Positions 1-64,000 of a stretch of 64,000 bases of DNA are shown in pieces (the stretch's first letter is position 1; the number at the start of each line of letters is the position of its first letter). The notes under the pieces are model-generated. The model had not been told where the DNA came from and made no database searches. It worked only from the letters and a program-made list of their open reading frames with translations. The position numbers and the translations under genes were made by a program. Source of the stretch: Serratia sp. Ag1 (lineage in GTDB: Bacteria > Pseudomonadota > Gammaproteobacteria > Enterobacterales > Enterobacteriaceae); NCBI RefSeq assembly GCF_000743355.1, contig NZ_JQEI01000016.1, positions 62,001 through 126,000 of the forward strand, written 5' to 3'.

Positions 1-390
1 GCATTAACCACCCAGGCAGCGCGGCGGCGCGAAAATCATCTGCCAGCGCTGTATCAGCGTTTGAACCAGTTGCTGATGATGTTCCCCAACGATATCGCCA
101 AATACCGTTTGGGGCTTAATCTGATCATTGCTCACCAGCGTATGCAGCAGACTGAGATCCCGGCCAAGGAAGAACTGTCGTTGTTTCATCAGCAAATTCG
201 CAAGACGGCTGACCATGTGGTTTCAGCCAAAAGCGCAAGAAAGCGGGCGTATTATTACGATCGTCTGCTGAAAGAGATGCACGAATACCAGCAGAAACTG
301 GTGGATAACCAGGCGCCAATCAGCGTAACCGGGCCGGTAAAACGTCTGGCGGACATGCTGCATCGTTATCGACACGCTTTAATTGACTAG
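1..390 (+). CDS. aaeB: AaeB, aromatic carboxylic acid efflux pump subunit (3' end only)
   Basis: The frame is open from the first base to a TAG at 388-390, giving the last 129 residues of the protein; the rest lies outside the window. The tail, with motifs such as [22 protein letters not shown] and PVKRLADML, matches the end of E. coli AaeB (about 655 aa). AaeB is the inner-membrane component of the p-hydroxybenzoate efflux pump and works with the periplasmic adaptor AaeA. The visible part is the cytoplasmic helical tail. In E. coli a barstar gene also lies near aaeB, which supports the call. Confidence 0.9.
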
Positions 391-467
391 ATCGCTTTGC
401 CCTGAAAATCTGCAGGTAAAAACGTTACAATGAGCCATCTTTGATTCATCATTCTTTGCTATAAATT

Positions 468-594
468 TATACTCGTCATACTTCAAGTTGCTTGGGTGTT
501 GGCTGCCCTTGTTCACCCCAGTCACTTACTTGAGTAAGCTCCTGGGGCTTCACTCGGTTGCCGCCTACAAGCAACTCGAATTATTTTGGGTATA
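468..594. repeat. Full-length 127-bp palindromic intergenic repeat (copy 1)
   Basis: It starts TATACTCGTCATACTTC and ends AATTATTTTGGGTATA. The two ends are imperfect inverted repeats of about 24 bp (left AAGTTGC, right GCAACT). An inner inverted repeat (CCCCAG ... CTTACTTGAGTAAG ... CTGGGG) folds the middle. The 127-bp copy at 18034-18160 is almost identical, and shorter copies lie at 2018, 24518 and 63195. It has no coding capacity, so it is a MITE-like element. It ends 35 bp before the chosen start of the RNase gene and may supply part of that mRNA leader. Confidence 0.85.
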
Positions 595-629
595 GCCATC
601 ATGGGGAATTCTCCTCATTCAGGGAAAAT

Positions 630-1085
630 ATGAATAAACGTACCCTTGTGGCGATGCTGATCGCCTTGGTGGTCGCCGGGTTTAGCGCATTGCACGGCAA
701 TACCGAACGGGCGATCGCTCCGTTACCGGCGGCCCCTGCTGCGGTGGCGAGTATCGATCAACTGACCGAGCCAAAGCGCGTTGCCCGTTATCTGCAACAG
801 CATCAACGGTTGCCGGATTATTACCTCACTAAAAAGCAGGCGCGTGATCGGGGCTGGGAGGTGAGTGAAGGTAATCTGTGCCAGGTATTGCCGGGTAAAG
901 CGATTGGTGGCGATCGTTTCTCTAACCGCGAAGGGCGTTTACCGATGGCAAAAACCCGGGTATGGCGCGAGGCGGATATCAATTATCGATGTGGCCGACG
1001 CGGTGCCGATCGCTTGCTGTATTCCAGCGATGGCCTGATTTTTATTACGCGTGACCATTATAAGAACTTCATACGGATGGAGTGA
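630..1085 (+). CDS. Exported barnase-family guanyl-specific ribonuclease
   Basis: 151 residues. The N-terminus (MNKRTLVAML followed by a hydrophobic stretch to about residue 22) is a signal peptide or membrane anchor. The C-terminal 90 residues align with barnase: LPDYYLTK, a GN-L segment, PGKAIGGD, FSNREG, WREADINY, DRLLYSSDG and DHY. The barnase catalytic Glu (in WREAD), Arg (in DRLLYSS) and His (in DHY) are all present, so it should cleave RNA after guanosine. I chose the ATG at 630, after CAGGGAAAAT, because the longer frame from 558 begins inside a repeat. The barstar gene follows after one base, so the toxic enzyme and its inhibitor are coexpressed. Whether the enzyme is secreted, periplasmic or anchored cannot be told. 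Confidence 0.88.
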   Translation: MNKRTLVAMLIALVVAGFSALHGNTERAIAPLPAAPAAVASIDQLTEPKRVARYLQQHQRLPDYYLTKKQARDRGWEVSEGNLCQVLPGKAIGGDRFSNREGRLPMAKTRVWREADINYRCGRRGADRLLYSSDGLIFITRDHYKNFIRME

Positions 1086-1086
1086 A

Positions 1087-1389
1087 ATGATGGTGAAAAT
1101 AGAGTTCGATTTTAACCAGATACCCGATCTACCGGCGTTTTATCAGCAATTTGCTGACAAGTTCGCGCTGAGTGAAGAGTTTGGCTCCAATCTGGATGCT
1201 CTGTGGGACGTGGTGACCGGCGGCATCAGCCTGCCGGTCGAGATTGAATTTACCAATCTCAATGCCCGGGGCAAACGCCGTTTTGGTGCCATTATTCTGC
1301 TGTTTGAAGAAGCAGAGGAAGAGCTGGATGGGAGCCTGCGCTTCAATCTCCGTGAGGCAGGCGCTGCAGCAACGCATCACCGGAGATGA
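1087..1389 (+). CDS. yhcO: Barstar-family ribonuclease inhibitor
   Basis: 100 residues, with the barstar core FGSNLDALWDVVTGG and a closing alpha/beta region. The acidic residues of this helix are those barstar uses to plug the barnase active site. It starts one base after the RNase stop, with GGAG at 1079-1082 inside the end of the RNase gene; the ATG at 1090 is equally possible. It has no signal peptide, as expected of a cytoplasmic inhibitor protecting the producer. E. coli has a barstar homologue, YhcO, at the equivalent locus near aaeB. The C-terminal residues (AAATHHRR) are not conserved-looking. Confidence 0.87.
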   Translation: MMVKIEFDFNQIPDLPAFYQQFADKFALSEEFGSNLDALWDVVTGGISLPVEIEFTNLNARGKRRFGAIILLFEEAEEELDGSLRFNLREAGAAATHHRR

Positions 1390-1422
1390 ACCGGGTTCAT
1401 CCCACAGTGATGCTGCTGGCGA

Positions 1423-1971
1423 TCACTGTTGCGCCTCAGCCAGATCGCGCAAGTACTGGAAGATTTGGCGGAAAGATTTTGGCGGCTTGTTAGCGGCCTT
1501 CTCTTTTTGCGCGTTACGCACCAGCGCGCGCAACTGCTGACGATCGGCTTCTGGATACAGATCCAGCACGGTCGGGATCGCATCATCACCTTCTTCCACC
1601 AGGCGATCGCGCAGCGCTTCCAGCTTGTGGAACAGTGAAACCTGTTGGTTATGGCGGTTCTTCAGCTTATCGAGCGCGGTCTGGATCGGCTCAACGTCAC
1701 GGGCGCGCAGCAGTTTGCCGATCAGTTGGATCTGGCGGCGGCGGCCTTCTTTTTTGATCTTTTGTGCCAGTTCGATAGCGGCACGCAGATCTTCATCCAG
1801 CGGAATACGTTCCAGCGCGTTTTTACCCAGTTCGACCAGCTCGGTCCCCAGGTCTTTCAGCGCTTCGGCATCCCGTTTAATTTCACTTTTACTGACCCAG
1901 ATGATCTCGTCATCGTCCTCATTTTCGTTCTCAGGGACGTCGTCGAGCCAGTCTTCAGGCTGTTTGTTCAT
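1423..1971 (-). CDS. darP: DarP (YjgA), ribosome-associated 50S assembly factor
   Basis: 182 residues, almost the length of E. coli YjgA (183). The acidic N-terminus ([17 protein letters not shown]) is followed by [18 protein letters not shown] and the helical DUF615 body with [11 protein letters not shown]. The protein binds late 50S precursors near the peptidyl transferase centre. The start at 1971 is chosen because an upstream extension would read through a repeat copy; AACGGAGCC lies just before it on the minus strand. It is convergent with the barstar gene and divergent from pmbA, the same darP/pmbA pairing as in E. coli. Confidence 0.93.
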
Positions 1972-2017
1972 GGTAGGCTCCGTTAAAAAGAGGCTAATCC
2001 TAACAGGTTGCTGGCTG

Positions 2018-2078
2018 TGTACCCAAAATAATTCGAGTTGCAGCCAACGCACATGCGGCTCGAAGTATGAAGGGTATA
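2018..2078. repeat. Short (about 60 bp) copy of the palindromic repeat
   Basis: It reads TGTACCCAAAATAATTCGAG ... CTCGAAGTATGAAGGGTATA, so it keeps both terminal inverted repeats but has lost the internal part found at 468 and 18034. It sits in the darP-pmbA divergent spacer, 47 bp upstream of darP. Confidence 0.7.
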
Positions 2079-2242
2079 TGCGAAATTCCACGCAGTTCCT
2101 GTTAGACTCAAAAACAGATTCGGCTGTATTCAGCGTTGCTGTGGCGAATGCGGTCTGGAATTATTTTGGCGCGTTGTAGCGCGCAAAACCACGCCGATAC
2201 GGCACTTTTCTCAGCGATTTTCTGATTAATTATGGCAGATTG

Positions 2243-3583
2243 ATGAAAGTAGTCACTCAAGTTGCAGAACAGCGCAAGGCGCTGGAACAAGCCGTTTCAC
2301 AGGCTTTGGAACTGGCGCGTGCCGGTTCCGATGCGGCAGAAGTTGCCGTAACCAAAACGACCGGTATCAGCGTGAGCACCCGCTTTGGTGAAGTGGAGAA
2401 CGTTGAGTTCAACAGCGACGGCGCGTTGGGCATTACCGTTTACTATCAGCAGCGTAAGGGCAGCGCCTCTTCGACCGATCTCAGCCCGGATGCCATTTCC
2501 CGCACCGTGCAGGCGGCGCTGGATATTGCCCGCTATACCTCGCCCGATCCCCACGCTGGCCCAGCGGAAAAAGATCTGCTGGCATTTACCGCACCGGATC
2601 TCGATCTGTTCCATCCAACCGAACTGGACGCCGAGCGTGGCATTGAGCTGGCGGCACGTGCTGAGCAGACGGCGTTGGCGGCAGATAAGCGCATCACCAA
2701 CACCGAAGGCGGCAGTTTTAACAGTCATTATGGCGTTAAGGTGTTCGGTAACAGCCACGGCATGCTGCAAAGTTATTGTTCCAGCCGCCATTCGCTTTCC
2801 AGCTGTGTGATAGCGGAACATGATGGCGATATGGAGCGTGATTACGCCTATACCATTGGCCGTGCGATTGAAGATATGGCCAGCCCGGAGTGGGTTGGCC
2901 AGGAATGTGCCCGCCGTGTGCTGGCACGCCTGGCACCGCGCAAGCTTGCCACCATGAAGGCGCCAGTGTTATTCGCTTCTGAAGTGGCAACCGGGCTGTT
3001 TGGTCATCTGGTGGGGGCCATCAGCGGCAGCAGCGTTTACCGTAAGTCCACTTTTTTGCTGGATTCATTGGGTAAACAAATCCTGCCGGAATGGCTGACT
3101 GTCGAAGAACATCCACACCTGCTGAAAGGTCTCGCCTCTACGCCGTTCGACAGTGAAGGGGTGCGTACCGCGCGCCGCGACATCGTTAAAGACGGCGTAC
3201 TGCAAACCTGGCTGCTGACCAGCTATGCCGCGCGCAAGTTGGGCATGCACAGCACCGGGCATGCGGGCGGCATCCACAACTGGCGCATTGCCGGGCAGGG
3301 TAATGATTTTGCCGCAATGCTTAAGCAATTGGGAACCGGCCTGCTGGTGACTGAATTGATGGGGCAGGGCGTCAGCGGTCTCACTGGCGACTATTCGCGC
3401 GGCGCGTCCGGTTTTTGGGTCGAAAACGGTGAGATCCAGTATCCGGTCAGCGAGATCACCATTGCCGGTAATTTGAAGGATATGCTGCGCAATATTGTCA
3501 GCGTCGGCAGCGATATCGAGACTCGCAGCAATATCCAATGCGGCTCCGTGCTGCTGCCGGAAATGAAGATTGCGGGTCAGTAA
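2243..3583 (+). CDS. pmbA: PmbA (TldE), subunit of the TldD/TldE metalloprotease
   Basis: 446 residues, very close to E. coli PmbA along the full length, with motifs such as [53 protein letters not shown] and the C-terminal [12 protein letters not shown]. With TldD it forms a heterodimeric protease that degrades unfolded peptides, matures microcin B17 and processes CcdA. TldE is the non-catalytic half. I take the ATG at 2243; a TTG directly upstream is less likely. A terminator follows at 3592. Confidence 0.95.
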
Positions 3584-3591
3584 TCACGCTT

Positions 3592-3620
3592 GAGGGCAGG
3601 CGTTCTGCCTGCCCTCTTTC
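3592..3620 (+). terminator. Rho-independent terminator after pmbA
   Basis: A perfect 10-bp stem (GAGGGCAGGC / GCCTGCCCTC) with loop GTTCT is followed by TTTC. It starts 8 bp after the pmbA stop. The T-run is short, so termination may be partial. Confidence 0.65.
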
Positions 3621-3699
3621 CCGAATTATAAGTTTCGTTTTTGCTATTCAGTGTCTATGTTATTTATCGGTTAAATAAAACCACAACTGGAAGGTGAGC

Positions 3700-4086
3700 A
3701 TGAAAAAAACATTAAAAGTATTGCTGGCATTGACGCTGTTGGGAGCCAGTTCAACGCTGATGGCGGTCGATCTGGAAACCGAGATGGGCACGTTGGCGAG
3801 CAATTACAAAGTGGTGCTGAAAACTGACTCTGTCGATACGTTCAAGCAGAGTCTGGAAAAGATGCGTGCAGCGGCGGTCATCGCAGAGCAAGGCACACCA
3901 TCGAAGCTGAAAGGTAAGGCACCTGACAGCGCCGAGATGAAAGATTTCCGTCACGGCATGAAGACATTGATCGCACAGATCGACCAGTCATTGGCGTTGG
4001 CGAATCAGGGCAAACTGGAAGAAGCGCGCAAAATCGCGCAGGAATTCAAGCAAACCCGCGACACCAATCATAAGAAGTTCCGCTAA
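3700..4086 (+). CDS. cybC: Soluble cytochrome b562, periplasmic
   Basis: 128 residues, the length of the E. coli precursor. The signal peptide MKKTLKVLLALTLLGASSTLMA is followed by mature VDLETEMGT. This places Met at mature position 7, one haem ligand, and the other ligand is the His of NHKKFR near the C-terminus, so haem binding should be intact. It is a four-helix-bundle electron carrier of the periplasm. The ATG at 3700 follows AAGGTGA at 3691-3697; a GTG two codons earlier is in frame but overlaps this ribosome binding site. Confidence 0.93.
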   Translation: MKKTLKVLLALTLLGASSTLMAVDLETEMGTLASNYKVVLKTDSVDTFKQSLEKMRAAAVIAEQGTPSKLKGKAPDSAEMKDFRHGMKTLIAQIDQSLALANQGKLEEARKIAQEFKQTRDTNHKKFR

Positions 4087-4097
4087 CAGCACGTTGT

Positions 4098-4117
4098 GGG
4101 CGGTGTTTCAGCCGCCC
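4098..4117. terminator. Possible bidirectional hairpin between cybC and rnk
   Basis: GGGCGG and CCGCCC form a 6-bp GC stem around an 8-nt loop in the convergent cybC-rnk spacer. There is no clear T-run on either side, so the call is weak. Confidence 0.35.
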
Positions 4118-4148
4118 GTTCATCCCCGCCGCCTTCCTTCATAAGCCA

Positions 4149-4559
4149 TTAGCGGTGATATTCACCTGCGGCTTCTGGCTGATACAGCAGTTCCAGTACT
4201 TCAATCTGCGCTTCTTCACCATTCGGCAACTGCCAGTTGATCTGTTTGCCAATGTACATGCCCAGCAGTGCTGCGCCCAGCGGTGCCATCACCGAGAGCT
4301 GCTCGTTGCTGTCTTTGAGCGATGCCGGATACACCAACGTGCGGATATGCTCTTCTCCGGTGTGCAGATCGCGGAAGCGCACGCGGCTGTTCATGGTGAC
4401 GACATTTGCCGGAATTTGTGATGGCGGTACGATGTCTGCGCGATCCAGTTCGTCATTCAGCGCGGCGGCGACGTCAGTGTTGGCAAAGGCAGGCTGTGCC
4501 AGCAGTGAATCCAGGCGTTCCGCATCCAGCTCATTAATGGTAATGGTTGGTTTGGTCAT
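4149..4559 (-). CDS. rnk: Rnk, nucleoside diphosphate kinase regulator (GreA/B-like C-terminus)
   Basis: 136 residues, the length of E. coli Rnk, with the GreA/GreB-type C-terminal domain ([42 protein letters not shown]). Rnk binds RNA polymerase near the secondary channel and affects nucleoside diphosphate kinase levels. ACTGGAGAGTGG lies just before the ATG at 4559 on the minus strand. A terminator-like hairpin lies in its leader (see 4600-4705). Confidence 0.93.
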
Positions 4560-4599
4560 TCCACTCTCCAGTCAAATCAAAAGGCGCCCTTTCTGCGCC

Positions 4600-4705
4600 C
4601 ATAAATTCGGAAAAACAACACAAAGCAACACCCCCGCGCCGTTGGGAGCGGGGGTGTAAGAAATCTCGACTTGTCCTACTGATAGTAGGCGCTTAAGCGC
4701 TGAAA
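4600..4705 (-). promoter_or_regulatory. rnk leader: attenuator-type hairpin and two upstream palindromes
   Basis: On the minus strand, 69-98 nt before rnk, a 10-bp stem (ACACCCCCGC / GCGGGGGTGT, 4628-4637 with 4648-4657) is followed by a T-rich stretch (TGCTTTGTGTTGTTTTT), the form of a premature terminator. Upstream lie CCTACT-GAT-AGTAGG (4675-4689) and GCGCTTAAGCGC (4689-4700), which could pair alternatively. Comparative work on premature terminators reported an rnk leader family in gammaproteobacteria; assignment to it is my inference. Confidence 0.6.
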
Positions 4706-4977
4706 AGGAAGAGATCGCGATCACGAAGTTTTTTGCCGCGTTTTTGCCCACTGTAAACGCGGCGTTGCGTCAGGCCATTGGCAAGAGCCACGATTTGCGA
4801 AATGGATCCCCCACTGTCACTCAATTTCCAGTTTGAACTGGAAAAAAACAGGCTACACAGGCAATGCCCTTAAGGTTAGGGTAAAGGCATCCGATAAAGT
4901 GGGTTATACCCGTCAGTTATTAGATGATGCACTTTACAACGTAAGTATTAATGTCTGAAACCTGGGGTGACTGAAAA
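4706..4977. other. Divergent control region between rnk and the DUF4310-type cassette
   Basis: No gene is visible. It should hold the promoter of rnk (minus) and of the cassette starting at 4978 (plus). The only strong element is the palindrome at 4825-4844, listed separately. I could not place convincing -35/-10 boxes. Confidence 0.5.
4825..4844. promoter_or_regulatory. Perfect 20-bp palindrome, candidate operator of the cassette
   Basis: TTTCCAGTT-TG-AACTGGAAA is a 9-bp perfect inverted repeat, 133 bp upstream of the first cassette gene. Size and position suit a dimeric DNA-binding activator such as the MtlR-type protein at 11917. As RNA it would have only a 2-nt loop and no T-run on the sense strand, so a terminator is unlikely. 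Confidence 0.45.
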
Positions 4978-5325
4978 GTGAATGAAGGAACTGCTTCGGT
5001 AAATGAAATAGAACAGGCAGATATCAGCAGAGCGGCAACCATCACCACGCAGGTGCTGGCAGATATCACGGCAATGTTGAGCGCAAAGGATATTTTTACC
5101 AATGCTGTGCAACAGCAAATGCTGGAGTCACATATTCGCGCCATGGTATTGCGCTCGATAACCGGTGAACCTTTGCCGGAAGTGGATAAATCCCTGTTTG
5201 ACGAAATTTCTGCCGAGTCGATGCAAATGGCAGAACAGGTAGTGGATAAATTTGCCACATTGCCAATTGAAGAGGCTTACTTACTTTCCGTGCATTTTGA
5301 AGTAGCTAAAGATAATAACCAATAG
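4978..5325 (+). CDS. Small PRD-domain protein (EF_0829/AHA_3910-type)
   Basis: 115 residues, mostly helical, with no HTH and no membrane segment. The body from about residue 20 resembles one PTS regulation domain, with VVDKFATLPIEEAYLLSVHFEVAK near the end carrying the PRD-like His. It is the first gene of the cassette and 36 bp ahead of the SFCGS gene. The start is a GTG at 4978 preceded by GGGGTGA; no ATG fits. A free-standing PRD next to a PRD/EIIA activator suggests signalling by PTS phosphorylation, or a structural role with the transporter. The family association comes from memory of a TIGRFAM description; the function is not known to me. Confidence 0.7.
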   Translation: MNEGTASVNEIEQADISRAATITTQVLADITAMLSAKDIFTNAVQQQMLESHIRAMVLRSITGEPLPEVDKSLFDEISAESMQMAEQVVDKFATLPIEEAYLLSVHFEVAKDNNQ

Positions 5326-5361
5326 GTTTGATGGAATTACATTCAATCAGGAGAACATACC

Positions 5362-5727
5362 ATGGGTCAAATTACCGTAGTGATTGGCGATCGTTTGGGT
5401 AAAGGCCAGAAAGTCGGCCAAGGCATTGAAAATGCAGGCGCGAAAGCGATCGTTATTCCAGGCGTAGCGGCAGATATGAAGCTGGGTGACGTGATGAAAG
5501 CGGAAAGCGCACAGTTGGGCATTTCCTTCTGCGGCAGCGGCGGGGCCGGTGCCATTACTGCACAAACCAAGCATGGCTATAAAGCCAAATACGGTATGCG
5601 TTCGGTAGAGGAAGGTGTAACCGCCATTAACGAAGGCTACAACGTATTAGGCTTTGGCTTTATGGATAAAGAGGAGTTGGGCCAGCGACTGGTAGAAGCC
5701 TATATCAAAAAATATGGCAACGCGTAA
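5362..5727 (+). CDS. Glycine-rich SFCGS-family protein
   Basis: 121 residues, soluble. The hallmark GISFCGSGGAGAI lies at about residues 52-64: a single Cys followed by a Gly-rich loop, after a predicted beta strand. The C-terminus (GFGFMDKEELGQRLVEAYIKKY) is helical. AGGAGAACATACC precedes the ATG, and its stop overlaps the next start by one base. The family is known only from cassettes like this one. The Cys-Gly loop recalls the phosphorylated Cys loop of PTS IIB proteins, and the layout recalls E. coli YhfU (DUF2620) in the yhf operon; both comparisons are mine and unproven. Confidence 0.75.
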   Translation: MGQITVVIGDRLGKGQKVGQGIENAGAKAIVIPGVAADMKLGDVMKAESAQLGISFCGSGGAGAITAQTKHGYKAKYGMRSVEEGVTAINEGYNVLGFGFMDKEELGQRLVEAYIKKYGNA

Positions 5728-6023
5728 TGAAAGAACAATACACCACCTCGGTAACCGTGGAAGGTAAAGGCGACAGCAAAGCGAAAGCCTTTGCTTCCGC
5801 TTTGGCGAATGTACAGGGGGCAATATTAAAGTCCACCAGTAATATTCTGCTGCGCATTGAGCCACAAGACGTCAACGTATTAAAAGCGGAAGAGAAAATC
5901 ACTAAAGAGAAATTTCTGTTTTTCTTTCTGCCGCGTGAAAGAAAGAGTTATGCCGTCTCTTTGGAAATAACCGTAAACGTGACGATCATCAATACCGAAA
6001 AAGTGGTTTTTACCACCAAATAA
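5727..6023 (+). CDS. DUF4312-family protein
   Basis: 98 residues, no signal peptide or membrane segment. It reads as an alternating beta/alpha protein with a conserved-looking AKAFASALANVQ helix and a hydrophobic FLFFFLPRERKSYAVSLEITVNV strand region. The first A of its ATG is the last base of the upstream stop (TAATG), so the two are translationally coupled, which suggests a complex of fixed stoichiometry. No function is established; by context it is a cytoplasmic component of the DUF4310/4311 membrane system. Confidence 0.72.
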   Translation: MKEQYTTSVTVEGKGDSKAKAFASALANVQGAILKSTSNILLRIEPQDVNVLKAEEKITKEKFLFFFLPRERKSYAVSLEITVNVTIINTEKVVFTTK

Positions 6024-6078
6024 AACGTTATACCCAAAATCATCCAACGATGGGATATAGCATAAAAAGGGGATGTTA

Positions 6079-6855
6079 ATGTTCTTAATCATCTTATTTA
6101 AGTCGATTATTATCGGCGGGCTGGTAGGTGTCGGCGTTGGTGCCGGTGCCGCACGCATGTTCCATGCCCCGACGACACAGGGTATGGGTGCTTTCCGCAC
6201 CTTGGGCGAACTGAATTCCTGCGAAGGGGATCCGGCTTCTCACTTCTCATTCGGTCTGGGCTTCTTCTTTAACGCCTGGGCGTCTTCCGTGGCGGCGGGG
6301 GCTTTCACGCAGGACGTTGATCACCGCATTATCCCCAACTGGGGGGCAGCGGCCTTGATGATCAAGAACCGCAACGTGGCTGAAACGCTGCACGATCCGA
6401 AAAAAATGGCGATCGCTTGCGGCATCATCGGCATCCTGGTGGTGACTTTCCTCAATACTACCGCGTCGGCAGTGCCTGCGGCCTTGCAGGTGACGGCGAT
6501 CAAGGTATTGGTCCCGGCAGCTAACCTGCTGGTGAACACCGTGATGCCGGTGATCTTCTGGCTGGCGGCCATTGAAGCCGGTAAACGTTCCGGGTTCTGG
6601 GGCACCATCTTCGGCGGTTTGGCGCAACTGATTATGGGCAACGCGGTGCCTGGGCTGGTTCTGGGGATCCTGATCGGTAAAGGCGTAGAAGAGAGCGGCT
6701 GGAACAAAGTCACCAAGATCATGATGGCGGTGATTGTGCTGCTGTTCGTGCTGAGCGGCTTCTTCCGTGGCTTTGATATGAAACTTCTGGAGTCCTTCAG
6801 CCTTGGCGTGCCTGGCTGGCTGGATGCCATTCATAACACCCTGAGCGGTAAATAA
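6079..6855 (+). CDS. DUF4311-family integral membrane protein (putative transporter subunit)
   Basis: 258 residues with about six hydrophobic segments. The first (IILFKSIIIGGLVGVGVGAGA) is directly followed by a conserved-looking loop with HAPTTQGMGAFRTLGELN and NSCEGDPASHFSFGLGFFFNAW. Two later segments contain GNAVPGLVLG and FFRGF. The ATG at 6079 sits 6 bp after AAAAAGGGG; the in-frame ATG at 6073 touches that site. The protein pairs with DUF4310 just downstream. No conventional transporter signature is visible, so transport is inferred from topology and from the absence of any other permease in the operon. Confidence 0.75.
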   Translation: MFLIILFKSIIIGGLVGVGVGAGAARMFHAPTTQGMGAFRTLGELNSCEGDPASHFSFGLGFFFNAWASSVAAGAFTQDVDHRIIPNWGAAALMIKNRNVAETLHDPKKMAIACGIIGILVVTFLNTTASAVPAALQVTAIKVLVPAANLLVNTVMPVIFWLAAIEAGKRSGFWGTIFGGLAQLIMGNAVPGLVLGILIGKGVEESGWNKVTKIMMAVIVLLFVLSGFFRGFDMKLLESFSLGVPGWLDAIHNTLSGK

Positions 6856-6863
6856 GGCGCTGA

Positions 6864-7517
6864 ATGATGGAAACACAAACTCAAAAAGGCTTCTGGTACG
6901 CCGACTGGTCATTCCCGATTTTTGTCGGCCTGCTCTCGTCCGGCGTATTTGCCGGTACACATATGTATTACCTGTACGGCATTGGCGCGTTTAACGAAGT
7001 GGCGTTTGTCTCTATGTTGCGTGCCGGGATGGATACCGGGGTGTATGGCGCAGTGGCGGCGTTTGGGGCCAGCTTCCTGTTTGCCCGCATCATCGAAGGG
7101 TCGCTGGTGGGGATCCTGGATATCGGTGGGGCGATCCAGACCGGTGTCGGCCTTGGTGTTCCGGCGCTGTTGCTGGGGGCCGGGATCGTCTTCCCGGTGG
7201 CTAACTTTGCCGCAGCGCTGGTGACTGGCCTGGTAGTGGGGCTGGCGATTGGTTACCTGATTATTCTGGCGCGTAAATTCACCATCAACCAGAGCGACTC
7301 CACCTACGGCGCCGACGTGATGATGGGGGCCGGTAACTCCTCCGGGCGTTTCCTTGGGCCGTTGATCATCCTGTCTGCCATGGCTGCTTCGATTCCGATC
7401 GGGGTGGGCTCCCTGATCGGGGCATTGCTGTTCTATATCTGGGGCAAGCCGATTACCGGCGGTGCGATCCTTGGGGCGATGATCTTGGGGGCGATTTTCC
7501 CGGTAGCCATTGCTTAA
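6864..7517 (+). CDS. DUF4310-family integral membrane protein (putative transporter subunit)
   Basis: 217 residues with five or six Gly/Ala-rich hydrophobic segments (e.g. ALLLGAGIVFPVANFAAALV, GLVVGLAIGYLIILARKF) and a polar loop STYGADVMMGAGNSSGRFLGP. The start is the first of two ATGs, 6 bp after AAGG, and 8 bp after the DUF4311 stop. The dense Gly packing and paired small membrane proteins recall split IIC/IID PTS subunits or other two-subunit carriers, but no named family motif is seen. A strong hairpin follows at 7525. Confidence 0.75.
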   Translation: MMETQTQKGFWYADWSFPIFVGLLSSGVFAGTHMYYLYGIGAFNEVAFVSMLRAGMDTGVYGAVAAFGASFLFARIIEGSLVGILDIGGAIQTGVGLGVPALLLGAGIVFPVANFAAALVTGLVVGLAIGYLIILARKFTINQSDSTYGADVMMGAGNSSGRFLGPLIILSAMAASIPIGVGSLIGALLFYIWGKPITGGAILGAMILGAIFPVAIA

Positions 7518-7524
7518 TCAAGAG

Positions 7525-7553
7525 TTCACCCCGAGGAGAAACCTCGGGGTGAA
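7525..7553 (+). promoter_or_regulatory. Intra-operon stem-loop between transporter and enzyme genes
   Basis: TTCACCCCGAGG and CCTCGGGGTGAA form a perfect 12-bp stem with loop AGAAA. No T-run follows; AGGGAG comes next, upstream of the amidohydrolase. It is therefore more likely an mRNA processing, stability or partial attenuation element than a full terminator. Confidence 0.6.
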
Positions 7554-7568
7554 AGGGAGTCGTGAAGT

Positions 7569-8708
7569 ATGTATGACCTAATTATCCGCCGCGCCAGACT
7601 GGTGGACGGCACCTTGGCCGATGTGGCCGTTCAAGGCGGTAAAATTGCCGCCGTGGGGCAGGTGCCAGCAGACGCCTGTGCACATCAGCAGCGCGATCTG
7701 GCGGGGAATTATTACCTGAGCGCCGGTTGGATCGACTCGCACGTACACTGCTACCCCTCTTCGCCGATCTACCATGACGAACCGGATCGGGTTGGCGTTG
7801 CCAGCGGTGTCACCTCGGTGGTGGATGCGGGCAGCACTGGCACGGATGATATTGATGAGTTCTACGCCCTGACGCGCAGTAGCAAAACCAACGTTTTTGC
7901 CTTCCTGAATATCTCGCGCATCGGTCTGTTGCGGCAGAACGAGCTGGCGGAGATGGCGGATATCAATAAACAGGCCATCAGAAACGCCATTGATGACAAA
8001 CCGGGTTTTATTATCGGCATCAAGGCGCGTATGAGCAGCAGCGTGGTGGGCCAGAACGGCACCAGACCGTTGGTGCTGGCGAAAGAGATCCAGCAGGAAA
8101 ACCAGCAACTGCCGCTGATGGTGCATATCGGTAACAACCCGCCGGATCTGGATGAAATTGCCGATCTGCTGACTCAGGGCGACATTATTACCCACTGCTA
8201 TAACGGCAAGCCGAACCGCATCCTGACCCCCGCCGGTACGCTGCGTGAGTCGATCCAGCGTGCGTTAAAGCGCGGGGTGTTGCTGGATGTGGGCCACGGT
8301 ACGGCCAGCTTTAGCTTTGAGGTGGCCAGACAGGCGATTGCGCTGGGCATTTTGCCGCACACCATCAGTTCCGACATCTATTGCCGTAACCGCATCAGCG
8401 GGCCGGTCTTCAGCCTGGCGGCGGTGATGTCCAAATTCTTTACCGTCGGGCTCTCACTCGCGCAGGTGATTGATTGCGTCACGGCAAACGCCGCTGCGGC
8501 GCTGCGCCTGACCACCAAAGGGCGCTTGCAGCCGGGACTCGATGCCGATTTGACCATTTTTGAGCTTCGCACCGCGCCACAGGTATTTGCTGATTCCGCA
8601 GGGGAATCGGTCAATGGCGAACAATTGCTGGTGCCACTGGCCGCCGTGGTGGCCGGGGAACTCCTATTAACCGATGAAGGGAAAGCCGCCGATGTCTTCA
8701 GTCTATGA
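7569..8708 (+). CDS. Amidohydrolase/deacetylase-family metallohydrolase
   Basis: 379 residues of the amidohydrolase superfamily. Metal ligands are visible: H58 and H60 in DSHVH, K152 in GIKAR (carboxylated Lys), H186 in MVHIG, H209 in THCYNG and D269 in SSDIY, so a binuclear centre is likely. The N- and C-terminal beta parts (LIIRRARLVDG, GLDADLTIFEL) are typical of the urease-like fold. Related enzymes are annotated as deacetylases or dihydroorotase-like. Next to an ammonia-lyase acting on 2-amino sugar acids, removal of an N-acyl group is the most economical role. Its end overlaps the next start by 17 bp. Confidence 0.85.
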   Translation: MYDLIIRRARLVDGTLADVAVQGGKIAAVGQVPADACAHQQRDLAGNYYLSAGWIDSHVHCYPSSPIYHDEPDRVGVASGVTSVVDAGSTGTDDIDEFYALTRSSKTNVFAFLNISRIGLLRQNELAEMADINKQAIRNAIDDKPGFIIGIKARMSSSVVGQNGTRPLVLAKEIQQENQQLPLMVHIGNNPPDLDEIADLLTQGDIITHCYNGKPNRILTPAGTLRESIQRALKRGVLLDVGHGTASFSFEVARQAIALGILPHTISSDIYCRNRISGPVFSLAAVMSKFFTVGLSLAQVIDCVTANAAAALRLTTKGRLQPGLDADLTIFELRTAPQVFADSAGESVNGEQLLVPLAAVVAGELLLTDEGKAADVFSL

Positions 8709-9810
8709 AAAATATAATTTAAAACAGGTGATCAATACTTCCGGTCGCATGACCATTCTTGGCGTTTCCACGCCGCGCCAGGAGGTGATTGATGCCGTGG
8801 ATTACGGCCTGAATCATTACTTTGAAATCAAGGATCTGGTGAACAAGACCGGCGCCTATATTGCCGAACTGCTGAACGTGGAAGATGCGGTGATCGTTTC
8901 CTGCGCTTCTGCCGGTATCGCTCAATCGGTGGCGGCGGTGATCGTCAAAGATGACGCCAACCTGCTGGTCAACCTGCATTCGGCAGCGGTGAAGGAACCG
9001 CGTGAGATCGTGTTGCCACGGGGCCATAACGTTAACTTTGGTGCGCCGGTTGACACCATGATCGCCCTCGGCGGTGGCAAAGTGGTGGAAGCAGGCTACG
9101 CCAACGAGTGCTCCCCTGAACAGATTGAAGCCTGCATCACGCCGCAAACGGCGGCGATCATGTACGTTAAATCCCACCATTGCGTGCAGAAAAGCATTCT
9201 CTCCGTTGAACAGGCGGCGGTGGTGGCACGCAAGCACAACTTGCCGTTGATCGTCGATGCCGCAGCTGAAGAAGATCTGATGTGTTACTACCAGATGGGC
9301 GCTGATCTGGTGATCTACAGCGGTGCCAAGGCGATCGAAGGGCCAACCAGTGGCTTGGTGATCGGCAAGAAACAGTACGTTGCCTGGGTGAAGCAGCAGT
9401 CCAACGGCATTGGCCGCGCGATGAAGGTCGGCAAAGAGGGCATTCTGGGCCTGACGCAGGCGATCGAAAGCTATTTGCGGCTGGAGAAAACCAGCGGTGC
9501 GCAAATGGTAGAACGCATGACGCCATTTATCACTCATCTCAATACTCTGAACGGCGTCAGTGCCAAAACCGTGTGGGATAGCGCAGGGCGTGATATTGCC
9601 AGGGCTGAAATCACGTTTGATGAAGCGGTGTTGGGTATGTCAACCGTCGACATCGTGCAGCGGCTCAAAACCGGCGACATCGCCATCTATTTCCGGGGCT
9701 ATAAAGCTAACGAAGGCAAGATCGAAGTGGATGTGCGCAGCGTCAACGAGCAGCAGTTGATGACCGTTTTCACCTGTATTAAAAATCTGTTTACGGAGCA
9801 ACAAGCATGA
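8692..9810 (+). CDS. DgaE-type PLP-dependent ammonia-lyase
   Basis: 372 residues with the SelA/DgaE type fold I PLP architecture: INTSGRMT at the N-terminus, IVDAAAEEDL with the pyridine-binding Asp189, and IYSGAKAIEGP with Lys213 as the Schiff-base lysine. Salmonella DgaE converts D-glucosaminate 6-phosphate to 2-keto-3-deoxygluconate 6-phosphate and ammonia, and this protein is likely to do a similar alpha/beta elimination. I take the ATG at 8692; the ATG at 8674 has no separate ribosome site. The next gene overlaps by ATGA. Confidence 0.85.
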   Translation: MSSVYEKYNLKQVINTSGRMTILGVSTPRQEVIDAVDYGLNHYFEIKDLVNKTGAYIAELLNVEDAVIVSCASAGIAQSVAAVIVKDDANLLVNLHSAAVKEPREIVLPRGHNVNFGAPVDTMIALGGGKVVEAGYANECSPEQIEACITPQTAAIMYVKSHHCVQKSILSVEQAAVVARKHNLPLIVDAAAEEDLMCYYQMGADLVIYSGAKAIEGPTSGLVIGKKQYVAWVKQQSNGIGRAMKVGKEGILGLTQAIESYLRLEKTSGAQMVERMTPFITHLNTLNGVSAKTVWDSAGRDIARAEITFDEAVLGMSTVDIVQRLKTGDIAIYFRGYKANEGKIEVDVRSVNEQQLMTVFTCIKNLFTEQQA

Positions 9811-10547
9811 AGCTGAAGCCGAATTATTATAAAGATCGTGTGTGCCTGAACGTGTTGGCCGGTTCGAAAGATAACGCGCAAGAAATCTATGACGCGGCCC
9901 AGGGGCATGTGCTGGTGGGGGTGCTTTCCAAAAATTACCCGGACGTAGACAGCGCAGTCACCGATATGGCGCGTTATGCTCGCCTGATCGAGAACGCGCT
10001 TTCCGTTGGGTTGGGCGCAGGCGATCCGAAACAGTCAAATATGGTCAGCCAGATTGCCAAACAGGTGCAGCCGCAGCATGTGAACCAGGTGTTTACCGGC
10101 GTTGGTGCCAGCCGTGCGCTGCTGGGGCAAAGCGAAACCGTGGTCAACGGCCTGGTATCCCCGACTGGCCGGGTGGGTTGGGTGAAAATCTCCACCGGGC
10201 CGCTGAGTGCGCAGGCACCAGACGGTATCGTACCGGTTGAAACCGCGATCGCCCTGCTGAAAGACATGGGGGGCAGCTCCATCAAGTATTTCCCGATGGG
10301 GGGCCTGAAGCATAAAGACGAGTTCCAGTCTGTGGCGCGCGCCTGTGCTGAGCATGATTTCTTGCTGGAACCGACCGGCGGCATCGACCTGGAAAACTAC
10401 GAAGCCATTATGGAGATCGCGTTGGCTGCCGGGGTAAAGCAGGTGATCCCGCATATTTACAGCTCCATCATTGATTCTGCCAGCGGCAATACCCGTCCAC
10501 AGGATGTGAAAACCCTGTTGGCGATGACCAAGAAGCTGGTGGGTTAA
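9807..10547 (+). CDS. KDPG-aldolase-type enzyme (DgaF/EF_0839-like)
   Basis: 246 residues, a TIM-barrel aldolase of the DgaF type. SSIKYFPMGG carries the probable Schiff-base Lys160, and LEPTGGIDLENY forms the phosphate-binding end. It should split a 2-keto-3-deoxy-6-phospho-aldonate into pyruvate and glyceraldehyde 3-phosphate. It follows the ammonia-lyase with a 4-bp overlap, the same gene pair as dgaE-dgaF. This implies a phosphorylated intermediate although no kinase or classical PTS gene lies in the operon. Confidence 0.83.
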   Translation: MKLKPNYYKDRVCLNVLAGSKDNAQEIYDAAQGHVLVGVLSKNYPDVDSAVTDMARYARLIENALSVGLGAGDPKQSNMVSQIAKQVQPQHVNQVFTGVGASRALLGQSETVVNGLVSPTGRVGWVKISTGPLSAQAPDGIVPVETAIALLKDMGGSSIKYFPMGGLKHKDEFQSVARACAEHDFLLEPTGGIDLENYEAIMEIALAAGVKQVIPHIYSSIIDSASGNTRPQDVKTLLAMTKKLVG

Positions 10548-10686
10548 CACCTAACGTGTAGAGAGTGGGTACGGAACGGTAGTGAGGTGCAGGAGTTGAT
10601 TTGTGGCACGTTCAGCCCCTTTTTCCTGTGGGAGAGGGGGGAGGAACAGGAGCTAACGTCTTTTCTAATCGGTTAAAAGGATAACT

Positions 10687-11865
10687 ATGCGAAACTCTTT
10701 ACGAATCACAACGCTATCCCTGGCACTGTTGGCGGTTGTCAGTCCGGCGCTGCAGGCTGAGAAGATCATGAAATCCCCATCGTCACAGTTTGCCTATATC
10801 GGCACCTACAATCCTAACGGAGAGGGCGTTTACCGGGTACGGGTGGATGCAACAAGCGGTGCGCTGAGTGACAGAACGCTGGTGAGCAATCTGCCGAATC
10901 CGGCACAACTGGTGGTCGATGCCAAAGGACAGACGCTGTATGTGGCCAGCGAAGTGGCAAATTTTAACGGTACCCAGCATGGTGGTATTGTCGCGTATCG
11001 CATCAACCCGCAAGACGGCAGCCTGACGCAGCTTAATCAGGTTGATTCGCAAGGCGCAGGGCCGGTTTACCTTTCCCTGTTACCTGACGGGCGGCACTTG
11101 CTGGTGGCGAACTATATCAGCGGCAGCGTGGCGGCCTTTCCGATCGATGCTGAGGGTAAGCTAGGAGCTGCCAGTTCGGTGCAACAGAGTGCTGGCCCGG
11201 CAGGTGCGGTAGAGGGCAGTTTTGCTATCAGCGATCACAACGGCCCGCATGCACATATGATTGCCAGCGATCCGAGCGGTAAATTTGTGTTTTCTACCGA
11301 TCTGGGGTTGGATCGCATCTACCAGTGGCGTTTTGACAATGGCAGCGGCAAGCTGACACCGAACGATCCGCCATGGATTAGTGCTTCTTCCGCCGGAGCC
11401 GGGCCGCGCCACTTTGTGTTCCATCCAGACGGCAAAACGGTGTTGTTGATCAATGAAGAGGCTTCGACGCTGACCCGTTATCGTTTCGACAGCCAGAACG
11501 GCACGCTAAAGCAGCTCCAGGTTATTTCAAGCCTACCCGCTGATTACCGGGGCACCAGCTTTGCCGCTGGGCTGGCGCTGAGTGCCGAGGGGAAAAACCT
11601 GTACGTTGCCAACCGCTTGCATAACAGCATTGCGCAGTTCAGCGTAGGGGATAATGGCGTACTGCAACCGGTCGCAGAGGTGTGGACGCATGGGGATTAT
11701 CCACGCACCCTGACTCTGGATCCGAGTGGCCGCTACCTGTACGCGTTGAATCAGCGCAGCGATAACATCACCCGTTTCAGCGTGGACCAGCAGAGCGGTA
11801 AACTCAGCTTTGTTGCTGGTTATATGCCGGTGGGCAGCCCTTCACAAATGGTGTTTATGCCATAA
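10687..11865 (+). CDS. Exported lactonase-family beta-propeller (6-phosphogluconolactonase-like)
   Basis: 392 residues. A Sec signal peptide (MRNSLRITTLSLALLAVVSPALQA) is followed by seven-bladed propeller repeats with motifs YIGTYNPNGEGVY, YVASE, LLVANYISGSV, HAHMI, GAGPRHFVFHPDGK, LYVANRLHNSI and YLYALNQRSDNI. The E. coli cytoplasmic Pgl propeller lacks such a signal, so this is a periplasmic relative. It lies 139 bp after the aldolase, between the operon and its regulator; opening a sugar lactone before uptake would fit, but this is inference. AAAAGGATAACT precedes the ATG. Confidence 0.82.
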   Translation: MRNSLRITTLSLALLAVVSPALQAEKIMKSPSSQFAYIGTYNPNGEGVYRVRVDATSGALSDRTLVSNLPNPAQLVVDAKGQTLYVASEVANFNGTQHGGIVAYRINPQDGSLTQLNQVDSQGAGPVYLSLLPDGRHLLVANYISGSVAAFPIDAEGKLGAASSVQQSAGPAGAVEGSFAISDHNGPHAHMIASDPSGKFVFSTDLGLDRIYQWRFDNGSGKLTPNDPPWISASSAGAGPRHFVFHPDGKTVLLINEEASTLTRYRFDSQNGTLKQLQVISSLPADYRGTSFAAGLALSAEGKNLYVANRLHNSIAQFSVGDNGVLQPVAEVWTHGDYPRTLTLDPSGRYLYALNQRSDNITRFSVDQQSGKLSFVAGYMPVGSPSQMVFMP

Positions 11866-11916
11866 CCCGTGGCCCGTCCGACGCGATCGGGCGGGCACAT
11901 TAATAACGGAAAGAGC

Positions 11917-13833
11917 ATGGTACGATTCCCCTACCCACGTTTGGCTTATCTGTTTGATGCTTTGCAGTCTGAGACTTTGCCTCAGGAAGAACTGGCGAAG
12001 CGTTTTGCCGTGTCTACCCGAACCGTGCGTGCGGATATCACTGCCCTGAATGACATCCTGGAAAAATACGGTGCGCGGTTTGTGCATAACCGGGGGGCGG
12101 GTTATCGCCTGCAGGTGGAGGACGCGGCGCTGTTCAGCGCCTTACAGCATCAGGAACGCAGAAAACAGGCCACCCCGCGCAGTGGGCAGGAACGGGTGCA
12201 TTACCTGTTGATTCGCTTTTTGACCTCAGCCTTTTCTCTGAAGCTGGAAGATTTAGCTGACGAATGGTTTGTCAGCCGTGGCACGTTGCAAAACGACATG
12301 GCTGAGGTGAGGGAGCGTTTGGCGCACTATCAGTTAACCATTGAAACCAAACCGCGTTATGGCATGAAACTGTTTGGTTCAGAAATGGCGATCCGAGCCT
12401 GCCTGACCGATCTGCTGTTTCAACTGCATCTTGCCGACCCAGAAAATCCGCTGCTGAACAATGAGATCCTCCAGCAGCCGCAGGTGGCGAGCTTGGCTGG
12501 GCTGCTGCATCCGTTGTTGTCGCAGTATGCTATCCGGCTAACGGATGAAGGCGAGCAATACCTGATTTTCTATTGCGCGGTTGCGTTGCAGCGCATTATC
12601 GACGGTTATCCGCTGCCGGAGTTTGAGGTTGAAGACGGTGATGATTCAGTGCGCAAGGTTTCCAGCCGTTTGGCAAGCGAACTGCGTACATCGGCAGGTA
12701 AAGAGATCTCGGTAGCGGAAGAAGCCTATTTGCGGGTGAATATTGCCGCCCGGCGGGTACAGGAAATTCAGCCGACGGAAATCAATGCTGATGATGAAGA
12801 TGCGCTGGTGGATTACATTCTGTCTTACATCAATACCCACTATAACTACAATCTGCAGGGCGACAAACAGCTACGTGCCGATCTGCTCACCCATATCAAG
12901 ACCATGATTACGCGGGTGAAATACCAGATTACGATCCCGAATCCCCTGCTGGCTAACATCAAGCAGCATTACCCGATGGCTTACGATGTGACGCTGGCGG
13001 CGGTATCCAGTTGGGGGAAATACACCCCTTATACTCTGAGTGAGAATGAAATCGGCTACCTGGTGCTGCATATCGGCGTCGGCCTGGAGCGCCACTACAA
13101 TATCGGTTATGAACGCCATCCGCAGGTGATGCTGGTGTGTGATACCGGCAATTCGACGGTGCGGATGATTCAGGCGCAGATTGCCCGCAAGTACCCGCAA
13201 CTGGTGATGACGCGCATTGTTTCGCTGCGGGATTACGAGATCCTCAGCCAGATCGAAGAAGATTTCGTGATTTCCAACGCGCGTATCAGCGAGAAAAACA
13301 AGCCGGTGGTGGTGATGTCCCCCTTCCCGACTGAATATCAGCTCGAACAGTTGGGCAAGCTGGTGCTGGTGGATCGCACCAAGCCGTATATGTTGGAGAA
13401 ATTCTTCGACGCCAATCATTTCATGATCGTCAACGAACCGCTGACGCAGGAACAACTGTTTAAAAAAGTCTGCACTCAGTTGGAGCAGGAAGATTATGTA
13501 GGCAGCGATTTTTACCCTTCGGTGGTTGAGCGTGAAGCGATCGTTTCCACCTTGCTGGGCGAGGGCATTGCCTTGCCGCACTCGCTGGGGTTGCTGGCGA
13601 AAAAAACCGTGGTCGTGACGCTATTGGCCCCGCAGGGCATAGCCTGGGGAGAAGGGGAGATCGCCCATGTGATCTTCCTGCTGGCGATCAGTAAAAGCGA
13701 TTACGAAGAAGCGATGGCGATTTACGATCTGTTCGTCACCTTTGTGCGTGAACGTTCGATGAGCCGCCTGCTGAGCAGCGATAATTTCGACAGCTTCAAG
13801 GCGCTGGCGCTCGACTGCCTGAGCCGGATCTAG
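11917..13833 (+). CDS. MtlR/BglG-type transcriptional activator (HTH-PRD-PRD-EIIB-EIIA)
   Basis: 638 residues. Domains in order: DeoR/Mga-like HTH (about 1-66, with VSTRTVRADITALN), a second HTH (about 88-145, VSRGTLQNDMAEVR), two PRDs (about 170-385), a GatB-like EIIB region with LVCDTGNST (about 395-480) and a C-terminal EIIA domain with GIALPHSLG (about 495-638). This is the DNA-binding MtlR class rather than an RNA-binding BglG. Phosphorylation of its PRD, Cys and His sites by the PTS would gate activity. It is probably the activator of the cassette from 4978. The ATG at 11917 follows ACGGAAAGAGC; an upstream GTG is less likely. Confidence 0.87.
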   Translation: MVRFPYPRLAYLFDALQSETLPQEELAKRFAVSTRTVRADITALNDILEKYGARFVHNRGAGYRLQVEDAALFSALQHQERRKQATPRSGQERVHYLLIRFLTSAFSLKLEDLADEWFVSRGTLQNDMAEVRERLAHYQLTIETKPRYGMKLFGSEMAIRACLTDLLFQLHLADPENPLLNNEILQQPQVASLAGLLHPLLSQYAIRLTDEGEQYLIFYCAVALQRIIDGYPLPEFEVEDGDDSVRKVSSRLASELRTSAGKEISVAEEAYLRVNIAARRVQEIQPTEINADDEDALVDYILSYINTHYNYNLQGDKQLRADLLTHIKTMITRVKYQITIPNPLLANIKQHYPMAYDVTLAAVSSWGKYTPYTLSENEIGYLVLHIGVGLERHYNIGYERHPQVMLVCDTGNSTVRMIQAQIARKYPQLVMTRIVSLRDYEILSQIEEDFVISNARISEKNKPVVVMSPFPTEYQLEQLGKLVLVDRTKPYMLEKFFDANHFMIVNEPLTQEQLFKKVCTQLEQEDYVGSDFYPSVVEREAIVSTLLGEGIALPHSLGLLAKKTVVVTLLAPQGIAWGEGEIAHVIFLLAISKSDYEEAMAIYDLFVTFVRERSMSRLLSSDNFDSFKALALDCLSRI

Positions 13834-13836
13834 GCA

Positions 13837-13869
13837 CCCCAGCCACCTGTTTGCACAAGCATCCTGGGG
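13837..13869. terminator. Possible terminator between the MtlR-type gene and allH
   Basis: CCCCAG (13837-13842) can pair with CTGGGG (13864-13869) around a 21-nt loop in the 51-bp convergent spacer. The stem is short and the T-run poor. Confidence 0.3.
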
Positions 13870-13884
13870 AGCTTTCCGCTTATG

Positions 13885-14703
13885 TTATGACTGGCTATTG
13901 ATGGCCGCTACGCCCAGCCAGACCCCCAACAGAGTATCCGCGCCGGAGAAATAGCCGGTTTCTAACAGTTCACCGATCGCGGCCGGTAATTCATCGTGCC
14001 ACAGCAAAGCCCGAGCCAGCCGCTGTAAGTGGGTAGAGAAAATGCCCTTTTCGGCGAACTGAAGATAGTGAGCACTTACCAGGGTGGTTAACTCGCCCAA
14101 CGGCTGGCTGGCAGCAAAGAACGCGGGTAAACGGGCAATATCCACACGGCTATCAAGATGGGCGCTCAAGAGCATGCCGAGCACGGTATCGTCATTGCTT
14201 GGTGTCAGCCCTGGCCCTTTGCCCAGCACCGAACTCCAGTCAACGGCTTGCCCTTGCAGCCAGGCGACAAACTGCTGTTGCATCTCGTGGATCTCGGTAC
14301 ATAACGGCTGTCTGACAAGCAAAGCCAGGCGGCCAAACAAACCGGTATGGATCGGTTCATCGGCCAAGAGGGTGGCCAACGGTGAAAGCGGGATCTCATC
14401 GCGCAGGTTTAAGCGCAGATCCAGACGGTTATCCTGACGATGGATACAGATGTCTGCCAATTCGATACCCGCAGGCGAGAGCTGGCCGGGTTCTTCTCCC
14501 AATAGGCGGTCAAAGATCTTATCAAAATCACCACTGGCTATTTCCCAGCCCATTGGGCTGATCCCGCGTCCTTCGCGGTGGAGCGTCAACAGCCGCTCGC
14601 TTTGTGAGAGGAAATTGATGGCATGGTTGAAACGCCCCACACAACGTAGCGGGCCGTAATCCTGTGTGGCATGGTGGCTGACGGTTAACGCGGTAATTTC
14701 CAT
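13885..14703 (-). CDS. allH: AllH (YlbF), oxamate carbamoyltransferase component, DUF2877
   Basis: 272 residues, matching E. coli YlbF/AllH in length and in the DUF2877 core (GKGPGLTPSNDD, GLTPSNDDTVLGMLL). It is the third member of the fdrA-ylbE-ylbF set, recently assigned in E. coli to oxamate carbamoyltransferase, which forms carbamoyl phosphate and oxamate from oxalurate at the end of anaerobic allantoin use. AGGAGGATCTCT before the ATG at 14703 fixes the start. In E. coli the carbamate kinase gene follows; here the next gene is unrelated and convergent. Confidence 0.88.
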   Translation of the reverse strand: MEITALTVSHHATQDYGPLRCVGRFNHAINFLSQSERLLTLHREGRGISPMGWEIASGDFDKIFDRLLGEEPGQLSPAGIELADICIHRQDNRLDLRLNLRDEIPLSPLATLLADEPIHTGLFGRLALLVRQPLCTEIHEMQQQFVAWLQGQAVDWSSVLGKGPGLTPSNDDTVLGMLLSAHLDSRVDIARLPAFFAASQPLGELTTLVSAHYLQFAEKGIFSTHLQRLARALLWHDELPAAIGELLETGYFSGADTLLGVWLGVAAINSQS

Positions 14704-14748
14704 TAGAGATCCTCCTGTGCCTGGGGGGTGCCCAGGCACACACCTGAT

Positions 14749-16014
14749 TTACGCGTTGATTCCCAGTTTTTCTGCCAAGGCTTCGATGGCTTTCTCAAAA
14801 CAACCCAGTGGAGCGCGGACGGTGCCAGCCCCAATCTGGCCAATCCCGGCTTCCCGGTGAGCGATCCCGGTGTTGATTAATGGCGTGATGCCTGTTTCCA
14901 CCACCCGCCGGGCATCCAACCCCAGGCAGGCCCCTTGGAAATCCCAGGTTGGGATCTGCAGCATCATGTTGTGTTCCAGATAAATCTCTGTCATTTCATC
15001 CGAGATATCGGTGGCGGCATTCATCCCGCCAGCAGCACCGACAAAGCGGGTGACGCCGGGCGCGGCCACCATCGCTGCCCCACCAATACCAAAGGTTTCT
15101 GTAATGGCGCTGTCGCCGATATCCGGGTTGGCATCGGCCTGGCTATAGCCGGAGAAGAACAAGCCTTCTGGCGTATTGACCGGCGCGGTAAACCATTGCT
15201 CGCCCATTCCGCTGATTTTGATGCCAAAGTTTTTGCCATTGCGGGTCATGACCGTCACGATCGTGCCCTGTTTGATCTCCGCCCCGGCATCCATTGCGGC
15301 CTTGCAGTAGGCCATTGCCAGGTTCAGGAAAAACTGATCGGTGATGCTGAGGAATTGCATGACTTTGGCCAGCTCGTTTTTATCCTGCTCCAGCAGGCTG
15401 ATCTTGGGAGCCAGTTGGCGCATCAACAGTGCCGAGGCGGCAATATTGCGCTGGTGGAATTCATCCCCCATGGTGATGGCCTGTGCCATCACGGCGGTGA
15501 GATCGAGCCCCCCTTCGAAAGTGCTTAGCACTGCTTTCAGCACCGGAGCCAACGAGTCACGCATCCAGCGCAAACGCTCCTGCACATCTGGCCCATAGGC
15601 ACCAAAGCGCATGACTTTGCCGATACCTTCGTTCATGTTGCAGTAGGCATGGTTACCATGAACGCTGTTTTTCACCACAATTAACGGCATATTCGCCGAC
15701 GTTATGCCCCCCATCGGCCCGACCGCGCTAACGTTGTGGCAAGGGATAAATTCGATTTCGCCCTGTTCCAGCAAAGCCAGTGCCTGCTGTTCGTTGTCGG
15801 CCCATTGCTCAAACAGACAGGCTCCGATACAGGCCCCGCGAACCGGACCGCTCATTTCCTGCCAGGTAACCGGTGGCCCGGCATGCAGCAGCTTTCTGCC
15901 CTGAGCCAACTGGGGGATAAGTTTTTTGGCTAAATCAACATCTTGCCAATGTGGGCGTGCTTCGCGGATCCTGGCAATAACGGCAGCATTTGCTTGTTCA
16001 ATAGATGCGTACAT
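14749..16014 (-). CDS. allG: AllG (YlbE), oxamate carbamoyltransferase component, DUF1116
   Basis: 421 residues of the DUF1116/YlbE family, near the E. coli length. Motifs include GPPVTWQEMSGPVRGACIG, CHNVSAVGPMGGI, VHGNHAYCNMNEG and GAAGGMNAATDISDEM. AAGGGATTGAT before the ATG fixes the start. It lies 9 bp after fdrA and 45 bp before allH in one operon. Its gene partners define its role; the individual catalytic contribution is not visible from sequence. Confidence 0.9.
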   Translation of the reverse strand: MYASIEQANAAVIARIREARPHWQDVDLAKKLIPQLAQGRKLLHAGPPVTWQEMSGPVRGACIGACLFEQWADNEQQALALLEQGEIEFIPCHNVSAVGPMGGITSANMPLIVVKNSVHGNHAYCNMNEGIGKVMRFGAYGPDVQERLRWMRDSLAPVLKAVLSTFEGGLDLTAVMAQAITMGDEFHQRNIAASALLMRQLAPKISLLEQDKNELAKVMQFLSITDQFFLNLAMAYCKAAMDAGAEIKQGTIVTVMTRNGKNFGIKISGMGEQWFTAPVNTPEGLFFSGYSQADANPDIGDSAITETFGIGGAAMVAAPGVTRFVGAAGGMNAATDISDEMTEIYLEHNMMLQIPTWDFQGACLGLDARRVVETGITPLINTGIAHREAGIGQIGAGTVRAPLGCFEKAIEALAEKLGINA

Positions 16015-16023
16015 ATCAATCCC

Positions 16024-17691
16024 TTACTTTAAATTTTTCAGTATGTTAGCCAATCGTTGATTGCCACCGGCAACCGGAGCCCATTGGTAGTGGACCACTG
16101 AAATATCATTGGTTTGCAGATCATCAGCAAAGCTGCGCAAACCCGCGTTAATCACGGAAACGCCGTCCAGCATTGCGGGGGCTGATGCGGTTACGCCAAC
16201 CAGCGGGGGAGCAATGAGCTGGCTGGCCAGCAGCGTTGCTTCCGGCAGCGAGTTCATGACGGCAATACCTGCTGCACTGAGGGTGGCAATCTGTTTGGAG
16301 CGCTGCTGTGGATCCTGTTCAGTGCCGGTCACCGTGGCAATAACGGCCAGCGGCTGCGCCGCACCGCGCTTTTCACGCAGGCGTTTAACCTCATCAGCCA
16401 GCGAACTGGCGGGATCTTCCTGCGCGCCGTAGCCGATCACCACATCCAACAGCAACACGCCAACCTGTGGTTGTTGGGCAAGACGGGCAATTTCCTGATT
16501 GCGGGTAGAAGGGTCGATCATCGGGTGGGGCTTACCCTGAGTATAAAAATCATCCCCCAGATCGATAATGCGGTGCCCCTCGGTGTTGAGCATTGAGCCC
16601 TGTTGATGCTGGCGGTCGGCTTCAAGGCCTAACTCAGCAGCCAGCAGCATGGCGCATTCTGCTGCCAGCGTACCGCCAGCATACAAACCGCAAATCTTGC
16701 CGCCGCACACTGCGGGTTGTTGCGCCGCCATTTGCTGGATATGTGCCAACATTGCGGCAAGGCGGGCTGCCTCATCCAGCGTGCTGGCAAAAGTGATATT
16801 GCCCTCTTGCCTCACCGGGTTTTGCGCGCCAAGGAACAGCGCGACTACCGGTTTGCCGAGGGTTTTCATTTCTGCAATGACCTGCTTGCGCACGGTTTCT
16901 GCCGGGGGTTTGGAGACAAACGCCAGCACTTGGCTCTGTGGATCTGCTGCCAGCATGCGCAGTGCGCTGATGGCGCTGATTCCCCCCACGGCAGCCGTTA
17001 AGTCACGCCCGCCCAAGCCGATCGCGTGAGAAACGCCTTGCCTGGCCAGAGTAATTTGCGATATCAGTTCCTGGATCCCGGTTCCTGAAGCGCCAATGAC
17101 GCCAATCATCCCTTTGGGAGCCAGATTGGCAAAGGCCAGCGGCGCTCCGGCGATATTGGCCGTGCCGCAGTCAGGCCCCATCACGATCAGGCCTTTGCTG
17201 CGCGCCTTGGTTTTTAACGCGACTTCCTGCTCAACGCTGACGTTATCGGAAAACATCATTACGTTGCAGCCATCATCCAGTGCTTGCTCGGCCAGCTCGG
17301 CGGCATATTCACCGGCAATCGAGATCAGCACCATATTGGCATCAGGCAGTTTCTGCCGCGCCATGCGCCAACTACGTGCTTTGAGCAGGCGTTTACCGCC
17401 CTGTTGCCCTTGAGCAAGCGCTTTCAGCGCCGCGTCTAACGCCTCACTGATTTGTTCAGTGATTGTGCCGTCGGCAACTGCTGTTTTGATCGCTACGCAA
17501 ATGTCATTCGGGGTGGCCTCGCTGAATTGCGGGTGCCAGAAGCCGGTCGCTTCAAGCAAGGATTTATTGGCCGGGGTCCCCATCATGACCGAGATTTCTT
17601 CAACATTCGGTGATTCACTGAGTTTACGGGAAATGAGCATCAGGCTGACCGAGTCCTGAAAGCTCCCTTTTTTTATAAAAGCATGGATCAT
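16024..17691 (-). CDS. fdrA: FdrA/AllF, acyl-CoA synthetase-like oxamate carbamoyltransferase subunit
   Basis: 555 residues, the length of E. coli FdrA. It is built like succinyl-CoA ligase alpha chain, with a CoA-binding-type Rossmann domain (GPDCGTANIAG, GVIGASGTGIQELISQI, HAIGLGGRDL) and a ligase-like C-terminal half. The start at 17691 follows AAGGATATCACT. It heads the fdrA-allG-allH operon, divergent from allD over 494 bp, as in E. coli. Originally found as a suppressor of dominant-negative ftsH alleles; the carbamoyltransferase role is recent knowledge. Confidence 0.9.
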   Translation of the reverse strand: MIHAFIKKGSFQDSVSLMLISRKLSESPNVEEISVMMGTPANKSLLEATGFWHPQFSEATPNDICVAIKTAVADGTITEQISEALDAALKALAQGQQGGKRLLKARSWRMARQKLPDANMVLISIAGEYAAELAEQALDDGCNVMMFSDNVSVEQEVALKTKARSKGLIVMGPDCGTANIAGAPLAFANLAPKGMIGVIGASGTGIQELISQITLARQGVSHAIGLGGRDLTAAVGGISAISALRMLAADPQSQVLAFVSKPPAETVRKQVIAEMKTLGKPVVALFLGAQNPVRQEGNITFASTLDEAARLAAMLAHIQQMAAQQPAVCGGKICGLYAGGTLAAECAMLLAAELGLEADRQHQQGSMLNTEGHRIIDLGDDFYTQGKPHPMIDPSTRNQEIARLAQQPQVGVLLLDVVIGYGAQEDPASSLADEVKRLREKRGAAQPLAVIATVTGTEQDPQQRSKQIATLSAAGIAVMNSLPEATLLASQLIAPPLVGVTASAPAMLDGVSVINAGLRSFADDLQTNDISVVHYQWAPVAGGNQRLANILKNLK

Positions 17692-17818
17692 AGTGATATC
17701 CTTAAAACAGCATGTGAACTTCGCAAGCATTAATCATGAGCGGTAACCACAGGTATTTGGGGTATAGTTATTCGTTTCGTCTTCTTGTTTGCCAAGCTAC
17801 AAATAAAACACTGCATTG

Positions 17819-17838
17819 AAGGTGAGTATCATCACACT
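17819..17838. promoter_or_regulatory. Candidate CRP-binding site
   Basis: GGTGA-GTATCA-TCACA matches the CRP half-sites (TGTGA-N6-TCACA) at 9 of 10 positions and is flanked by AA and CT. It is about 135 bp upstream of fdrA and 350 bp upstream of allD. Confidence 0.45.
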
Positions 17839-18033
17839 TTATTTATTGTGAGATAAAATCATTAAATATTGCTTCAATTAATAAAGAAAATAATAAGATT
17901 GCACAACTTTGTTAGAAAAGTTTTAATAATGCCAAACCCATTCAATAAAAATTTAAGTCAATAAAGTAATATCCACCTGGATCACATTATTTTCTGCTGA
18001 GCTTTATACATTACCCTCCAGAGGTGGTTTTAA

Positions 18034-18160
18034 TATACCCGTCATACTTCAAGTTGCTTGGGTGTTGGCTGCCCTCATTCACCCCAGTCACTTACTTGAG
18101 TAAGCTCCTGGGGATTCACTCGGTTGCCGCCTACAAGCAACTTGAATTATTTTGGGTATA
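18034..18160. repeat. Full-length 127-bp palindromic repeat (copy 2), in the allD leader
   Basis: It has the same length and nearly the same sequence as 468-594 (TATACCCGTCATACTTC ... AATTATTTTGGGTATA), with the same internal CCCCAG/CTGGGG arms. It ends 25 bp before the allD start, so it separates upstream control sites from the gene and probably lies in the mRNA leader. Confidence 0.88.
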
Positions 18161-18185
18161 AACCGTAGTAACAAAAGGACTGTCT

Positions 18186-19235
18186 ATGAAAGTCTCTAAA
18201 CAGCAATTGCATCAACTCATTCAAAATAAAATTCATGCTGCTGGTCTGAGCGAACAGCATGCAGGCATTGTCGCCGACGTTTTGGTTCACGCCGATGCCC
18301 GGGGCATCCATTCTCATGGCGCTGTGCGCGTGGAGTATTACTCTGAGCGCATCAGCAAGGGGGGAACCAACAATAATCCCCACTTTACGTTTGAAAAAAC
18401 CGGTCCGTGCAGTGCTATTTTTGATGGAGATAACGGCGCCGGGCATGTTGCTGCCAAGCTGAGTATGGATCACGCGATCGAAATGGCTAAGGAAAATGGC
18501 GTTGCGGTGGTGGGTGTGCGCCGTATTGGCCACAGCGGCGCGCTGTCTTACTTTGTTCAGCAGGCCGCCCGTGCAGGCATGATCGGGATCTCTCTCTGCC
18601 AATCGGATCCGATGGTGGTTCCTTATGGCGGTGCGGAAGTGTATTACGGCACCAACCCGATCGCTTTCTCTGCGCCAGCGGAAGGTGATGACATCGTGAC
18701 CTTTGATATGGCGACCACCGTGCAGGCATGGGGTAAAGTGCTGGATGCCCGTTCGCGCAACGCACCCATTCCAGATACCTGGGCCGTTGACAGTGAAGGT
18801 AAACATACCACCGATCCTTTTGCCGTGAGCGGGCTGTTGCCGATTGCCGGGCCAAAAGGCTATGGCCTGATGATGATGGTTGATATTCTGTCTGGCGTCT
18901 TGCTTGGGCTACCGTTTGGTAAACACGTCAGCTCGATGTATCACGATCTGAGCGCTGGCCGGGAATTGGGCCAACTGCATATCGTGCTCAACCCAGGTAA
19001 TTTCACCAGTGCCAGCACCTTCCGTAAGCACGTCAGCCAGGTAATGAAAGAATTAAATGAAATCAAACCCGCTCCTGGTGTGGAAAAAGTGCTCTATCCT
19101 GGGCAAGGCAGCCATATGCGAGAAATACAGAACGAGAAGAATGGCATCGAAATTGTCGATGAAATTTATCAATATCTGATTTCCGATGATATTTACCAGC
19201 GTTCATACGATCATAAAGATCCCTTTGCCAGTTAA
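18186..19235 (+). CDS. allD: AllD, ureidoglycolate dehydrogenase (NAD+)
   Basis: 349 residues, the length of E. coli AllD, of the malate/lactate dehydrogenase 2 family. HADARGIHSHGAVRVEYY carries the conserved active-site His segment, and GHSGALSYFVQQAA and ATTVQAWGKV are family blocks. It oxidises S-ureidoglycolate to oxalurate, feeding AllFGH. ACAAAAGGACTGTCT precedes the ATG. First gene of allDCE, expected to be activated by AllS. Confidence 0.95.
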   Translation: MKVSKQQLHQLIQNKIHAAGLSEQHAGIVADVLVHADARGIHSHGAVRVEYYSERISKGGTNNNPHFTFEKTGPCSAIFDGDNGAGHVAAKLSMDHAIEMAKENGVAVVGVRRIGHSGALSYFVQQAARAGMIGISLCQSDPMVVPYGGAEVYYGTNPIAFSAPAEGDDIVTFDMATTVQAWGKVLDARSRNAPIPDTWAVDSEGKHTTDPFAVSGLLPIAGPKGYGLMMMVDILSGVLLGLPFGKHVSSMYHDLSAGRELGQLHIVLNPGNFTSASTFRKHVSQVMKELNEIKPAPGVEKVLYPGQGSHMREIQNEKNGIEIVDEIYQYLISDDIYQRSYDHKDPFAS

Positions 19236-19281
19236 TTCAGCAGATCATTAAAAAGGGCGTTTGAAATATCAGCGCCCTGCC

Positions 19282-19303
19282 TACCCCAAATAATTCGAGT
19301 TGC
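19282..19303. repeat. Half copy of the palindromic repeat before allC
   Basis: TACCCCAAATAATTCGAGTTGC corresponds to one terminal arm of the 127-bp repeat. The opposite arm is missing, so it is a remnant in the allD-allC spacer. Confidence 0.5.
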
Positions 19304-19329
19304 TGAAAATTGAAAGTGGACAGATAAAG

Positions 19330-20562
19330 ATGAGAAATTTCCAACAAGCAATTAGCGAAACCTCTGGTTGGTTATCAAAAATAGGTGCAGATCCTGGCGG
19401 TGGCATGACGCGGCTATTATATACCCAAGAGTGGATCGATGCTCAACGTGCGCTTAAACAGGCATTTGAACGTGCGGGATTAGTGGCTTCTTATGACGCA
19501 ATTGGTAACCTGTCCGGGCGCTTGCTGGGAAATAAATATCCCGACCAGGTGATCCTTTCCGGTTCCCATATTGATACCGTGGTAAACGGTGGCAATCTTG
19601 ATGGGCAGTTTGGTATCGAAGCGGCTTATTTGGCGATTAAGTACCTTAAAGAGACCTATGGCACACCATTGCGGACTCTGGAGGTTATCTCCCTGGCTGA
19701 AGAAGAGGGCAGCCGATTTCCTTATGTGTTCTGGGGGAGCAAAAACGTTATTGGTACGGCAAACAGCGAAGAGGTTAAATCGATTTGCGACACGGCAGGC
19801 GTTAACTTTGTCGATGCGATGCATGACGCAGGTTTTGATTTCCCGGCGCCACATCAGCCGCCGCGCACAGATATTGCGGCCTTTGTTGAACTGCATATTG
19901 AGCAGGGCAAGGTGTTGGAAACCGAAGGGAAAACCATTGGTGTCGTGACCGATATCGTTGGCCAACGCCGCTATAATGTTACGTTGCTCGGTGAGGCTAA
20001 CCATGCTGGCAGCACGCCGATGAGTTACCGCAAAGACACGATTCATGCTTTTAGCCGCATCTGTTGTGAGTCGATCGCTAAAGCACAGGCGGAAGGCGAT
20101 CCGTTGGTATTGACCTTCGGCAAGGTTGAGCCGAAACCCAACGTTGTCAATGTGGTGCCAGGTTGTACGCATTTCACCATTGACTGCCGCCATACCGATC
20201 AGCCAACGTTGTTGCGCTTTACGCAGCAGTTGGAGGCCGACATTCAGCGTATTTGTGCGAAAATGGGCGTCATTTCTCAGATTGACTTGTGGATGGATGA
20301 GGCTCCTATCCCGATGGACCGGCGGTTGGTGCAAGATATCACCCATCTTTGCGAAACCGAGCGCCTCAGCTACCGCCTGATGCACAGCGGTGCAGGCCAT
20401 GATGCGCAAATCTTCGCGCCACGGGTACCGACGGTGATGATATTTGTCCCCAGCGTTGCCGGTATCAGCCACAACCCAGCCGAAAAAACCGCCATCGGCG
20501 ATCTGGCCGTAGGGGTCAATATTCTGGCTCACACTCTTTATCGATTGGCTTATCAGGAATAG
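19330..20562 (+). CDS. allC: AllC, allantoate amidohydrolase
   Basis: 410 residues (E. coli 411), an M20-type metallopeptidase fold. Metal-binding motifs are GSHIDTVVNGG, AEEEGSRF, HIEQGKV and the C-terminal GISHNPAE; GADPGGGMTRLLYT is a characteristic N-terminal block. It hydrolyses allantoate to S-ureidoglycine, ammonia and CO2. The start at 19330 follows from alignment with E. coli; the upstream extension would begin inside a repeat remnant. Confidence 0.94.
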   Translation: MRNFQQAISETSGWLSKIGADPGGGMTRLLYTQEWIDAQRALKQAFERAGLVASYDAIGNLSGRLLGNKYPDQVILSGSHIDTVVNGGNLDGQFGIEAAYLAIKYLKETYGTPLRTLEVISLAEEEGSRFPYVFWGSKNVIGTANSEEVKSICDTAGVNFVDAMHDAGFDFPAPHQPPRTDIAAFVELHIEQGKVLETEGKTIGVVTDIVGQRRYNVTLLGEANHAGSTPMSYRKDTIHAFSRICCESIAKAQAEGDPLVLTFGKVEPKPNVVNVVPGCTHFTIDCRHTDQPTLLRFTQQLEADIQRICAKMGVISQIDLWMDEAPIPMDRRLVQDITHLCETERLSYRLMHSGAGHDAQIFAPRVPTVMIFVPSVAGISHNPAEKTAIGDLAVGVNILAHTLYRLAYQE

Positions 20563-20581
20563 GTAGCCAGAGGGCATCAAC

Positions 20582-20612
20582 CTGTTCCTGCACGTTAAAC
20601 ACGTGGGAACAG
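20582..20612 (+). promoter_or_regulatory. Intercistronic stem-loop between allC and allE
   Basis: CTGTTCC-TG-CACGT and ACGTG-GGAACAG form a 12-bp stem with one 2-nt bulge and loop TAAAC, 12 bp before the allE ribosome site. No T-run follows, so it is more likely to affect mRNA stability or allE translation than to terminate. Confidence 0.5.
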
Positions 20613-20635
20613 ATTTATTAATCAGGAGAATCAAC

Positions 20636-21421
20636 GTGGGTTATTTCAACAATCAAATTGGCTATCCAACCGATATTTTATCATCTCGCTCAGTGATCAA
20701 ACGCAACAACTATGCGCTTATTCCGGTAGAAGGCTTGGTACGCAATATCGTTCCGGGCTTTGAAAACTGCGATATCACTATTTTATCGACACCCAAACTG
20801 GGTGCCAGCTTTGTCGATTATCTGGTTACTCTGCACGCAGACGGTCGAAATCAGCAGGGGTTTGGTGGTGAAAACATTGAAACCTTTGTTTATGTGATCG
20901 ACGGGAAAATTAACGCATCGGCTAATGAAACCTCTTATGCGCTGACCAGCGGCGGTTATCTTTATTGCCCGGCGGGGGTGACTTTGCGCTTGGCCAATGA
21001 CAATGCAGGCAAGCCAAGCCAGCTATTCCTGTATAAACGCGCCTATAACCGCATTGCAGGTTATGAAGCTCATGTCGTTTGCGACAATGTGAAAAACCTC
21101 GAAAAGATCCACTACGAAGGTATGAGTGATGTGATCCTGCAGGACTTACTGCCGAAAGATCTTGGTTTTGATATGAATATGCACATTCTCTCTTTCGAAC
21201 CTGGTGCCAGCCACGGTTACATTGAAACTCATGTTCAGGAACATGGTGCTTATATATTGAGTGGGAACGGTGTTTATAATTTGGACAATGAGTGGATCCC
21301 GGTGAAGAAGGGCGATTATATCTTTATGGCGGCCTATGTGCCTCAAGCTGGTTATGCAGTAGGTAAAGAGCGCTTCAGCTATATCTATTCAAAGGATTGT
21401 AACCGCGACGTTGAGATTTGA
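20636..21421 (+). CDS. allE: AllE, (S)-ureidoglycine aminohydrolase
   Basis: 261 residues, identical in length to E. coli AllE, a bicupin Mn enzyme. Motifs are VPGFENCDITILSTPKLGASF, GGYLYCPAG and the second-cupin FDMNMHILSFEPGASHGYIETHVQEHGAY block with its metal-binding Glu/His/His. It converts S-ureidoglycine to S-ureidoglycolate and ammonia. The start is a GTG at 20636, fixed by AGGAG 8 bp upstream and by alignment. Last gene of allDCE. Confidence 0.94.
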   Translation: MGYFNNQIGYPTDILSSRSVIKRNNYALIPVEGLVRNIVPGFENCDITILSTPKLGASFVDYLVTLHADGRNQQGFGGENIETFVYVIDGKINASANETSYALTSGGYLYCPAGVTLRLANDNAGKPSQLFLYKRAYNRIAGYEAHVVCDNVKNLEKIHYEGMSDVILQDLLPKDLGFDMNMHILSFEPGASHGYIETHVQEHGAYILSGNGVYNLDNEWIPVKKGDYIFMAAYVPQAGYAVGKERFSYIYSKDCNRDVEI

Positions 21422-21432
21422 TTTGGTTCAAT

Positions 21433-21459
21433 TCGGTCGATGCCATTGGTATCGACCGA
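21433..21459 (+). terminator. Stem-loop after allE
   Basis: TCGGTCGAT and ATCGACCGA form a perfect 9-bp stem with a 9-nt loop, 11 bp after the allE stop. It lacks a T-run, so termination or 3'-end protection are both possible. Confidence 0.45.
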
Positions 21460-21473
21460 CATTCTCCAACCAA

Positions 21474-21690
21474 TTACTTCACCGTATCAAGCATGCGCCA
21501 GAGCACCACTTTATAAACCTGCTGCAGTGCCCCATCAAATTCCTGTTGCCTGCCATTACTGATAATCCTGATTCAACGTTAACAGCAGATCCGCTTCTTC
21601 TTGCGTACATTGATCCAGCCCTGCGCCGCTCTGTTCATTTTGCGAATACGCCGGGCAGTAGTTTCTTGTTTAACATACATGCTCCTGTTT
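21474..21690 (-). pseudogene. Decayed small gene, unidentified
   Basis: On the minus strand a protein-like text runs across frameshifts: an N-terminal piece near MLNKKLLPGVFAK, then AGLDQCTQEEADLLLTLNQDYQ, then, one frame over, GRQQEFDGALQQVYKVVLWRML ending in TAA at 21474. A good ribosome site (AACAGGAGC) precedes its first ATG. No intact frame exceeds 35 codons. It stands between ybbY and allE, where E. coli carries glxK, but the residues do not resemble glycerate kinase. I do not recognise the family. The rest of the 318-bp spacer holds only the stem-loop at 21433. Confidence 0.4.
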
Positions 21691-21739
21691 ATGATAAATG
21701 AACGGTTAGGTTTGTAATAATGGGAAAAATAAAGTCATC

Positions 21740-23041
21740 TTATTTCAGCCGATCCCAAGGTAAGATGTTTTCCAGTAACACTGACAGCATGACACCAATC
21801 AATAAACCATTACTCAGCAAGGGTCTGATCATCACGGGAACGCTGTGTAAAAAGCTAGCCGGAATGCTCATAAAGAATATCCCGAAAAATAAAGGGAACG
21901 CCAGACGGTAGATATTCTTTGGGCTCAAAGTAATCTGATTGAAAAAGAAGAAGGCTGAATAGAGCAACGGTAAATATGAGACCAGCATTACGGCACTGCT
22001 GATGGTTAACGGGATCGCGCAAAAAAAACGGGCTAACGCTGGCACTGCAGCGATCAACAGGAACAGTAGGCTACCTATTATGAACGATTGTCTGCTGCTG
22101 TCCTGCGTTTGGGTAATCAGGCCAATAGAAGAGACAAAGGGGGAAAATGGCACCACCCCTAATGGGGCCGAAAAACAGGTCAATAAACCGGAAGCGAAAA
22201 AACTGCGGCGGTAAAGCGCTTTGCTGGCCGGTTGATCACCATAAAACGCATCAGTACCGCGTATCGCCCCAAAACTGTTGGAAATATTAATCAGCCCGGC
22301 CAAGAGCGCACTGACAATAATGCCTGGCCGCAGATCTTGCGGTTGCCCAAGTGGGAAGAGCAGCCATTCATGGCTATCGATGCTCAACGCGTCGGGTTTG
22401 AATATCAGGCTATAGGCTACCCAGCCCACCACGGCCCCGATCAATAAAGCATATTTACCGATCGCGCGCGGCAAGAAAATAATGGTCACGACGATCAGCA
22501 GCATGATCGCAACTGCCAGAGAGAACGTCTGGTAGTTAATGATCACTGGCCCATTGTAGGCACCAAAAGGTAGCCCAAACATGCCTTTCATGAAGATCGC
22601 CACCAATTGGGCTCCCAGCAGGAACATAAACGTCCCCATAACGGCGGGGCGAAATAATGCTGCCAGCCGATGCCCAAGCCCGGTCACGCCAATCACAATG
22701 GTTAAAATACCTGACAGGAAAATCCCCACGGCCAGGCTACCGCCGATCACCGGCAGCGGCGTCCCGTTGGCCGATTCTGCCAGCGTCAGGGTTAATATTG
22801 TTACCCACCAGAGGCCGGTTGGCCCTTCCATAATGGCGCGCCGATGGCCGCCTATGACCTGGAACAGGCAGGCAATGGCGGTCGCCAGAAAGGTATATTG
22901 GGTAATACAGAAAGCCACACGGGGTGACAGATGAAATGCCGACTGCAAGGTGGGCGGAACCACCACCGTGTTGCAGAATATAAAGAAAAACCATTGAAAA
23001 CCTGACAACAAGTGGCCTCGCCACCACGGGGTTCCACTCAT
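21740..23041 (-). CDS. ybbY: YbbY-type NCS2 purine/xanthine-uracil permease
   Basis: 433 residues, the length of E. coli YbbY, with about 12-14 hydrophobic segments. Family blocks include LLSGFQWFFFIFCNTVVVPPTL, GHRRAIMEGPTGLWW, NISNSFGAIRGTDAFY, VIPFSPFVSSIGL and IRPLLSNGLLIG. It is an inner-membrane carrier of the nucleobase:cation symporter 2 family; the substrate is unproven. The ATG at 23041 aligns with E. coli; a TTG 11 codons upstream is also in frame. It lies 71 bp after allB in the same direction. Confidence 0.88.
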   Translation of the reverse strand: MSGTPWWRGHLLSGFQWFFFIFCNTVVVPPTLQSAFHLSPRVAFCITQYTFLATAIACLFQVIGGHRRAIMEGPTGLWWVTILTLTLAESANGTPLPVIGGSLAVGIFLSGILTIVIGVTGLGHRLAALFRPAVMGTFMFLLGAQLVAIFMKGMFGLPFGAYNGPVIINYQTFSLAVAIMLLIVVTIIFLPRAIGKYALLIGAVVGWVAYSLIFKPDALSIDSHEWLLFPLGQPQDLRPGIIVSALLAGLINISNSFGAIRGTDAFYGDQPASKALYRRSFFASGLLTCFSAPLGVVPFSPFVSSIGLITQTQDSSRQSFIIGSLLFLLIAAVPALARFFCAIPLTISSAVMLVSYLPLLYSAFFFFNQITLSPKNIYRLAFPLFFGIFFMSIPASFLHSVPVMIRPLLSNGLLIGVMLSVLLENILPWDRLK

Positions 23042-23112
23042 GGTTACACCATCCTTCTCACTACACAAAGACAATCGCGTTCACCAGAAGATGAACGCGA
23101 CATTAACGGTAC

Positions 23113-24474
23113 TTATTGCTGGTGCTTCAGCACAAATCTGCCCGTAGGGCGTGCGCCAAAGCCGGTCTTGATATCGTAAATGACCTCACCGCGCAGAATG
23201 GTTTTTGCCACGCGTGCGTTGATTTTCCGCCCAACATACGGGCTGACTTTATGGCGATACTCGAGAGCGTCTGTGGTTAATACATAGCTGCTGTTTGGTT
23301 GAATGAATACCAGGTCTGCATCCTGACCAATAGCGATGCGCCCTTTATGTTTCAGACCAAATATATCGGCGGCGTTGGTGGACATTAATTTAGAGAAGTC
23401 AGGCAGCGACATCCCTCTTTTTTGTACCGCTTCATCAAACATGATATCGACGCAGTTTTGTATCCCAGCGATCCCGCCCCAGGCTTGCATGACATTGCCC
23501 GCTTTCATATCCGGTGGGCAAGGGGAGTGATCGGAAACCAGGCAGTCAATCTCACCATTAAACAGTTTGTCCCACATTCCCTGCTGATTTTTTGCATCAC
23601 GAATCGGCGGTGAACATTTGGCTAATGTGCCAATTTCTTCAAACTGATCGGTATCCAGCACAAAGTAGTGCGGGCAGGATTCACAGGTGACCTGTTGCCC
23701 TTCCTGGCGTGCCCGGGTGACTTCTGCCACCCCTTCCGGGCTGCTGATATGGCAAATGTGCAGGCGGCAACCGGCGATTTTTGCCAGATACAGCACGCGG
23801 CGGATCGCTTCAACTTCGGTGAAGACGGGCCGTGACGCGACATAATCGTGGGCGGTGACGCGCCCAGCTTCTTTGGCTTCTTTACCCAACTCATCGCAAA
23901 TCAGGGCATTTTCTGCGTGAACGGCCACCAGTTGGTCGAGCTTGGAGAGGATCTGCAATCCTCGGAAGTATTCAAAATCATTCACATCGCGGAAGTCATT
24001 GCTGACGCTGCGATCGCCACAGGTGGCGACAAAACATTTATAAGCCACCACGCCAGCTTTATCGAGTTCCTGCAGCCGATCCAGATTGTAGGAAACCAGG
24101 CCGCCGAATTGTGCAGCATCAATGGTGAGTTTGCCTTCTGCCGCAAAAAACTTCATTTCTATGGTGGCTTTGTCGACGGTGGCGGGCAACTGGTTCAGCG
24201 GCATTTCAATCATGGTAGTGATGCCGCCTTTTGCGGCTGCGCGCGTACCTGTTTCATAACCTTCCCAATGGGTGCGGCCTGGTTCGGACATATGCGCATG
24301 GGCGTCGATCATACCTGGTGCCACGACCATACCGGTGGCATCGATCTCTGTTTTAGCCCCCGACAGGCCATGACCGATGGCGGCGATTTTGCCCTCTTTT
24401 ATGGCAACGTCTGTAATGATGGCTTGATGTTCAAGAACAACCGTGCCGTTTTTTATAATTGTATCGAATGACAT
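23113..24474 (-). CDS. allB: AllB, allantoinase
   Basis: 453 residues, identical in length to E. coli AllB. The binuclear metal site is complete: H59 and H61 in [11 protein letters not shown]146 in AYKCFVA, His in AVHAEN and HICHIS, and Asp in VSDHSPCP. It opens the hydantoin ring of S-allantoin to give allantoate. AAAGGAGAGTTACT precedes the ATG. Transcribed with allW upstream and ybbY downstream. Confidence 0.95.
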
Positions 24475-24517
24475 AGTAACTCTCCTTTGTGAAATAAATT
24501 TATTGCGATTTAATATC

Positions 24518-24574
24518 TATACCCAAAATAATTCGAGTCAAAATCCAAGCAACTTGAAGTATGATGGGGATATA
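24518..24574. repeat. Short copy of the palindromic repeat between allB and allW
   Basis: TATACCCAAAATAATTCGAG ... GCAACTTGAAGTATGATGGGGATATA keeps both terminal arms in 57 bp and lacks the internal region, like the copy at 2018. Confidence 0.7.
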
Positions 24575-24579
24575 TATTT

Positions 24580-26055
24580 CTACTTCGTTATGATATCCAC
24601 ATCAGGTATATTCTTGCCGCTTGCAGCGACCTTGCTTTTAATTAATGCATACAAACAGAAGGCACTAATAACGCCGACAAACCAGGAAACCCGGGACAAG
24701 GGCTCCAGGATGCTGATAAACTTGCCCCCCAGAGAAAGTACCACCGCGACTAAAGTCACAATAAAGGCTACGCTGTTAAAACCATTTTCGTAATATTTAT
24801 AGTTGCCTGGTTCTGTGTATAAGGTGTCCAGATTAATGTCACTGCGTATCACAATAAAGTAGTGCGCCATCATTACCCCAATAACCGGCCCCAGAATCCC
24901 ACCAATCACATCAAGAAACAGATAAATACTTTCCTGATTCTCCATTAATTTCCAGGGGCAGATGATGAGGCTGATAATACTGGCGATGACGACCCCATTT
25001 TTATAGGTCAGCTTCTTGGGGGCAATCGCCGCGATCTGGTAACCTGCCGGAATAATATTACCGGTTGCGTTGGTTGAAATCGTGGTCATCAAGATAACCA
25101 ATACCGCAAACACCGAAGCAAAAACGCTATCCCATTTTTGTACGATATCCAACACGTTCCACGTATCAACCCCGTAATGGATGCTGGCTCCGGCTAAAAT
25201 ACAAACGCTGGCAACGGCAAAGAGCAAGTAGGCCACCACCAAGCCCAACGTTTGCCCGACAGCCTGTTGCTGGAAGCTTTTGGCATATTGGGTGAAATCG
25301 GATGCGCTGACCGCAGGTGCGGCCCAAACTGCCACTACCGCATTGATCACAACCAGAAACATAAAGCCGCTATTGCTGGTGATATCCGTATTTGCGGGGA
25401 CATAGGCAATAATATTGCTCAACCCGGCGAGTGAGATGGCCCAGATCGCCATGCCACCAAATACGACGTAAATACAAGGGTTAAGGATCGCGGTGAATTT
25501 ATTGAGAATGCTCCCGCCGCCTAAACCGATAGCCACGTTAACCGCCCAGAAAATCAGGAAAGCGATCAACCCCGGCAGGCTGATCCCCAGCAGGCTGAAA
25601 TCGCCGCCTAACGTCAGGAACTCCGGCCACAGTTTGCCGAGTAGGATTAGAAAAGCCAGCGAACCGGCATAGCACTGCAGGCCAAACCACATGATAGCGG
25701 CCACACAGCCTCTGAGGATCCCCGGCAATAACGCTCCACGAACGCCATAAGATGCCCGCAGGAGCATGGCGAAAGGAATGCCGTATTTTGACCCTGCCGC
25801 ACCGTTCATCACCATGACAAAAGCGATAACAAAAGCACTGAGGATAATCGCCGCCATAATACTGACGGTAGAAAGGCCCAGAATAAAAAAGCCCCCCACG
25901 GCAACATAGTTGGGGACGTTATGCACAGAACCCATCCAGAGAGTAAAATAGTTAATTGCTTTCCAGGTTTTCTTGTCCGTCTCTTTCGGGAGAAGATCTT
26001 CATGATAGCCACGCTGTTGGTATTTCTCTCGCTGCTTGCTGCTGATAGATTCCAT
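24580..26055 (-). CDS. allW: AllW (YbbW), NCS1 allantoin permease
   Basis: 491 residues (E. coli 484) with about 12 membrane segments. NCS1 hallmarks are NYFTLWMGSVHNVPNYV, GAAGSKYGIPFAMLLRASYGVRGALLPG, WFGLQCYAG, NKFTAILNPC, WAAPAVSASDFTQYAKSF and GNIIPAGYQIAAIAPKKLTY. It is the probable allantoin importer of the inner membrane. Downstream follow allB and ybbY. Upstream, 302 bp separate it from glxR, so it may have its own promoter, whereas in E. coli the cluster is read from gcl. Confidence 0.92.
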   Translation of the reverse strand: MESISSKQREKYQQRGYHEDLLPKETDKKTWKAINYFTLWMGSVHNVPNYVAVGGFFILGLSTVSIMAAIILSAFVIAFVMVMNGAAGSKYGIPFAMLLRASYGVRGALLPGILRGCVAAIMWFGLQCYAGSLAFLILLGKLWPEFLTLGGDFSLLGISLPGLIAFLIFWAVNVAIGLGGGSILNKFTAILNPCIYVVFGGMAIWAISLAGLSNIIAYVPANTDITSNSGFMFLVVINAVVAVWAAPAVSASDFTQYAKSFQQQAVGQTLGLVVAYLLFAVASVCILAGASIHYGVDTWNVLDIVQKWDSVFASVFAVLVILMTTISTNATGNIIPAGYQIAAIAPKKLTYKNGVVIASIISLIICPWKLMENQESIYLFLDVIGGILGPVIGVMMAHYFIVIRSDINLDTLYTEPGNYKYYENGFNSVAFIVTLVAVVLSLGGKFISILEPLSRVSWFVGVISAFCLYALIKSKVAASGKNIPDVDIITK

Positions 26056-26357
26056 GACAAGTCCTTCTTATTTTTAATAAGAAAATCGATTAAGTGAGTT
26101 TTTCTATCATTTACCTAAAATAGCCCACTGACATTTTTAGAAGCAGGTAGCACCTGAAAGCCATTCACAGCCTTGAGCATTAATAATTTAACTTGATAGA
26201 GAAAATACCAATATGTGCAGTAGTGTGAGCCAATTAAAAAAATAATATGCCAGGTGGCCTGCGATATATCGGGATCTATACCCTGTATACTTCAGGTTGC
26301 TTGGGTGTTCTGTTATCTACCAGCAACTAGAGTTATGCAGAGTAGAGATCCCACGCT
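26056..26357. other. glxR-allW spacer with a decayed repeat
   Basis: 302 bp without a gene. Positions about 26277-26350 keep traces of the palindromic repeat (ACTTCAGGTTGCTTGGGTG, GCAACTAGAGTTATGCAG). The AT-rich part (26090-26260) may hold an allW promoter. E. coli has the small ybbV gene near here; no counterpart is seen. Confidence 0.5.
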
Positions 26358-27239
26358 TTAGCCAGATATTTTATGGTTGCCCATGATCTCCAACGCCTGA
26401 ACTAAAGCGGAATGGTCCAGATCTTTGGCGCCGTTGGCAGCACAAAGGTTAAACAATTCCTGGCAAGAGGCCGTATTGGGCAAACTGAGGGCCAGAGACT
26501 TCGCTCCTTGCAGCGCAAGGTTGAGATCTTTTTGATGCAAAGAGATACGGAAGCCGGGTTCAAACGCCCGCTTGATCATCCGCTCGCCATGCACCTCCAG
26601 AATGCGCGAAGAAGCAAAACCGCCCATCAGTGCTTCACGCACCCGCGCCGGATCGGCACCGGCTTTGGAAGCAAAGATCAGGGCTTCAGAGACCGCCTCA
26701 ATGGTCAGCGCCACAATAATCTGGTTGGCAACTTTACAGGTCTGGCCGTCGCCATTGCCGCCAACTAGCGTGATGTTTTTGCCCATCAGCGCCAGTAAAG
26801 GCTTCACGCGCCCGAATATGGCTTCGTCACCGCCGACCATGATAGTCAATGAGCCCTGTTTAGCCCCTACTTCGCCACCAGAAACCGGTGCGTCGAGGTA
26901 ATCGGCACCCAGTTGGTTGATCCGTTTGGCAAATGTTTTGGTCGCCAAAGGTGAAATAGAACTCATGTCCACCAGGATTTTGTTTTTAAGCGCGGCTTCA
27001 GCGCAGCCATTGGCAGCAAATAACACTTCTTCAACCTGTGGCGTATCCGGCACCATAATGAAGATAATATCTGCCTGCTCGGCCACCTGTTTGGGGGTGG
27101 CGCAAGCTATTGCACCTTTTGCCAGCAATTCAGGGGGAACCTGGCTCAGCGTATTGGCATATAACTGGTGGCCACCCGCCATTAACTTTTCTGCCATCGG
27201 GGTGCCCATGATCCCTAAACCGATAAAGCCTACTTTCAT
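26358..27239 (-). CDS. glxR: GlxR, tartronate semialdehyde reductase
   Basis: 293 residues of the 3-hydroxyacid dehydrogenase family. The Rossmann loop GLGIMGTPMAEKL (residues 7-19) binds NADH, DAPVSGGEVGAK is the substrate loop, and NGDGQTCKVANQ carries the catalytic Lys. It reduces tartronate semialdehyde to D-glycerate. It lies 10 bp after hyi in the gcl-hyi-glxR operon. The glycerate kinase gene glxK that follows in E. coli is absent from this window. Confidence 0.94.
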   Translation of the reverse strand: MKVGFIGLGIMGTPMAEKLMAGGHQLYANTLSQVPPELLAKGAIACATPKQVAEQADIIFIMVPDTPQVEEVLFAANGCAEAALKNKILVDMSSISPLATKTFAKRINQLGADYLDAPVSGGEVGAKQGSLTIMVGGDEAIFGRVKPLLALMGKNITLVGGNGDGQTCKVANQIIVALTIEAVSEALIFASKAGADPARVREALMGGFASSRILEVHGERMIKRAFEPGFRISLHQKDLNLALQGAKSLALSLPNTASCQELFNLCAANGAKDLDHSALVQALEIMGNHKISG

Positions 27240-27249
27240 GATATTTCCC

Positions 27250-28029
27250 TCAATGTTGATATTTCTTTATCCACGACATCCCGGCAACCGTCGTGGTGGC
27301 GGGCTTATATTCACAGCCGATCCAACCGCTATAGCCCATGTTGTCCAAGGCGCTAAACAGATAGTCATAGTTGATTTCACCGGTGCCGGGCTCGTGCCGC
27401 CCTGGATTGTCGGCAACCTGGATATGCGCTATTTGCTTGAGCAGTTTCTGCATGGTTTGGGTGAGTTCACCCTCCATACGTTGCATGTGGTAAATATCGT
27501 ATTGAATAAACAGATTAGGGCTATCAACCCAATCCATCAGCTCTAATGCCTGGGTTGTCGTTTGCAAATAGAACGCTGGCATGTCGTATTTATTGATTGG
27601 CTCAACCAAGAAGCGAATATTCGCTTTCGCCAACTCCTTGGCCGCATAGCCCAAATTAGCCACCACAATTTCATCGGTTTTATGCCGCGCAACGGTGTTA
27701 TCCGGGTTGCCAATCAGGCAATTGATTTGCGCACATCCTAAGCCCTGGGCATATTCAATCGCTAAACCTACGCCATCGCGAAACTCGGATTCGCGCCCAG
27801 GCAAACAGGCGATGCCCCGCTCACCTGCTGCCCAATTCCCCGCAGGCAGGTTCTGCAATACCTGAGTTAATTGATTTTCCTCCAGAGCATTTTTCAATGT
27901 CTGTAACGGATAATCGTAAGGGAACATATATTCTATCGCCGCGAACCCTTGTTCTTTGGCACAGCGAAAACGCTGCAAAAAGTCCACTTCGTTGAATAAC
28001 ATTGATAAATTAGCTGAAAACTTCGGCAT
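27250..28029 (-). CDS. hyi: Hyi, hydroxypyruvate isomerase
   Basis: 259 residues, a TIM-barrel isomerase of the xylose isomerase-like superfamily. Motifs are MPKFSANLSMLFNEV at the start, FLVEPINKYDMPAF with a metal-binding Glu, QYDIYHMQRMEG, HIQVADNPGRHEPGTG and GCEYKP. It interconverts hydroxypyruvate and tartronate semialdehyde. The ATG at 28029 follows TAGGGGAACAATT. It starts 10 bp after the gcl stop. Confidence 0.93.
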   Translation of the reverse strand: MPKFSANLSMLFNEVDFLQRFRCAKEQGFAAIEYMFPYDYPLQTLKNALEENQLTQVLQNLPAGNWAAGERGIACLPGRESEFRDGVGLAIEYAQGLGCAQINCLIGNPDNTVARHKTDEIVVANLGYAAKELAKANIRFLVEPINKYDMPAFYLQTTTQALELMDWVDSPNLFIQYDIYHMQRMEGELTQTMQKLLKQIAHIQVADNPGRHEPGTGEINYDYLFSALDNMGYSGWIGCEYKPATTTVAGMSWIKKYQH

Positions 28030-28039
28030 AATTGTTCCC

Positions 28040-29821
28040 CTAACGATAATTGAAATAACTGACTGCGGTCGGGGCGTCTTCTGGTGACTCGGCAACAGGT
28101 TCAAATTCATTAACGTTGTCCAATTCTGTCCCCATTGAGATGTTGGTCACCCGTTCGAGAATAATCTCCACCACGACTGGAACCTGATGCAGACGCATGA
28201 GTTCTTGGGCCTGTTGGAACGCCGGGCCAATATCTTCCGGCTTAAACACCCGGAGAGCCTTGCATCCCAAGCCTTCAACCACTTTGACGTGATCAACACC
28301 GTACTCACCAATTTCTGAGTTATTGATGTTTTCAAAAGAGAGCTGAACGCAGTAGTCCATGTCAAAACCGCGTTGTGATTGGCGGATCAACCCCAGATAG
28401 GCGTTATTCACCAGCACATGGATATAAGGCAGCTTGAATTGCGCCCCTACCGCCAGTTCTTCGATCATAAACTGGAAGTCATAGTCACCGGACAGCGCAA
28501 TGACTTTGCGTTGCGGATCAGCCGCACACACGCCAAGGGCCGAAGGAATGGTCCAGCCTAATGGGCCCGCCTGACCCGCGTTGATCCAGTGACGTGGTTT
28601 GAAAACATGCAGCAACTGGGCAGCAGCAATCTGCGAAAGCCCAATGGTGGTGACATAGCAGGCGTCACGGCCAAACGCCCGATTCATCTCCTCATAAACA
28701 CGCTGCGGTTTGACCGGCACGTTGTCGAAATGGGTTTTGCGTAACAGGGTTTGTTTGCGCTTGAGGCAGGTTGCTGCCCAGGATGACCAGTTTGGCAAAC
28801 TGCCTTGATCGGCCCGCTCACGCGCTCTGTCCAGCAACATCTGCAAGGCCGTTCTGGCATCTGAAACGATGCCAAGATCCGGGCAAATCACGCGGCCAAT
28901 CTGGGTTGGTGCAATATCGATATGGATGATTTTGCGGCCTGCGACGTATTTATCCACTGACCCCGTGTGGCGGTTGGCCCAACGGTTACCGATGCCCAAT
29001 AACAGGTCTGAATCCAGCAGGTTGGCGTTACCATAACGGTGTGAGGTTTGCAGCCCAGCCATGCCTGCCATTAAGGAATGATCGTCCGGAATGCAGCCCC
29101 ATCCCATCAGCGTTGGGATCACCGGCACGCCGCACGTCTCTGCCAACTGTTGCAGCAAATCGGCAGCATCGGCGTTGTGGATGCCACCACCGGCAATGAT
29201 CAGCGGTTTCTGTGCTGCACACAGCATGTCCAGGGCTTTGTCGATCTGCGCCTGAGTGGCGGCTGGCTTGTCGGCACCCAAAGATGAGTAGGTTTCTGGA
29301 TCAAATTCGATCTCGGCCATTTGCACATCGTAAGGCAGATCGACCAGCACCGGGCCGGGGCGGCCTGAGCGCATCAGGTAAAACGCCTGTTGCAAGACGC
29401 GGGGAACCAGTGCAGGTTCCAGCACCGTCGTGGCCATCTTTGTGACGGGCTTCGCGATGGATTCGATATCAACCGCCTGGAAGTCCTCTTTATGCAGGCG
29501 TGCGCGCGGTGCCTGGCCGGTGATACAGAGAATGGGGATCGAATCGGCAGAGGCGGAATAAAGCGCAGTAATCATATCCGTCCCGGCAGGCCCGGAAGTA
29601 CCGAGGCACACGCCAATGTTACCGGGTTTGGCACGGGTATACCCTTCTGCCATGTGAGAAGCGCCTTCAACATGGCGAGCCAGATAATGTTTGATGCCCC
29701 CATGTTGGCGCATGGCGTTATAGAATGGGTTGATCGCAGCGCCTGGCACGCCAAATGCGGTCGTTACGCCTTCTTTTTCCAGTACATACATTGCCGCATC
29801 TACCGCTCGCATTTTAGCCAT
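28040..29821 (-). CDS. gcl: Gcl, glyoxylate carboligase (ThDP enzyme)
   Basis: 593 residues, the E. coli length. The ThDP-binding motif [17 protein letters not shown]...NNAYLG is present, as are [11 protein letters not shown] and [14 protein letters not shown]. As known for this enzyme, the usual catalytic Glu is replaced by Val51 (ARHVEGASH). It joins two glyoxylates into tartronate semialdehyde with loss of CO2. TAGGAGAGTATCAG fixes the start. An AllR operator lies 18-34 bp upstream of the start codon, so repression should be relieved by glyoxylate or allantoin. Confidence 0.96.
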
Positions 29822-29838
29822 CTGATACTCTCCTAATA

Positions 29839-29855
29839 TTGGAAAATTTTTCCAA
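29839..29855. promoter_or_regulatory. AllR operator upstream of gcl
   Basis: TTGGAAAATTTTTCCAA is a near-perfect palindrome matching the known E. coli AllR box and almost identical to that at 31424-31440. Its place just before gcl agrees with AllR repression of the gcl operon. Confidence 0.85.
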
Positions 29856-29941
29856 AATAAAAATGACTTCAAAAAAACCCGCTAGGTGGATAAACGCGGG
29901 GATCTCAGCCTGTAGGCGCTGCTGCGACTACAGGTCTTGCT

Positions 29942-30766
29942 TTAAAGGTTCTCTCTTTTACTGCGCGAATCGCCCAGGGCGGCGCTAATGTCGCTGGCCG
30001 CATCACGTACCAGTTCGCCCAACTCCTCAAAACGCTCGCTGCTCACGCGCGAACTTGGCCCTGAAATGGAGATCGCGGCAATCACGTTATTGTTACGGTC
30101 AAAAATCGCCGAGGCCAGGCAGTTCAAACCCAACGCATGCTCTTCGTCATCAATGGTGTAACCCTGTGACAGCGAGCGGGCGAGATCTTTCTGCAACAAA
30201 TTCAAACTGGTCAGTGTTTTCGGGGTGAAGGAATGCAACCCTGAACGCACCACCAGATCCAGCATTTCTTCTTCCGCCAACGGGTAGAGCAACGCTTTAC
30301 CCGCACCTGAAGCATGCAGAGGCAAGCGGCTGCCCAGTGGGGCACACATGCGTACCATCGCCTGACATTCACACTGGCGGATCAGCACAGCATCAACATT
30401 ATTCCTGATTGCCAGGTTGGCCGTTTCGCCAGACAGGAGCATCAAGCGCCGCATATAAGGGCCTGCCACGGAGACCACATCTCTGTCGTTCATGTAGGTC
30501 GAACCAACAGTGAACGATTGTATGCCGATATGCCACCAGCCCAGTTGTGGATCCTGGAAAACAAACTCGGATTTCTCTAATACTTTCAATGTCCTGAATG
30601 TTGTCGACAGCGGTAAAGCCAACTGCTCGGATAACACGGAAACAGAGGAGCTACCACCGGCATTCGCCAGAAACTGCAGGATTTCCAGCCCACGCTCCAA
30701 TGCTTGCGCGCCTTTTTTCACCCCCGATTCTGTCGTTGGTCTTCCTTTTCTGCGTAATTCGTTCAT
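29942..30766 (-). CDS. allR: AllR, IclR-family repressor of the allantoin regulon
   Basis: 274 residues (E. coli 271). N-terminal winged HTH ([33 protein letters not shown]), C-terminal IclR effector domain ([40 protein letters not shown]). It binds the boxes at 29839 and 31424 and is released by glyoxylate; allantoin acts as a co-repressor in reports on E. coli. AAGGAAGCCTGA precedes the ATG. It lies between allA and gcl as in E. coli. Confidence 0.94.
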
Positions 30767-30842
30767 TCAGGCTTCCTTCATTTAGCTCAAGGTTTGGCTT
30801 TCTACCCGCTATAATAAACAGCCTGTACAGTTGGGGACAGCG

Positions 30843-31334
30843 CTATCCAAGGATAACTCGGCAAGGCTCTGGTAATTGGCTGACAACGCAGTTGTCTGCA
30901 CCCCCACGATCGATGGTGAAAAAGTCGGTAACCTGACCAAAGGCAAACAAAGGGTGATGCCAGACGTTGCGATGATAATTCACCCCTTGCCGACCATTGG
31001 TGATAAACGCGCGCAACGTGTTAACCGGGATTTCATCACCTTTTCCCGCTTCGGCGACAATCACCACGAAACGCTCGCCATTCATCGGGATAAAAGCCTG
31101 TGAAGACAGGGGATGCTTTTCCAGCACTGAAAACTGCATCGGCATATCACAAGGTTCTGAGCGGTTGATGCTGGCCAGTACCCGATGACCATCAGAGACT
31201 TCGATTTTGGCAAGATCATGATATCGCGCCGTTTTCCCATCATTGATATGGAAAAATGACGATCCTTCGGTTTGCAGCACATCACCATAAGGGGCAAAGG
31301 CTTCTGGTGTGAGCTCAACGGCAATTAAATCCAT
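30843..31334 (-). CDS. allA: AllA, ureidoglycolate lyase
   Basis: 163 residues (E. coli 160), a cupin-fold enzyme with [40 protein letters not shown] and [13 protein letters not shown]. It splits S-ureidoglycolate to glyoxylate and urea, the branch point leading to Gcl. TTGGAGAAACAG fixes the start at 31334. It is read leftward, divergently from allS, with an AllR box between. Confidence 0.94.
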
Positions 31335-31678
31335 CTGTTTCTCCAACATTATTTCCGGAACAACATGACAAACTGACTGATACCCACACTTTAAACAGGT
31401 CATCTGGAATTTAAAAGTTAAATTTGGAAAATTTTTCCACAATATGATCGCTCGCACAATTGGCGGTTTAAGTCATTTAAAATCAGTAAGTTAAAATATA
31501 ATAAAGTCGGTGTCGGTTATTTAACAAAATAGTTACTTAGTCATTTTCTAACGCTGAACGCGGGCAAAGTGTGATCGGAGTCATGCTGTACCGTTTTATG
31601 ACTAACCCGTAAAAGGTAAGAGCCGTAAATTATTCCGTATGGCACAAGAAATGTGGTAGTACTTTGTGAGGAATCATC
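31335..31678. other. allA-allS divergent control region
   Basis: 344 bp without a gene. It contains the AllR box at 31424-31440, about 90 bp upstream of allA. The 31440-31600 part is AT-rich and likely holds both promoters. No repeat copy is present. Confidence 0.6.
31424..31440. promoter_or_regulatory. AllR operator between allA and allS
   Basis: TTGGAAAATTTTTCCAC differs from the gcl box in the last base only. AllR represses both allA and allS in E. coli from the same relative site. Confidence 0.85.
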
Positions 31679-32593
31679 ATGCTGGACCAGGAAACCATTC
31701 GTTCGTTTATCAAAGTGGCAGAATGTCAGAGCTTTTCACGCGCTGCCGAATTACTGCACAAAACTACCGCCACCATCAGCTATCGCATCAAAGCATTGGA
31801 AGAAAGTATTGGGACCTTGCTGTTTATTCGCACGACCCGCAGTGTCAATCTGACCCCGGCCGGTGAATATCTGCTGGAACGCTGTAGTCAGTGGCATAAC
31901 TGGCTCGTTTCTATGCCCGATGAGCTGCGGCAAATCAACGATGGGGTGGAACACCAGGTTAATATTGTGTTCAATAACCTGCTCTATAACCCGGTGACCG
32001 TTGCCCAATTACTGGCTTATCTGCAGTTACGCTACCCGTTTACCCAGTTCCATATTTCGCGTCAGGTCTATATGGGGGTATGGGATGCTCTGTTGAATGA
32101 GGATTGCCATCTGGCTATTGGAGCGACGGGTAATGAATCGTTGGAAAATACCATTAACGTATTGCCACTAGGCAAAATTAACTGGGTATTTGTCGTCGCA
32201 CCGCATCACCCGCTCGCTAATGTGCCTGAACCGTTGCTCGAGGATCGGTTGCGACTTTATCCGGCAATTAACGTTGAAGATACCGCCCGCCATCTGGCTA
32301 AACGCATTGCCTGGCTACTCGCTGGTCAGCATGAAATTAAGGTGCCGGATCTGCATACCAAACTGGAATGCCATTTACGCGGGGTGGGGATCGGTTTTCT
32401 GCCGCATACGCTGTGTCAGCCTTATCTGGAGAGTGGGGAACTGGTACAGAAAAAGACCAAGCACCCGCGCCATCCATCAACCCTGTCACTGGCATGGTCA
32501 AGCCAGCGGAGTGGCGAGGTGGTAAAAAGCATCATTGCGTTATTCCAGGCCAGTGACCCGCTGATCGCAGGTTTTACGCTCCCCTTGGATTAA
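31679..32593 (+). CDS. allS: AllS, LysR-family activator of allDCE
   Basis: 304 residues (E. coli 308). N-terminal LysR HTH (ETIRSFIKVAECQSFSRAAELLHKT, TISYRIKALEE), then a periplasmic-binding-protein-like effector domain. GAGGAATCATC precedes the ATG. It activates allDCE when allantoin is the nitrogen source under anaerobic conditions. Outermost gene of the cluster, as in E. coli. Confidence 0.92.
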   Translation: MLDQETIRSFIKVAECQSFSRAAELLHKTTATISYRIKALEESIGTLLFIRTTRSVNLTPAGEYLLERCSQWHNWLVSMPDELRQINDGVEHQVNIVFNNLLYNPVTVAQLLAYLQLRYPFTQFHISRQVYMGVWDALLNEDCHLAIGATGNESLENTINVLPLGKINWVFVVAPHHPLANVPEPLLEDRLRLYPAINVEDTARHLAKRIAWLLAGQHEIKVPDLHTKLECHLRGVGIGFLPHTLCQPYLESGELVQKKTKHPRHPSTLSLAWSSQRSGEVVKSIIALFQASDPLIAGFTLPLD

Positions 32594-32629
32594 CCCTGTG
32601 CTTTGCCAGCACGATCGGTTGCCTAAGCG

Positions 32630-32664
32630 GGAATTAAAACACTCCTCTCACGCAGGGAGAGGAG
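32630..32664 (-). terminator. Terminator of the small membrane-protein gene
   Basis: On the minus strand CTCCTCTC-CCTGCGT-GAGAGGAG (8-bp stem) is followed by TGTTTTAATT. It lies 13 bp after the stop at 32677. Confidence 0.65.
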
Positions 32665-32676
32665 GCTGACGGTTGT

Positions 32677-32766
32677 TTACTCTTTCTTCTTGCCAAAGAT
32701 CTTGATCAACGCACCGACGATCAGGCCAACCGCAATGCCGGTTAAAATCCAGTCGATAATACTCAT
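32677..32766 (-). CDS. 29-residue single-span membrane protein, unidentified
   Basis: Sequence begins MSIIDWILTGIAVGLIVGAL and ends IKIFGKKKE. A strong ribosome site (GGGAG, 7 nt before ATG), one continuous hydrophobic helix of about 18 residues with Gly spacing (GIAVGLIVG), a positively charged KKK tail and its own terminator support a real gene. The C-terminal charge predicts N-out/C-in or a cytoplasmic tail. It starts 38 bp after the alcohol dehydrogenase stop, in the same direction, so the two may be cotranscribed. I do not recognise a family. Confidence 0.7.
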   Translation of the reverse strand: MSIIDWILTGIAVGLIVGALIKIFGKKKE

Positions 32767-32804
32767 GTCTTTGCTCCCGCTATTTTATTGATCTGATTAT
32801 ATAA

Positions 32805-33932
32805 TCATTCAATCGGGAACGCTCCTTCGATCAGCCATCGCCGCTGTTGTTGCGAATAGTTGACCCAGGCGTTTTTGCTGTTGGACTTCTCCAGAACGAT
32901 GGTCAGTTCATCGTGGCTGAGTGGTAAATCGTTCTGCCAGAATGGCACGATAGCGTTGCGGGTGATGAAATCGATCAAGAAATGCGCCGGGCTGCCCTGT
33001 TCTGTCGGGAACAGGCGGTACGCGAGTTCTGCCATTAATGCACGTTGTTGTGGGTGCTCACTTTCATTAAGCAATTCCAGAAAGGGCAACAACAGGCAAC
33101 CGCATATTTGGCCGTGGTGGTAGTTACGCAGCGCCCCAATCTCACCCGCAATGCCGTGGATCACCCCGAGCCCAGCCGTACTCAGCGTCAAACCCCCAAG
33201 GTAGGAAGCCTGCATAATCGCTTCCCGCGCTTCATCACTGTGTTTCAACATCGGCCAAGCGCTGAGGAAATGCTGGATACCCGCCAGCGACAGAGTGCGT
33301 GACAGGCTGCTGGCCGTTTTGGACAGATAAGATTCAAGCAAATGTGTGAAAGCGTCGAGGGCGCAATAGGCCAGCACATCGTCTGGGGCTCCTTCCAACA
33401 GGGCGGGATCGAGGATCGCCACTTGAGGGACAAAGTTGTGGTGGCGCAATGAGGCTTTCACTTTGGCAAACCGGGTGTCGGTGAGCACAGCGTTTTGCGT
33501 TGCCTCGCTGCCTGTCCCGGCGGTGGTAGGAACGGCGATCACCGGCAGCGTCGCACCGCTGATTGGGCTATCACCGACTTTTTCCATATAGCGCAGCGTT
33601 GGCAGTGGGTGTTCGACGATCGCAGCAAAGGCTTTGGCGGCATCCAGCACGCTGCCACCACCAATCGCTACCACCCTTTTTACCTTGCCCCGCCAGCGGG
33701 CCACCCAGACATCAATCTCCTGTGGCGAAGCCTCATGGCTAACAATTTCACTGCCAACCAACAGCGGCGTCAGCGTATCTGCCAGTGACGAGTAAACGGA
33801 ACCGGCCAGAAATGAACGGCAGGTGAACAGCAACGTCGTTTGGGGCTCGGCCCGCAGCAACGGGAGCAGTTGCTGAATACTCCCCTTGCCGAAATAGGTC
33901 TGTCGGTTAGCAATGATCTGGCTGGTTGTCAT
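32805..33932 (-). CDS. Iron-containing (type III) alcohol dehydrogenase
   Basis: 375 residues. NAD(P)-binding GGGSVLDAAK (about 91-100) and TTAGTGSEAT (136-145) are present. Predicted metal ligands are Asp193, His197 (LDAFTHLLESY), His259 (VIHGIAGEIGAL) and His272 or 273 (YHHGQ). The substrate is not evident; enzymes of this type reduce short aldehydes or ketones, or act on polyols. AAGGAGAGAAC precedes the ATG. It is divergent from the LuxR-type gene and followed by the small protein. Not part of the E. coli all cluster. Confidence 0.87.
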   Translation of the reverse strand: MTTSQIIANRQTYFGKGSIQQLLPLLRAEPQTTLLFTCRSFLAGSVYSSLADTLTPLLVGSEIVSHEASPQEIDVWVARWRGKVKRVVAIGGGSVLDAAKAFAAIVEHPLPTLRYMEKVGDSPISGATLPVIAVPTTAGTGSEATQNAVLTDTRFAKVKASLRHHNFVPQVAILDPALLEGAPDDVLAYCALDAFTHLLESYLSKTASSLSRTLSLAGIQHFLSAWPMLKHSDEAREAIMQASYLGGLTLSTAGLGVIHGIAGEIGALRNYHHGQICGCLLLPFLELLNESEHPQQRALMAELAYRLFPTEQGSPAHFLIDFITRNAIVPFWQNDLPLSHDELTIVLEKSNSKNAWVNYSQQQRRWLIEGAFPIE

Positions 33933-34205
33933 GTTCTCTCCTTAGACTCAGGTTTATCTGAAAATCACAGCTTAATTCAGCCGTTAACAGTGAACTAACG
34001 CTTTTTCATGTGCTAACTCTTAATTGTTAATATGTTAAATGTCACCCTGGGTCATGTGAATCAAACTTGTGATTTGTTTAACATGTAAACAGTCCCGGCC
34101 TTGCATTCTTGCCGGTTGAATGCTTTTTATAGGTGAGAGGCCACAGTCTGGCATTTGGCGTTGGAATAAACTGATTATTAATTTATTAATAATTTGGGGG
34201 CGGGG

Positions 34206-34970
34206 ATGGGAATTCAGATCGAAAGGCTGTCAGCGGTGATCGACGCGGTGGCGACCCGCCAGTTCTATCCCAACTTGCTGGCCTATCTGGAAGGCTTTTT
34301 TGCTTTTGACAATGCGATTGTCTATGCCTTCGAGCGTGGTCAGGTACCGCGTTGCCTGATGAAGGCGGAAAAAGAAAACAGCGATGCGGTAAACCAGATT
34401 TATCAGCAAGGGGCCTACCTTGAAGATCCTTTTTACCGGGCGCTGAATGAAGGCGTGCATGGCAGCGTGTTTACCCTGCGCCAGTTAGCTCCCTGTGGTT
34501 TTTATCAGACGGATTATTACCGCAATTTCTACCGCAAAACCGGCTGGCACGATGAAGCTGGCGTATTGCTACAGTTGGCCCCAGAACGTGGTTTGGGGGT
34601 GTTTTTCGGCTCTGTGCGCCAAACGGTAGGCGTGCGCGCTCCCCGTCTGGCGGATTTACACGGGGCGTTGACGCTGGTGAAAAGCGTAGCGCGGCTGCAC
34701 AGCGAAGTGGTACCCGCCAATCCACCGGTTTCCCCAGCTCCGCTGGCTGATAGCGCCGCTCAGGCGCGTTACGTTCTGACGCCGCGTGAGCGCGAGATTG
34801 TCGATCTGATCCTCAGCGGTAATGGCTCGCAGCAGATTGCCGAACGGCTGTTTATCAGCCTTGGAACGGTGAAAAATCACCGTAAAAATATCTATGGCAA
34901 ACTGAAGATTGGTTCTCAGGCCGAACTGTTCAATCTGTTTCTTACCGCTCCTTTGCGGCGCACCGCATAA
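34206..34970 (+). CDS. LuxR-family transcriptional regulator
   Basis: 254 residues. The C-terminal GerE/LuxR HTH (LTPREREIVDLILSGNGSQQIAERLFISLGTVKNHRKNIYGKL) spans about 192-250. The N-terminal 160 residues contain FFAFDNAIVYAFERG, DPFYRAL and FYQTDYYRNFYRKTGWHDEAGVLLQL, an unassigned sensor-like domain rather than a clear acyl-homoserine-lactone pocket or receiver. The ATG follows GGGGGCGGGG. By position it should regulate the amine-oxidase set at 35070-38290 and perhaps the divergent dehydrogenase. Confidence 0.85.
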   Translation: MGIQIERLSAVIDAVATRQFYPNLLAYLEGFFAFDNAIVYAFERGQVPRCLMKAEKENSDAVNQIYQQGAYLEDPFYRALNEGVHGSVFTLRQLAPCGFYQTDYYRNFYRKTGWHDEAGVLLQLAPERGLGVFFGSVRQTVGVRAPRLADLHGALTLVKSVARLHSEVVPANPPVSPAPLADSAAQARYVLTPREREIVDLILSGNGSQQIAERLFISLGTVKNHRKNIYGKLKIGSQAELFNLFLTAPLRRTA

Positions 34971-34989
34971 TGTTAAAATTCTGTTGCAA

Positions 34990-35007
34990 ATGTCCCTAAA
35001 GGGACAT
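34990..35007. promoter_or_regulatory. Perfect palindrome, candidate operator of the LuxR-type regulator
   Basis: ATGTCCCT-AA-AGGGACAT has 8-bp perfect arms and lies 63 bp upstream of the oxidase start, where an activator would bind. Sizes of 18-20 bp are typical for LuxR-type dimers. No T-run follows, so it is not a terminator of the preceding gene. Confidence 0.55.
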
Positions 35008-35069
35008 AGTCGCCTGTACTTGCCCTCCTGATAATTCAGGTTAGGAAATGAGTCAACGGGAGTGTAGCA

Positions 35070-36371
35070 ATGAGTAATGAAATCGAATCGTTAACCTACT
35101 ATGCGGCGACCAAGAAATACGATCTGCGCTTCCCGACGCTGGAAGAGGATCTGGACGTTGATGTGGTGATCATCGGCGGGGGCTTTTCCGGCATTAATAC
35201 TGCGCTGGAGCTGGCAGAAAAAGGCATTACTAACATTGCCATTCTTGAAGGCCGTTATCTGGGTTACGGCGGTACTGGCCGCAACGGCGGGCAGGTGATG
35301 GCCGGGATCGGCCACGATCTGGAAAAGATCAAACGCCACGTTGGCCCGGCAGGGTTGGAGACTATCTTTAAGATCAGCAACCTGGGTGCCGGGATCATCC
35401 GCGAACGGATCAAAAAATACGACATTAATGCGGATTTCTGTTTTGGTTACGGTTATCTGGGCAGCAATGCGCGGCAAGAGAAAACCCTGCGTAGCTGGCT
35501 GAAAGAGTTCAAAGCGGTTTCACCGGATGAGGAGATCGAATTTTATACCGGCTCAGAGGTGAAGCAGGTGGTGGGCTCCGATGCCTATACCTGTGCGCTG
35601 AAACACATGGGGGGCGGCCACGTTCATTCGCTCAACCTGCTGCTGGGTGAAGCCAAAGCGCTGGCGGATTACGGCGTCAAAATCTTCGAAAACAGCAGCG
35701 TGCTAAACGTGGAATACGGTTCGCGGATCACCGTGCGCACAGCGATGGGGTCGGTGCGGGCGAATAAGATGCTCTGGGCCTGCAATGGTTTCCTGAACGG
35801 TATGGAACCTTTTATCTACCAAAAAACCATTAATACCTACGCTTTCCAACTGGCCACCGAGCCTTTATCTGACGATCTTATCCGCCAGATCAGCCCGATC
35901 CGCGGTGCTTACAGCGATATCCGACCGGTTATCGATTATTACCGCGTGACCAACGAGAACCGGCTGCTGTTTGGCAGCGCCACCCGCCTGATCGAATACA
36001 TTCCGTCAGACCTGAAGGCCTGGAACCGTAACCTGATGCTGAAGGTGTTCCCGTATCTGAAAGACGTGAAGATCGATCTGGCCTGGGGCGGGCCGCTGTG
36101 CTGCAGTGCCAACCTGTTCCCGCAGATCGGCACGTTGCCACAGCATGACAATGTGTTCTATGTGCAGGGCTATTCCGGCTTTGGTGTGACGCCGAGCCAT
36201 ATCGTTTGCAAAGTGCTGGCAGAAGGGATGAGTGAGGGATCCGATCGTTACGATCTGATGAGCTCGATCCCGCACGTCAATATTTTCGGCAAGGACAAGC
36301 TGCGCCGGGTGATGACCACCGCTGGCAAAGTCTGGCACCAGACCTCGGGCTACTGGAAGGGCCGCCGTTAA
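35070..36371 (+). CDS. FAD-dependent amine oxidoreductase (PuuB/DAO type)
   Basis: 433 residues of the DAO family. The FAD-binding VDVVIIGGGFSGINTALELAEKG lies at about 30-52, then YGGTGRNGGQ, GGGHVHSLNLLLGEAKAL, and a C-terminal GYSGFGVTPSHI. It is related to E. coli PuuB, gamma-glutamylputrescine oxidase (426 aa). It probably oxidises an amine or polyamine derivative to an aldehyde for the downstream dehydrogenase. GGGAGTGTAGCA precedes the ATG. No glutamylputrescine synthetase or hydrolase lies near, so the substrate may differ. Confidence 0.85.
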   Translation: MSNEIESLTYYAATKKYDLRFPTLEEDLDVDVVIIGGGFSGINTALELAEKGITNIAILEGRYLGYGGTGRNGGQVMAGIGHDLEKIKRHVGPAGLETIFKISNLGAGIIRERIKKYDINADFCFGYGYLGSNARQEKTLRSWLKEFKAVSPDEEIEFYTGSEVKQVVGSDAYTCALKHMGGGHVHSLNLLLGEAKALADYGVKIFENSSVLNVEYGSRITVRTAMGSVRANKMLWACNGFLNGMEPFIYQKTINTYAFQLATEPLSDDLIRQISPIRGAYSDIRPVIDYYRVTNENRLLFGSATRLIEYIPSDLKAWNRNLMLKVFPYLKDVKIDLAWGGPLCCSANLFPQIGTLPQHDNVFYVQGYSGFGVTPSHIVCKVLAEGMSEGSDRYDLMSSIPHVNIFGKDKLRRVMTTAGKVWHQTSGYWKGRR

Positions 36372-36410
36372 TTCTGTTGCCAACCATCATTAATTTTAAA
36401 AGGAAAAACC

Positions 36411-36776
36411 ATGAAACCACTCCTGCTCAAACAAGCATTACCAGAACTGCTGCAAATCGGCAGCGTCAGCAATCTGGGCGCCACGGTTGTTGCCGGTGAA
36501 CCCAACGTCGGCGTAGCGATGATCTTTGGTGAACCGTCGGACAACCTGAACTGTGGCGTCTTTAGCTGCACGCGCGGGGCGTTCGTGATGGAGTATCCGT
36601 TTAATGAACATGCCACGGTGTGGGAAGGCACGGCGACGCTGACCAATGAAAATACCGGTGAGGCGGTGCACTATCAGGCCGGTGATTCCTGGTTTGTAGA
36701 AAAAGGCACTCCGGTACGCTGGGAAATCACTTCCGATCGCTTTGTGAAGCACTATCTGGCGATTGTTGAGGGCTAA
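36411..36776 (+). CDS. Cupin-domain protein (DUF861 type)
   Basis: 121 residues forming one small cupin (EYPFNEHATVWEGTATLTNE, AGDSWFVEKGTPVRWEI). It sits between the oxidase and the aldehyde dehydrogenase (20 bp gap). Small cupins often accompany amine or amino-acid oxidases; the role is not known. AAAGGAAAAACC precedes the ATG. Confidence 0.8.
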   Translation: MKPLLLKQALPELLQIGSVSNLGATVVAGEPNVGVAMIFGEPSDNLNCGVFSCTRGAFVMEYPFNEHATVWEGTATLTNENTGEAVHYQAGDSWFVEKGTPVRWEITSDRFVKHYLAIVEG

Positions 36777-36796
36777 CACGTAAAGAGGGGAATGCG

Positions 36797-38290
36797 ATGA
36801 CGGATATTACGTTGCTGCCGCAGGTGACGGCATTTCTTGGCCGTGAGCATGGTCATTACATTAATGGCCAGTCACTGAGCGGAACAGGAAAAGAGCAGTT
36901 TGCGGTCGTTAACCCGGCAACCGGGCAAGCCATTGCGCAGGTCATTGAAGGCGGGCAGAGAGAAGTAGAGGCCGCAATGCAGGCGGCATTTGCCGCTTTT
37001 CACTGCAGTTGGGCGCAGGTTTCACCCATGGAGCGCGGCAACTGCCTGACGCGTCTGGCTGACTTGCTGCAGGCAAACCGTGAAGAACTGGCGCAGTTGG
37101 AAAGCCTGTGTTCCGGCAAAACCATTCAATTGGCACGTGGCTTGGAAATCGACATGGCCGCGCAGTTCCTGCGCTACTTTGCAGGTTGGTCGAGCAAGAT
37201 CAGCGGGGAAACGCTCAACGTCTCATTGCCCTCTTTCCGGGGGGAACAATATACCGCTTTCACCCGGCGCGAGCCCTTGGGTGTCGTGGTCGGGATCATC
37301 CCATGGAATTTCTCGATCATGATCGCCATCTGGAAGCTGGCTGCGGCGCTGACCTGCGGCTGTACGGTGGTGCTGAAACCCAGTGAATATACGCCGCTGA
37401 CCATGCTGCGGGTCGCTGAGCTGGCGAAAGAGGCGGGGATCCCGGACGGGGCGCTTAATGTGATCAACGGTTCTGGTGCGCGTTTGGGCCCGGCGCTGAT
37501 TGCTCATCCTCATTGCGCCAAAGTGTCGTTTACTGGCTCAGTCCCGACAGGCATTGCCGTGGGTAAATCCGCGATGGAGCAGGGGATTGTGCGCACCACG
37601 CTGGAGTTGGGGGGTAAAAATGGCGCGGCGTTTCTGGCCGATGTTTCTGTCGACAAGATGGTCGACGGTATTATCGAAGCCGGTTACCTGAATCAGGGGC
37701 AGATCTGCGCGGCGGCTGAGCGTTTCTATCTGCCCGCCAGCCATATTGATGCAGTGTTGGAGAAGTTGGCACAGCGTTTGGGGGCGATGAAGGTCGGGTC
37801 ATCACTGGATGAAACTACCGAAGTGGGGCCATTAGCCAACGAGGCGCATTATCGCAAGGTACTTGGCCTGTTCGATAAGGCGCGTGCTGAAGGCAGCCAG
37901 ATTGTCTGTGGCGGCCATGCGCTTGCTGGCCCCGGTTTCTTTGTGGCACCGACGGCGATCCGCGCTAACGGGCCCAATGATCTGTTGATGCGTGAGGAAA
38001 CCTTCGGCCCGGTGGGCACGTTCCTGGCCTATAACGATGAAGAACAGTTGGTCGCGATGATGAACGATTCGCCTTATGGGCTGGCCGCCAGTCTATGGAC
38101 CAACGATCTCAGCAAGGCAATGCGCATGATCCCACGGATCGAAGCCGGAACAGTGTGGATCAATATGCACACTTTCCTCGATCCGGCATTGCCGTTCGGT
38201 GGGATGAAATCGTCGGGGGTTGGGCGGGAATTTGGTAGCGCGTTTATCGAACATTATACCGAGCTGAAATCGGTGATGATGAGGTACTGA
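36797..38290 (+). CDS. NAD(P)-dependent aldehyde dehydrogenase
   Basis: 497 residues of the ALDH superfamily. PWNFSIMIAIWKLAAALTCGC binds the cofactor, Glu270 in LELGGKN and Cys304 in NQGQICAAAER are the catalytic pair, and EETFGPVGTF and GGMKSSGVGREFG are further signatures. It probably oxidises the aldehyde made by the oxidase upstream, giving an acid such as an aminobutyrate. AGAGGGGAATGCG precedes the ATG. It ends 56 bp before the convergent ptsO. Confidence 0.88.
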   Translation: MTDITLLPQVTAFLGREHGHYINGQSLSGTGKEQFAVVNPATGQAIAQVIEGGQREVEAAMQAAFAAFHCSWAQVSPMERGNCLTRLADLLQANREELAQLESLCSGKTIQLARGLEIDMAAQFLRYFAGWSSKISGETLNVSLPSFRGEQYTAFTRREPLGVVVGIIPWNFSIMIAIWKLAAALTCGCTVVLKPSEYTPLTMLRVAELAKEAGIPDGALNVINGSGARLGPALIAHPHCAKVSFTGSVPTGIAVGKSAMEQGIVRTTLELGGKNGAAFLADVSVDKMVDGIIEAGYLNQGQICAAAERFYLPASHIDAVLEKLAQRLGAMKVGSSLDETTEVGPLANEAHYRKVLGLFDKARAEGSQIVCGGHALAGPGFFVAPTAIRANGPNDLLMREETFGPVGTFLAYNDEEQLVAMMNDSPYGLAASLWTNDLSKAMRMIPRIEAGTVWINMHTFLDPALPFGGMKSSGVGREFGSAFIEHYTELKSVMMRY

Positions 38291-38346
38291 GTATACCCGC
38301 CGTGTTTCAAGCCGCAAAAATCTTGGCTGCGCAAGTGACCGGGGAA

Positions 38347-38619
38347 TTAATCTTCATCAAAGCCGGAATTAAACAGTTCGATCACCGCCGCCAGGGCCTG
38401 CTGTTCTTCCGGCCCGGTGGCTTCAATTTCGATCTGGCGGCCTTGGGCGGAATCCAGCATCAGTAGGGCTATCACGCTGCTGGCTTCCGCTTCGGTGCCG
38501 CTGTCGTTGCGCAGCAGCACTTCAGCGTCAAAACTCTGCACCAGTTCAAACAGTTTCATCGCTGGCCGGGCATGCATGCCCAGCCGGTTCTTGATTTCTA
38601 CCGTTTGCTTGACCGTCAT
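38347..38619 (-). CDS. ptsO: NPr (PtsO), phosphocarrier of the nitrogen PTS
   Basis: 90 residues, an HPr paralogue with [10 protein letters not shown] carrying the phosphorylated His and a [14 protein letters not shown] loop. It passes phosphate from EI-Ntr (PtsP) to PtsN. Its start overlaps the rapZ stop (TAATG), the last gene of the rpoN block. Confidence 0.96.
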
Positions 38620-39470
38620 TATTTGCGTTTTTCCAGCGTGCGGTGGCGTGACTGCACGTTCTTGCCGCGTGAGCGGAAATAATCAGCCAGCTGTTCTGCG
38701 ACATACACCGAGCGGTGTTTACCGCCGGTACAGCCGATAGCCACGGTCAGGTAACTACGGTTGTTGGTTTCCAGCATCGGTAACCACAGTTCCAGATAGC
38801 TGCGCGTCTGGTAAATGAAGTTATGCACTTCGGTGTGACGATCGAGGAACGAGGCCACCGGTCTATCCAGGCCGGTCATTGGGCGCAACTTCGGATCCCA
38901 GTGTGGGTTTGGCAGAAAACGCACGTCGAACACGTAATCGGCATCAATAGGAATACCATGCTTGAAGCCGAAGGATTCGAACACCATGGTCAGCTCACGC
39001 TCGCGTTTACCCAGCAAGCGGGTACGCAACATTTCAGCCAGTTCGTGCACCGACATTTCTGAGGTGTCGATGATCAGATCGGCGCGTGAACGCAAGGGTT
39101 CGAGCAAATCGCTCTCTTCATCAATCGCGCTTTCCAGCGACAGATTTTTGGCAGAAAGAGGATGCAGGCGGCGAGTATCGCTGTAGCGGCGGATCAGGGT
39201 ATTGCGATCGGCGTCGAGGAACAGCAACTGCGGTGAAAAGCTTTCCGGCAACTGAGTCATTGCGTGTTCAAACACTTCCGGCGATTCTGGCATGTTACGC
39301 ACGTCAATGCTGACCGCTGCGGAGGTATTACGCTCAGCCAGCGTTTGTGCAAGCTGCGGCAGCAGAACCACCGGCAGGTTATCAACGCAGTAAAAACCCA
39401 TATCTTCCAGCGCCCGTAGGGCGACAGACTTCCCTGAACCGGAACGGCCGCTGACAATCATCAGCACCAT
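38619..39470 (-). CDS. rapZ: RapZ, RNase adapter protein
   Basis: 283 residues (E. coli 284). Walker A is GRSGSGKS (about 8-15), and the C-terminal half carries the RNA-binding part ([43 protein letters not shown]). It guides RNase E to the GlmZ sRNA in response to glucosamine 6-phosphate. The start at 39470 is fixed by alignment ([10 protein letters not shown]); the extra upstream residues are not conserved. Confidence 0.96.
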
Positions 39471-39601
39471 GTGGCAACTCCCCTGGCATCTCAATGGCGT
39501 TTATCGCCACCGTTAGGATCTTTTATTATCCAGGCCGGAGCCTGGATGATTCTCAGTAAAACAGTAGCGTTTTCATGGCTGAAAGTCACGCCAGGTAACG
39601 G

Positions 39602-40063
39602 TTATTCGGTGATAATCTGGTAGAGCTCTTCGTCTGTCTGTGCTGCACGCAGGCGGCGGCAGACAGTTTTGTCCGCCAGCCGTTTGGCGACCAGTGACAA
39701 AGTATGTAAATGCGTTTTGCATTGATCGGCTGGCACCAGCAGGGCGAACAGCAGGTCAACCGGTTGATTGTCGATGGCGTCAAAGGCGATGGGTTGTTCC
39801 AGACGGATAAACACGCCAACGGCTCGCAGGGTGTCTTCTTCCAGCTTGCCATGAGGGATGGCGATACCGTTGCCGATACCGGTACTGCCCATACGTTCGC
39901 GGGTGAGAACGGCGTCAAACACCACCTGCGGAGGCAGGTTGAGCTGATTGGCGGCCAATTCGCTGATAATTTCCAACGCCCGTTTCTTGCTGGTGCAGTG
40001 TACCGCGCTTTTGGTGCACTCGATGTTTAATACCGAGCTTAATTGCATTATTTCGTTGTTCAT
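39602..40063 (-). CDS. ptsN: PtsN, EIIA-Ntr
   Basis: 153 residues, somewhat shorter at the C-terminus than E. coli (163). The phospho-acceptor is the His of GIAIPHGKLE. It is a regulatory PTS protein that controls K+ transport and other functions and does not transport sugar. It lies between hpf and rapZ as in E. coli. The missing tail beyond YQIITE looks natural, since the stop follows cleanly. Confidence 0.95.
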   Translation of the reverse strand: MNNEIMQLSSVLNIECTKSAVHCTSKKRALEIISELAANQLNLPPQVVFDAVLTRERMGSTGIGNGIAIPHGKLEEDTLRAVGVFIRLEQPIAFDAIDNQPVDLLFALLVPADQCKTHLHTLSLVAKRLADKTVCRRLRAAQTDEELYQIITE

Positions 40064-40300
40064 CTCATCTTCACTTAAAAAACCGCATCAAGCGCTAGGC
40101 TTGGATATCTGAAACCCGGTGAATAAAACAGCCGAGGTTGCAAACTACCTGTACCGATTACGCTCAATGAATCGGTTTTTTTCGCCGGTTTAACCCTGAT
40201 GGCCGCTCGGCGCGCCCCGTTCAGGGTGACACGCCGATGCTTGCCTGGTAGCCAATGACTACAATTTGGGCCGCTGCCGCAGGCGGCAACTGCCCGAACG

Positions 40301-40588
40301 TCAGTGATGTTTTAGTTTGTCTTTATGTTTGTTCAATTGGCGTGCCAGTTTGTCGATCAGGCAGTCAATTGCGGCATACATATCTTCTTTTTCCGAAGTG
40401 GCGTGCAACTCGCCTCCATTCACGTGCACCGTTGCTTCCGCAATCTGTTGCACTTTTTCCACACTGAGAACGACATACACCTGATTAATGCGATCAAAAT
40501 ATTGCTCAAGTTTGGCGAACTTACTGTTCACAAACTCACGCATTGGTTCAGTGATTTCGATGTGGTGTCCGGTAATGTTGAGCTGCAT
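40301..40588 (-). CDS. hpf: HPF, ribosome hibernation promoting factor
   Basis: 95 residues, the short form (MQLNITGHHIEITEPMREFVNSK, VNGGELHATSEKEDMYAAIDCLIDKL). It binds the 30S subunit and stabilises 100S dimers together with RMF in stationary phase. AAGGAAGACATT before the ATG at 40588 fixes the start. It lies 23 bp after rpoN. Confidence 0.96.
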   Translation of the reverse strand: MQLNITGHHIEITEPMREFVNSKFAKLEQYFDRINQVYVVLSVEKVQQIAEATVHVNGGELHATSEKEDMYAAIDCLIDKLARQLNKHKDKLKHH

Positions 40589-40611
40589 AATGTCTTCCTT
40601 CTCTAGTGAGG

Positions 40612-42045
40612 TCAAATCAACTGTTTGCGCTGATTTGACGGCGGGATGGACAAAGACTCTCGGTACTTGGCAACGGTACGGCGTGCCACCATGATCCCCT
40701 GATCGGAAAGCATTGTGGCCAGCTTGCTGTCGCTAAGCGGTTTAGCGGGATTTTCCGCCGCAATCAATTTCTTCACCAACGCCCGGATCGCCGTCGAGGA
40801 GGCTTCGCCGCCGCTGTCGGTGTTCACATGGCTGGAGAAGAAATATTTCAATTCAAAAATGCCGCGCGGGCTGTGCAGAAACTTCTGCGTGGTCACGCGC
40901 GAGATGGTTGATTCGTGCATCTCCACGGCCTGGGCGATATCGGCCAGTACCATGGGTTTCATAAACTCTTCCCCCAGCTCAAAGAAGGCCTCCTGCTGCT
41001 CGACAATGCAGCGGCTCACCTTGAGCAGAGTCTCGTTACGGCTTTCGAGGCTTTTAATCAGCCATTTCGCTTCCTGCAGATTGCTGCGGATAAACTGACC
41101 ATCCGCCTCGTTGCGCACGCTATTGCCAAGCGCCGCATACTGCTGGTTGATCTTCAGCCGTGGGATGCTGTCAGTATTCAGCTCCACCTGCCAGGTATCC
41201 TGTACCTTACGCACCAGCACATCCGGGATCACATACTCTGATTCACCGGTATTGATCGACTGCCCAGGGCGCGGATCGAGCGACTGGATCAGCACCATCG
41301 CTTCTTTCAGTGTATCTTCTTTTAAGCGGGTTGTTCGCATCAGGCTGCGAAAGTCGTGATTGGCCAGCAGATCCAGATGATTACTAATGATTAATTGTGC
41401 TTCGGCGAGATAAGGCGTGTTCTTGGCATATTGAGAAAGCTGGATCAGCAAACAATCGCGCAGATCGCGCGCCGCCACGCCGATCGGATCGAAGCGCTGT
41501 ACGCGTTTCAAAACCGCTTCGACTTCGTCCAGGGTGACATTGTCGTCGCCGATGCTTTCCAGAATGTCTTCCAGCGGCACGGTGAGATAACCGGTATCAT
41601 CAACGGCGTCGATGATCGAGGTGGCAATGGCGGCATCGGTATCAGAAAACGGCGTTAAATCCACCTGCCACATCAGATAATCCTGCAGCGTTTGGGTGGT
41701 TTCTCCCTGATAGACCGGCAACTCGTCATCGCTGTAATCGATGCTGCTACCGGAGGGAGTACCTGCCGTGTAGATCTCATCCCAGGTGGCATCCAGCGGC
41801 AGTTCTTCCGGTAGATCCTGCTGCTCCAGCGCTTCGCGGGTATCCAGCTCTTCGGTGTCGAGACGTTCCGCAGTCTCTATTTCGTCGTACGGGTCAGTCT
41901 GATCAAGCAAAGGGTTGCTCTCTAACGCCAACTGGATCTCCTGCTGAAGTTCAAGCGTAGACAGCTGCAACAAGCGTATCGCCTGCTGTAGCTGGGGAGT
42001 CATCGCCAATTGTTGGCTGAGCCTGAGTTGCAAACCTTGCTTCAT
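40612..42045 (-). CDS. rpoN: RpoN, RNA polymerase sigma-54
   Basis: 477 residues, the E. coli length. Region I is Gln-rich ([23 protein letters not shown]), then an acidic region II, and a C-terminal HTH with the RpoN box [10 protein letters not shown]. It reads -24/-12 promoters with enhancer-binding activators. In this window a matching promoter precedes lafB (57128-57142). It lies 30 bp after lptB. Confidence 0.97.
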
Positions 42046-42075
42046 AATCTTCGGTTGACTTCCGTTAGCCAGAAC

Positions 42076-42801
42076 TTAGAGGCGGAACTCTTCGCCCAGA
42101 TAAACGCGTTTGACTTGCTCATCAGCCAGAATAGCATCTGGTGTGCCGTGGGCAATCAATTTGCCCTGGCTGACGATGTAGGCGCGTTCACACACGTCCA
42201 GCGTTTCGCGCACGTTATGGTCAGTGATCAGCACGCCTAAGCCGCTGTCGCGCAGGTGTTCGATAATTTTTTTGATATCGATAACGGAAATCGGGTCAAC
42301 CCCGGCAAAGGGTTCATCCAGCAGGATGAATTTCGGGTTGGCGGCCAGCGCTCGGGCAATTTCCACCCGGCGGCGTTCACCACCGGAAAGTGACTGGCCC
42401 AGGTTATTGCGCAGGTGCGAAATGTGAAACTCTTCCATCAGCTCTACCGCGCGGTCGGCGCGCTGTTCGCTGGTGAGGTCGTGACGGATTTCCAGCACTG
42501 CCATCAGGTTGTCGTAAACGCTCAAACGGCGGAAAATCGAGGCTTCCTGAGGAAGGTAGCCAATTCCACGGCGCGCACGCGCATGTAATGGCAGGATACT
42601 GATGTCTTCTTCATCGATGGCGATGCGCCCGGCGTCACGCTGAACGATGCCCACCACCATATAAAAAGTCGTGGTTTTACCGGCCCCGTTTGGGCCCAAC
42701 AGGCCGACGATCTCACCAGATTTCACTTTTAGGCTGACGTCTTCAACGACTTTGCGGCCTTTATAGGCTTTCGCCAGATGTTCTGCGATAAGTGTTGCCA
42801 T
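42076..42801 (-). CDS. lptB: LptB, ATPase of the LPS transporter LptB2FGC
   Basis: 241 residues, an ABC ATPase with Walker A GPNGAGKT, signature [15 protein letters not shown] and Walker [14 protein letters not shown]. It energises LPS extraction from the inner membrane. It lies 6 bp after lptA in the kdsD-kdsC-lptC-lptA-lptB run. Confidence 0.97.
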
Positions 42802-42807
42802 AAGTGA

Positions 42808-43347
42808 TTAGTTACTCTTCTTTTGCGCGCTTTTGTCTTGCAACTGTGATGGCACCAATACGGTGGTCACACGGTTGCCTTTATCGCTGAACGCCTGCAT
42901 TTGCTGCTGCTGCACCAGATAGGTGATGCGATCGCCTTGTACGTTGCTGTCGAGCTGTTCCAGGTAGGCATTGCCGGTGAGCGTGACCAGTTGGGTGGCA
43001 ACGTCGTAACGGACTTTCTGCGCATGGCCTTTCACCGGTTTGCCGTTATCCTGCATCTGATAGAAGGTGACCGGGGTGCCGAAGGCTTCAATGTAGGTTT
43101 TGTTCTGATCGCCACCAGGGCGAGTCACGACCACTTTATCGGCCTTGATCTCAATCGTGCCCTGCTTGATGACCACTTCATCGGTAAACGTGCTGACGTT
43201 GCTCTGCATATCCAGCGACTGCTTCAGTGAATTGATATTCACTGGCTGATCGGCGTCGGATTTCAACGCCAGAACCGGGGTGCTGGCGGTCAAAACGAGG
43301 CTGGCGATCAATAGATTACGGAGTTGTTTTTTGGTTCTGAATTTCAT
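42808..43347 (-). CDS. lptA: LptA, periplasmic LPS bridge protein
   Basis: 179 residues. The signal peptide MKFRTKKQLRNLLIASLVL...PVLA is followed by the OstA/LptA beta-jellyroll (VVIKQGTIEIKADKVVVTRPGG, GTPVTFYQM). It forms the bridge from LptC to LptD. The start at 43347 lies inside the end of lptC (32-bp overlap), as is usual for this pair. Confidence 0.96.
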   Translation of the reverse strand: MKFRTKKQLRNLLIASLVLTASTPVLALKSDADQPVNINSLKQSLDMQSNVSTFTDEVVIKQGTIEIKADKVVVTRPGGDQNKTYIEAFGTPVTFYQMQDNGKPVKGHAQKVRYDVATQLVTLTGNAYLEQLDSNVQGDRITYLVQQQQMQAFSDKGNRVTTVLVPSQLQDKSAQKKSN

Positions 43348-43894
43348 AGTTGGTCTTGACCTTATCAATCAGCTCAGCGGTTTTGTCCCGCAGATTCCCA
43401 CGCATTTTCATGCCATTAGAGGTAAAGTTGGTCCCGAACAGGGTGACTTCATCATCGGAAGAGATATCCTGTGTGACCAGATTAACCCAAGCATTATCTG
43501 TTTTAATTTTCTCTAGCTGCGAGGTGGTGGTCAGGCTGTTCACCTCAACGTGGCCGTACAGATACAGCATACGATCTTTGGTCAGTTTGGCGCGATCGGC
43601 GCGTACTGACCAGATAGCCACAGCGTTCTGATCAAACAGTGTCATCACCGGTTTAGTGAACCAGCTCAGTTCCTCGGCGGTAAAATACTGTACCTCTTCA
43701 GCCACCAGTTTATAGTTCAGCTTACCGGTTGGGCTATAGACCACGGTCACCGTATGCTGGCTCTGGTAGGTCGGATCCTGCTGATTGAGCGGGACTGGGT
43801 TATCATCGCCGCTGAAATCGGCCAGATTCCAGCCGATCAGTGCCAGTGCAATCACCGCCAGCATCAGAGTGACCCAAAGCTTGGTTTTACTCAT
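43316..43894 (-). CDS. lptC: LptC, inner-membrane LPS transport protein
   Basis: 192 residues with a single N-terminal membrane helix (LWVTLMLAVIALALIGWNLADF) and a periplasmic jellyroll (VTVVYSPTGKLNYKLVAEEVQYF). It passes LPS from LptB2FG to LptA. Its start overlaps the kdsC stop by 4 bp (ATGA). Confidence 0.96.
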   Translation of the reverse strand: MSKTKLWVTLMLAVIALALIGWNLADFSGDDNPVPLNQQDPTYQSQHTVTVVYSPTGKLNYKLVAEEVQYFTAEELSWFTKPVMTLFDQNAVAIWSVRADRAKLTKDRMLYLYGHVEVNSLTTTSQLEKIKTDNAWVNLVTQDISSDDEVTLFGTNFTSNGMKMRGNLRDKTAELIDKVKTNYEIQNQKTTP

Positions 43895-44445
43895 ATCGAC
43901 AGCCCTTTGGCCTCTTCCAGCTTGTTCTGAGCCAAAAGAATCATGTCACACAGTTCACGCACGGCACCGCGCCCCCCGGCAATCCGGGTAACGTAATGCG
44001 CTCGCGGCGTCAGCAACGGATGCGCATCTGCTACTGCTACCGCCAAGCCCACCTCGGCCATCACCGGCCAGTCGATCAGATCATCGCCGATATAGGCGAC
44101 TTCATCAGGGACTAACGACAGTTTATCCAACAGTTCACGGAAGGCCAAAAGCTTATCGGATTGCCCTTGATACAGATGGGTGATATCCAGCGTTTTTGCA
44201 CGATCTTCCAACAGCTTGGCCGATCGGCCAGTGATGATAGCCACTTCAATGCCCGAGGTTTTCAGGCAGCGGATGCCATAACCGTCACGCACATTGAAGG
44301 CTTTCAGCTCTTCACCCTGGTTACCCATGTAGATCAGGCCGTCTGACAGTACGCCGTCGACATCACAAATCAGCAGGCGGATCTTCCCGGCTCGTGCCAT
44401 GACGCTTTCAGTGATCGGCCCGTAGCAGGTTTCGACCATACTCAT
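43891..44445 (-). CDS. kdsC: KdsC, Kdo-8-phosphate phosphatase
   Basis: 184 residues of the HAD family. The nucleophile motif is DVDGVLSDG, followed by DGYGIRCLKTSGIEVAIITGR and IGDDLIDWPVM. It releases Kdo for lipid A decoration. AGGAAG 6 bp before the ATG at 44445 marks the start; an upstream extension would run into kdsD. Confidence 0.96.
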   Translation of the reverse strand: MSMVETCYGPITESVMARAGKIRLLICDVDGVLSDGLIYMGNQGEELKAFNVRDGYGIRCLKTSGIEVAIITGRSAKLLEDRAKTLDITHLYQGQSDKLLAFRELLDKLSLVPDEVAYIGDDLIDWPVMAEVGLAVAVADAHPLLTPRAHYVTRIAGGRGAVRELCDMILLAQNKLEEAKGLSI

Positions 44446-44461
44446 TGACTTCTTCCTTTCA

Positions 44462-45448
44462 TTAGACAACGCCAGCGCGCAGCATGTCATGCATATGTAC
44501 CACACCCAGCAACTGGTCGCCATCGGCAACCAGTACGGCGGTGATATGGCGTTGCTGCATCAGGTTGAGCGCATCGACCGCCAGCATATTCGGGCGTACC
44601 CGGATGCCGCCCAGCGTCATCACATCGGCAATTTTAGCGTTATTGAGATCGATACCCATGTCAAACACCCGGCGTAAGTCACCGTCGGTAAAGATCCCGG
44701 CGATCTTCATCAGATCGTTACAGATGACGGTCATGCCCAGATTTTTGCGGGTGATTTCCAGCAAGGCGTCGCGCAGAGAAGCCTCGGCGCTCACCTGCGG
44801 GATCTCATCACCGCTGTGCATGATATCGCTGACGCGCAGCAGCAGGCGGCGGCCCAGTGCCCCACCTGGGTGCGACAGCGCAAAATCTTCTGGCGTAAAG
44901 CCACGTGCTTTCAGCAGTGCCACCGCCAGAGCATCACCCATCACTAATGTGGCTGTGGTGCTGGTGGTGGGAGCCAGGCCAAGCGGGCAGGCTTCTTGCG
45001 GCACCTTAATACACAGATGCACTTCTGCGGCCTTAGCCATTGAGCTTTCCGGGTTGTTGGTCAGGCAAATCAACGGGATCTGCTGGCGTTTCAACACCGG
45101 AATCAACGCCAGAATCTCATTGGACTCACCCGAGTTGGAGATAGCCAGCACGATGTCCTGCGCCGAGACCATCCCCAGATCGCCATGGCTGGCTTCTGCC
45201 GGGTGCACAAAGAATGACGGGGTGCCCGTGCTGGCAAAGGTGGCGGCAATCTTGCAGCCAATGTGGCCGGATTTGCCCATGCCCATTACCACCACTTTGC
45301 CGCAGCAGGCGGCGATCATTTCGCAGGCGCGGGTAAAATCGGCATTGATATACTGATCAAGCTGGGCCAGGCCATCGCGCTCGATCTGGAGCACTTCTCT
45401 GCCTGCCTGCTGAAAATCAAAGCCCGGTTGCCACTGAATGTTCGACAT
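44462..45448 (-). CDS. kdsD: KdsD, D-arabinose 5-phosphate isomerase
   Basis: 328 residues, the E. coli length. An N-terminal SIS domain (VVVMGMGKSGHIGCKIAATFASTGTPSFFVHPAEASHGDLGM, SNSGES) is followed by two CBS domains (SDIMHSGDEIPQV, GIRVRPNMLAVDALNLM). It makes arabinose 5-phosphate, the first Kdo precursor. The start at 45448 is set by alignment. Confidence 0.96.
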   Translation of the reverse strand: MSNIQWQPGFDFQQAGREVLQIERDGLAQLDQYINADFTRACEMIAACCGKVVVMGMGKSGHIGCKIAATFASTGTPSFFVHPAEASHGDLGMVSAQDIVLAISNSGESNEILALIPVLKRQQIPLICLTNNPESSMAKAAEVHLCIKVPQEACPLGLAPTTSTTATLVMGDALAVALLKARGFTPEDFALSHPGGALGRRLLLRVSDIMHSGDEIPQVSAEASLRDALLEITRKNLGMTVICNDLMKIAGIFTDGDLRRVFDMGIDLNNAKIADVMTLGGIRVRPNMLAVDALNLMQQRHITAVLVADGDQLLGVVHMHDMLRAGVV

Positions 45449-45463
45449 ACTTATTCCCATCAC

Positions 45464-46444
45464 TTAGCCAAAAAACGCACTGAAAGGGTGAAAGAACAGC
45501 ACCGCAAGATACGCAATAAACCCACATAATAACAGAGCCCCTGCCAGATGGCCGATGCGATGTTTGCGCCCCAAACACAAGGCACTGAGCAGGATGCTGG
45601 CTGCCAGCATCACCCAGTAATCACGCTGGAAAGCGGCGGGATCGATACTGCCCGGCGACAGCAGGGCGGGGACGCCCAGCACAATCACCAGATTAAAAAT
45701 ATTGGAGCCGATGATATTACCAATCGCCATATCATCTTCACCCTTTAGTGCTCCGGCGATGGTAGTGGCCAGTTCTGGCAGGCTGGTGCCGATAGCGATG
45801 ATCGTCAGGCCAACCACCAATTCGCTGAGGGCGAAGTAATGGGCTATCACCGTGGCGTTATCGATGATCATTTTTGAAGAGAGCGGCAGGATGATAAATG
45901 CCAGCACCAGCCACAAGATGGCGACGGTGTTGCTGCTGTCCTGCGGCAGTTCGGCGAGCTGTTCCATAGTCAGGCTGTCATTGCCCTCGCGCTGGGCCTG
46001 CCGGGCGATTTTCAGCATCAGCAGAATAAACCCGGCAGCGGCGGCCAGCAATACTATGCCATCCAGCCTGCTGAGGGAGTTGTCCATCAGCACAAAACCA
46101 CATAAAAGAGTGACGGCCAACATCAGCGGCAGTTCGCGCCGCAGGATGTCAGAACGGACCACCAAAGGGTGGATTAGGGCGGCCACCCCGAGGATCAATA
46201 AAATATTAGCAATGTTGGATCCCAAAACGTTGCCAACCGCCATGTCGGTCTGCCCGTTCAGTGCAGCGGTGACCGAAACAATCAGCTCTGGCAAGGACGT
46301 GCCAATGCCGACGATGGTCATCCCGATAATCAGCGGGGGAACGCCCAAAGAGCGGCTAATCACCGCAGCACCATAAACTAATCGATCTGCCCCATACACC
46401 AGTAAAAATAAACCAACGATTAACAATACTATCGCGAGAAACAT
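45464..46444 (-). CDS. yrbG: YrbG, Ca2+/Na+ antiporter family protein
   Basis: 326 residues with about ten membrane helices in two inverted halves. Both alpha-repeats of the CaCA family are visible (GIGTSLPELIVSVTAALNG ... GNVLGSNIANILLILG, and AIGTSLPELATTIAGALKG ... GNIIGSNIFNLVIVLG). An inner-membrane cation exchanger; substrate not proven. First gene of the leftward Kdo/LPS run, 15 bp before kdsD. Confidence 0.94.
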   Translation of the reverse strand: MFLAIVLLIVGLFLLVYGADRLVYGAAVISRSLGVPPLIIGMTIVGIGTSLPELIVSVTAALNGQTDMAVGNVLGSNIANILLILGVAALIHPLVVRSDILRRELPLMLAVTLLCGFVLMDNSLSRLDGIVLLAAAAGFILLMLKIARQAQREGNDSLTMEQLAELPQDSSNTVAILWLVLAFIILPLSSKMIIDNATVIAHYFALSELVVGLTIIAIGTSLPELATTIAGALKGEDDMAIGNIIGSNIFNLVIVLGVPALLSPGSIDPAAFQRDYWVMLAASILLSALCLGRKHRIGHLAGALLLCGFIAYLAVLFFHPFSAFFG

Positions 46445-46878
46445 GCAGGGTCCTTTATTGGGTATAATCCCCCGGTTTTTCAGGTTGTCGTGTTGTTGGT
46501 TTTGCACGTTCATCCTCAATGATTGAGGCACCGACTCACCGCCTGGCTACAACTTGAAATCCATTGGGTATCACCCCGGTTCGTTGGTAAAGCCGAAATT
46601 CGGCCATCTTGCTTGCCCAGCGTTGTGCAACTGCAGCAACGGATTTTCCCGGTTAAAAGTCAAACAGTTTCATTTTTTTGCGTTATCTCTTAATTTTGAC
46701 TGGCTGAAGCTTAAAAGTAAAACCAATGGCATCATTGGTAGCGAAATGGCAGTAAGTTTTTGTAAAGATGAGACGCGCTGCGTCTGTTGCTTTAACATCA
46801 CGGATAGATTTAAGGCCTGCGTAATCGCCTTAATTGCGGTGGCCCTTAGCAAGAATGCTCGGTAAAGGATCAATAAAT
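46445..46878. other. yrbG-mlaF divergent region
   Basis: 434 bp without a supported gene. About 46530-46570 keeps the decayed right arm of the palindromic repeat (CACCGCCTGGCTACAACTTG, ATTGGGTAT). The rest should contain the promoters of yrbG-kdsD and of mlaFEDCB. Confidence 0.5.
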
Positions 46879-47694
46879 ATGCACCAGAAGGCAGATAATC
46901 TGGTCGAAGTGCGCGGTATGAGCTTTTCTCGCGGCGATCGGCTGATATTTGAAGATATTAATCTGACGGTCCCCCGTGGCAAAGTAACGGCGATCATGGG
47001 GCCATCAGGGATTGGTAAAACCACACTGTTGCGCCTGATCGGCGGGCAACTGTCACCCGATCGCGGTGAGATCTGGTTTGATGGTGACAACATTCCGGCA
47101 CTGTCACGCCATCAACTTTATGAATCGCGCAAGAAGATGAGCATGCTGTTTCAATCGGGTGCGCTGTTCACCGATCTGACGGTATTTGAAAACGTGGCTT
47201 TCCCGCTGCGTGAGCACAGCCGCTTGCCGGAACCCATCTTGCGCAGCACGGTGCTGATGAAGCTCGAAGCCGTGGGGTTGCGCGGTGCGGCCAATCTGAT
47301 GCCCAATGAACTCTCCGGTGGTATGGCGCGGCGTGCCGCACTGGCGCGAGCCATTGCGCTGGATCCGGAGTTGATCATGTTCGACGAGCCTTTCGTCGGC
47401 CAGGATCCCATCACTATGGGCGTGTTGGTGAAGCTGATTGACGAACTGAACCATGCGCTGGGCATTACTTGCATCGTGGTTTCACATGATGTGCCAGAGG
47501 TATTGAGCATTGCTGATTACGCCTATATCGTGGCGGATCACCATGTGATTGCCGAAGGCACGACACCGCAGTTGCAGAGCAATCCTGATGCGCGCGTGCG
47601 TCAGTTTCTGGATGGTATTGCCGATGGGCCGGTACCGTTCCGCTATCCGGCCAGTGATTACCAGACTGAGCTTCTAAGGAATGGGAGTAATTAA
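46879..47694 (+). CDS. mlaF: MlaF, ATPase of the Mla phospholipid transporter
   Basis: 271 residues, ABC ATPase with Walker [10 protein letters not shown], signature [16 protein letters not shown] and Walker [14 protein letters not shown]. With MlaE, MlaD and MlaB it drives phospholipid movement that keeps the outer leaflet asymmetric. AAAGGA at 46864 precedes the ATG. First gene of mlaFEDCB. Confidence 0.96.
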
Positions 47695-47698
47695 CCTC

Positions 47699-48481
47699 AT
47701 GTTTTTACAGGCGTTAGCGTCGTTAGGGCGCCGAGGTATCAATACCAGTGCGGCTTTTGGGCGCGCCGGGCTGATGCTGTTTCATGCGCTGGTTGGGCAG
47801 CCGGAACCGCGTAAGCAGTGGCCGTTGCTGCTCAAGCAGCTTTACAGCGTGGGTGTGCAATCTCTATTGATCATCATGGTTTCCGGTGTGTTTATCGGCA
47901 TGGTGCTGGGGCTGCAAGGTTATCTGGTACTGACGACCTATAGCGCAGAGGCCAGCTTGGGTATGATGGTGGCACTGTCGCTGCTGCGTGAGCTGGGGCC
48001 GGTTGTGACCGCCTTGCTGTTTGCTGGCCGCGCAGGCTCGGCATTGACCGCTGAAATTGGCCTGATGAAAGCCACGGAGCAAATCTCCAGCCTGGAAATG
48101 ATGGCGGTTGACCCGCTGCGGCGCATTGTGGCCCCGCGTTTCTGGGCAGGCTTGATCAGCATGCCGCTGCTGACGATCATCTTTGTTGCCGTCGGCATTT
48201 GGGGCGGCTCGGTGGTAGGGGTGGATTGGAAAGGCATCGACAGCGGCTTCTTCTGGTCTGCCATGCAGGGCGCGGTTGAATGGCGCAAGGATTTACTTAA
48301 CTGCCTGATCAAGAGCGTGGTATTTGCCATAACCGTAACCTGGATTGCGATCTTCAACGGCTATGATGCAGTGCCGACTTCTGAAGGGATTAGCCGGGCA
48401 ACGACAAGGACCGTGGTACATTCGTCACTGGCGGTGTTGGGATTGGATTTTGTGCTGACTGCACTGATGTTTGGGAATTAA
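47699..48481 (+). CDS. mlaE: MlaE, permease of the Mla transporter
   Basis: 260 residues with about five membrane segments and the family blocks [52 protein letters not shown] and [22 protein letters not shown]. Aligns with E. coli MlaE throughout. GGGAG lies 12 bp before the ATG at 47699; an earlier ATG at 47681 would overlap mlaF. Confidence 0.96.
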
Positions 48482-48485
48482 TTCG

Positions 48486-49019
48486 ATGCAAACGAAGAAG
48501 AGTGAAATCTGGGTTGGGGCATTCATGCTGATTGCACTGTGTGCCATCGTCTTCCTCTGCCTGCAGGTGGCAAATATTAAATCGATCGGTAATGAACCGA
48601 CTTACCGTATCTATGCCACCTTCGATAATATCGGTGGCTTGAAAGCGCGTTCCCCGGTGAAGATCGGTGGGGTAGTGATTGGCCGGGTGGCCGAGATCTC
48701 ACTCGATGCGAAAACTTACACACCGCGGGTGGCGCTGGATATTCAGGATAAATACAACCAGATCCCGGACACCAGCTCGCTGGCGATCCGTACCTCTGGC
48801 CTGTTGGGTGAGCAGTATCTGGCGTTGAACGTTGGTTTTGAAGATCCTGATATGGGCACCACCATTCTGAAAGATGGCGGAACCATTCAGGACACCAAAT
48901 CAGCGATGGTTCTGGAAGATCTGATCGGTCAGTTCCTGTACAAGAGTGGCGGCCAGGACAGTGCGGAAAAACCGGCTGTAGCACCAGACGCTGTTCCACA
49001 ACCTGCCACAAGTCATTAA
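48486..49019 (+). CDS. mlaD: MlaD, MCE-domain substrate-binding protein
   Basis: 177 residues. One N-terminal membrane helix ([22 protein letters not shown]) and an MCE domain ([44 protein letters not shown]). It forms the periplasmic hexameric ring on MlaE and hands lipid to or from MlaC. The C-terminal tail is Pro/Ala-rich. Confidence 0.96.
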
Positions 49020-49033
49020 TAGAGGAAGCCTGC

Positions 49034-49663
49034 ATGTTTAAACGTTTACTGATGGTTGCGCTGCTGGTGGTTGCTCCGCTGGCTTCTGCGGTTGATCAGA
49101 CCAATCCTTATAGCCTGATGCAGGATGCTGCGGATAAAACCTTCGCACGTCTGAAAGCCGAACAACCGAAAATCAAACAGGATCCCGACTATTTGCGCAC
49201 TATCGTGCATGAAGAGCTGATGCCGTTTGTGCAGGTGAAATACGCCGGTGCGCTGGTATTGGGCCGTTACTATAAAGAGGCCACTCCTGCGCAGCGTGAA
49301 GCTTATTTCAGCGCTTTCCAGGCGTATCTGGAGCAGGCTTACGGCCAGGCACTGGCAATGTATAACGGCCAGACTTACCAGATCGAACCGGCGCAGCCTG
49401 TAGGGGATGCCGATATTGTCGCTATTCGTGTGACGATCATTGATAACGGTAACCGCCCGCCCGTGCGCCTGGATTTCCAATGGCGGAAAAACAGCAAGAC
49501 CGGCTATTGGCAGGCGTATGACATGATCGCCGAAGGCGTCAGTATGATCACCACCAAGCAGAACGAGTGGGCGTCTACTCTGCGCACCAAAGGGGTGGAT
49601 GGTCTGACTCAACAATTGCTGGTTGCCGCCAAGCAGCCGATCACGCTGGATAAGAAAAACTGA
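49034..49663 (+). CDS. mlaC: MlaC, periplasmic phospholipid carrier
   Basis: 209 residues with signal peptide [19 protein letters not shown] and the MlaC/Ttg2D domain ([49 protein letters not shown]). It ferries phospholipid between the MlaA complex and MlaFEDB. GAGGAAGCCTGC precedes the ATG; its stop overlaps the mlaB start by one base. Confidence 0.96.
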
Positions 49664-49965
49664 TGGCCGAGGCATTAAGCTGGGAATCACAACAGCACAC
49701 CCTCATTTTGCGCGGTGAACTGACCCGTGAAACGCTGCTGCCGTTGTGGCAACAGCGTGAGGCGTTGATGGCGGATAAAGCTATCGTTGATGTTGCATCG
49801 TTGCAGCGTGTTGATTCTTCCGGTTTGGCATTGCTGCTGCATTTGCGTGAACAACAGCGCCAACATGGCGTCGAGTTAAAAATTTCCGGCATGACAGAAC
49901 GGTTGCAAACGTTGATTGCGCTTTACAATTTGCAGACGATAATGCCTGCTGATCCCACTGATTAA
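49663..49965 (+). CDS. mlaB: MlaB, STAS-domain regulator of MlaF
   Basis: 100 residues, a STAS domain with DVASLQRVDSSGLALLLHL. It binds MlaF and supports complex assembly and ATPase activity. Last gene of the operon; the strong terminator at 49989 follows. The expected E. coli neighbours ibaG and murA are not present to the right. Confidence 0.95.
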   Translation: MAEALSWESQQHTLILRGELTRETLLPLWQQREALMADKAIVDVASLQRVDSSGLALLLHLREQQRQHGVELKISGMTERLQTLIALYNLQTIMPADPTD

Positions 49966-49988
49966 TCACGTTTTCAGCGGCTGACAAG

Positions 49989-50029
49989 AAGCTCAGGGCC
50001 CGGTATTCCACCGGGCCCTGAGCTTTTAG
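49989..50029 (+). terminator. Strong terminator of the mla operon
   Basis: AAGCTCAGGGCCCGG and CCGGGCCCTGAGCTT form a perfect 15-bp stem with a 7-nt loop, followed by TTTTAG. On the minus strand the stem is followed by CTTGTC after TT, so it may also serve the leftward peptidase gene. Confidence 0.9.
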
Positions 50030-50072
50030 TACTGCAAATTGCCTGTTGATTTGAATGGCACAGGAGAGGGCG

Positions 50073-50840
50073 TTACAACAACGCCGTCTCGGTGATGACC
50101 CGCTTGGCGCCGATGTAGTGGCTTTGCCAAAAGTTATCCGTCAATTTGCTGATACGGACATTAGCCCCGGTACGTGGCGACTCAATAAACTGCCCATCCC
50201 CCAAGTACACCCCGACGTGATCCGGTACGTCCTTTTTAATGCGGAAAAACACCAAATCCCCTTTGCGCAGTTCACCTTGTTTGATGTGCCGCAATTTTTT
50301 GCTTTGATACATCTGGTTGGTCGTGCGCGGCAGTTTTTCGTTCAGGTGCTGATTATAAACGTAATAAACCAGGCCGCTGCAATCAAACCCCTGTGATGGC
50401 GTTTGCCCGCCCCACACATAAGGAATGCCGATCTGGGATTTCAGCTTTTGGATCACGGTATGAATAGCGACCTCCACGCGAGGATTACCCAGATCGCCCA
50501 TTAACTCTTCCGTTGCCAACGTTGGCATACGATCTGAACCGCCGATATAGCCTGGCTTCCAGCGCCCATGCATGGCCAGTTGTTCACGGTTCTGCAAACG
50601 CTGCTCCTGTTTCACCAGCGCTTCACGACGCGCCTGTTCCGGCGTCAGTGGGACAACGGCAAGGCGGCCTTTCGACTTAGCCAGCAGCTTCGCACGATTT
50701 TGCATACGTTCAAGGGCTTCTTTATTCTGCGGTTGCGTCGCATTCGATCCAGGCTTTTCCGCCGTTTTCTTTTTTGCTGGCGCTGCACTGGCCCCAAGGG
50801 AGATCAGTAACAACAGCGGCAGAATAAAAAAGCCAGTCAT
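50073..50840 (-). CDS. Exported NlpC/P60 (C40) peptidoglycan endopeptidase
   Basis: 255 residues. Signal peptide MTGFFILPLLLLISLGASA, then a basic helical linker (about 30-120), then the NlpC/P60 domain with catalytic Cys in QGFDCSGLVYYVY, His in VPDHVGVYLGDG and PYVWGGQTP. It should cut the stem peptide of peptidoglycan in the periplasm. It is the last leftward gene beside the Flag-2 stator genes, 100 bp after lafU, so a role in opening the wall for lateral flagella is possible. It recalls E. coli YafL, a C40 peptidase that also lies beside Flag-2 remnants. The start is chosen for the signal peptide; the ribosome site is weak. Confidence 0.82.
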   Translation of the reverse strand: MTGFFILPLLLLISLGASAAPAKKKTAEKPGSNATQPQNKEALERMQNRAKLLAKSKGRLAVVPLTPEQARREALVKQEQRLQNREQLAMHGRWKPGYIGGSDRMPTLATEELMGDLGNPRVEVAIHTVIQKLKSQIGIPYVWGGQTPSQGFDCSGLVYYVYNQHLNEKLPRTTNQMYQSKKLRHIKQGELRKGDLVFFRIKKDVPDHVGVYLGDGQFIESPRTGANVRISKLTDNFWQSHYIGAKRVITETALL

Positions 50841-50940
50841 GCACCGACGAAGCCCTGCCGTAACCGGCAAGAAAGGTGCAGACAGCGTGCAAAAGATCAC
50901 AAACAAAACAAGGTTTCCTACAATTTCCAAAACAAAACGA

Positions 50941-51885
50941 TTACTCAGCGATATCAGGCGACAGCCGGGCAATTTTGTCCGCTAAAGGTTTAACCACTTT
51001 TTCTCCATTCACTCCAAAGAATTGATAGAGCGACTCGCTGGCAGCATGGGTTAACACCATGATCTCAATACGACGGTTAGAAGAACTGAGCGGATCCTCA
51101 GCATCCAGCAACATCTGGTCGGCCATTCCGCTTACCTGCAAAATTTTCGCCTGATCCAAGCCCCCTTGCGTCAGCACCTGACGGGCTTGCATGGCGCGCT
51201 CGCCGGAGAGATTCCAGTTGTTGTAATGCTCCTGATCGCGAAAACGGGTGGCGTCAGTGTGGCCGGTAATAATAATTTTGTTGTCGATGGTGTCTAATGC
51301 CGAGGCAAACTCACTCAACAGCCGTTTAAAGAACGGCGTCAGCACCGCGCTGCTGCGTTGGAACATTTCGCGTTTCTGATCGTCTTGGATCAAGATACGC
51401 AACCCCTGCGGCACTATCTCAATTTTCAGGTTGGACTGTGCATCGTAGGCCGAGGTGATCTGCATGATAATCCGGGCCAGGTTTTCAATTTCTGCCTCAG
51501 AACGCTTATTAACATCTTCAATGCTTTCTGCGATCGCCGCGACATTGGTCAGCACAGGCACTTGGCTGATCTCCATGACCGGTGCTTTTTGTTCGATATC
51601 CTGTTTGGCTGCCAGCACGTTCAGCGAGCCATTGGCGCCTTCCGGTTGAACCATTGGTGTGATAGACGCGCCGTCAAAAATCGTCTGCCCATTGAGCAGC
51701 ATCACCACTTCTTTACGCTCTTCCTCGGTCACCGCGCCCATGATCCAAAGCACCATAAACAGCGCCATCATCGCCAGGGTGAAGTCAGCAAAAGCGACTT
51801 TCCAGGCACCACCGTGGATCGCATCATGGCCTTTACGCGATGAGCGTTTGATGATGGTGGTATGTCCTTTTGCTGAATTACGCAT
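50941..51885 (-). CDS. lafU: LafU, MotB-type stator protein of lateral flagella
   Basis: 314 residues. One membrane helix after a basic N-terminus, with the proton-binding Asp in AFADFTLAMMALFMVLW, and a C-terminal OmpA-like peptidoglycan-binding domain (IIITGHTDATRFRDQE, LSGERAMQARQVL, SSNRRIEIMV). It overlaps lafT by 8 bp. E. coli K-12 keeps only a fragment of this gene (mbhA). A GTG three codons upstream is an alternative start. Confidence 0.93.
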   Translation of the reverse strand: MRNSAKGHTTIIKRSSRKGHDAIHGGAWKVAFADFTLAMMALFMVLWIMGAVTEEERKEVVMLLNGQTIFDGASITPMVQPEGANGSLNVLAAKQDIEQKAPVMEISQVPVLTNVAAIAESIEDVNKRSEAEIENLARIIMQITSAYDAQSNLKIEIVPQGLRILIQDDQKREMFQRSSAVLTPFFKRLLSEFASALDTIDNKIIITGHTDATRFRDQEHYNNWNLSGERAMQARQVLTQGGLDQAKILQVSGMADQMLLDAEDPLSSSNRRIEIMVLTHAASESLYQFFGVNGEKVVKPLADKIARLSPDIAE

Positions 51886-52747
51886 CAGATTCACTCGTCA
51901 GTTGATTTACCCAGCCATCCAGAGTGGCGAAAGTCGGTTTAGAGTCCAGCGGCAGCATTTTGCGCCCGGCGTCTACTGCCAGCAGAGTCGGCTTGCCCGC
52001 CACTTGATTGACCAGCACGGTACGCACGCACTCCAGCACCGCCATTTGCTTCTTGGTGCGCTGTTCCATGGCGTTAGACACTGGATCCATCAGGCAGTAA
52101 CAGAAGAATACCCCCAGGAAGGTCCCTACCAGGGCTGCGGCGACTTTCACACCAATCACTGCGATCGACCCATCGATTGACTGCATGGTGATAATGATGC
52201 CGAGTACCGCTGCACAGATACCAAAGCCGGGCATGGCTTCTGCGGTGCGCTGCAAAGAGCGTGAAGGCTGTAGCAATTCTTCTTCCATCGCTACCAGTTC
52301 CTGCTCCAGGATCCCTTCCAGTTCGTGCTCGTTGATTTTCCCCATCGCCATCAGACGGAAGTTATCGGCGATAAAGGTCACCAGCGCTTTATCACGCAGA
52401 ATTAACGGATACTTTTGAAACAGTGGGCTGCTCTCAGGCACTTCGATATGGGCGTCCAGCATTTTCAGGCCGCCGTTCTGTACCAATTCCAGCAGTTCGT
52501 GCAGCAGCATCAGAAGCTGTTGCTGATAGACTTCGGTGTACTCGTTTTTACGCATCACACCGCGGAACTGGCGATACATTTCACGCAGTACTGCTTTCGG
52601 GTTGGCTAATACCATGGCTCCCATACCGGCGCCGAGAATAATAATGATCTCTCCGGGCTGCCAAAAAGAAGCCAAACGGCCGCCTGACATAATAAAACCG
52701 CCAACAACACAGGCGAAAATAATGACTAATCCTAATAACTTTTGCAT
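51878..52747 (-). CDS. lafT: LafT, MotA-type stator protein of lateral flagella
   Basis: 289 residues with four hydrophobic segments (LGLVIIFACVVGGFIM, GEIIIILGAGMGAMVLA, AMPGFGICAAVLGIIITM, GVKVAAALVGTFLGVFFCYCL) and the long cytoplasmic loop between the second and third. It forms the ion channel with LafU. Its start overlaps lafS by 16 bp. Confidence 0.94.
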   Translation of the reverse strand: MQKLLGLVIIFACVVGGFIMSGGRLASFWQPGEIIIILGAGMGAMVLANPKAVLREMYRQFRGVMRKNEYTEVYQQQLLMLLHELLELVQNGGLKMLDAHIEVPESSPLFQKYPLILRDKALVTFIADNFRLMAMGKINEHELEGILEQELVAMEEELLQPSRSLQRTAEAMPGFGICAAVLGIIITMQSIDGSIAVIGVKVAAALVGTFLGVFFCYCLMDPVSNAMEQRTKKQMAVLECVRTVLVNQVAGKPTLLAVDAGRKMLPLDSKPTFATLDGWVNQLTSESDA

Positions 52748-53448
52748 GAGGCTTCACTCTTAAAAAAACTTTGAATCTTTTGTGTAATGACTTTATTAAG
52801 TTGGCAGATCCTTGCCTCGGTTAAATCCAGTACCAGCGCGATCTCTTTCAAGCTCATTTCATGCTGGTAATACAGCGTCAAAATCAATTGCTCACGCTGT
52901 TCAAGGGTGGCCAGTGCGCTGCGTAAGGTGCGACTGTTAATAATCCCTTCTTCCAACGGGCGGCTGTCCAAGGCGCCCGTGTGAGTATCGCTGCTGAGCA
53001 GCTCATCCAAACTTTCCATTGCTTTAGCGCAATCCAACAACAAGTACTCCTGATATTCCTCGGCCGTGATAGACAGTTTGCTGGCCAAATCCTCAAAACT
53101 GGGTTCCCTACCCAATTCACGCGCTAATTCCCGGATCGCGTCATTAATTTTGTGGTTCTTTTGTCGCAAACGGCGCGGGCGCCAATCCAACTGCCGTAAT
53201 TCATCCAATATGGCACCGCGGATCCGCCGGGCTGCGTAAGCGGCAAACTGCTCATCCGGATGCCCATAACGGCGCAGCGAAGAGAGCAAGCCCATCAGCG
53301 CAATCTGCTCCATATCCTCTTGGTCCATAACGCTGCTACTCTGATAAGAGAGTTGCTTTACGATACGGCGCACCAGCGGTAAATAGGCCTTCACATAACG
53401 TGATTCGTCAGCTGGGGTCAGCGCATCGCTGGCAATAAAATCCATCAT
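52732..53448 (-). CDS. lafS: LafS, flagellar sigma-28 factor (FliA type)
   Basis: 238 residues with sigma regions 2 (LVRRIVKQLSYQ, DMEQIALMGLLSSLRRYG, FAAYAARRIRGAILDELRQLDW), 3 (LGREPSFEDLASKL) and 4 (LILTLYYQHEMSLKEIALVLDLTEARICQLNKV). It directs late Flag-2 genes such as the flagellins. Two adjacent ATGs (53448, 53445) are possible starts, and a TTG upstream is in frame; the ribosome site is weak. Confidence 0.93.
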   Translation of the reverse strand: MMDFIASDALTPADESRYVKAYLPLVRRIVKQLSYQSSSVMDQEDMEQIALMGLLSSLRRYGHPDEQFAAYAARRIRGAILDELRQLDWRPRRLRQKNHKINDAIRELARELGREPSFEDLASKLSITAEEYQEYLLLDCAKAMESLDELLSSDTHTGALDSRPLEEGIINSRTLRSALATLEQREQLILTLYYQHEMSLKEIALVLDLTEARICQLNKVITQKIQSFFKSEASCKSY

Positions 53449-53470
53449 TTCTATCAATCGCTTTAGCTAC

Positions 53471-53938
53471 TTATTGAAAAATCATCTTGCTGATAATCAC
53501 GTCATTGAACGGCATCTCGATCCCAAGCGTCTTAAAACGCGCCGTATAGGCCGCCATTAGGCGCTCGCGCAGTTCATTAACACTCAGCGCACGCGCATCG
53601 CTGTATTCAAGCTCAGAAAACAGGCTGACTGTGGCGCCGCGGATTGCTGGGGACATCTCTTCAATGCGCTTGATTTTGGCGTTTTCGTGGGTCACCAGTG
53701 CCAGTTCCAGCAGCAGGTAGTGTTCCTGCCTACCGCTGTTTTTCATCGTCAACACCACATTCTTTAATTCAAAAAAAGCGACCGGTTGCTCTTTTGTGGA
53801 CTTGAAAAGGGAGCTTGATTTGCCCGCTTTTTCTTTATCTCCACTCAATAAATGGGTGCCGTACACCGTTGCGGCGGCGGTCAACAGTGCTGTTGCCAGC
53901 ACTAAAACCAGACTCAGGGAAATCGTTTTTATATTCAT
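53471..53938 (-). CDS. lafF: LafF, FliL-like basal body protein
   Basis: 155 residues with an N-terminal membrane helix (ISLSLVLVLATALLTAAATVYGTHLL) and a FliL-type periplasmic domain (VAFFELKNVVLTMKNSG, LLLELALVTHENAKIKRIEEMSP, LRERLMAAY). FliL surrounds and stabilises the stator. It lies 7 bp after lafE. Confidence 0.88.
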   Translation of the reverse strand: MNIKTISLSLVLVLATALLTAAATVYGTHLLSGDKEKAGKSSSLFKSTKEQPVAFFELKNVVLTMKNSGRQEHYLLLELALVTHENAKIKRIEEMSPAIRGATVSLFSELEYSDARALSVNELRERLMAAYTARFKTLGIEMPFNDVIISKMIFQ

Positions 53939-53945
53939 CGTCTTC

Positions 53946-55046
53946 TCAAATGGTCAATAACACGGATTCATCTTGGTGCAGGCGTGAGTCCTGTGAATCA
54001 CTGGCGAACTCGGCTTCTGGCAAAATCGCTGTTGAAGCCTCCTGCTGCTGTTCTCTCTTCTGCTGCTGCCCCGCTTGCGAGGAAATCTGAACATTCACCT
54101 GCACAAAGTTCTGTTCGGTCAAACTCTGGCGTAATTCATGGCTCATCTGAGTCAGCGCGCGATAAACCTCGCCTTGGCCTGCATTGATATGAACCTTGAT
54201 GTTGCTGTTCTCTATCTGCAGGGAAATATCTATCTTGCCCATGTTGGGGGGATCCAAACGGATGGTGGCGTGTTGGATCTGATTTTTAACCTGCATCTGT
54301 AACCGCTCACCCAGAGCTGATTGCAGCTGCTGTGACCAACGCTCCTGCTCGCCTTCCAGTTTCAGCGTCGTGGCTTGCCCAGCGTGGAGCGGGTTGCTAT
54401 TGCTGACGTTTTTGGCGCTGTGGTTGGTCGCTTCACCAATGGCTGGCGTATTTGCCGCAGGCATGGTTCCTTCTACGGGCGTCAGTGCCGCAGGTTGTGG
54501 CAGCGGGGTGAGCCCTTTCACGGCAGCCAACACCGATTGTGGCGTGTTCACGTCAACCTGCGCATCGGGCTGAGGTTGCGCTGCCGCCGCAGTAGGCTGA
54601 GGCATCCCGATTTGTGCCGCTGACGATGGACGAACATCGCCATTCAAGCGCTGGCTTAGCAGGACATCACTGCCCGGCAGAGCAGGGCTGTCTTCTGAAA
54701 CCGCCGCTTTTGCCGCCAGTTGGCTTGCCATCAACAGCATATCCAACAGCTGTTGCGGGTTAGCGGCAGGATCGATCACCGCTGTGCTGTCGTTTTGCTC
54801 GGAAACGTCCTGAGACTGCGCCATGGCATCGTCAGAAGCCGTCTGTGACAGCTCTTCCTGGCCCGCCGCCGCCAGCAACGTATTGGTCACATCCATCAGC
54901 GCGCTGTTGAATGCGTTTACTGCCGCATCTGCCGTTGCTTCAGGTGTGGCTACCGATGGTGCTGCCTGTAATGGCGCAATGTCGGTACTGAGCATTGAAG
55001 AACTCCCCAGTTCCGTTGCTGCCGTTGGTGCAGTCATACTCATCAT
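53946..55046 (-). CDS. lafE: LafE, FliK-like hook-length control protein
   Basis: 366 residues. A long low-complexity Ala/Gln/Pro-rich N-terminal part (about 1-250) acts as ruler, then a FliK C-terminal domain (LQSALGERLQMQVKNQIQHATIRLDPPNMGKIDISLQIENSNIKVHI). It sets hook length and switches export to filament proteins. TAATG overlap with lafD. Confidence 0.9.
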   Translation of the reverse strand: MMSMTAPTAATELGSSSMLSTDIAPLQAAPSVATPEATADAAVNAFNSALMDVTNTLLAAAGQEELSQTASDDAMAQSQDVSEQNDSTAVIDPAANPQQLLDMLLMASQLAAKAAVSEDSPALPGSDVLLSQRLNGDVRPSSAAQIGMPQPTAAAAQPQPDAQVDVNTPQSVLAAVKGLTPLPQPAALTPVEGTMPAANTPAIGEATNHSAKNVSNSNPLHAGQATTLKLEGEQERWSQQLQSALGERLQMQVKNQIQHATIRLDPPNMGKIDISLQIENSNIKVHINAGQGEVYRALTQMSHELRQSLTEQNFVQVNVQISSQAGQQQKREQQQEASTAILPEAEFASDSQDSRLHQDESVLLTI

Positions 55047-55351
55047 TAACCAATATCCTCATCATTCATAAACACAGCGTAAGCAAGCGCACCCTCTTGA
55101 TTACGGCGGCGCAGCATCATTTCTCGTTCCAGGATCTCGCTCTGCCGACGGCAGTGTTCGTTCACTTCCTGGTGTACCTGCTTCAGTGTTCTCAGGGCTT
55201 CGCGCTGCGTGTTGCTTAATGGTTTACCTGCCAGCGCACTTAACAGTGAGGCGATCTGCTGATCGACTTTCAGGACGTTTGCCCAATTACTTTCGCTGGC
55301 AGATACTTCCAAAGCGCGCGTCAAAAAGTGAATGACCTGTACATCATCCAT
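55046..55351 (-). CDS. lafD: LafD, FliT-like flagellar chaperone
   Basis: 101 residues, all-helical (VIHFLTRALEVSASESNWANVLKVDQQIASLL, CRRQSEILEREMMLRRRNQ). By position after lafC it is the counterpart of FliT, a chaperone of the cap protein. The ATG at 55351 lies 8 bp inside the lafC end. Sequence similarity to FliT is weak; the call leans on order. Confidence 0.75.
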   Translation of the reverse strand: MDDVQVIHFLTRALEVSASESNWANVLKVDQQIASLLSALAGKPLSNTQREALRTLKQVHQEVNEHCRRQSEILEREMMLRRRNQEGALAYAVFMNDEDIG

Positions 55352-55739
55352 TCTGTTTCCCCATGCGCTGCCAACCATCTTGCAGGTTGCCGAGGATGCC
55401 TTCGACTTCATCGATAAACTCCACCGACATCTTGTGGCTGGCGCTGTACAGACGGTAAACGCAATAGTCGTAAAGATTGGCCATGCTCAGCGCCAGTTCA
55501 CCGCCTTTGTCGTAATCCAGGGCGCTGGTCAAGGCATTGAGGATGTCGATGCACTTGTTGATGCTTTTCACCTTGCGCTCATAACGCCGGGCGGCGATAT
55601 GGCTTTTGGCGCGTACCAGTTCATCCATCAGGCCATTAAACAGCATCAATACCAGTTGATGTGGTGTGGCTGCCGCCGCCTGAATAGTCAGATCTGACTG
55701 TTGATAGTGGCCCAGGCTTTCCTGCTCATTTGAATACAT
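55344..55739 (-). CDS. lafC: LafC, FliS-like flagellin chaperone
   Basis: 131 residues with the FliS signature (AAATPHQLVLMLFNGLMDELVRAKSHI, INKCIDILNALTSALDYDKGGELALSMANLYDYCVYRL). It binds the C-terminus of flagellin before export. Between lafB and lafD. Confidence 0.93.
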   Translation of the reverse strand: MYSNEQESLGHYQQSDLTIQAAAATPHQLVLMLFNGLMDELVRAKSHIAARRYERKVKSINKCIDILNALTSALDYDKGGELALSMANLYDYCVYRLYSASHKMSVEFIDEVEGILGNLQDGWQRMGKQNG

Positions 55740-55754
55740 AAAAATGTGTCTCCG

Positions 55755-57074
55755 TTAAACTAAACCAAACATACTCATTGTGTTGTTCATCTGCGTCATC
55801 ACCGATTGCAGTTGGGTAAACTGCCGCAGATACCGGTTGTAAGATGTCTCGTAACGCGCCGAGATCTTGTCCGTTCTGCCGTCAACTTCAGCCTGTTGGC
55901 GGTCAAGCGTTTCCTGACGCCCCTTCAGCATGCCGGTTGACGAGTTGAGGTATTTATCCAAAGACTGATCGACCTTTTTCAACAGCCCGTCATTACCGTT
56001 GAACAACGCATTCAAACCGTTAGGATCGTCAGTCAGTGCTTTATCTAATTTGCTGCTGTCAATCTTCAGCTTGCCTTCACGATCGGCAGTAATGCCGTAT
56101 TGCGTGATGCTTTTCTCGCCAAACTCGGTGCGCAGCATGGCGTTCAATTCACGCTCCAGCGAGGCGATCGCCGAATCCCCTGCGAACGCTCCACGCTCTT
56201 TACCCCCACTGCCGCTGGCCGTCAGCGTATCCAGCGAAGATTTCAGGGCATTAAAGGCATCCACAAAGCTCTGCACCTGCTCTTTGGTTGACGACGTATC
56301 GGTGCCTACCTGAATACGCAGCGGTGTCTCACCTTCTTTCTGCGCTTGCGTCAGTTCGATTTTGACGCCGTCGATCAGCTTATCCAGGGTATTGGAGCTG
56401 CTGGTGTACTCTTTAGGGCTATCACCCAGACGGAAAATAGCGTCTGCGGCTTTGGAAATAGTGTCCTGATTGGCCGTATCAAACAGCCCGGCGCTGGTGC
56501 CGTCCATTTTGCTGGTATCGAGCGACACCTGATTGGCTGCACCGGTCTCATCGCTGCTGAACATCATGCTGACGTTACCGTCGGTGCGGATCAGAGAGAC
56601 CGTCACGCCTGGGTTTTCTTTCGACGAATTCACCGCACCAGCAAAATCCGCCATGCTGTTAAGCCCGTCCATCTCGACATCGACAGATTTGCCATTGATG
56701 GTGATGCTCATGGTGCCAGTGGCGTTTTTGATCGCGTCATCATTCAGGTTGTCGTAAGAGACTTGATGTGCGGAAGCCAGCTGTTTGACAAACAGGTTAT
56801 ACGTCCCTTTTTGCGCCGTTGAACTGGCGGTCACCGTTGCCACGCCGTCCGTACTGGTGGTGGCGCTATTTTGCAGCATGCCATTGTCGGTCTTGTTTAA
56901 GGCGGTCAGCGCAGTGCGAAAATCGTTTAATGAGGTCCGCAAGGTATTCAGGGCGGTTTGCTGCGCCTTAAGATTCAGCGTTTGCTTTTGCAACGCTGTT
57001 TTCATCGAAAGGACATCGTAGCTGGCCAATTGAGAGGCCAGCGTTTGTGGATCAAGACTGGTAAGGTCGGACAT
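55755..57074 (-). CDS. lafB: LafB, filament cap protein (FliD/HAP2)
   Basis: 439 residues with FliD N- and C-terminal coiled domains (SLDPQTLASQLASYDVLSMKTALQKQ, RQETLDRQQAEVDGRTDKISARYETSYNRYLRQFTQLQSVMTQMNNTM). It caps the growing filament. A sigma-54 promoter lies at 57128-57142, so lafB and the genes after it can be read apart from the flagellins. Confidence 0.94.
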   Translation of the reverse strand: MSDLTSLDPQTLASQLASYDVLSMKTALQKQTLNLKAQQTALNTLRTSLNDFRTALTALNKTDNGMLQNSATTSTDGVATVTASSTAQKGTYNLFVKQLASAHQVSYDNLNDDAIKNATGTMSITINGKSVDVEMDGLNSMADFAGAVNSSKENPGVTVSLIRTDGNVSMMFSSDETGAANQVSLDTSKMDGTSAGLFDTANQDTISKAADAIFRLGDSPKEYTSSSNTLDKLIDGVKIELTQAQKEGETPLRIQVGTDTSSTKEQVQSFVDAFNALKSSLDTLTASGSGGKERGAFAGDSAIASLERELNAMLRTEFGEKSITQYGITADREGKLKIDSSKLDKALTDDPNGLNALFNGNDGLLKKVDQSLDKYLNSSTGMLKGRQETLDRQQAEVDGRTDKISARYETSYNRYLRQFTQLQSVMTQMNNTMSMFGLV

Positions 57075-57127
57075 TATTTTTCTCCAAATTTATTAGCGGC
57101 CGTGATACTGCGCTGTGCTTTTATAAA

Positions 57128-57142
57128 GCAACATGCGTGCCA
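57128..57142 (-). promoter_or_regulatory. Sigma-54 (-24/-12) promoter of lafB
   Basis: On the minus strand TGGCACG-CATG-TTGC matches the sigma-54 consensus fully, with GG and GC 10 bp apart and TTT after it. The start site should lie near 57116, leaving a leader of about 42 nt before lafB. In other lateral flagella the activator is LafK, whose gene lies outside this window. Confidence 0.85.
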
Positions 57143-57231
57143 ACTATTTATTAAAATAAAATCAATCAGTTGAATATTAGGGGGAAAGGGAATTTCCGCT
57201 TTTGGCGGAAATCAGGAAGGAAATGTTCAAG

Positions 57232-57275
57232 CAAAAAAAAAGCACCGCCATACAAAGGATGGTGGTGCTTTTCTG
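57232..57275 (-). terminator. Terminator after flagellin gene 1
   Basis: On the minus strand AAGCACCACCAT and ATGGCGGTGCTT form a 12-bp stem (one wobble pair) with a 7-nt loop, followed by nine T. It can also act on the plus strand with TTTT. Confidence 0.85.
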
Positions 57276-57406
57276 AACTCATGTACTCGTTACGCTGCGC
57301 GTTGCAGAGTGGTTGCCCCAGTCACAGAGTGTTCTGTGCTGTCAAAGAGCCCCTGGCTCGCCGCTTTTCTGCCACACACAGACGCTGGAAGAGTCAATCA
57401 ACTCAA

Positions 57407-58246
57407 TTAGCCCAGCAGAGACATCACCATCCCAGACATGCTGTTAGATTGCTTGAGCATGGACATGCTGGTCTGTGACAGCATCTGGTTACGGGTCATG
57501 GAAGAGGCTTCTTTCGCGAAGTCTGCATCCTGGATGTTACCCAGCGCCAGTTCGGTGTTGTCTTTCATGTTGGCCAGGTTGGCCGCTGTGTGACCCAAAC
57601 GGTTAATGTTGGCACCCAGGCTTGAGCGCAACGTACCGACGTCACCCAGTGCGGTTTCGAGCCCGTCGATCACATCGCTAAATGCCGCGCCATCTTTCAG
57701 CGTAAACGCACCCACATCACCCATTGAGGTGCCAACTGCGGTCATTTCGGTACGCAGATCCACACTCATCACTTCAGCAGAGCTGGCACCAATCTGGAAG
57801 TTCATGGCACCGCCAGCCAACTTACCGCCTTCCAGCAGTTTCTCACCGGCAAACTTGGTGTTGCCCATGATGTTTTTCAGTTCTGAGTTCAGTTGCTGGA
57901 ACTCAGAATCCAGCGCGTCACGATCTTTTGTCGAGTTGGTGTCGTTCGCTGCCTGCGTTGCCAGATCTTTCATGCGGTACATGATGTTGCTCACTTCATC
58001 AAACGCACCTTCAGCCGTTTGCAGCATGGCGTTGGCATCGGCGATGTTGCGTTGGGCAACGGCCATGCCGTTGGTTTGCCCTTGCAGACGAGAAGCGATT
58101 TGCAGACCCGCAGCATCATCAGCCGCAGAGTTGATACGCTTGCCGGTACCCAGACGCTCCATAGAGGTTGAGAGCATGCTGTTTGCTTTGTTCAGCGAGT
58201 TAGTAGAAGCCATTGAAGAGGCGTTGGTGAAAATAGATAAGCTCAT
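57407..58246 (-). CDS. lafA: Lateral flagellin, copy 1
   Basis: 279 residues, a short flagellin with only the D0/D1 coiled ends (MSLSIFTNASSMASTNSLNKAN, RLGTGKRINSAADDAAGLQIASRL; C-terminal NINRLGHTAANLANMKDNTELALGNIQDADFAKEAS, MLSQTSMSMLKQSNSM) and a tiny central domain. It differs from copy 2 at 11 residues, all between 154 and 190. The ribosome site is poor (TAGGAAATTTTTAC), weaker than in copy 2, so expression may differ. Exported by the Flag-2 type III system with LafC. Confidence 0.95.
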   Translation of the reverse strand: MSLSIFTNASSMASTNSLNKANSMLSTSMERLGTGKRINSAADDAAGLQIASRLQGQTNGMAVAQRNIADANAMLQTAEGAFDEVSNIMYRMKDLATQAANDTNSTKDRDALDSEFQQLNSELKNIMGNTKFAGEKLLEGGKLAGGAMNFQIGASSAEVMSVDLRTEMTAVGTSMGDVGAFTLKDGAAFSDVIDGLETALGDVGTLRSSLGANINRLGHTAANLANMKDNTELALGNIQDADFAKEASSMTRNQMLSQTSMSMLKQSNSMSGMVMSLLG

Positions 58247-58460
58247 GTAAAAATTTCCTAGTCAGTCAAAGTGTCAACCCAGTGGCTGTTTATAAAGGCA
58301 CTCAATAATCAAATTAATTGCCTGGCAGAAACATCCTCAGGGTTCTATTTTTTAAACGAAAACATCAGCGAGCGCCTGGCGGGCGTATAACTCGCCAAGG
58401 CACCGCAATTTCTTCAGGTTAAGCGGCAGGCACCTAACCTCTGGTGTGATATGCCAGGGT

Positions 58461-59300
58461 TTAGCCCAGCAGAGACATCACCATCCCAGACATGCTGTTA
58501 GATTGCTTGAGCATGGACATGCTGGTCTGTGACAGCATCTGGTTACGGGTCATGGAAGAGGCTTCTTTCGCGAAGTCTGCGTCCTGGATGTTACCCAGCG
58601 CCAGTTCGGTGTTGTCTTTCATGTTGGCCAGGTTGGCCGCTGTGTGACCCAAACGGTTAATGTTGGCACCCAGGCTTGAGCGCAGCGTACCGACGTCACC
58701 CAGTGCAGTTTCGAGCCCGTCAATCACGTCGTTAAACGCAGCGCCATCTTTCAGATCAAGCCCAGCGATAGTGGTCATTGACGTGCCAACCGCGGTCATA
58801 TCGGTACTCAGATCCACACTCATCACTTCAGCAGAGCTGGAACCAATCTGGAAGTTCATGGCGCCGCCAGCCAACTTACCGCCTTCCAGCAGCTTCTCAC
58901 CGGCAAACTTGGTGTTGCCCATGATGTTTTTCAGTTCTGAGTTCAGTTGCTGGAACTCAGAATCCAGCGCATCACGATCTTTTGTCGAGTTGGTGTCGTT
59001 CGCTGCTTGCGTTGCCAGATCTTTCATGCGGTACATGATGTTGCTCACTTCATCAAACGCACCTTCCGCCGTTTGCAGCATGGCGTTGGCATCGGCGATG
59101 TTGCGCTGGGCAACGGCCATGCCGTTGGTTTGCCCTTGCAGACGAGAAGCGATTTGCAGACCCGCAGCATCATCAGCCGCAGAGTTGATACGCTTGCCAG
59201 TACCCAGACGCTCCATAGAGGTTGAGAGCATGCTGTTTGCTTTGTTCAGCGAGTTAGTAGAAGCCATTGAAGAGGCATTGGTGAAGATGGATAAGCTCAT
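58461..59300 (-). CDS. lafA: Lateral flagellin, copy 2
   Basis: 279 residues, same architecture as copy 1, identical at residues 1-153 and 191-279. Residues 176-182 read TTIAGLD here and GDVGAFT in copy 1. A strong ribosome site (AAGGAGATAAAACTA) precedes the ATG, with a hairpin just upstream (59318-59336). It lies 214 bp upstream of copy 1 in the same direction with no strong terminator between, so readthrough is possible. Confidence 0.95.
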   Translation of the reverse strand: MSLSIFTNASSMASTNSLNKANSMLSTSMERLGTGKRINSAADDAAGLQIASRLQGQTNGMAVAQRNIADANAMLQTAEGAFDEVSNIMYRMKDLATQAANDTNSTKDRDALDSEFQQLNSELKNIMGNTKFAGEKLLEGGKLAGGAMNFQIGSSSAEVMSVDLSTDMTAVGTSMTTIAGLDLKDGAAFNDVIDGLETALGDVGTLRSSLGANINRLGHTAANLANMKDNTELALGNIQDADFAKEASSMTRNQMLSQTSMSMLKQSNSMSGMVMSLLG

Positions 59301-59683
59301 TAGTTTTATCTCCTTAAGAACCTGCCAATCAGGTTCATTACTGTTGTGATGAAATAAAACGACACAACAAAATCAGAAATTAAGCCGCAGATAAAAAAAT
59401 GAGCAAAATTTTTTATTCTTTTGCCGCAGTGGATTTTTTTTATAAATAAAATCAATGAATTAAAAATATATTATTTAATCCATTTTTATCACCGCACTCC
59501 GAAAAAAAACGGGTTTTACGCATAAAACACCAAGAAAATGCCATGTTCCGGTTGGAAAAAAAGCTAACGCCTAAGCTAAGCAGCACACGTCCGGGCTTTT
59601 TTTCAAAAACCTGCTTCAGTATATGTATACCCAAGTCACTTCGAGATGCAGTGCAAGCTATTGCAACACGGTAGGAAAAGCGC
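59301..59683. other. Control region between flagellin 2 and the ToxR-like gene
   Basis: 383 bp without a gene. Very AT-rich around 59390-59490. It should hold the flagellin 2 promoter (minus) and the promoter of 59684 (plus). A convincing sigma-28 promoter could not be placed. TATACCCAAGTCACTTCGAG at about 59626-59650 is a fragment of a repeat related to the 127-bp family. Confidence 0.5.
59318..59336 (-). promoter_or_regulatory. Stem-loop just upstream of the flagellin 2 ribosome site
   Basis: GAACCTG and CAGGTTC form a perfect 7-bp stem with a 5-nt loop, ending a few bases before AAGGAG in the mRNA. It could protect the 5' end or tune translation; copy 1 lacks it. Confidence 0.45.
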
Positions 59684-60682
59684 GTGAACGACATAGCCAT
59701 GATCAAAACAGAGTACGCTTCGGTAAATAATTGGCTGATTGATTCCCCTTCTGGCTCAATTATCCATGTCATTACCGGTGAAAAAAAACGCCTTGGTGAA
59801 TACCAGCTAAAAATGCTGGAAGTGCTGTTTGAAAACCGCGGTGTCATATTGAGCCGCGAGGAACTGACGGCCTTGGTGTGGGAAGGGCGGGTGATCGGTA
59901 ATAACAGCCTGCCCAATGCGATCCATGCTTTGCGCATCGCTCTCGAAGACAACGGAAAACAGCAAAGGATCATCAAAACGATCCCCAAAAAAGGGTATCT
60001 GTTAGAGGCTGAATATTGCCGCTATTTTGAAGAAAATGTGCAAGAAGATCGGGAAAACGATCAGGAAAATGAGCATGAGCGAAGCGAAGAAACGATGACT
60101 GCGGAAAAAACTGCCGCAGACCGCTTCCAGGAAAACGACCACAGTACCGTTCCCCCCTCTGCTGAAGCTAGCCTCTCTATAGCATGTGCGGAGCCTGAGC
60201 ACTGTTTTCCTGTACCCACAAGCGTCACTTCTGACACCAGGAGTGTCGTCTGGCGTAAGAGGTTTGTACTCCTCGTCCTGGTTTTTATCTGTGTTGCCTG
60301 TTGGTGGTATTTTTCCATACCGCGGGCAAATCAGCTCAGGGTGGTGGAAGTGGAAAATGGGGTCTATAGCAACATCCAACTGCATGAAGTCTGGCAAACC
60401 AGAGAGATGCAACAGCGTACAGGCACGTTGCGCAATACGTTGAGAAACACATTCAACAACCTGAATCAGCAATTAAGAATCAGCTCTTCTCGCATGCAGG
60501 TCTATTACAGCGCCACCGATCTCACGCTCAATTATACGCTCTACATCACCAACTCATGCAATCAGCGCCAGCTTTCTATGGCGATCAGGCAATGGCGCAG
60601 CGAACCACAGCAGCTCAATACGCTAGTCTTGCGTGAAACCCGGAGGATTATTAATGAAATGGCAACCTGTCCTGCTCCTTAA
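59684..60682 (+). CDS. lafZ: LafZ-like ToxR/CadC-type transmembrane regulator
   Basis: 332 residues. N-terminal OmpR/PhoB-type winged helix (about 25-115: KRLGEYQLKMLEVLFENRGVILSREELTALVW, NAIHALRIALEDN, IKTIPKKGYLLEA), an acidic linker (about 118-185), one membrane helix at about 192-211 (FVLLVLVFICVACWWYF) and a C-terminal periplasmic part of about 120 residues. E. coli Flag-2 has a transmembrane regulator, lafZ, at this place. The GTG at 59684 follows TAGGAAAAGCGC; an ATG at 59699 has no site. It is the only Flag-2 gene here on the plus strand, with its partner at 60654. Confidence 0.78.
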   Translation: MNDIAMIKTEYASVNNWLIDSPSGSIIHVITGEKKRLGEYQLKMLEVLFENRGVILSREELTALVWEGRVIGNNSLPNAIHALRIALEDNGKQQRIIKTIPKKGYLLEAEYCRYFEENVQEDRENDQENEHERSEETMTAEKTAADRFQENDHSTVPPSAEASLSIACAEPEHCFPVPTSVTSDTRSVVWRKRFVLLVLVFICVACWWYFSIPRANQLRVVEVENGVYSNIQLHEVWQTREMQQRTGTLRNTLRNTFNNLNQQLRISSSRMQVYYSATDLTLNYTLYITNSCNQRQLSMAIRQWRSEPQQLNTLVLRETRRIINEMATCPAP

Positions 60683-61118
60683 ATGGGGGGGCGGCCTGCT
60701 GGCTGCCGCGGCAATCGTGGGGGCCGTGGCCCATTTTAGCAAAGGTGTCGAGCTCACTCGTCCAACCTCGTTTGACAGCGATCTGCAGATTGGGCTTTAC
60801 GATCTCCAACTGCACCGCAAAGAGATTTACGACGTTCATGCCAGAACCATCGATAACTCGCTGAATCTCACCATCACCAGCCCGGATGATAAGCGCTTTA
60901 TTGTCCGCGGGATCATTCAACGACAGGGCTGGCGTAACGGGCAACGTTTTTATTCGTATGCTCCCACTTTTTACGCGTCCCCACACCGGGGATTAATGAT
61001 TGATGAGATGATCGATCTGCTGAAGTACGGTGGGTTTGTGGTAAAGCCCAACGAGCCTAATGGCAGCTCCCTTATTATCAGCAATAGAGGCATGATATTT
61101 TTGCACAATTTTCAATAA
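60654..61118 (+). CDS. FidL-like membrane-anchored protein, partner of the ToxR-like regulator
   Basis: 154 residues. An N-terminal membrane helix (LLLKWGGGLLAAAAIVGAVAHF) and a periplasmic alpha/beta domain. It starts 29 bp inside the regulator gene, behind GGAGG, so the two are coupled. Salmonella marT-fidL shows the same pairing of a ToxR-like regulator with a small anchored protein, and ToxR-ToxS is a formal analogue. It may stabilise or signal to the periplasmic domain of the regulator. Similarity to FidL is my judgement from layout and size. Confidence 0.65.
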   Translation: MKWQPVLLLKWGGGLLAAAAIVGAVAHFSKGVELTRPTSFDSDLQIGLYDLQLHRKEIYDVHARTIDNSLNLTITSPDDKRFIVRGIIQRQGWRNGQRFYSYAPTFYASPHRGLMIDEMIDLLKYGGFVVKPNEPNGSSLIISNRGMIFLHNFQ

Positions 61119-61134
61119 GGAAGCGATGCGTTTG

Positions 61135-61152
61135 ACGGCTCAGGTCAGCCGT
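61135..61152. other. Small hairpin after the FidL-like gene
   Basis: ACGGCT-CAGGTC-AGCCGT, a 6-bp stem in the convergent spacer between the FidL-like gene and lafW, without a T-run. Weak terminator candidate. Confidence 0.3.
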
Positions 61153-61245
61153 GTAAAAGCGCGGAGTCCTGGGGATTTTGACGATCGTGGCGCTGCTGGC
61201 AAGCAGCAACGCCCGGTCTGGTAGAAGTGCGGAAGAGGGGTTCTG

Positions 61246-62253
61246 TTAACCCAAAAGATTCTTCACCGTAGCCAAACGGATATTGGCCTGTGCGCCTAAG
61301 GCTCGTGATAAATCAGCATAGTTTGCCGCGCTGTTTTCCAGCACGTTGCCTAAGGCCTGGGCTGTGTCCTGTGCCTGCTGCGGCGTGTAGGGGGTAGCCA
61401 TATCATTGATACGCGCCACAACGCGTTCCTGATGCATACGCAGTTTGCCGCGCTGAGTGGTGATGCGCTCTAACGCATTTTGCATCTGGAGGGTCGTGTC
61501 GCGCGGATTATCGGACCGAGCGGCAATACGCGCCAACCCTTCATCCTGAGCTTGTTCAGGTTGTGCCGCCAGCAGCGTAAAAGAGTCGGCAGGGAAATTA
61601 CGCCCTTCGCCACGCACGCTCAGATGCTGGCTTACCCGCCCCCAGCGCGATTCATCGACGCTGAAAATCACCTGCCCAACGCTGTCCTGCCGGGCATGGA
61701 TCCCCATGCGGCCAAGGCCGACGTTCAACTGAGCCAGCACCTGACGCGGGGAGCCCTCTTCAGGCAGCACCACGGCGGTTAATTCGCGCTTGTTGCCCCC
61801 TAAGGCAAAAATCAGTGTCTCGCCCTGCGGGTTTTCGATCAATTGCTCGCTGATCGCCAGGCCAAAGTTCACCTGGGTCTTTTTCTCTAGAGTGACGTTA
61901 AAATGCCGGTCCACCGTGCCGCCAGAAAGCTCGGTACGTTGATCCAACAGGCGTTGTAATTTGACGGTTTTCGCGGTTTTATCCCCACGTAGCCCCGTGT
62001 GCCGCAATTGCAGCAGTTGGCTTTCCGTTTCTGCCAAATAATTATCGGCTTGCTGTACGGCGGTAATTTGCCTATTAAGCTGCACGTTGTAGCGTAAAGG
62101 CCGCGTTGAGATCAGCGCAGCTTCAGGAAAAGGATTACGAGCCTCAGGGGTTTTAACAATTTTACGTTGTTGAACCGACTGAGGTGCCTCCAGCCTGCCG
62201 CCCGTTAACGCGGCAGACGTGGAAGATGGAATAGTTTTTAAACCGACTTGCAT
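61246..62253 (-). CDS. lafW: LafW, putative hook-associated protein of lateral flagella
   Basis: 335 residues. Helical N- and C-terminal parts around a beta-rich centre (VDRHFNVTLEKKTQVNFGLAISEQL, GETLIFALGGNKRELTAVVLPEEG). The C-terminus (ENSAANYADLSRALGAQANIRLATVKNLLG) resembles flagellin/HAP ends, as expected for an axial protein. It lies next to lfgL as in E. coli Flag-2, where it is called a putative hook-associated protein. No close polar-flagellar equivalent is evident. Confidence 0.75.
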   Translation of the reverse strand: MQVGLKTIPSSTSAALTGGRLEAPQSVQQRKIVKTPEARNPFPEAALISTRPLRYNVQLNRQITAVQQADNYLAETESQLLQLRHTGLRGDKTAKTVKLQRLLDQRTELSGGTVDRHFNVTLEKKTQVNFGLAISEQLIENPQGETLIFALGGNKRELTAVVLPEEGSPRQVLAQLNVGLGRMGIHARQDSVGQVIFSVDESRWGRVSQHLSVRGEGRNFPADSFTLLAAQPEQAQDEGLARIAARSDNPRDTTLQMQNALERITTQRGKLRMHQERVVARINDMATPYTPQQAQDTAQALGNVLENSAANYADLSRALGAQANIRLATVKNLLG

Positions 62254-62258
62254 AACCG

Positions 62259-63176
62259 TTACATCACATTAAAGAGCGAGAGTTGGCTAATCATATTGTA
62301 AGCTTTATTGGTGATCTGCACCGAATTGATATAAAGCTGCAAATTGACACTGGTTGTTGCCCAGTCAGCATCAGCAAGTTCACTCGCCACTTGACTATTG
62401 GCGGAACTCACGTCGGTATGGGCGTTATCCAGCAGGGTTAAACGATTCTGACGTCCACCCAGATCGGTGAATATGGCAGCTACGTTATCTCGCGTATTAT
62501 TGACAGATTCCAGCATCGTGGTGATGTCGCTCTGGTAATCACTAATGGCGGCATTGGGATCTTGCATCTTTTCACTCAGCGCTTTGAGTTGGTTGAGCAT
62601 CTCCAGTTGATCGCCTCCTTGAGAGAAGGCCTGCGCCAAGTGGGTATTTTCGGTTAAATTTACACCATTTGCAACCGTTGTTTCACGCGTACCGTCATTA
62701 CCGGCGTAAATATACTGCTGGCTGGTTTCATCCCATTGAACTGGCTTGGTATCTGTTTTCGTACCAGAGAACAGATAGCTGCCATTCTCATTTTGCGTAT
62801 TCATCACCGCAACCAGCGTTTCCAGCATCGACTCCAACTCTTTGCCGTATCCAGCCATATCTGTCTGGCTGTGCGTATCGTTGGCGGCAGACAGTAACTT
62901 GTCGTTAAGCGCCAAAAGCTGGTTATTGACCGCGCTGACATGTGATTCCTGGATCGCCAACCGGCCACTGACGCTGGTGATATTACTTTGGTACTGCGTA
63001 ATCGCAGACTGCTCGCGGTTGATCTGCACCAGACGGCTGGCTGCAACCGGATCGTCAGAAGGGACATTAACACGCTTCTGAGTGGCCATCTGCTCCATCA
63101 ACTTACTGATACGTGTACCATTCTGGTTCAGTTGTGCGAGCATGGCGTTAGAATTATAAAGACTACTGACACGCAT
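62259..63176 (-). CDS. lfgL: LfgL, hook-filament junction protein (FlgL/HAP3)
   Basis: 305 residues with FlgL hallmarks (MRVSSLYNSNAMLAQLNQNGTRISKLMEQMATQKRVNVPSDDPVAASRLVQINREQ; SYLFSGTKTDTKPV; ELADADWATTSVNLQLYINSVQITNKAYNMISQLSLFN). It joins hook and filament above LfgK. It lies 5 bp before lafW and is separated from lfgK by a repeat copy. Confidence 0.92.
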   Translation of the reverse strand: MRVSSLYNSNAMLAQLNQNGTRISKLMEQMATQKRVNVPSDDPVAASRLVQINREQSAITQYQSNITSVSGRLAIQESHVSAVNNQLLALNDKLLSAANDTHSQTDMAGYGKELESMLETLVAVMNTQNENGSYLFSGTKTDTKPVQWDETSQQYIYAGNDGTRETTVANGVNLTENTHLAQAFSQGGDQLEMLNQLKALSEKMQDPNAAISDYQSDITTMLESVNNTRDNVAAIFTDLGGRQNRLTLLDNAHTDVSSANSQVASELADADWATTSVNLQLYINSVQITNKAYNMISQLSLFNVM

Positions 63177-63194
63177 GAATTATTTCCTCATCGT

Positions 63195-63255
63195 TATACC
63201 CGTCATACTTCGTGTTGCTGGTAGCTTATAAACAACGCGAATTATTCGGGGTGTA
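63195..63255. repeat. Short copy of the palindromic repeat between lfgK and lfgL
   Basis: TATACCCGTCATACTTCGTG ... CGCGAATTATTCGGGGTGTA, both arms kept, interior lost. It lies in the 83-bp spacer inside the presumed lfgK-lfgL-lafW operon. Confidence 0.65.
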
Positions 63256-63259
63256 ACCA

Positions 63260-64000
63260 TCAAAACAGGTTAAGTAAATCACTGAAAATCTGATCGCCTG
63301 TAGCGATCACTTTCAGGTTGGCTTGGTAGGCGTGCATATACACTTGCAGGTTAATGGCCTCTTCGTCGTTATTCACGCCGCTCAGGTTGTCACGCTGAAT
63401 CTGCGCCTGTTGGAAGATGGCGGTAGCCGCTTCCAGTTCAGTCTGGTTTTCACGGCTGGCAATACCGATCCCAGAAATAATCGACGCGGCCCCTTCATTC
63501 AGGCTCATGTCACCCATACCCGATATCGGGCTTTTCTTGTTCTTCAGATCCACCAGCGCCAGCAGATTATCGCCATTGCCTGCCTCACCGGGCTGGCTTG
63601 ACAGCGCCAGCTCTTCCGGCTTGAGGTTGTTGACCTGCAACATACCGCCAGGATTGCTGGGATCGAACACAAACAGAGGTTTGCCTGGGTTACCATTGAG
63701 ATCAAACCCTTGTTCCAGTTGGCTGTTAAACATGTCAGCCAGCGTCTGAGCCATCCCTTGGATCGAGTCCTGCATATTTTTAAGCGGACCGCTTTCATAA
63801 TCGTGCAGCGCCCCTAACTGCCCCCCCATTGAGGGGTTCAGGGAAAATTCACTGTTACCAAACTGCAGATTGATAGACGTGCTGCCGTCGCTGTTTTTAC
63901 CCACCGCCAATTGCCCGGAGGTATTGCCGCTCACCAGCGGTTGCCCGCCTTTCAGGGCTACTGTGTAACGCCCGGCGTGATCTTCACTGATCTTCACGTC
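63260..64000 (-). CDS. lfgK: LfgK, hook-filament junction protein (FlgK/HAP1), C-terminal part
   Basis: The frame is open to the last base, giving 246 residues of the C-terminal half; the N-terminus lies beyond the window. The tail has the FlgK signature (ELEAATAIFQQAQIQRDNLSGVNNDEEAINLQVYMHAYQANLKVIATGDQIFSDLLNLF) and SIQGMAQTLADMFNSQLEQGFDLNG. HAP1 sits at the top of the hook. Its place before lfgL is the normal Flag-2 order. Confidence 0.92.
   Translation of the reverse strand, partial: DVKISEDHAGRYTVALKGGQPLVSGNTSGQLAVGKNSDGSTSINLQFGNSEFSLNPSMGGQLGALHDYESGPLKNMQDSIQGMAQTLADMFNSQLEQGFDLNGNPGKPLFVFDPSNPGGMLQVNNLKPEELALSSQPGEAGNGDNLLALVDLKNKKSPISGMGDMSLNEGAASIISGIGIASRENQTELEAATAIFQQAQIQRDNLSGVNNDEEAINLQVYMHAYQANLKVIATGDQIFSDLLNLF

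Follow-up and report, generated by a model that had tools for sequence, protein, structure and literature searches.

Among the closest described systems is the dga operon of Salmonella, a D-glucosaminate operon that comprises a phosphotransferase system (PTS; DgaABCD) together with DgaE and DgaF (PMC9529869). A second route, the ong pathway for GlcNAc1A in Pseudoalteromonas, proceeds by deacetylation and then deamination, leading to KDPG. As described, it relies on OngB of the D-aminoacylase type, OngC of the D-amino-acid-deaminase type, KdgK and a sodium symporter, and lacks phosphorylation on entry (PMC9537276). A third relative, the cassette represented by EF_0829-EF_0839 and AHA_3910-AHA_3917, is defined by seven hypothetical models (TIGR03577-TIGR03583).

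The DNA analysed here, a 64,000-nucleotide stretch of Serratia sp. Ag1 (the window), carries a member of this third group by all seven models, differing in its additional, optional exported lactonase. As in the dga operon, there is a DgaE-family lyase (43% identity to 7lc0 over 357 aligned residues) and an aldolase scoring above the DgaF equivalog cut-off, and the same end products are expected. In contrast to the dga operon, it contains no recognised EII, its lyase falls below the DgaE equivalog cut-off, and it adds a metallohydrolase and a five-protein uptake module. The order deacetylation, deamination, KDPG would be that of the ong pathway, but the cassette enzymes fall in named families (NCBIfam models) other than the OngB, OngC, KdgK and OngIT set.

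Gene content and layout

All ten open reading frames of the preliminary description are present on a single (+) strand at 4978-13833:

4978..5325, + strand: stand-alone PRD protein (EF_0829/AHA_3910 family; TIGR03582; H52, H106), candidate His phosphocarrier
5362..5727, + strand: SFCGS protein, predicted RpiB fold, candidate Cys (C57) phosphocarrier
5727..6023, + strand: DUF4312 protein (PF14189/TIGR03578), small member of the uptake module
6073..6855, + strand: DUF4311 membrane protein (PF14188/TIGR03580), candidate permease subunit
6864..7517, + strand: DUF4310 membrane protein (PF14187/TIGR03579), candidate permease subunit
7525..7553, + strand: strong RNA stem-loop separating uptake genes from enzyme genes (spacer folding)
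7569..8708, + strand: amidohydrolase-superfamily metallohydrolase (EF_0837 family; TIGR03583), proposed N-deacylase
8674..9810, + strand: DgaE-family PLP ammonia-lyase (TIGR01437)
9807..10547, + strand: DgaF-type KDPG aldolase (NF047796, TIGR03581)
10687..11865, + strand: 7-bladed lactonase-type propeller (PF10282), optional
11869..13833, + strand: MtlR-type PRD activator with HTH_11, Mga HTH, PRD and EIIA_2 domains (Pfam)

The lyase and the activator may truly start slightly downstream of the listed positions, judging by eye. Tight or overlapping junctions had been claimed for most of the cassette from 5727 onward; this holds for five of the eight (-1, 8, -35, -4 and 3 nt), whereas the remaining junctions leave 49, 51 and 139 nt between genes. 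The genes matching TIGR03577-TIGR03583 are adjacent, and all seven models score above their curated NCBIfam cut-offs: TIGR03582 (PRD), TIGR03577 (SFCGS), TIGR03578 (DUF4312), TIGR03580 (DUF4311) and TIGR03579 (DUF4310) in the uptake module, TIGR03583 (metallohydrolase) and TIGR03581 (DgaF) among the enzymes. NF047796 (DgaF) and TIGR01437 (DgaE family) also exceed theirs. Pfam concurs with SFCGS, DUF4312, DUF4311, DUF4310, Amidohydro_1, KDGP_aldolase and Lactonase, and with PRD, EIIA_2, Mga and HTH_11 in the activator.

The spacer that holds the stem-loop has a folding energy of -23.9 kcal/mol (z -4.8 relative to dinucleotide shuffles), and 59 of 72 spacers folded from named loci gave z < -2 against mononucleotide shuffles. 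In scans, neither promoters nor terminators stood out from shuffled sequence (5 against 6.7 and 13 against 10.4).

Conservation and distribution

Unlinking of these genes in other genomes, named in the preliminary description as evidence against its proposal, was not found. In 77 of 80 named loci the nine core genes share a strand and follow an identical order, which is more than chance; three loci stop at contig ends. The named loci are the best 80 of 500 confirmed relatives, and the sample is therefore biased to close kin; likewise, the conserved rows cited below are drawn largely from related Enterobacterales and do not count as independent. All 10 relatives fetched from lower in the score ranking also had the cassette; in one the activator had moved upstream, and in another dgaF was split in two. 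A locus of Aeromonas caviae was considered as a natural variant without the two first enzymes and rejected, as DUF4311 and the activator lie only some 650 bases apart there, which resembles an internal deletion.

DUF4310 by itself was found in 69 of 149 genomes sampled from the window's family. The same model matched none of 10 genomes sampled from the phylum and none of 48 of one class, samples in which the controls were also silent; the model does match elsewhere. In the class taken as Alphaproteobacteria, none of 385 genomes passed the cut-off and two gave weak matches below it. The viral contigs searched held no relative, and megablast with 5570 bases gave no match in E. coli genomes.

Predicted catabolic enzymes

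The metallohydrolase scores 543 bits with TIGR03583 (cut-off 432), and H58, H60, K152, H186, H209 and D269 are each at least 97% conserved in 93 rows. Its solved relatives are 8wzy, 2ics and 2ogj, the last of which we take to be linked to Atu3266. The cog3964 metallohydrolases, Atu3266 and its kin, are similar in that solved sequence relatives are annotated as dihydroorotase or adenine deaminase; Atu3266 is reportedly active on acetylated hydroxy acids.

The lyase belongs to the DgaE family by TIGR01437 (597 bits, cut-off 385) and lies far below the DgaE equivalog cut-off (375 bits against 600). The PLP lysine K219 and H169 are invariant (81/81 rows), and H168 is kept in 80 of 81. R310, R341 and R355, also present in all 81 rows, correspond to R301, R332 and R346, which make up the phosphate cluster in a docking model based on 7LCE (PMC9529869); the assignment relies on manual docking. 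The model's R226, near the substrate carboxylate, is K in 42 rows and R in 39. The three phosphate arginines also appear, by eye, in the more distant 8t7j and thus do not single out the cassette lyase.

The aldolase, the only PF07071 match in the window's genome, passes the KDPG-aldolase equivalog cut-off (NF047796, 392 bits against 300; TIGR03581, 402 against 222). Read from these protein families, the order proposed earlier, deacylation followed by ammonia elimination and aldol cleavage, gains support as the probable sequence of steps. In E. faecalis, EF0838 is listed as a selenium transferase in a transposon table (PMC7701990) and under selenocompound metabolism in a KEGG table (PMC11135667), and dgaEF is reported to occur in duplicate in almost every one of 40 strains (PMC7396535).

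The lactonase (PF10282, 347 bits) has a signal-like N-terminus, judged by eye from the N-termini of 34 copies. Opening of a lactone had been placed at the start of the pathway; as the gene occurs in only 33 of 80 named loci, it is optional, and lactone opening is no core step.

Proposed uptake module and regulator

The stand-alone PRD protein scores 131 bits with TIGR03582 (cut-off 69), and both H52 and H106 are invariant in 85 rows. It has no Pfam match at E 0.001, and no second domain was found with Pfam or NCBIfam. C57 of SFCGS, the Cys of the RpiB loop, is present in 95 of 95 rows. The predicted fold of SFCGS is that of RpiB: rows 1-21 of the fold list are all RpiB, LacAB or annotated RpiB, and no EIIB family is on the list, although SFCGS may still be related to one. 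SFCGS also matches the RpiB profile (E 6.8e-5) and, below cut-off, TIGR02133 (E 3e-4). The HNN-motif His and the C-terminal arginine arm matter in RpiB; both are missing when SFCGS is aligned to the RpiB profile.

DUF4311 and DUF4310 have median identities of 92% (80 named loci) and 91% (79 named loci). The predicted structure of DUF4311 is unreliable (pLDDT 43), and an hhalign comparison of the two gave a probability of 0.7 percent with shallow alignments (Neff 1.4-2.2). DUF4312 was considered as dodecin-like and this was rejected, a profile search of solved structures having returned no dodecin; its matches were RecA fusions (E 0.00026, summed from weak repeats) and others at E 0.23 or worse. 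No recognised EIIA, EIIB or EIIC/EIID domain was found in the five uptake proteins (Pfam, NCBIfam, E 0.001), and none of the titles listed in literature searches concerns the uptake proteins. In the activator, C424 and H401 are kept in 82 of 82 rows and the EIIA His H571 in 81.

The yhf operon of E. coli (yhfSTU php yhfWXYZ) is similar in having a stand-alone PRD protein, YhfY (TIGR03582 E 1.6e-6, but at 28 bits under the 69-bit cut-off), a small YhfU that weakly matches the RpiB profile (E 1.6e-3), a membrane-type protein, a putative hydrolase and PLP-type proteins; its regulator is annotated only as a putative DNA-binding protein. It differs in its enzyme families. SFCGS and YhfU align with a probability of 7.1 percent (P 0.005), and the YhfU profile matches SFCGS at E 0.034 with the database size set to 20000. 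Kinship of YhfT with DUF4311 or DUF4310 was not detected (0.2 and 0.5 percent). These hhalign comparisons also used shallow alignments (Neff 1.4-2.2).

In Bartonella HY406, the last protein of the cassette contains full HPr and EI domains (PF00381, PF05524, PF00391, PF02896). In the feature listing of the HY406 plasmid, the other PTS-annotated genes are only the cassette's own PRD protein and activator. On the HY761 plasmid this place is taken by a gene of equal length annotated ptsP. HPr-EI was seen in one lineage only, and could serve the PRD activator alone. The E. faecalis record has the activator first and, as extras, a PTS EIIC of the lactose/cellobiose family, a small open reading frame, a MupG-type protein and a sugar kinase. 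This kinase is nearest to KDG/KDPG-pathway kinases, below cut-offs.

Proposed pathway and alternatives

The pathway that we infer, in its phosphoryl transfer route as in every reaction, begins with a 2-amino-2-deoxy sugar acid that bears an N-acyl group; N-acetyl-D-glucosaminate or one of its epimers is the likeliest candidate. In loci that encode it, the exported lactonase would first open lactone forms. The PRD protein (through His), SFCGS (through Cys), DUF4312 and the membrane pair DUF4311/DUF4310 would form a PTS-like permease supplied with phosphoryl groups by EI and HPr, which would phosphorylate the substrate at C6 on entry. Inside the cell the metallohydrolase would strip the acyl group, the DgaE-type lyase would form KDPG by ammonia elimination, and the DgaF-type aldolase would split this into pyruvate and glyceraldehyde 3-phosphate, while the activator may sense the phosphorylation state of the PTS. 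As a whole, PTS-like import with C6 phosphorylation followed by breakdown to pyruvate is a tentative reading that falls a little short of being probable. The preliminary description had the substrate only perhaps phosphorylated; import with phosphorylation now appears likely because the arginine cluster of the lyase is invariant and the Bartonella copy carries HPr-EI.

DUF4311/DUF4310 might instead be an ordinary non-PTS carrier that brings in the unmodified acid, with a kinase elsewhere acting on the acid or, once ammonia has been removed, on KDG, and with the PRD proteins and HPr-EI serving regulation only. The failure to detect an EII domain fits this, as do the kinase adjoining the E. faecalis copy and the 12 PfkB-type matches in the window's genome, owing to which phosphorylation may occur elsewhere in the cell. 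The marine N-acetylglucosaminate pathway, moreover, is described as using an unphosphorylated substrate, with KdgK last (PMC9537276). However, the phosphate arginines of the lyase stand in every row, the window's ten genes include no kinase (Pfam, NCBIfam), and a search of 97 loci with the E. faecalis kinase, which covers that kinase family, found nothing at E 1e-4 outside the E. faecalis locus. A stand-alone PRD protein with both histidines invariant and no second domain heads the uptake module, which also argues against a plain carrier, and we regard this alternative as unlikely. SFCGS could also be a small RpiB-type isomerase or epimerase adding a catalytic step; its predicted fold, its invariant loop Cys and its RpiB and TIGR02133 matches favour such a role, but the HNN-motif His and the arginine arm are absent and conversion of an aminosugar acid to KDPG needs no isomerase, which makes the idea improbable. 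The stronger form of the phosphotransfer reading is doubtful: the five proteins would make up a phosphotransferase permease class outside the known EII families, with PRD as EIIA, the RpiB-fold SFCGS with Cys57 as EIIB, two new membrane subunits, and YhfY-YhfU-YhfT as a second branch.

The substrate may also be GlcNAc1A, the oxidised end unit released by chitin LPMOs, with the optional lactonase opening the LPMO lactone product. The same net chemistry, yielding acetate, ammonia and KDPG, is reported from Pseudoalteromonas (PMC9537276), and oxidised products are described as occurring as both 1,5-lactone and acid (PMC12017989). Two Aeromonas strains are reported to have an LPMO, KdgK and KdgA while OngB and OngC are distant or absent, leaving room for another GlcNAc1A route (PMC11653859). 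Against this, LPMO_10 finds no match in the genome from which the window comes, and among 149 genomes of the family LPMO_10 (27) and the cassette (69) occur together in 14 (overlap hand-counted) where 12.5 are expected. A link to chitin LPMOs finds no support in this co-occurrence, which shows no association, and GlcNAc1A from this source seems rather unlikely as the substrate.

Significance

A role would be assigned to four so far uncharacterised families (SFCGS, DUF4312, DUF4311 and DUF4310) and to seven models of hypothetical equivalogs. Even if the PTS reading is false, the range of substrates and the sequence of enzymatic steps are limited enough to be tested directly. If it is true, well-studied enterobacteria would hold a phosphorylating transporter of a new class, and the same mechanism would become a candidate explanation for the so far unexplained yhf operon of E. 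coli K-12.

Gene content of the cassette

Ten genes had been placed on one strand and assigned to families in the preliminary description; both coordinates and families were confirmed by ORF positions and by NCBIfam and Pfam profile matches. The cassette and other features of the window are as follows:

558-1389: Barnase-like ribonuclease (PF00545), with an overlapping small ORF next, barstar-like by eye
4978-13833, + strand: PRD, SFCGS, DUF4312, DUF4311, DUF4310, metallohydrolase, DgaE-family lyase, DgaF-type aldolase, lactonase and MtlR-type activator genes
13885-20562, 3' of the cassette: on the opposite strand, matches to AllH and AllG (oxamate carbamoyltransferase) plus a CoA-ligase-type protein; next, on the + strand, Ldh_2 and an M20 hydrolase; the region resembles a portion of an allantoin cluster
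57407-59300: two tandem, near-identical flagellin genes within a flagellar-type cluster (by eye)

The successive gene spacings are 36, -1, 49, 8, 51, -35, -4, 139 and 3 nt. In a profile search, seven cassette proteins scored above the curated thresholds set for the EF_0829-EF_0839/AHA_3910-AHA_3917 models. The lyase scored above TIGR01437 but, at 375 bits, fell short of the 600 required by the strict DgaE equivalog; the aldolase exceeded the DgaF equivalog cut-off. In the window's genome, PF07071 matched one gene and TIGR01437 one gene above cut-off, both within the cassette; a second TIGR01437 match reached only 80 of 385 bits.

Conservation and distribution

Relatives were sought by a DUF4311 scan of genome contigs. 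From at least 500 confirmed stretches the best 80 (the named loci) were taken, a selection biased towards close relatives. Judged by record title, all 80 belong to Enterobacterales except L095 (Xenophilus), and the best DUF4311 matches among them were Serratia (98%). The nine core genes, which exclude the lactonase, were found by tblastn in one order and on one strand in 77 of these best 80, a count of presence rather than intactness, as in L022 (S. rubidaea), where several genes are in pieces. The exceptions, L026, L074 and L088, each lie at a contig end. The lactonase was found in 33 of the best 80, and the N-termini of 34 copies inspected by eye looked signal-like. Conservation was highest in the two membrane proteins DUF4311 and DUF4310 (median identity 92 and 91%) and lowest in PRD, DUF4312 and the metallohydrolase (64, 68 and 68%).

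The DUF4310 model matched 69 of 149 genomes of the window's family and 12 of 398 in the phylum draw, all 12 from that family and one being the window's own. Ten further relatives, the lowest-scoring DUF4310 matches among the 149 (G420, 49% complete with DUF4310 in three pieces, was omitted), all contained the nine genes, with the activator upstream in L143 and dgaF split into two separated pieces in L145 (4699-6684). Besides the nine genes, the E. faecalis record (L014) carries a PTS EIIC, a small ORF, a MupG-type protein and a PfkB-type kinase. The E. faecalis dgaF (near 18570-19320) was matched in two pieces and is absent from the record's gene table. Aeromonas caviae L017 appears to have an internal deletion (10738-11346). 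The cassettes of L145, L017 and L014 are possibly decaying.

Near the cassettes of the divergent relatives L139-L141, a DcuC-like carrier and an M20-type peptidase were seen by eye, and a type VI secretion cluster adjoins that on the Bartonella HY406 plasmid (L134). The SFCGS model gave a sub-cut-off match in a Lactococcus lactis control genome. Chitin LPMO activity as the substrate source was not supported: LPMO and cassette occurred together in 14 genomes versus 12.5 expected, with both counts treated as one draw of 149 family genomes (listed handles agree).

RNA hairpin between uptake and enzyme genes

The DUF4310-metallohydrolase spacer contains a strong hairpin at 7525-7553 (z -4.8, dinucleotide shuffles). 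When 14 such spacers, the window's included, were tested in this way, 11 had z <= -1.96, two lay near -1.85 and L041 gave +2.1; the loci were picked for spread, and two of 15 listed were omitted (11 nt long). With mononucleotide shuffles, 59 of 72 folded named-locus spacers had z < -2 (mean -3.7), spacers of <=20 nt having been excluded from the set of 77. Mean z was -0.4 for PRD-SFCGS, -0.7 for DUF4312-DUF4311 and about -2 for lactonase-adjacent spacers. Hairpin sequences vary among genera; at this boundary, in the window and in spacers of L018-L097, strong hairpins recur yet are unrelated in sequence. Some Pantoea hairpins appeared repeat-derived by eye. A simple terminator scan gave no excess over shuffles. 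This hairpin may allow the mRNA levels of the uptake and enzyme genes to differ.

Catalytic enzymes

Metallohydrolase residues H58, H60, K152, H186, H209 and D269, the metal-binding residues expected of binuclear amidohydrolases, are each kept in at least 97% of 93 rows. Solved relatives carry the names dihydroorotase, adenine deaminase or amidase, which are not taken as functions; one structure, 8wzy, shares 95.7% sequence identity with the copy from K. pneumoniae (L016).

A manual docking model on the structure 7LCE (PMC9529869) places three arginines around the phosphate. In the DgaE-family lyase of the cassette these arginines are retained (81/81 rows), as are the paired histidines and the PLP lysine.

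Mode of uptake and pathway class

The lyase looks suited to a phosphorylated substrate and the window's cassette genes include no kinase, which makes phosphorylation at entry the simplest route. Counting against a PTS-type route, kinases are encoded elsewhere in the window's genome, and Pfam and NCBIfam searches recognized no EII domain in the uptake proteins. Three further observations bear on the route: conserved residues, the E. coli yhf operon and a Bartonella plasmid. PRD H52 and H106 (85/85 rows) and SFCGS C57 (95/95 rows) are invariant, in rows mostly from related species, and a domain profile search found no second domain in the PRD protein that heads the module. The E. coli yhf operon has a comparable trio of PRD, small and membrane-type proteins, its regulator carrying no annotation beyond putative DNA-binding; on the opposing side, homology of DUF4311 and DUF4310 to YhfT was not found by profile comparison. 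A yhf operon with its genes ordered as in E. coli is also present in the window's genome (L148), and the YhfT encoded there is divergent (32% to the E. coli protein).

On the Bartonella HY406 plasmid the next gene after the cassette encodes a fusion protein in which the HPr and EI domains are both complete, and the full listing, from a gene table self-described as incomplete, holds no other PTS-annotated genes besides the cassette PRD and activator. In the portion covered, the HY761 plasmid repeats this arrangement, a ptsP-annotated gene equal in length to the HY406 fusion taking its place; the two plasmids are counted as one event because several protein accessions are identical. The HPr-EI protein could be present for the activator alone. 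PTS-dependent uptake is judged slightly more probable than its opposite.

The cassette is real, widely conserved and catabolic; its likeliest substrate is a 6-phosphorylated N-acyl aminosugar acid, and a pathway of this class is judged probable.
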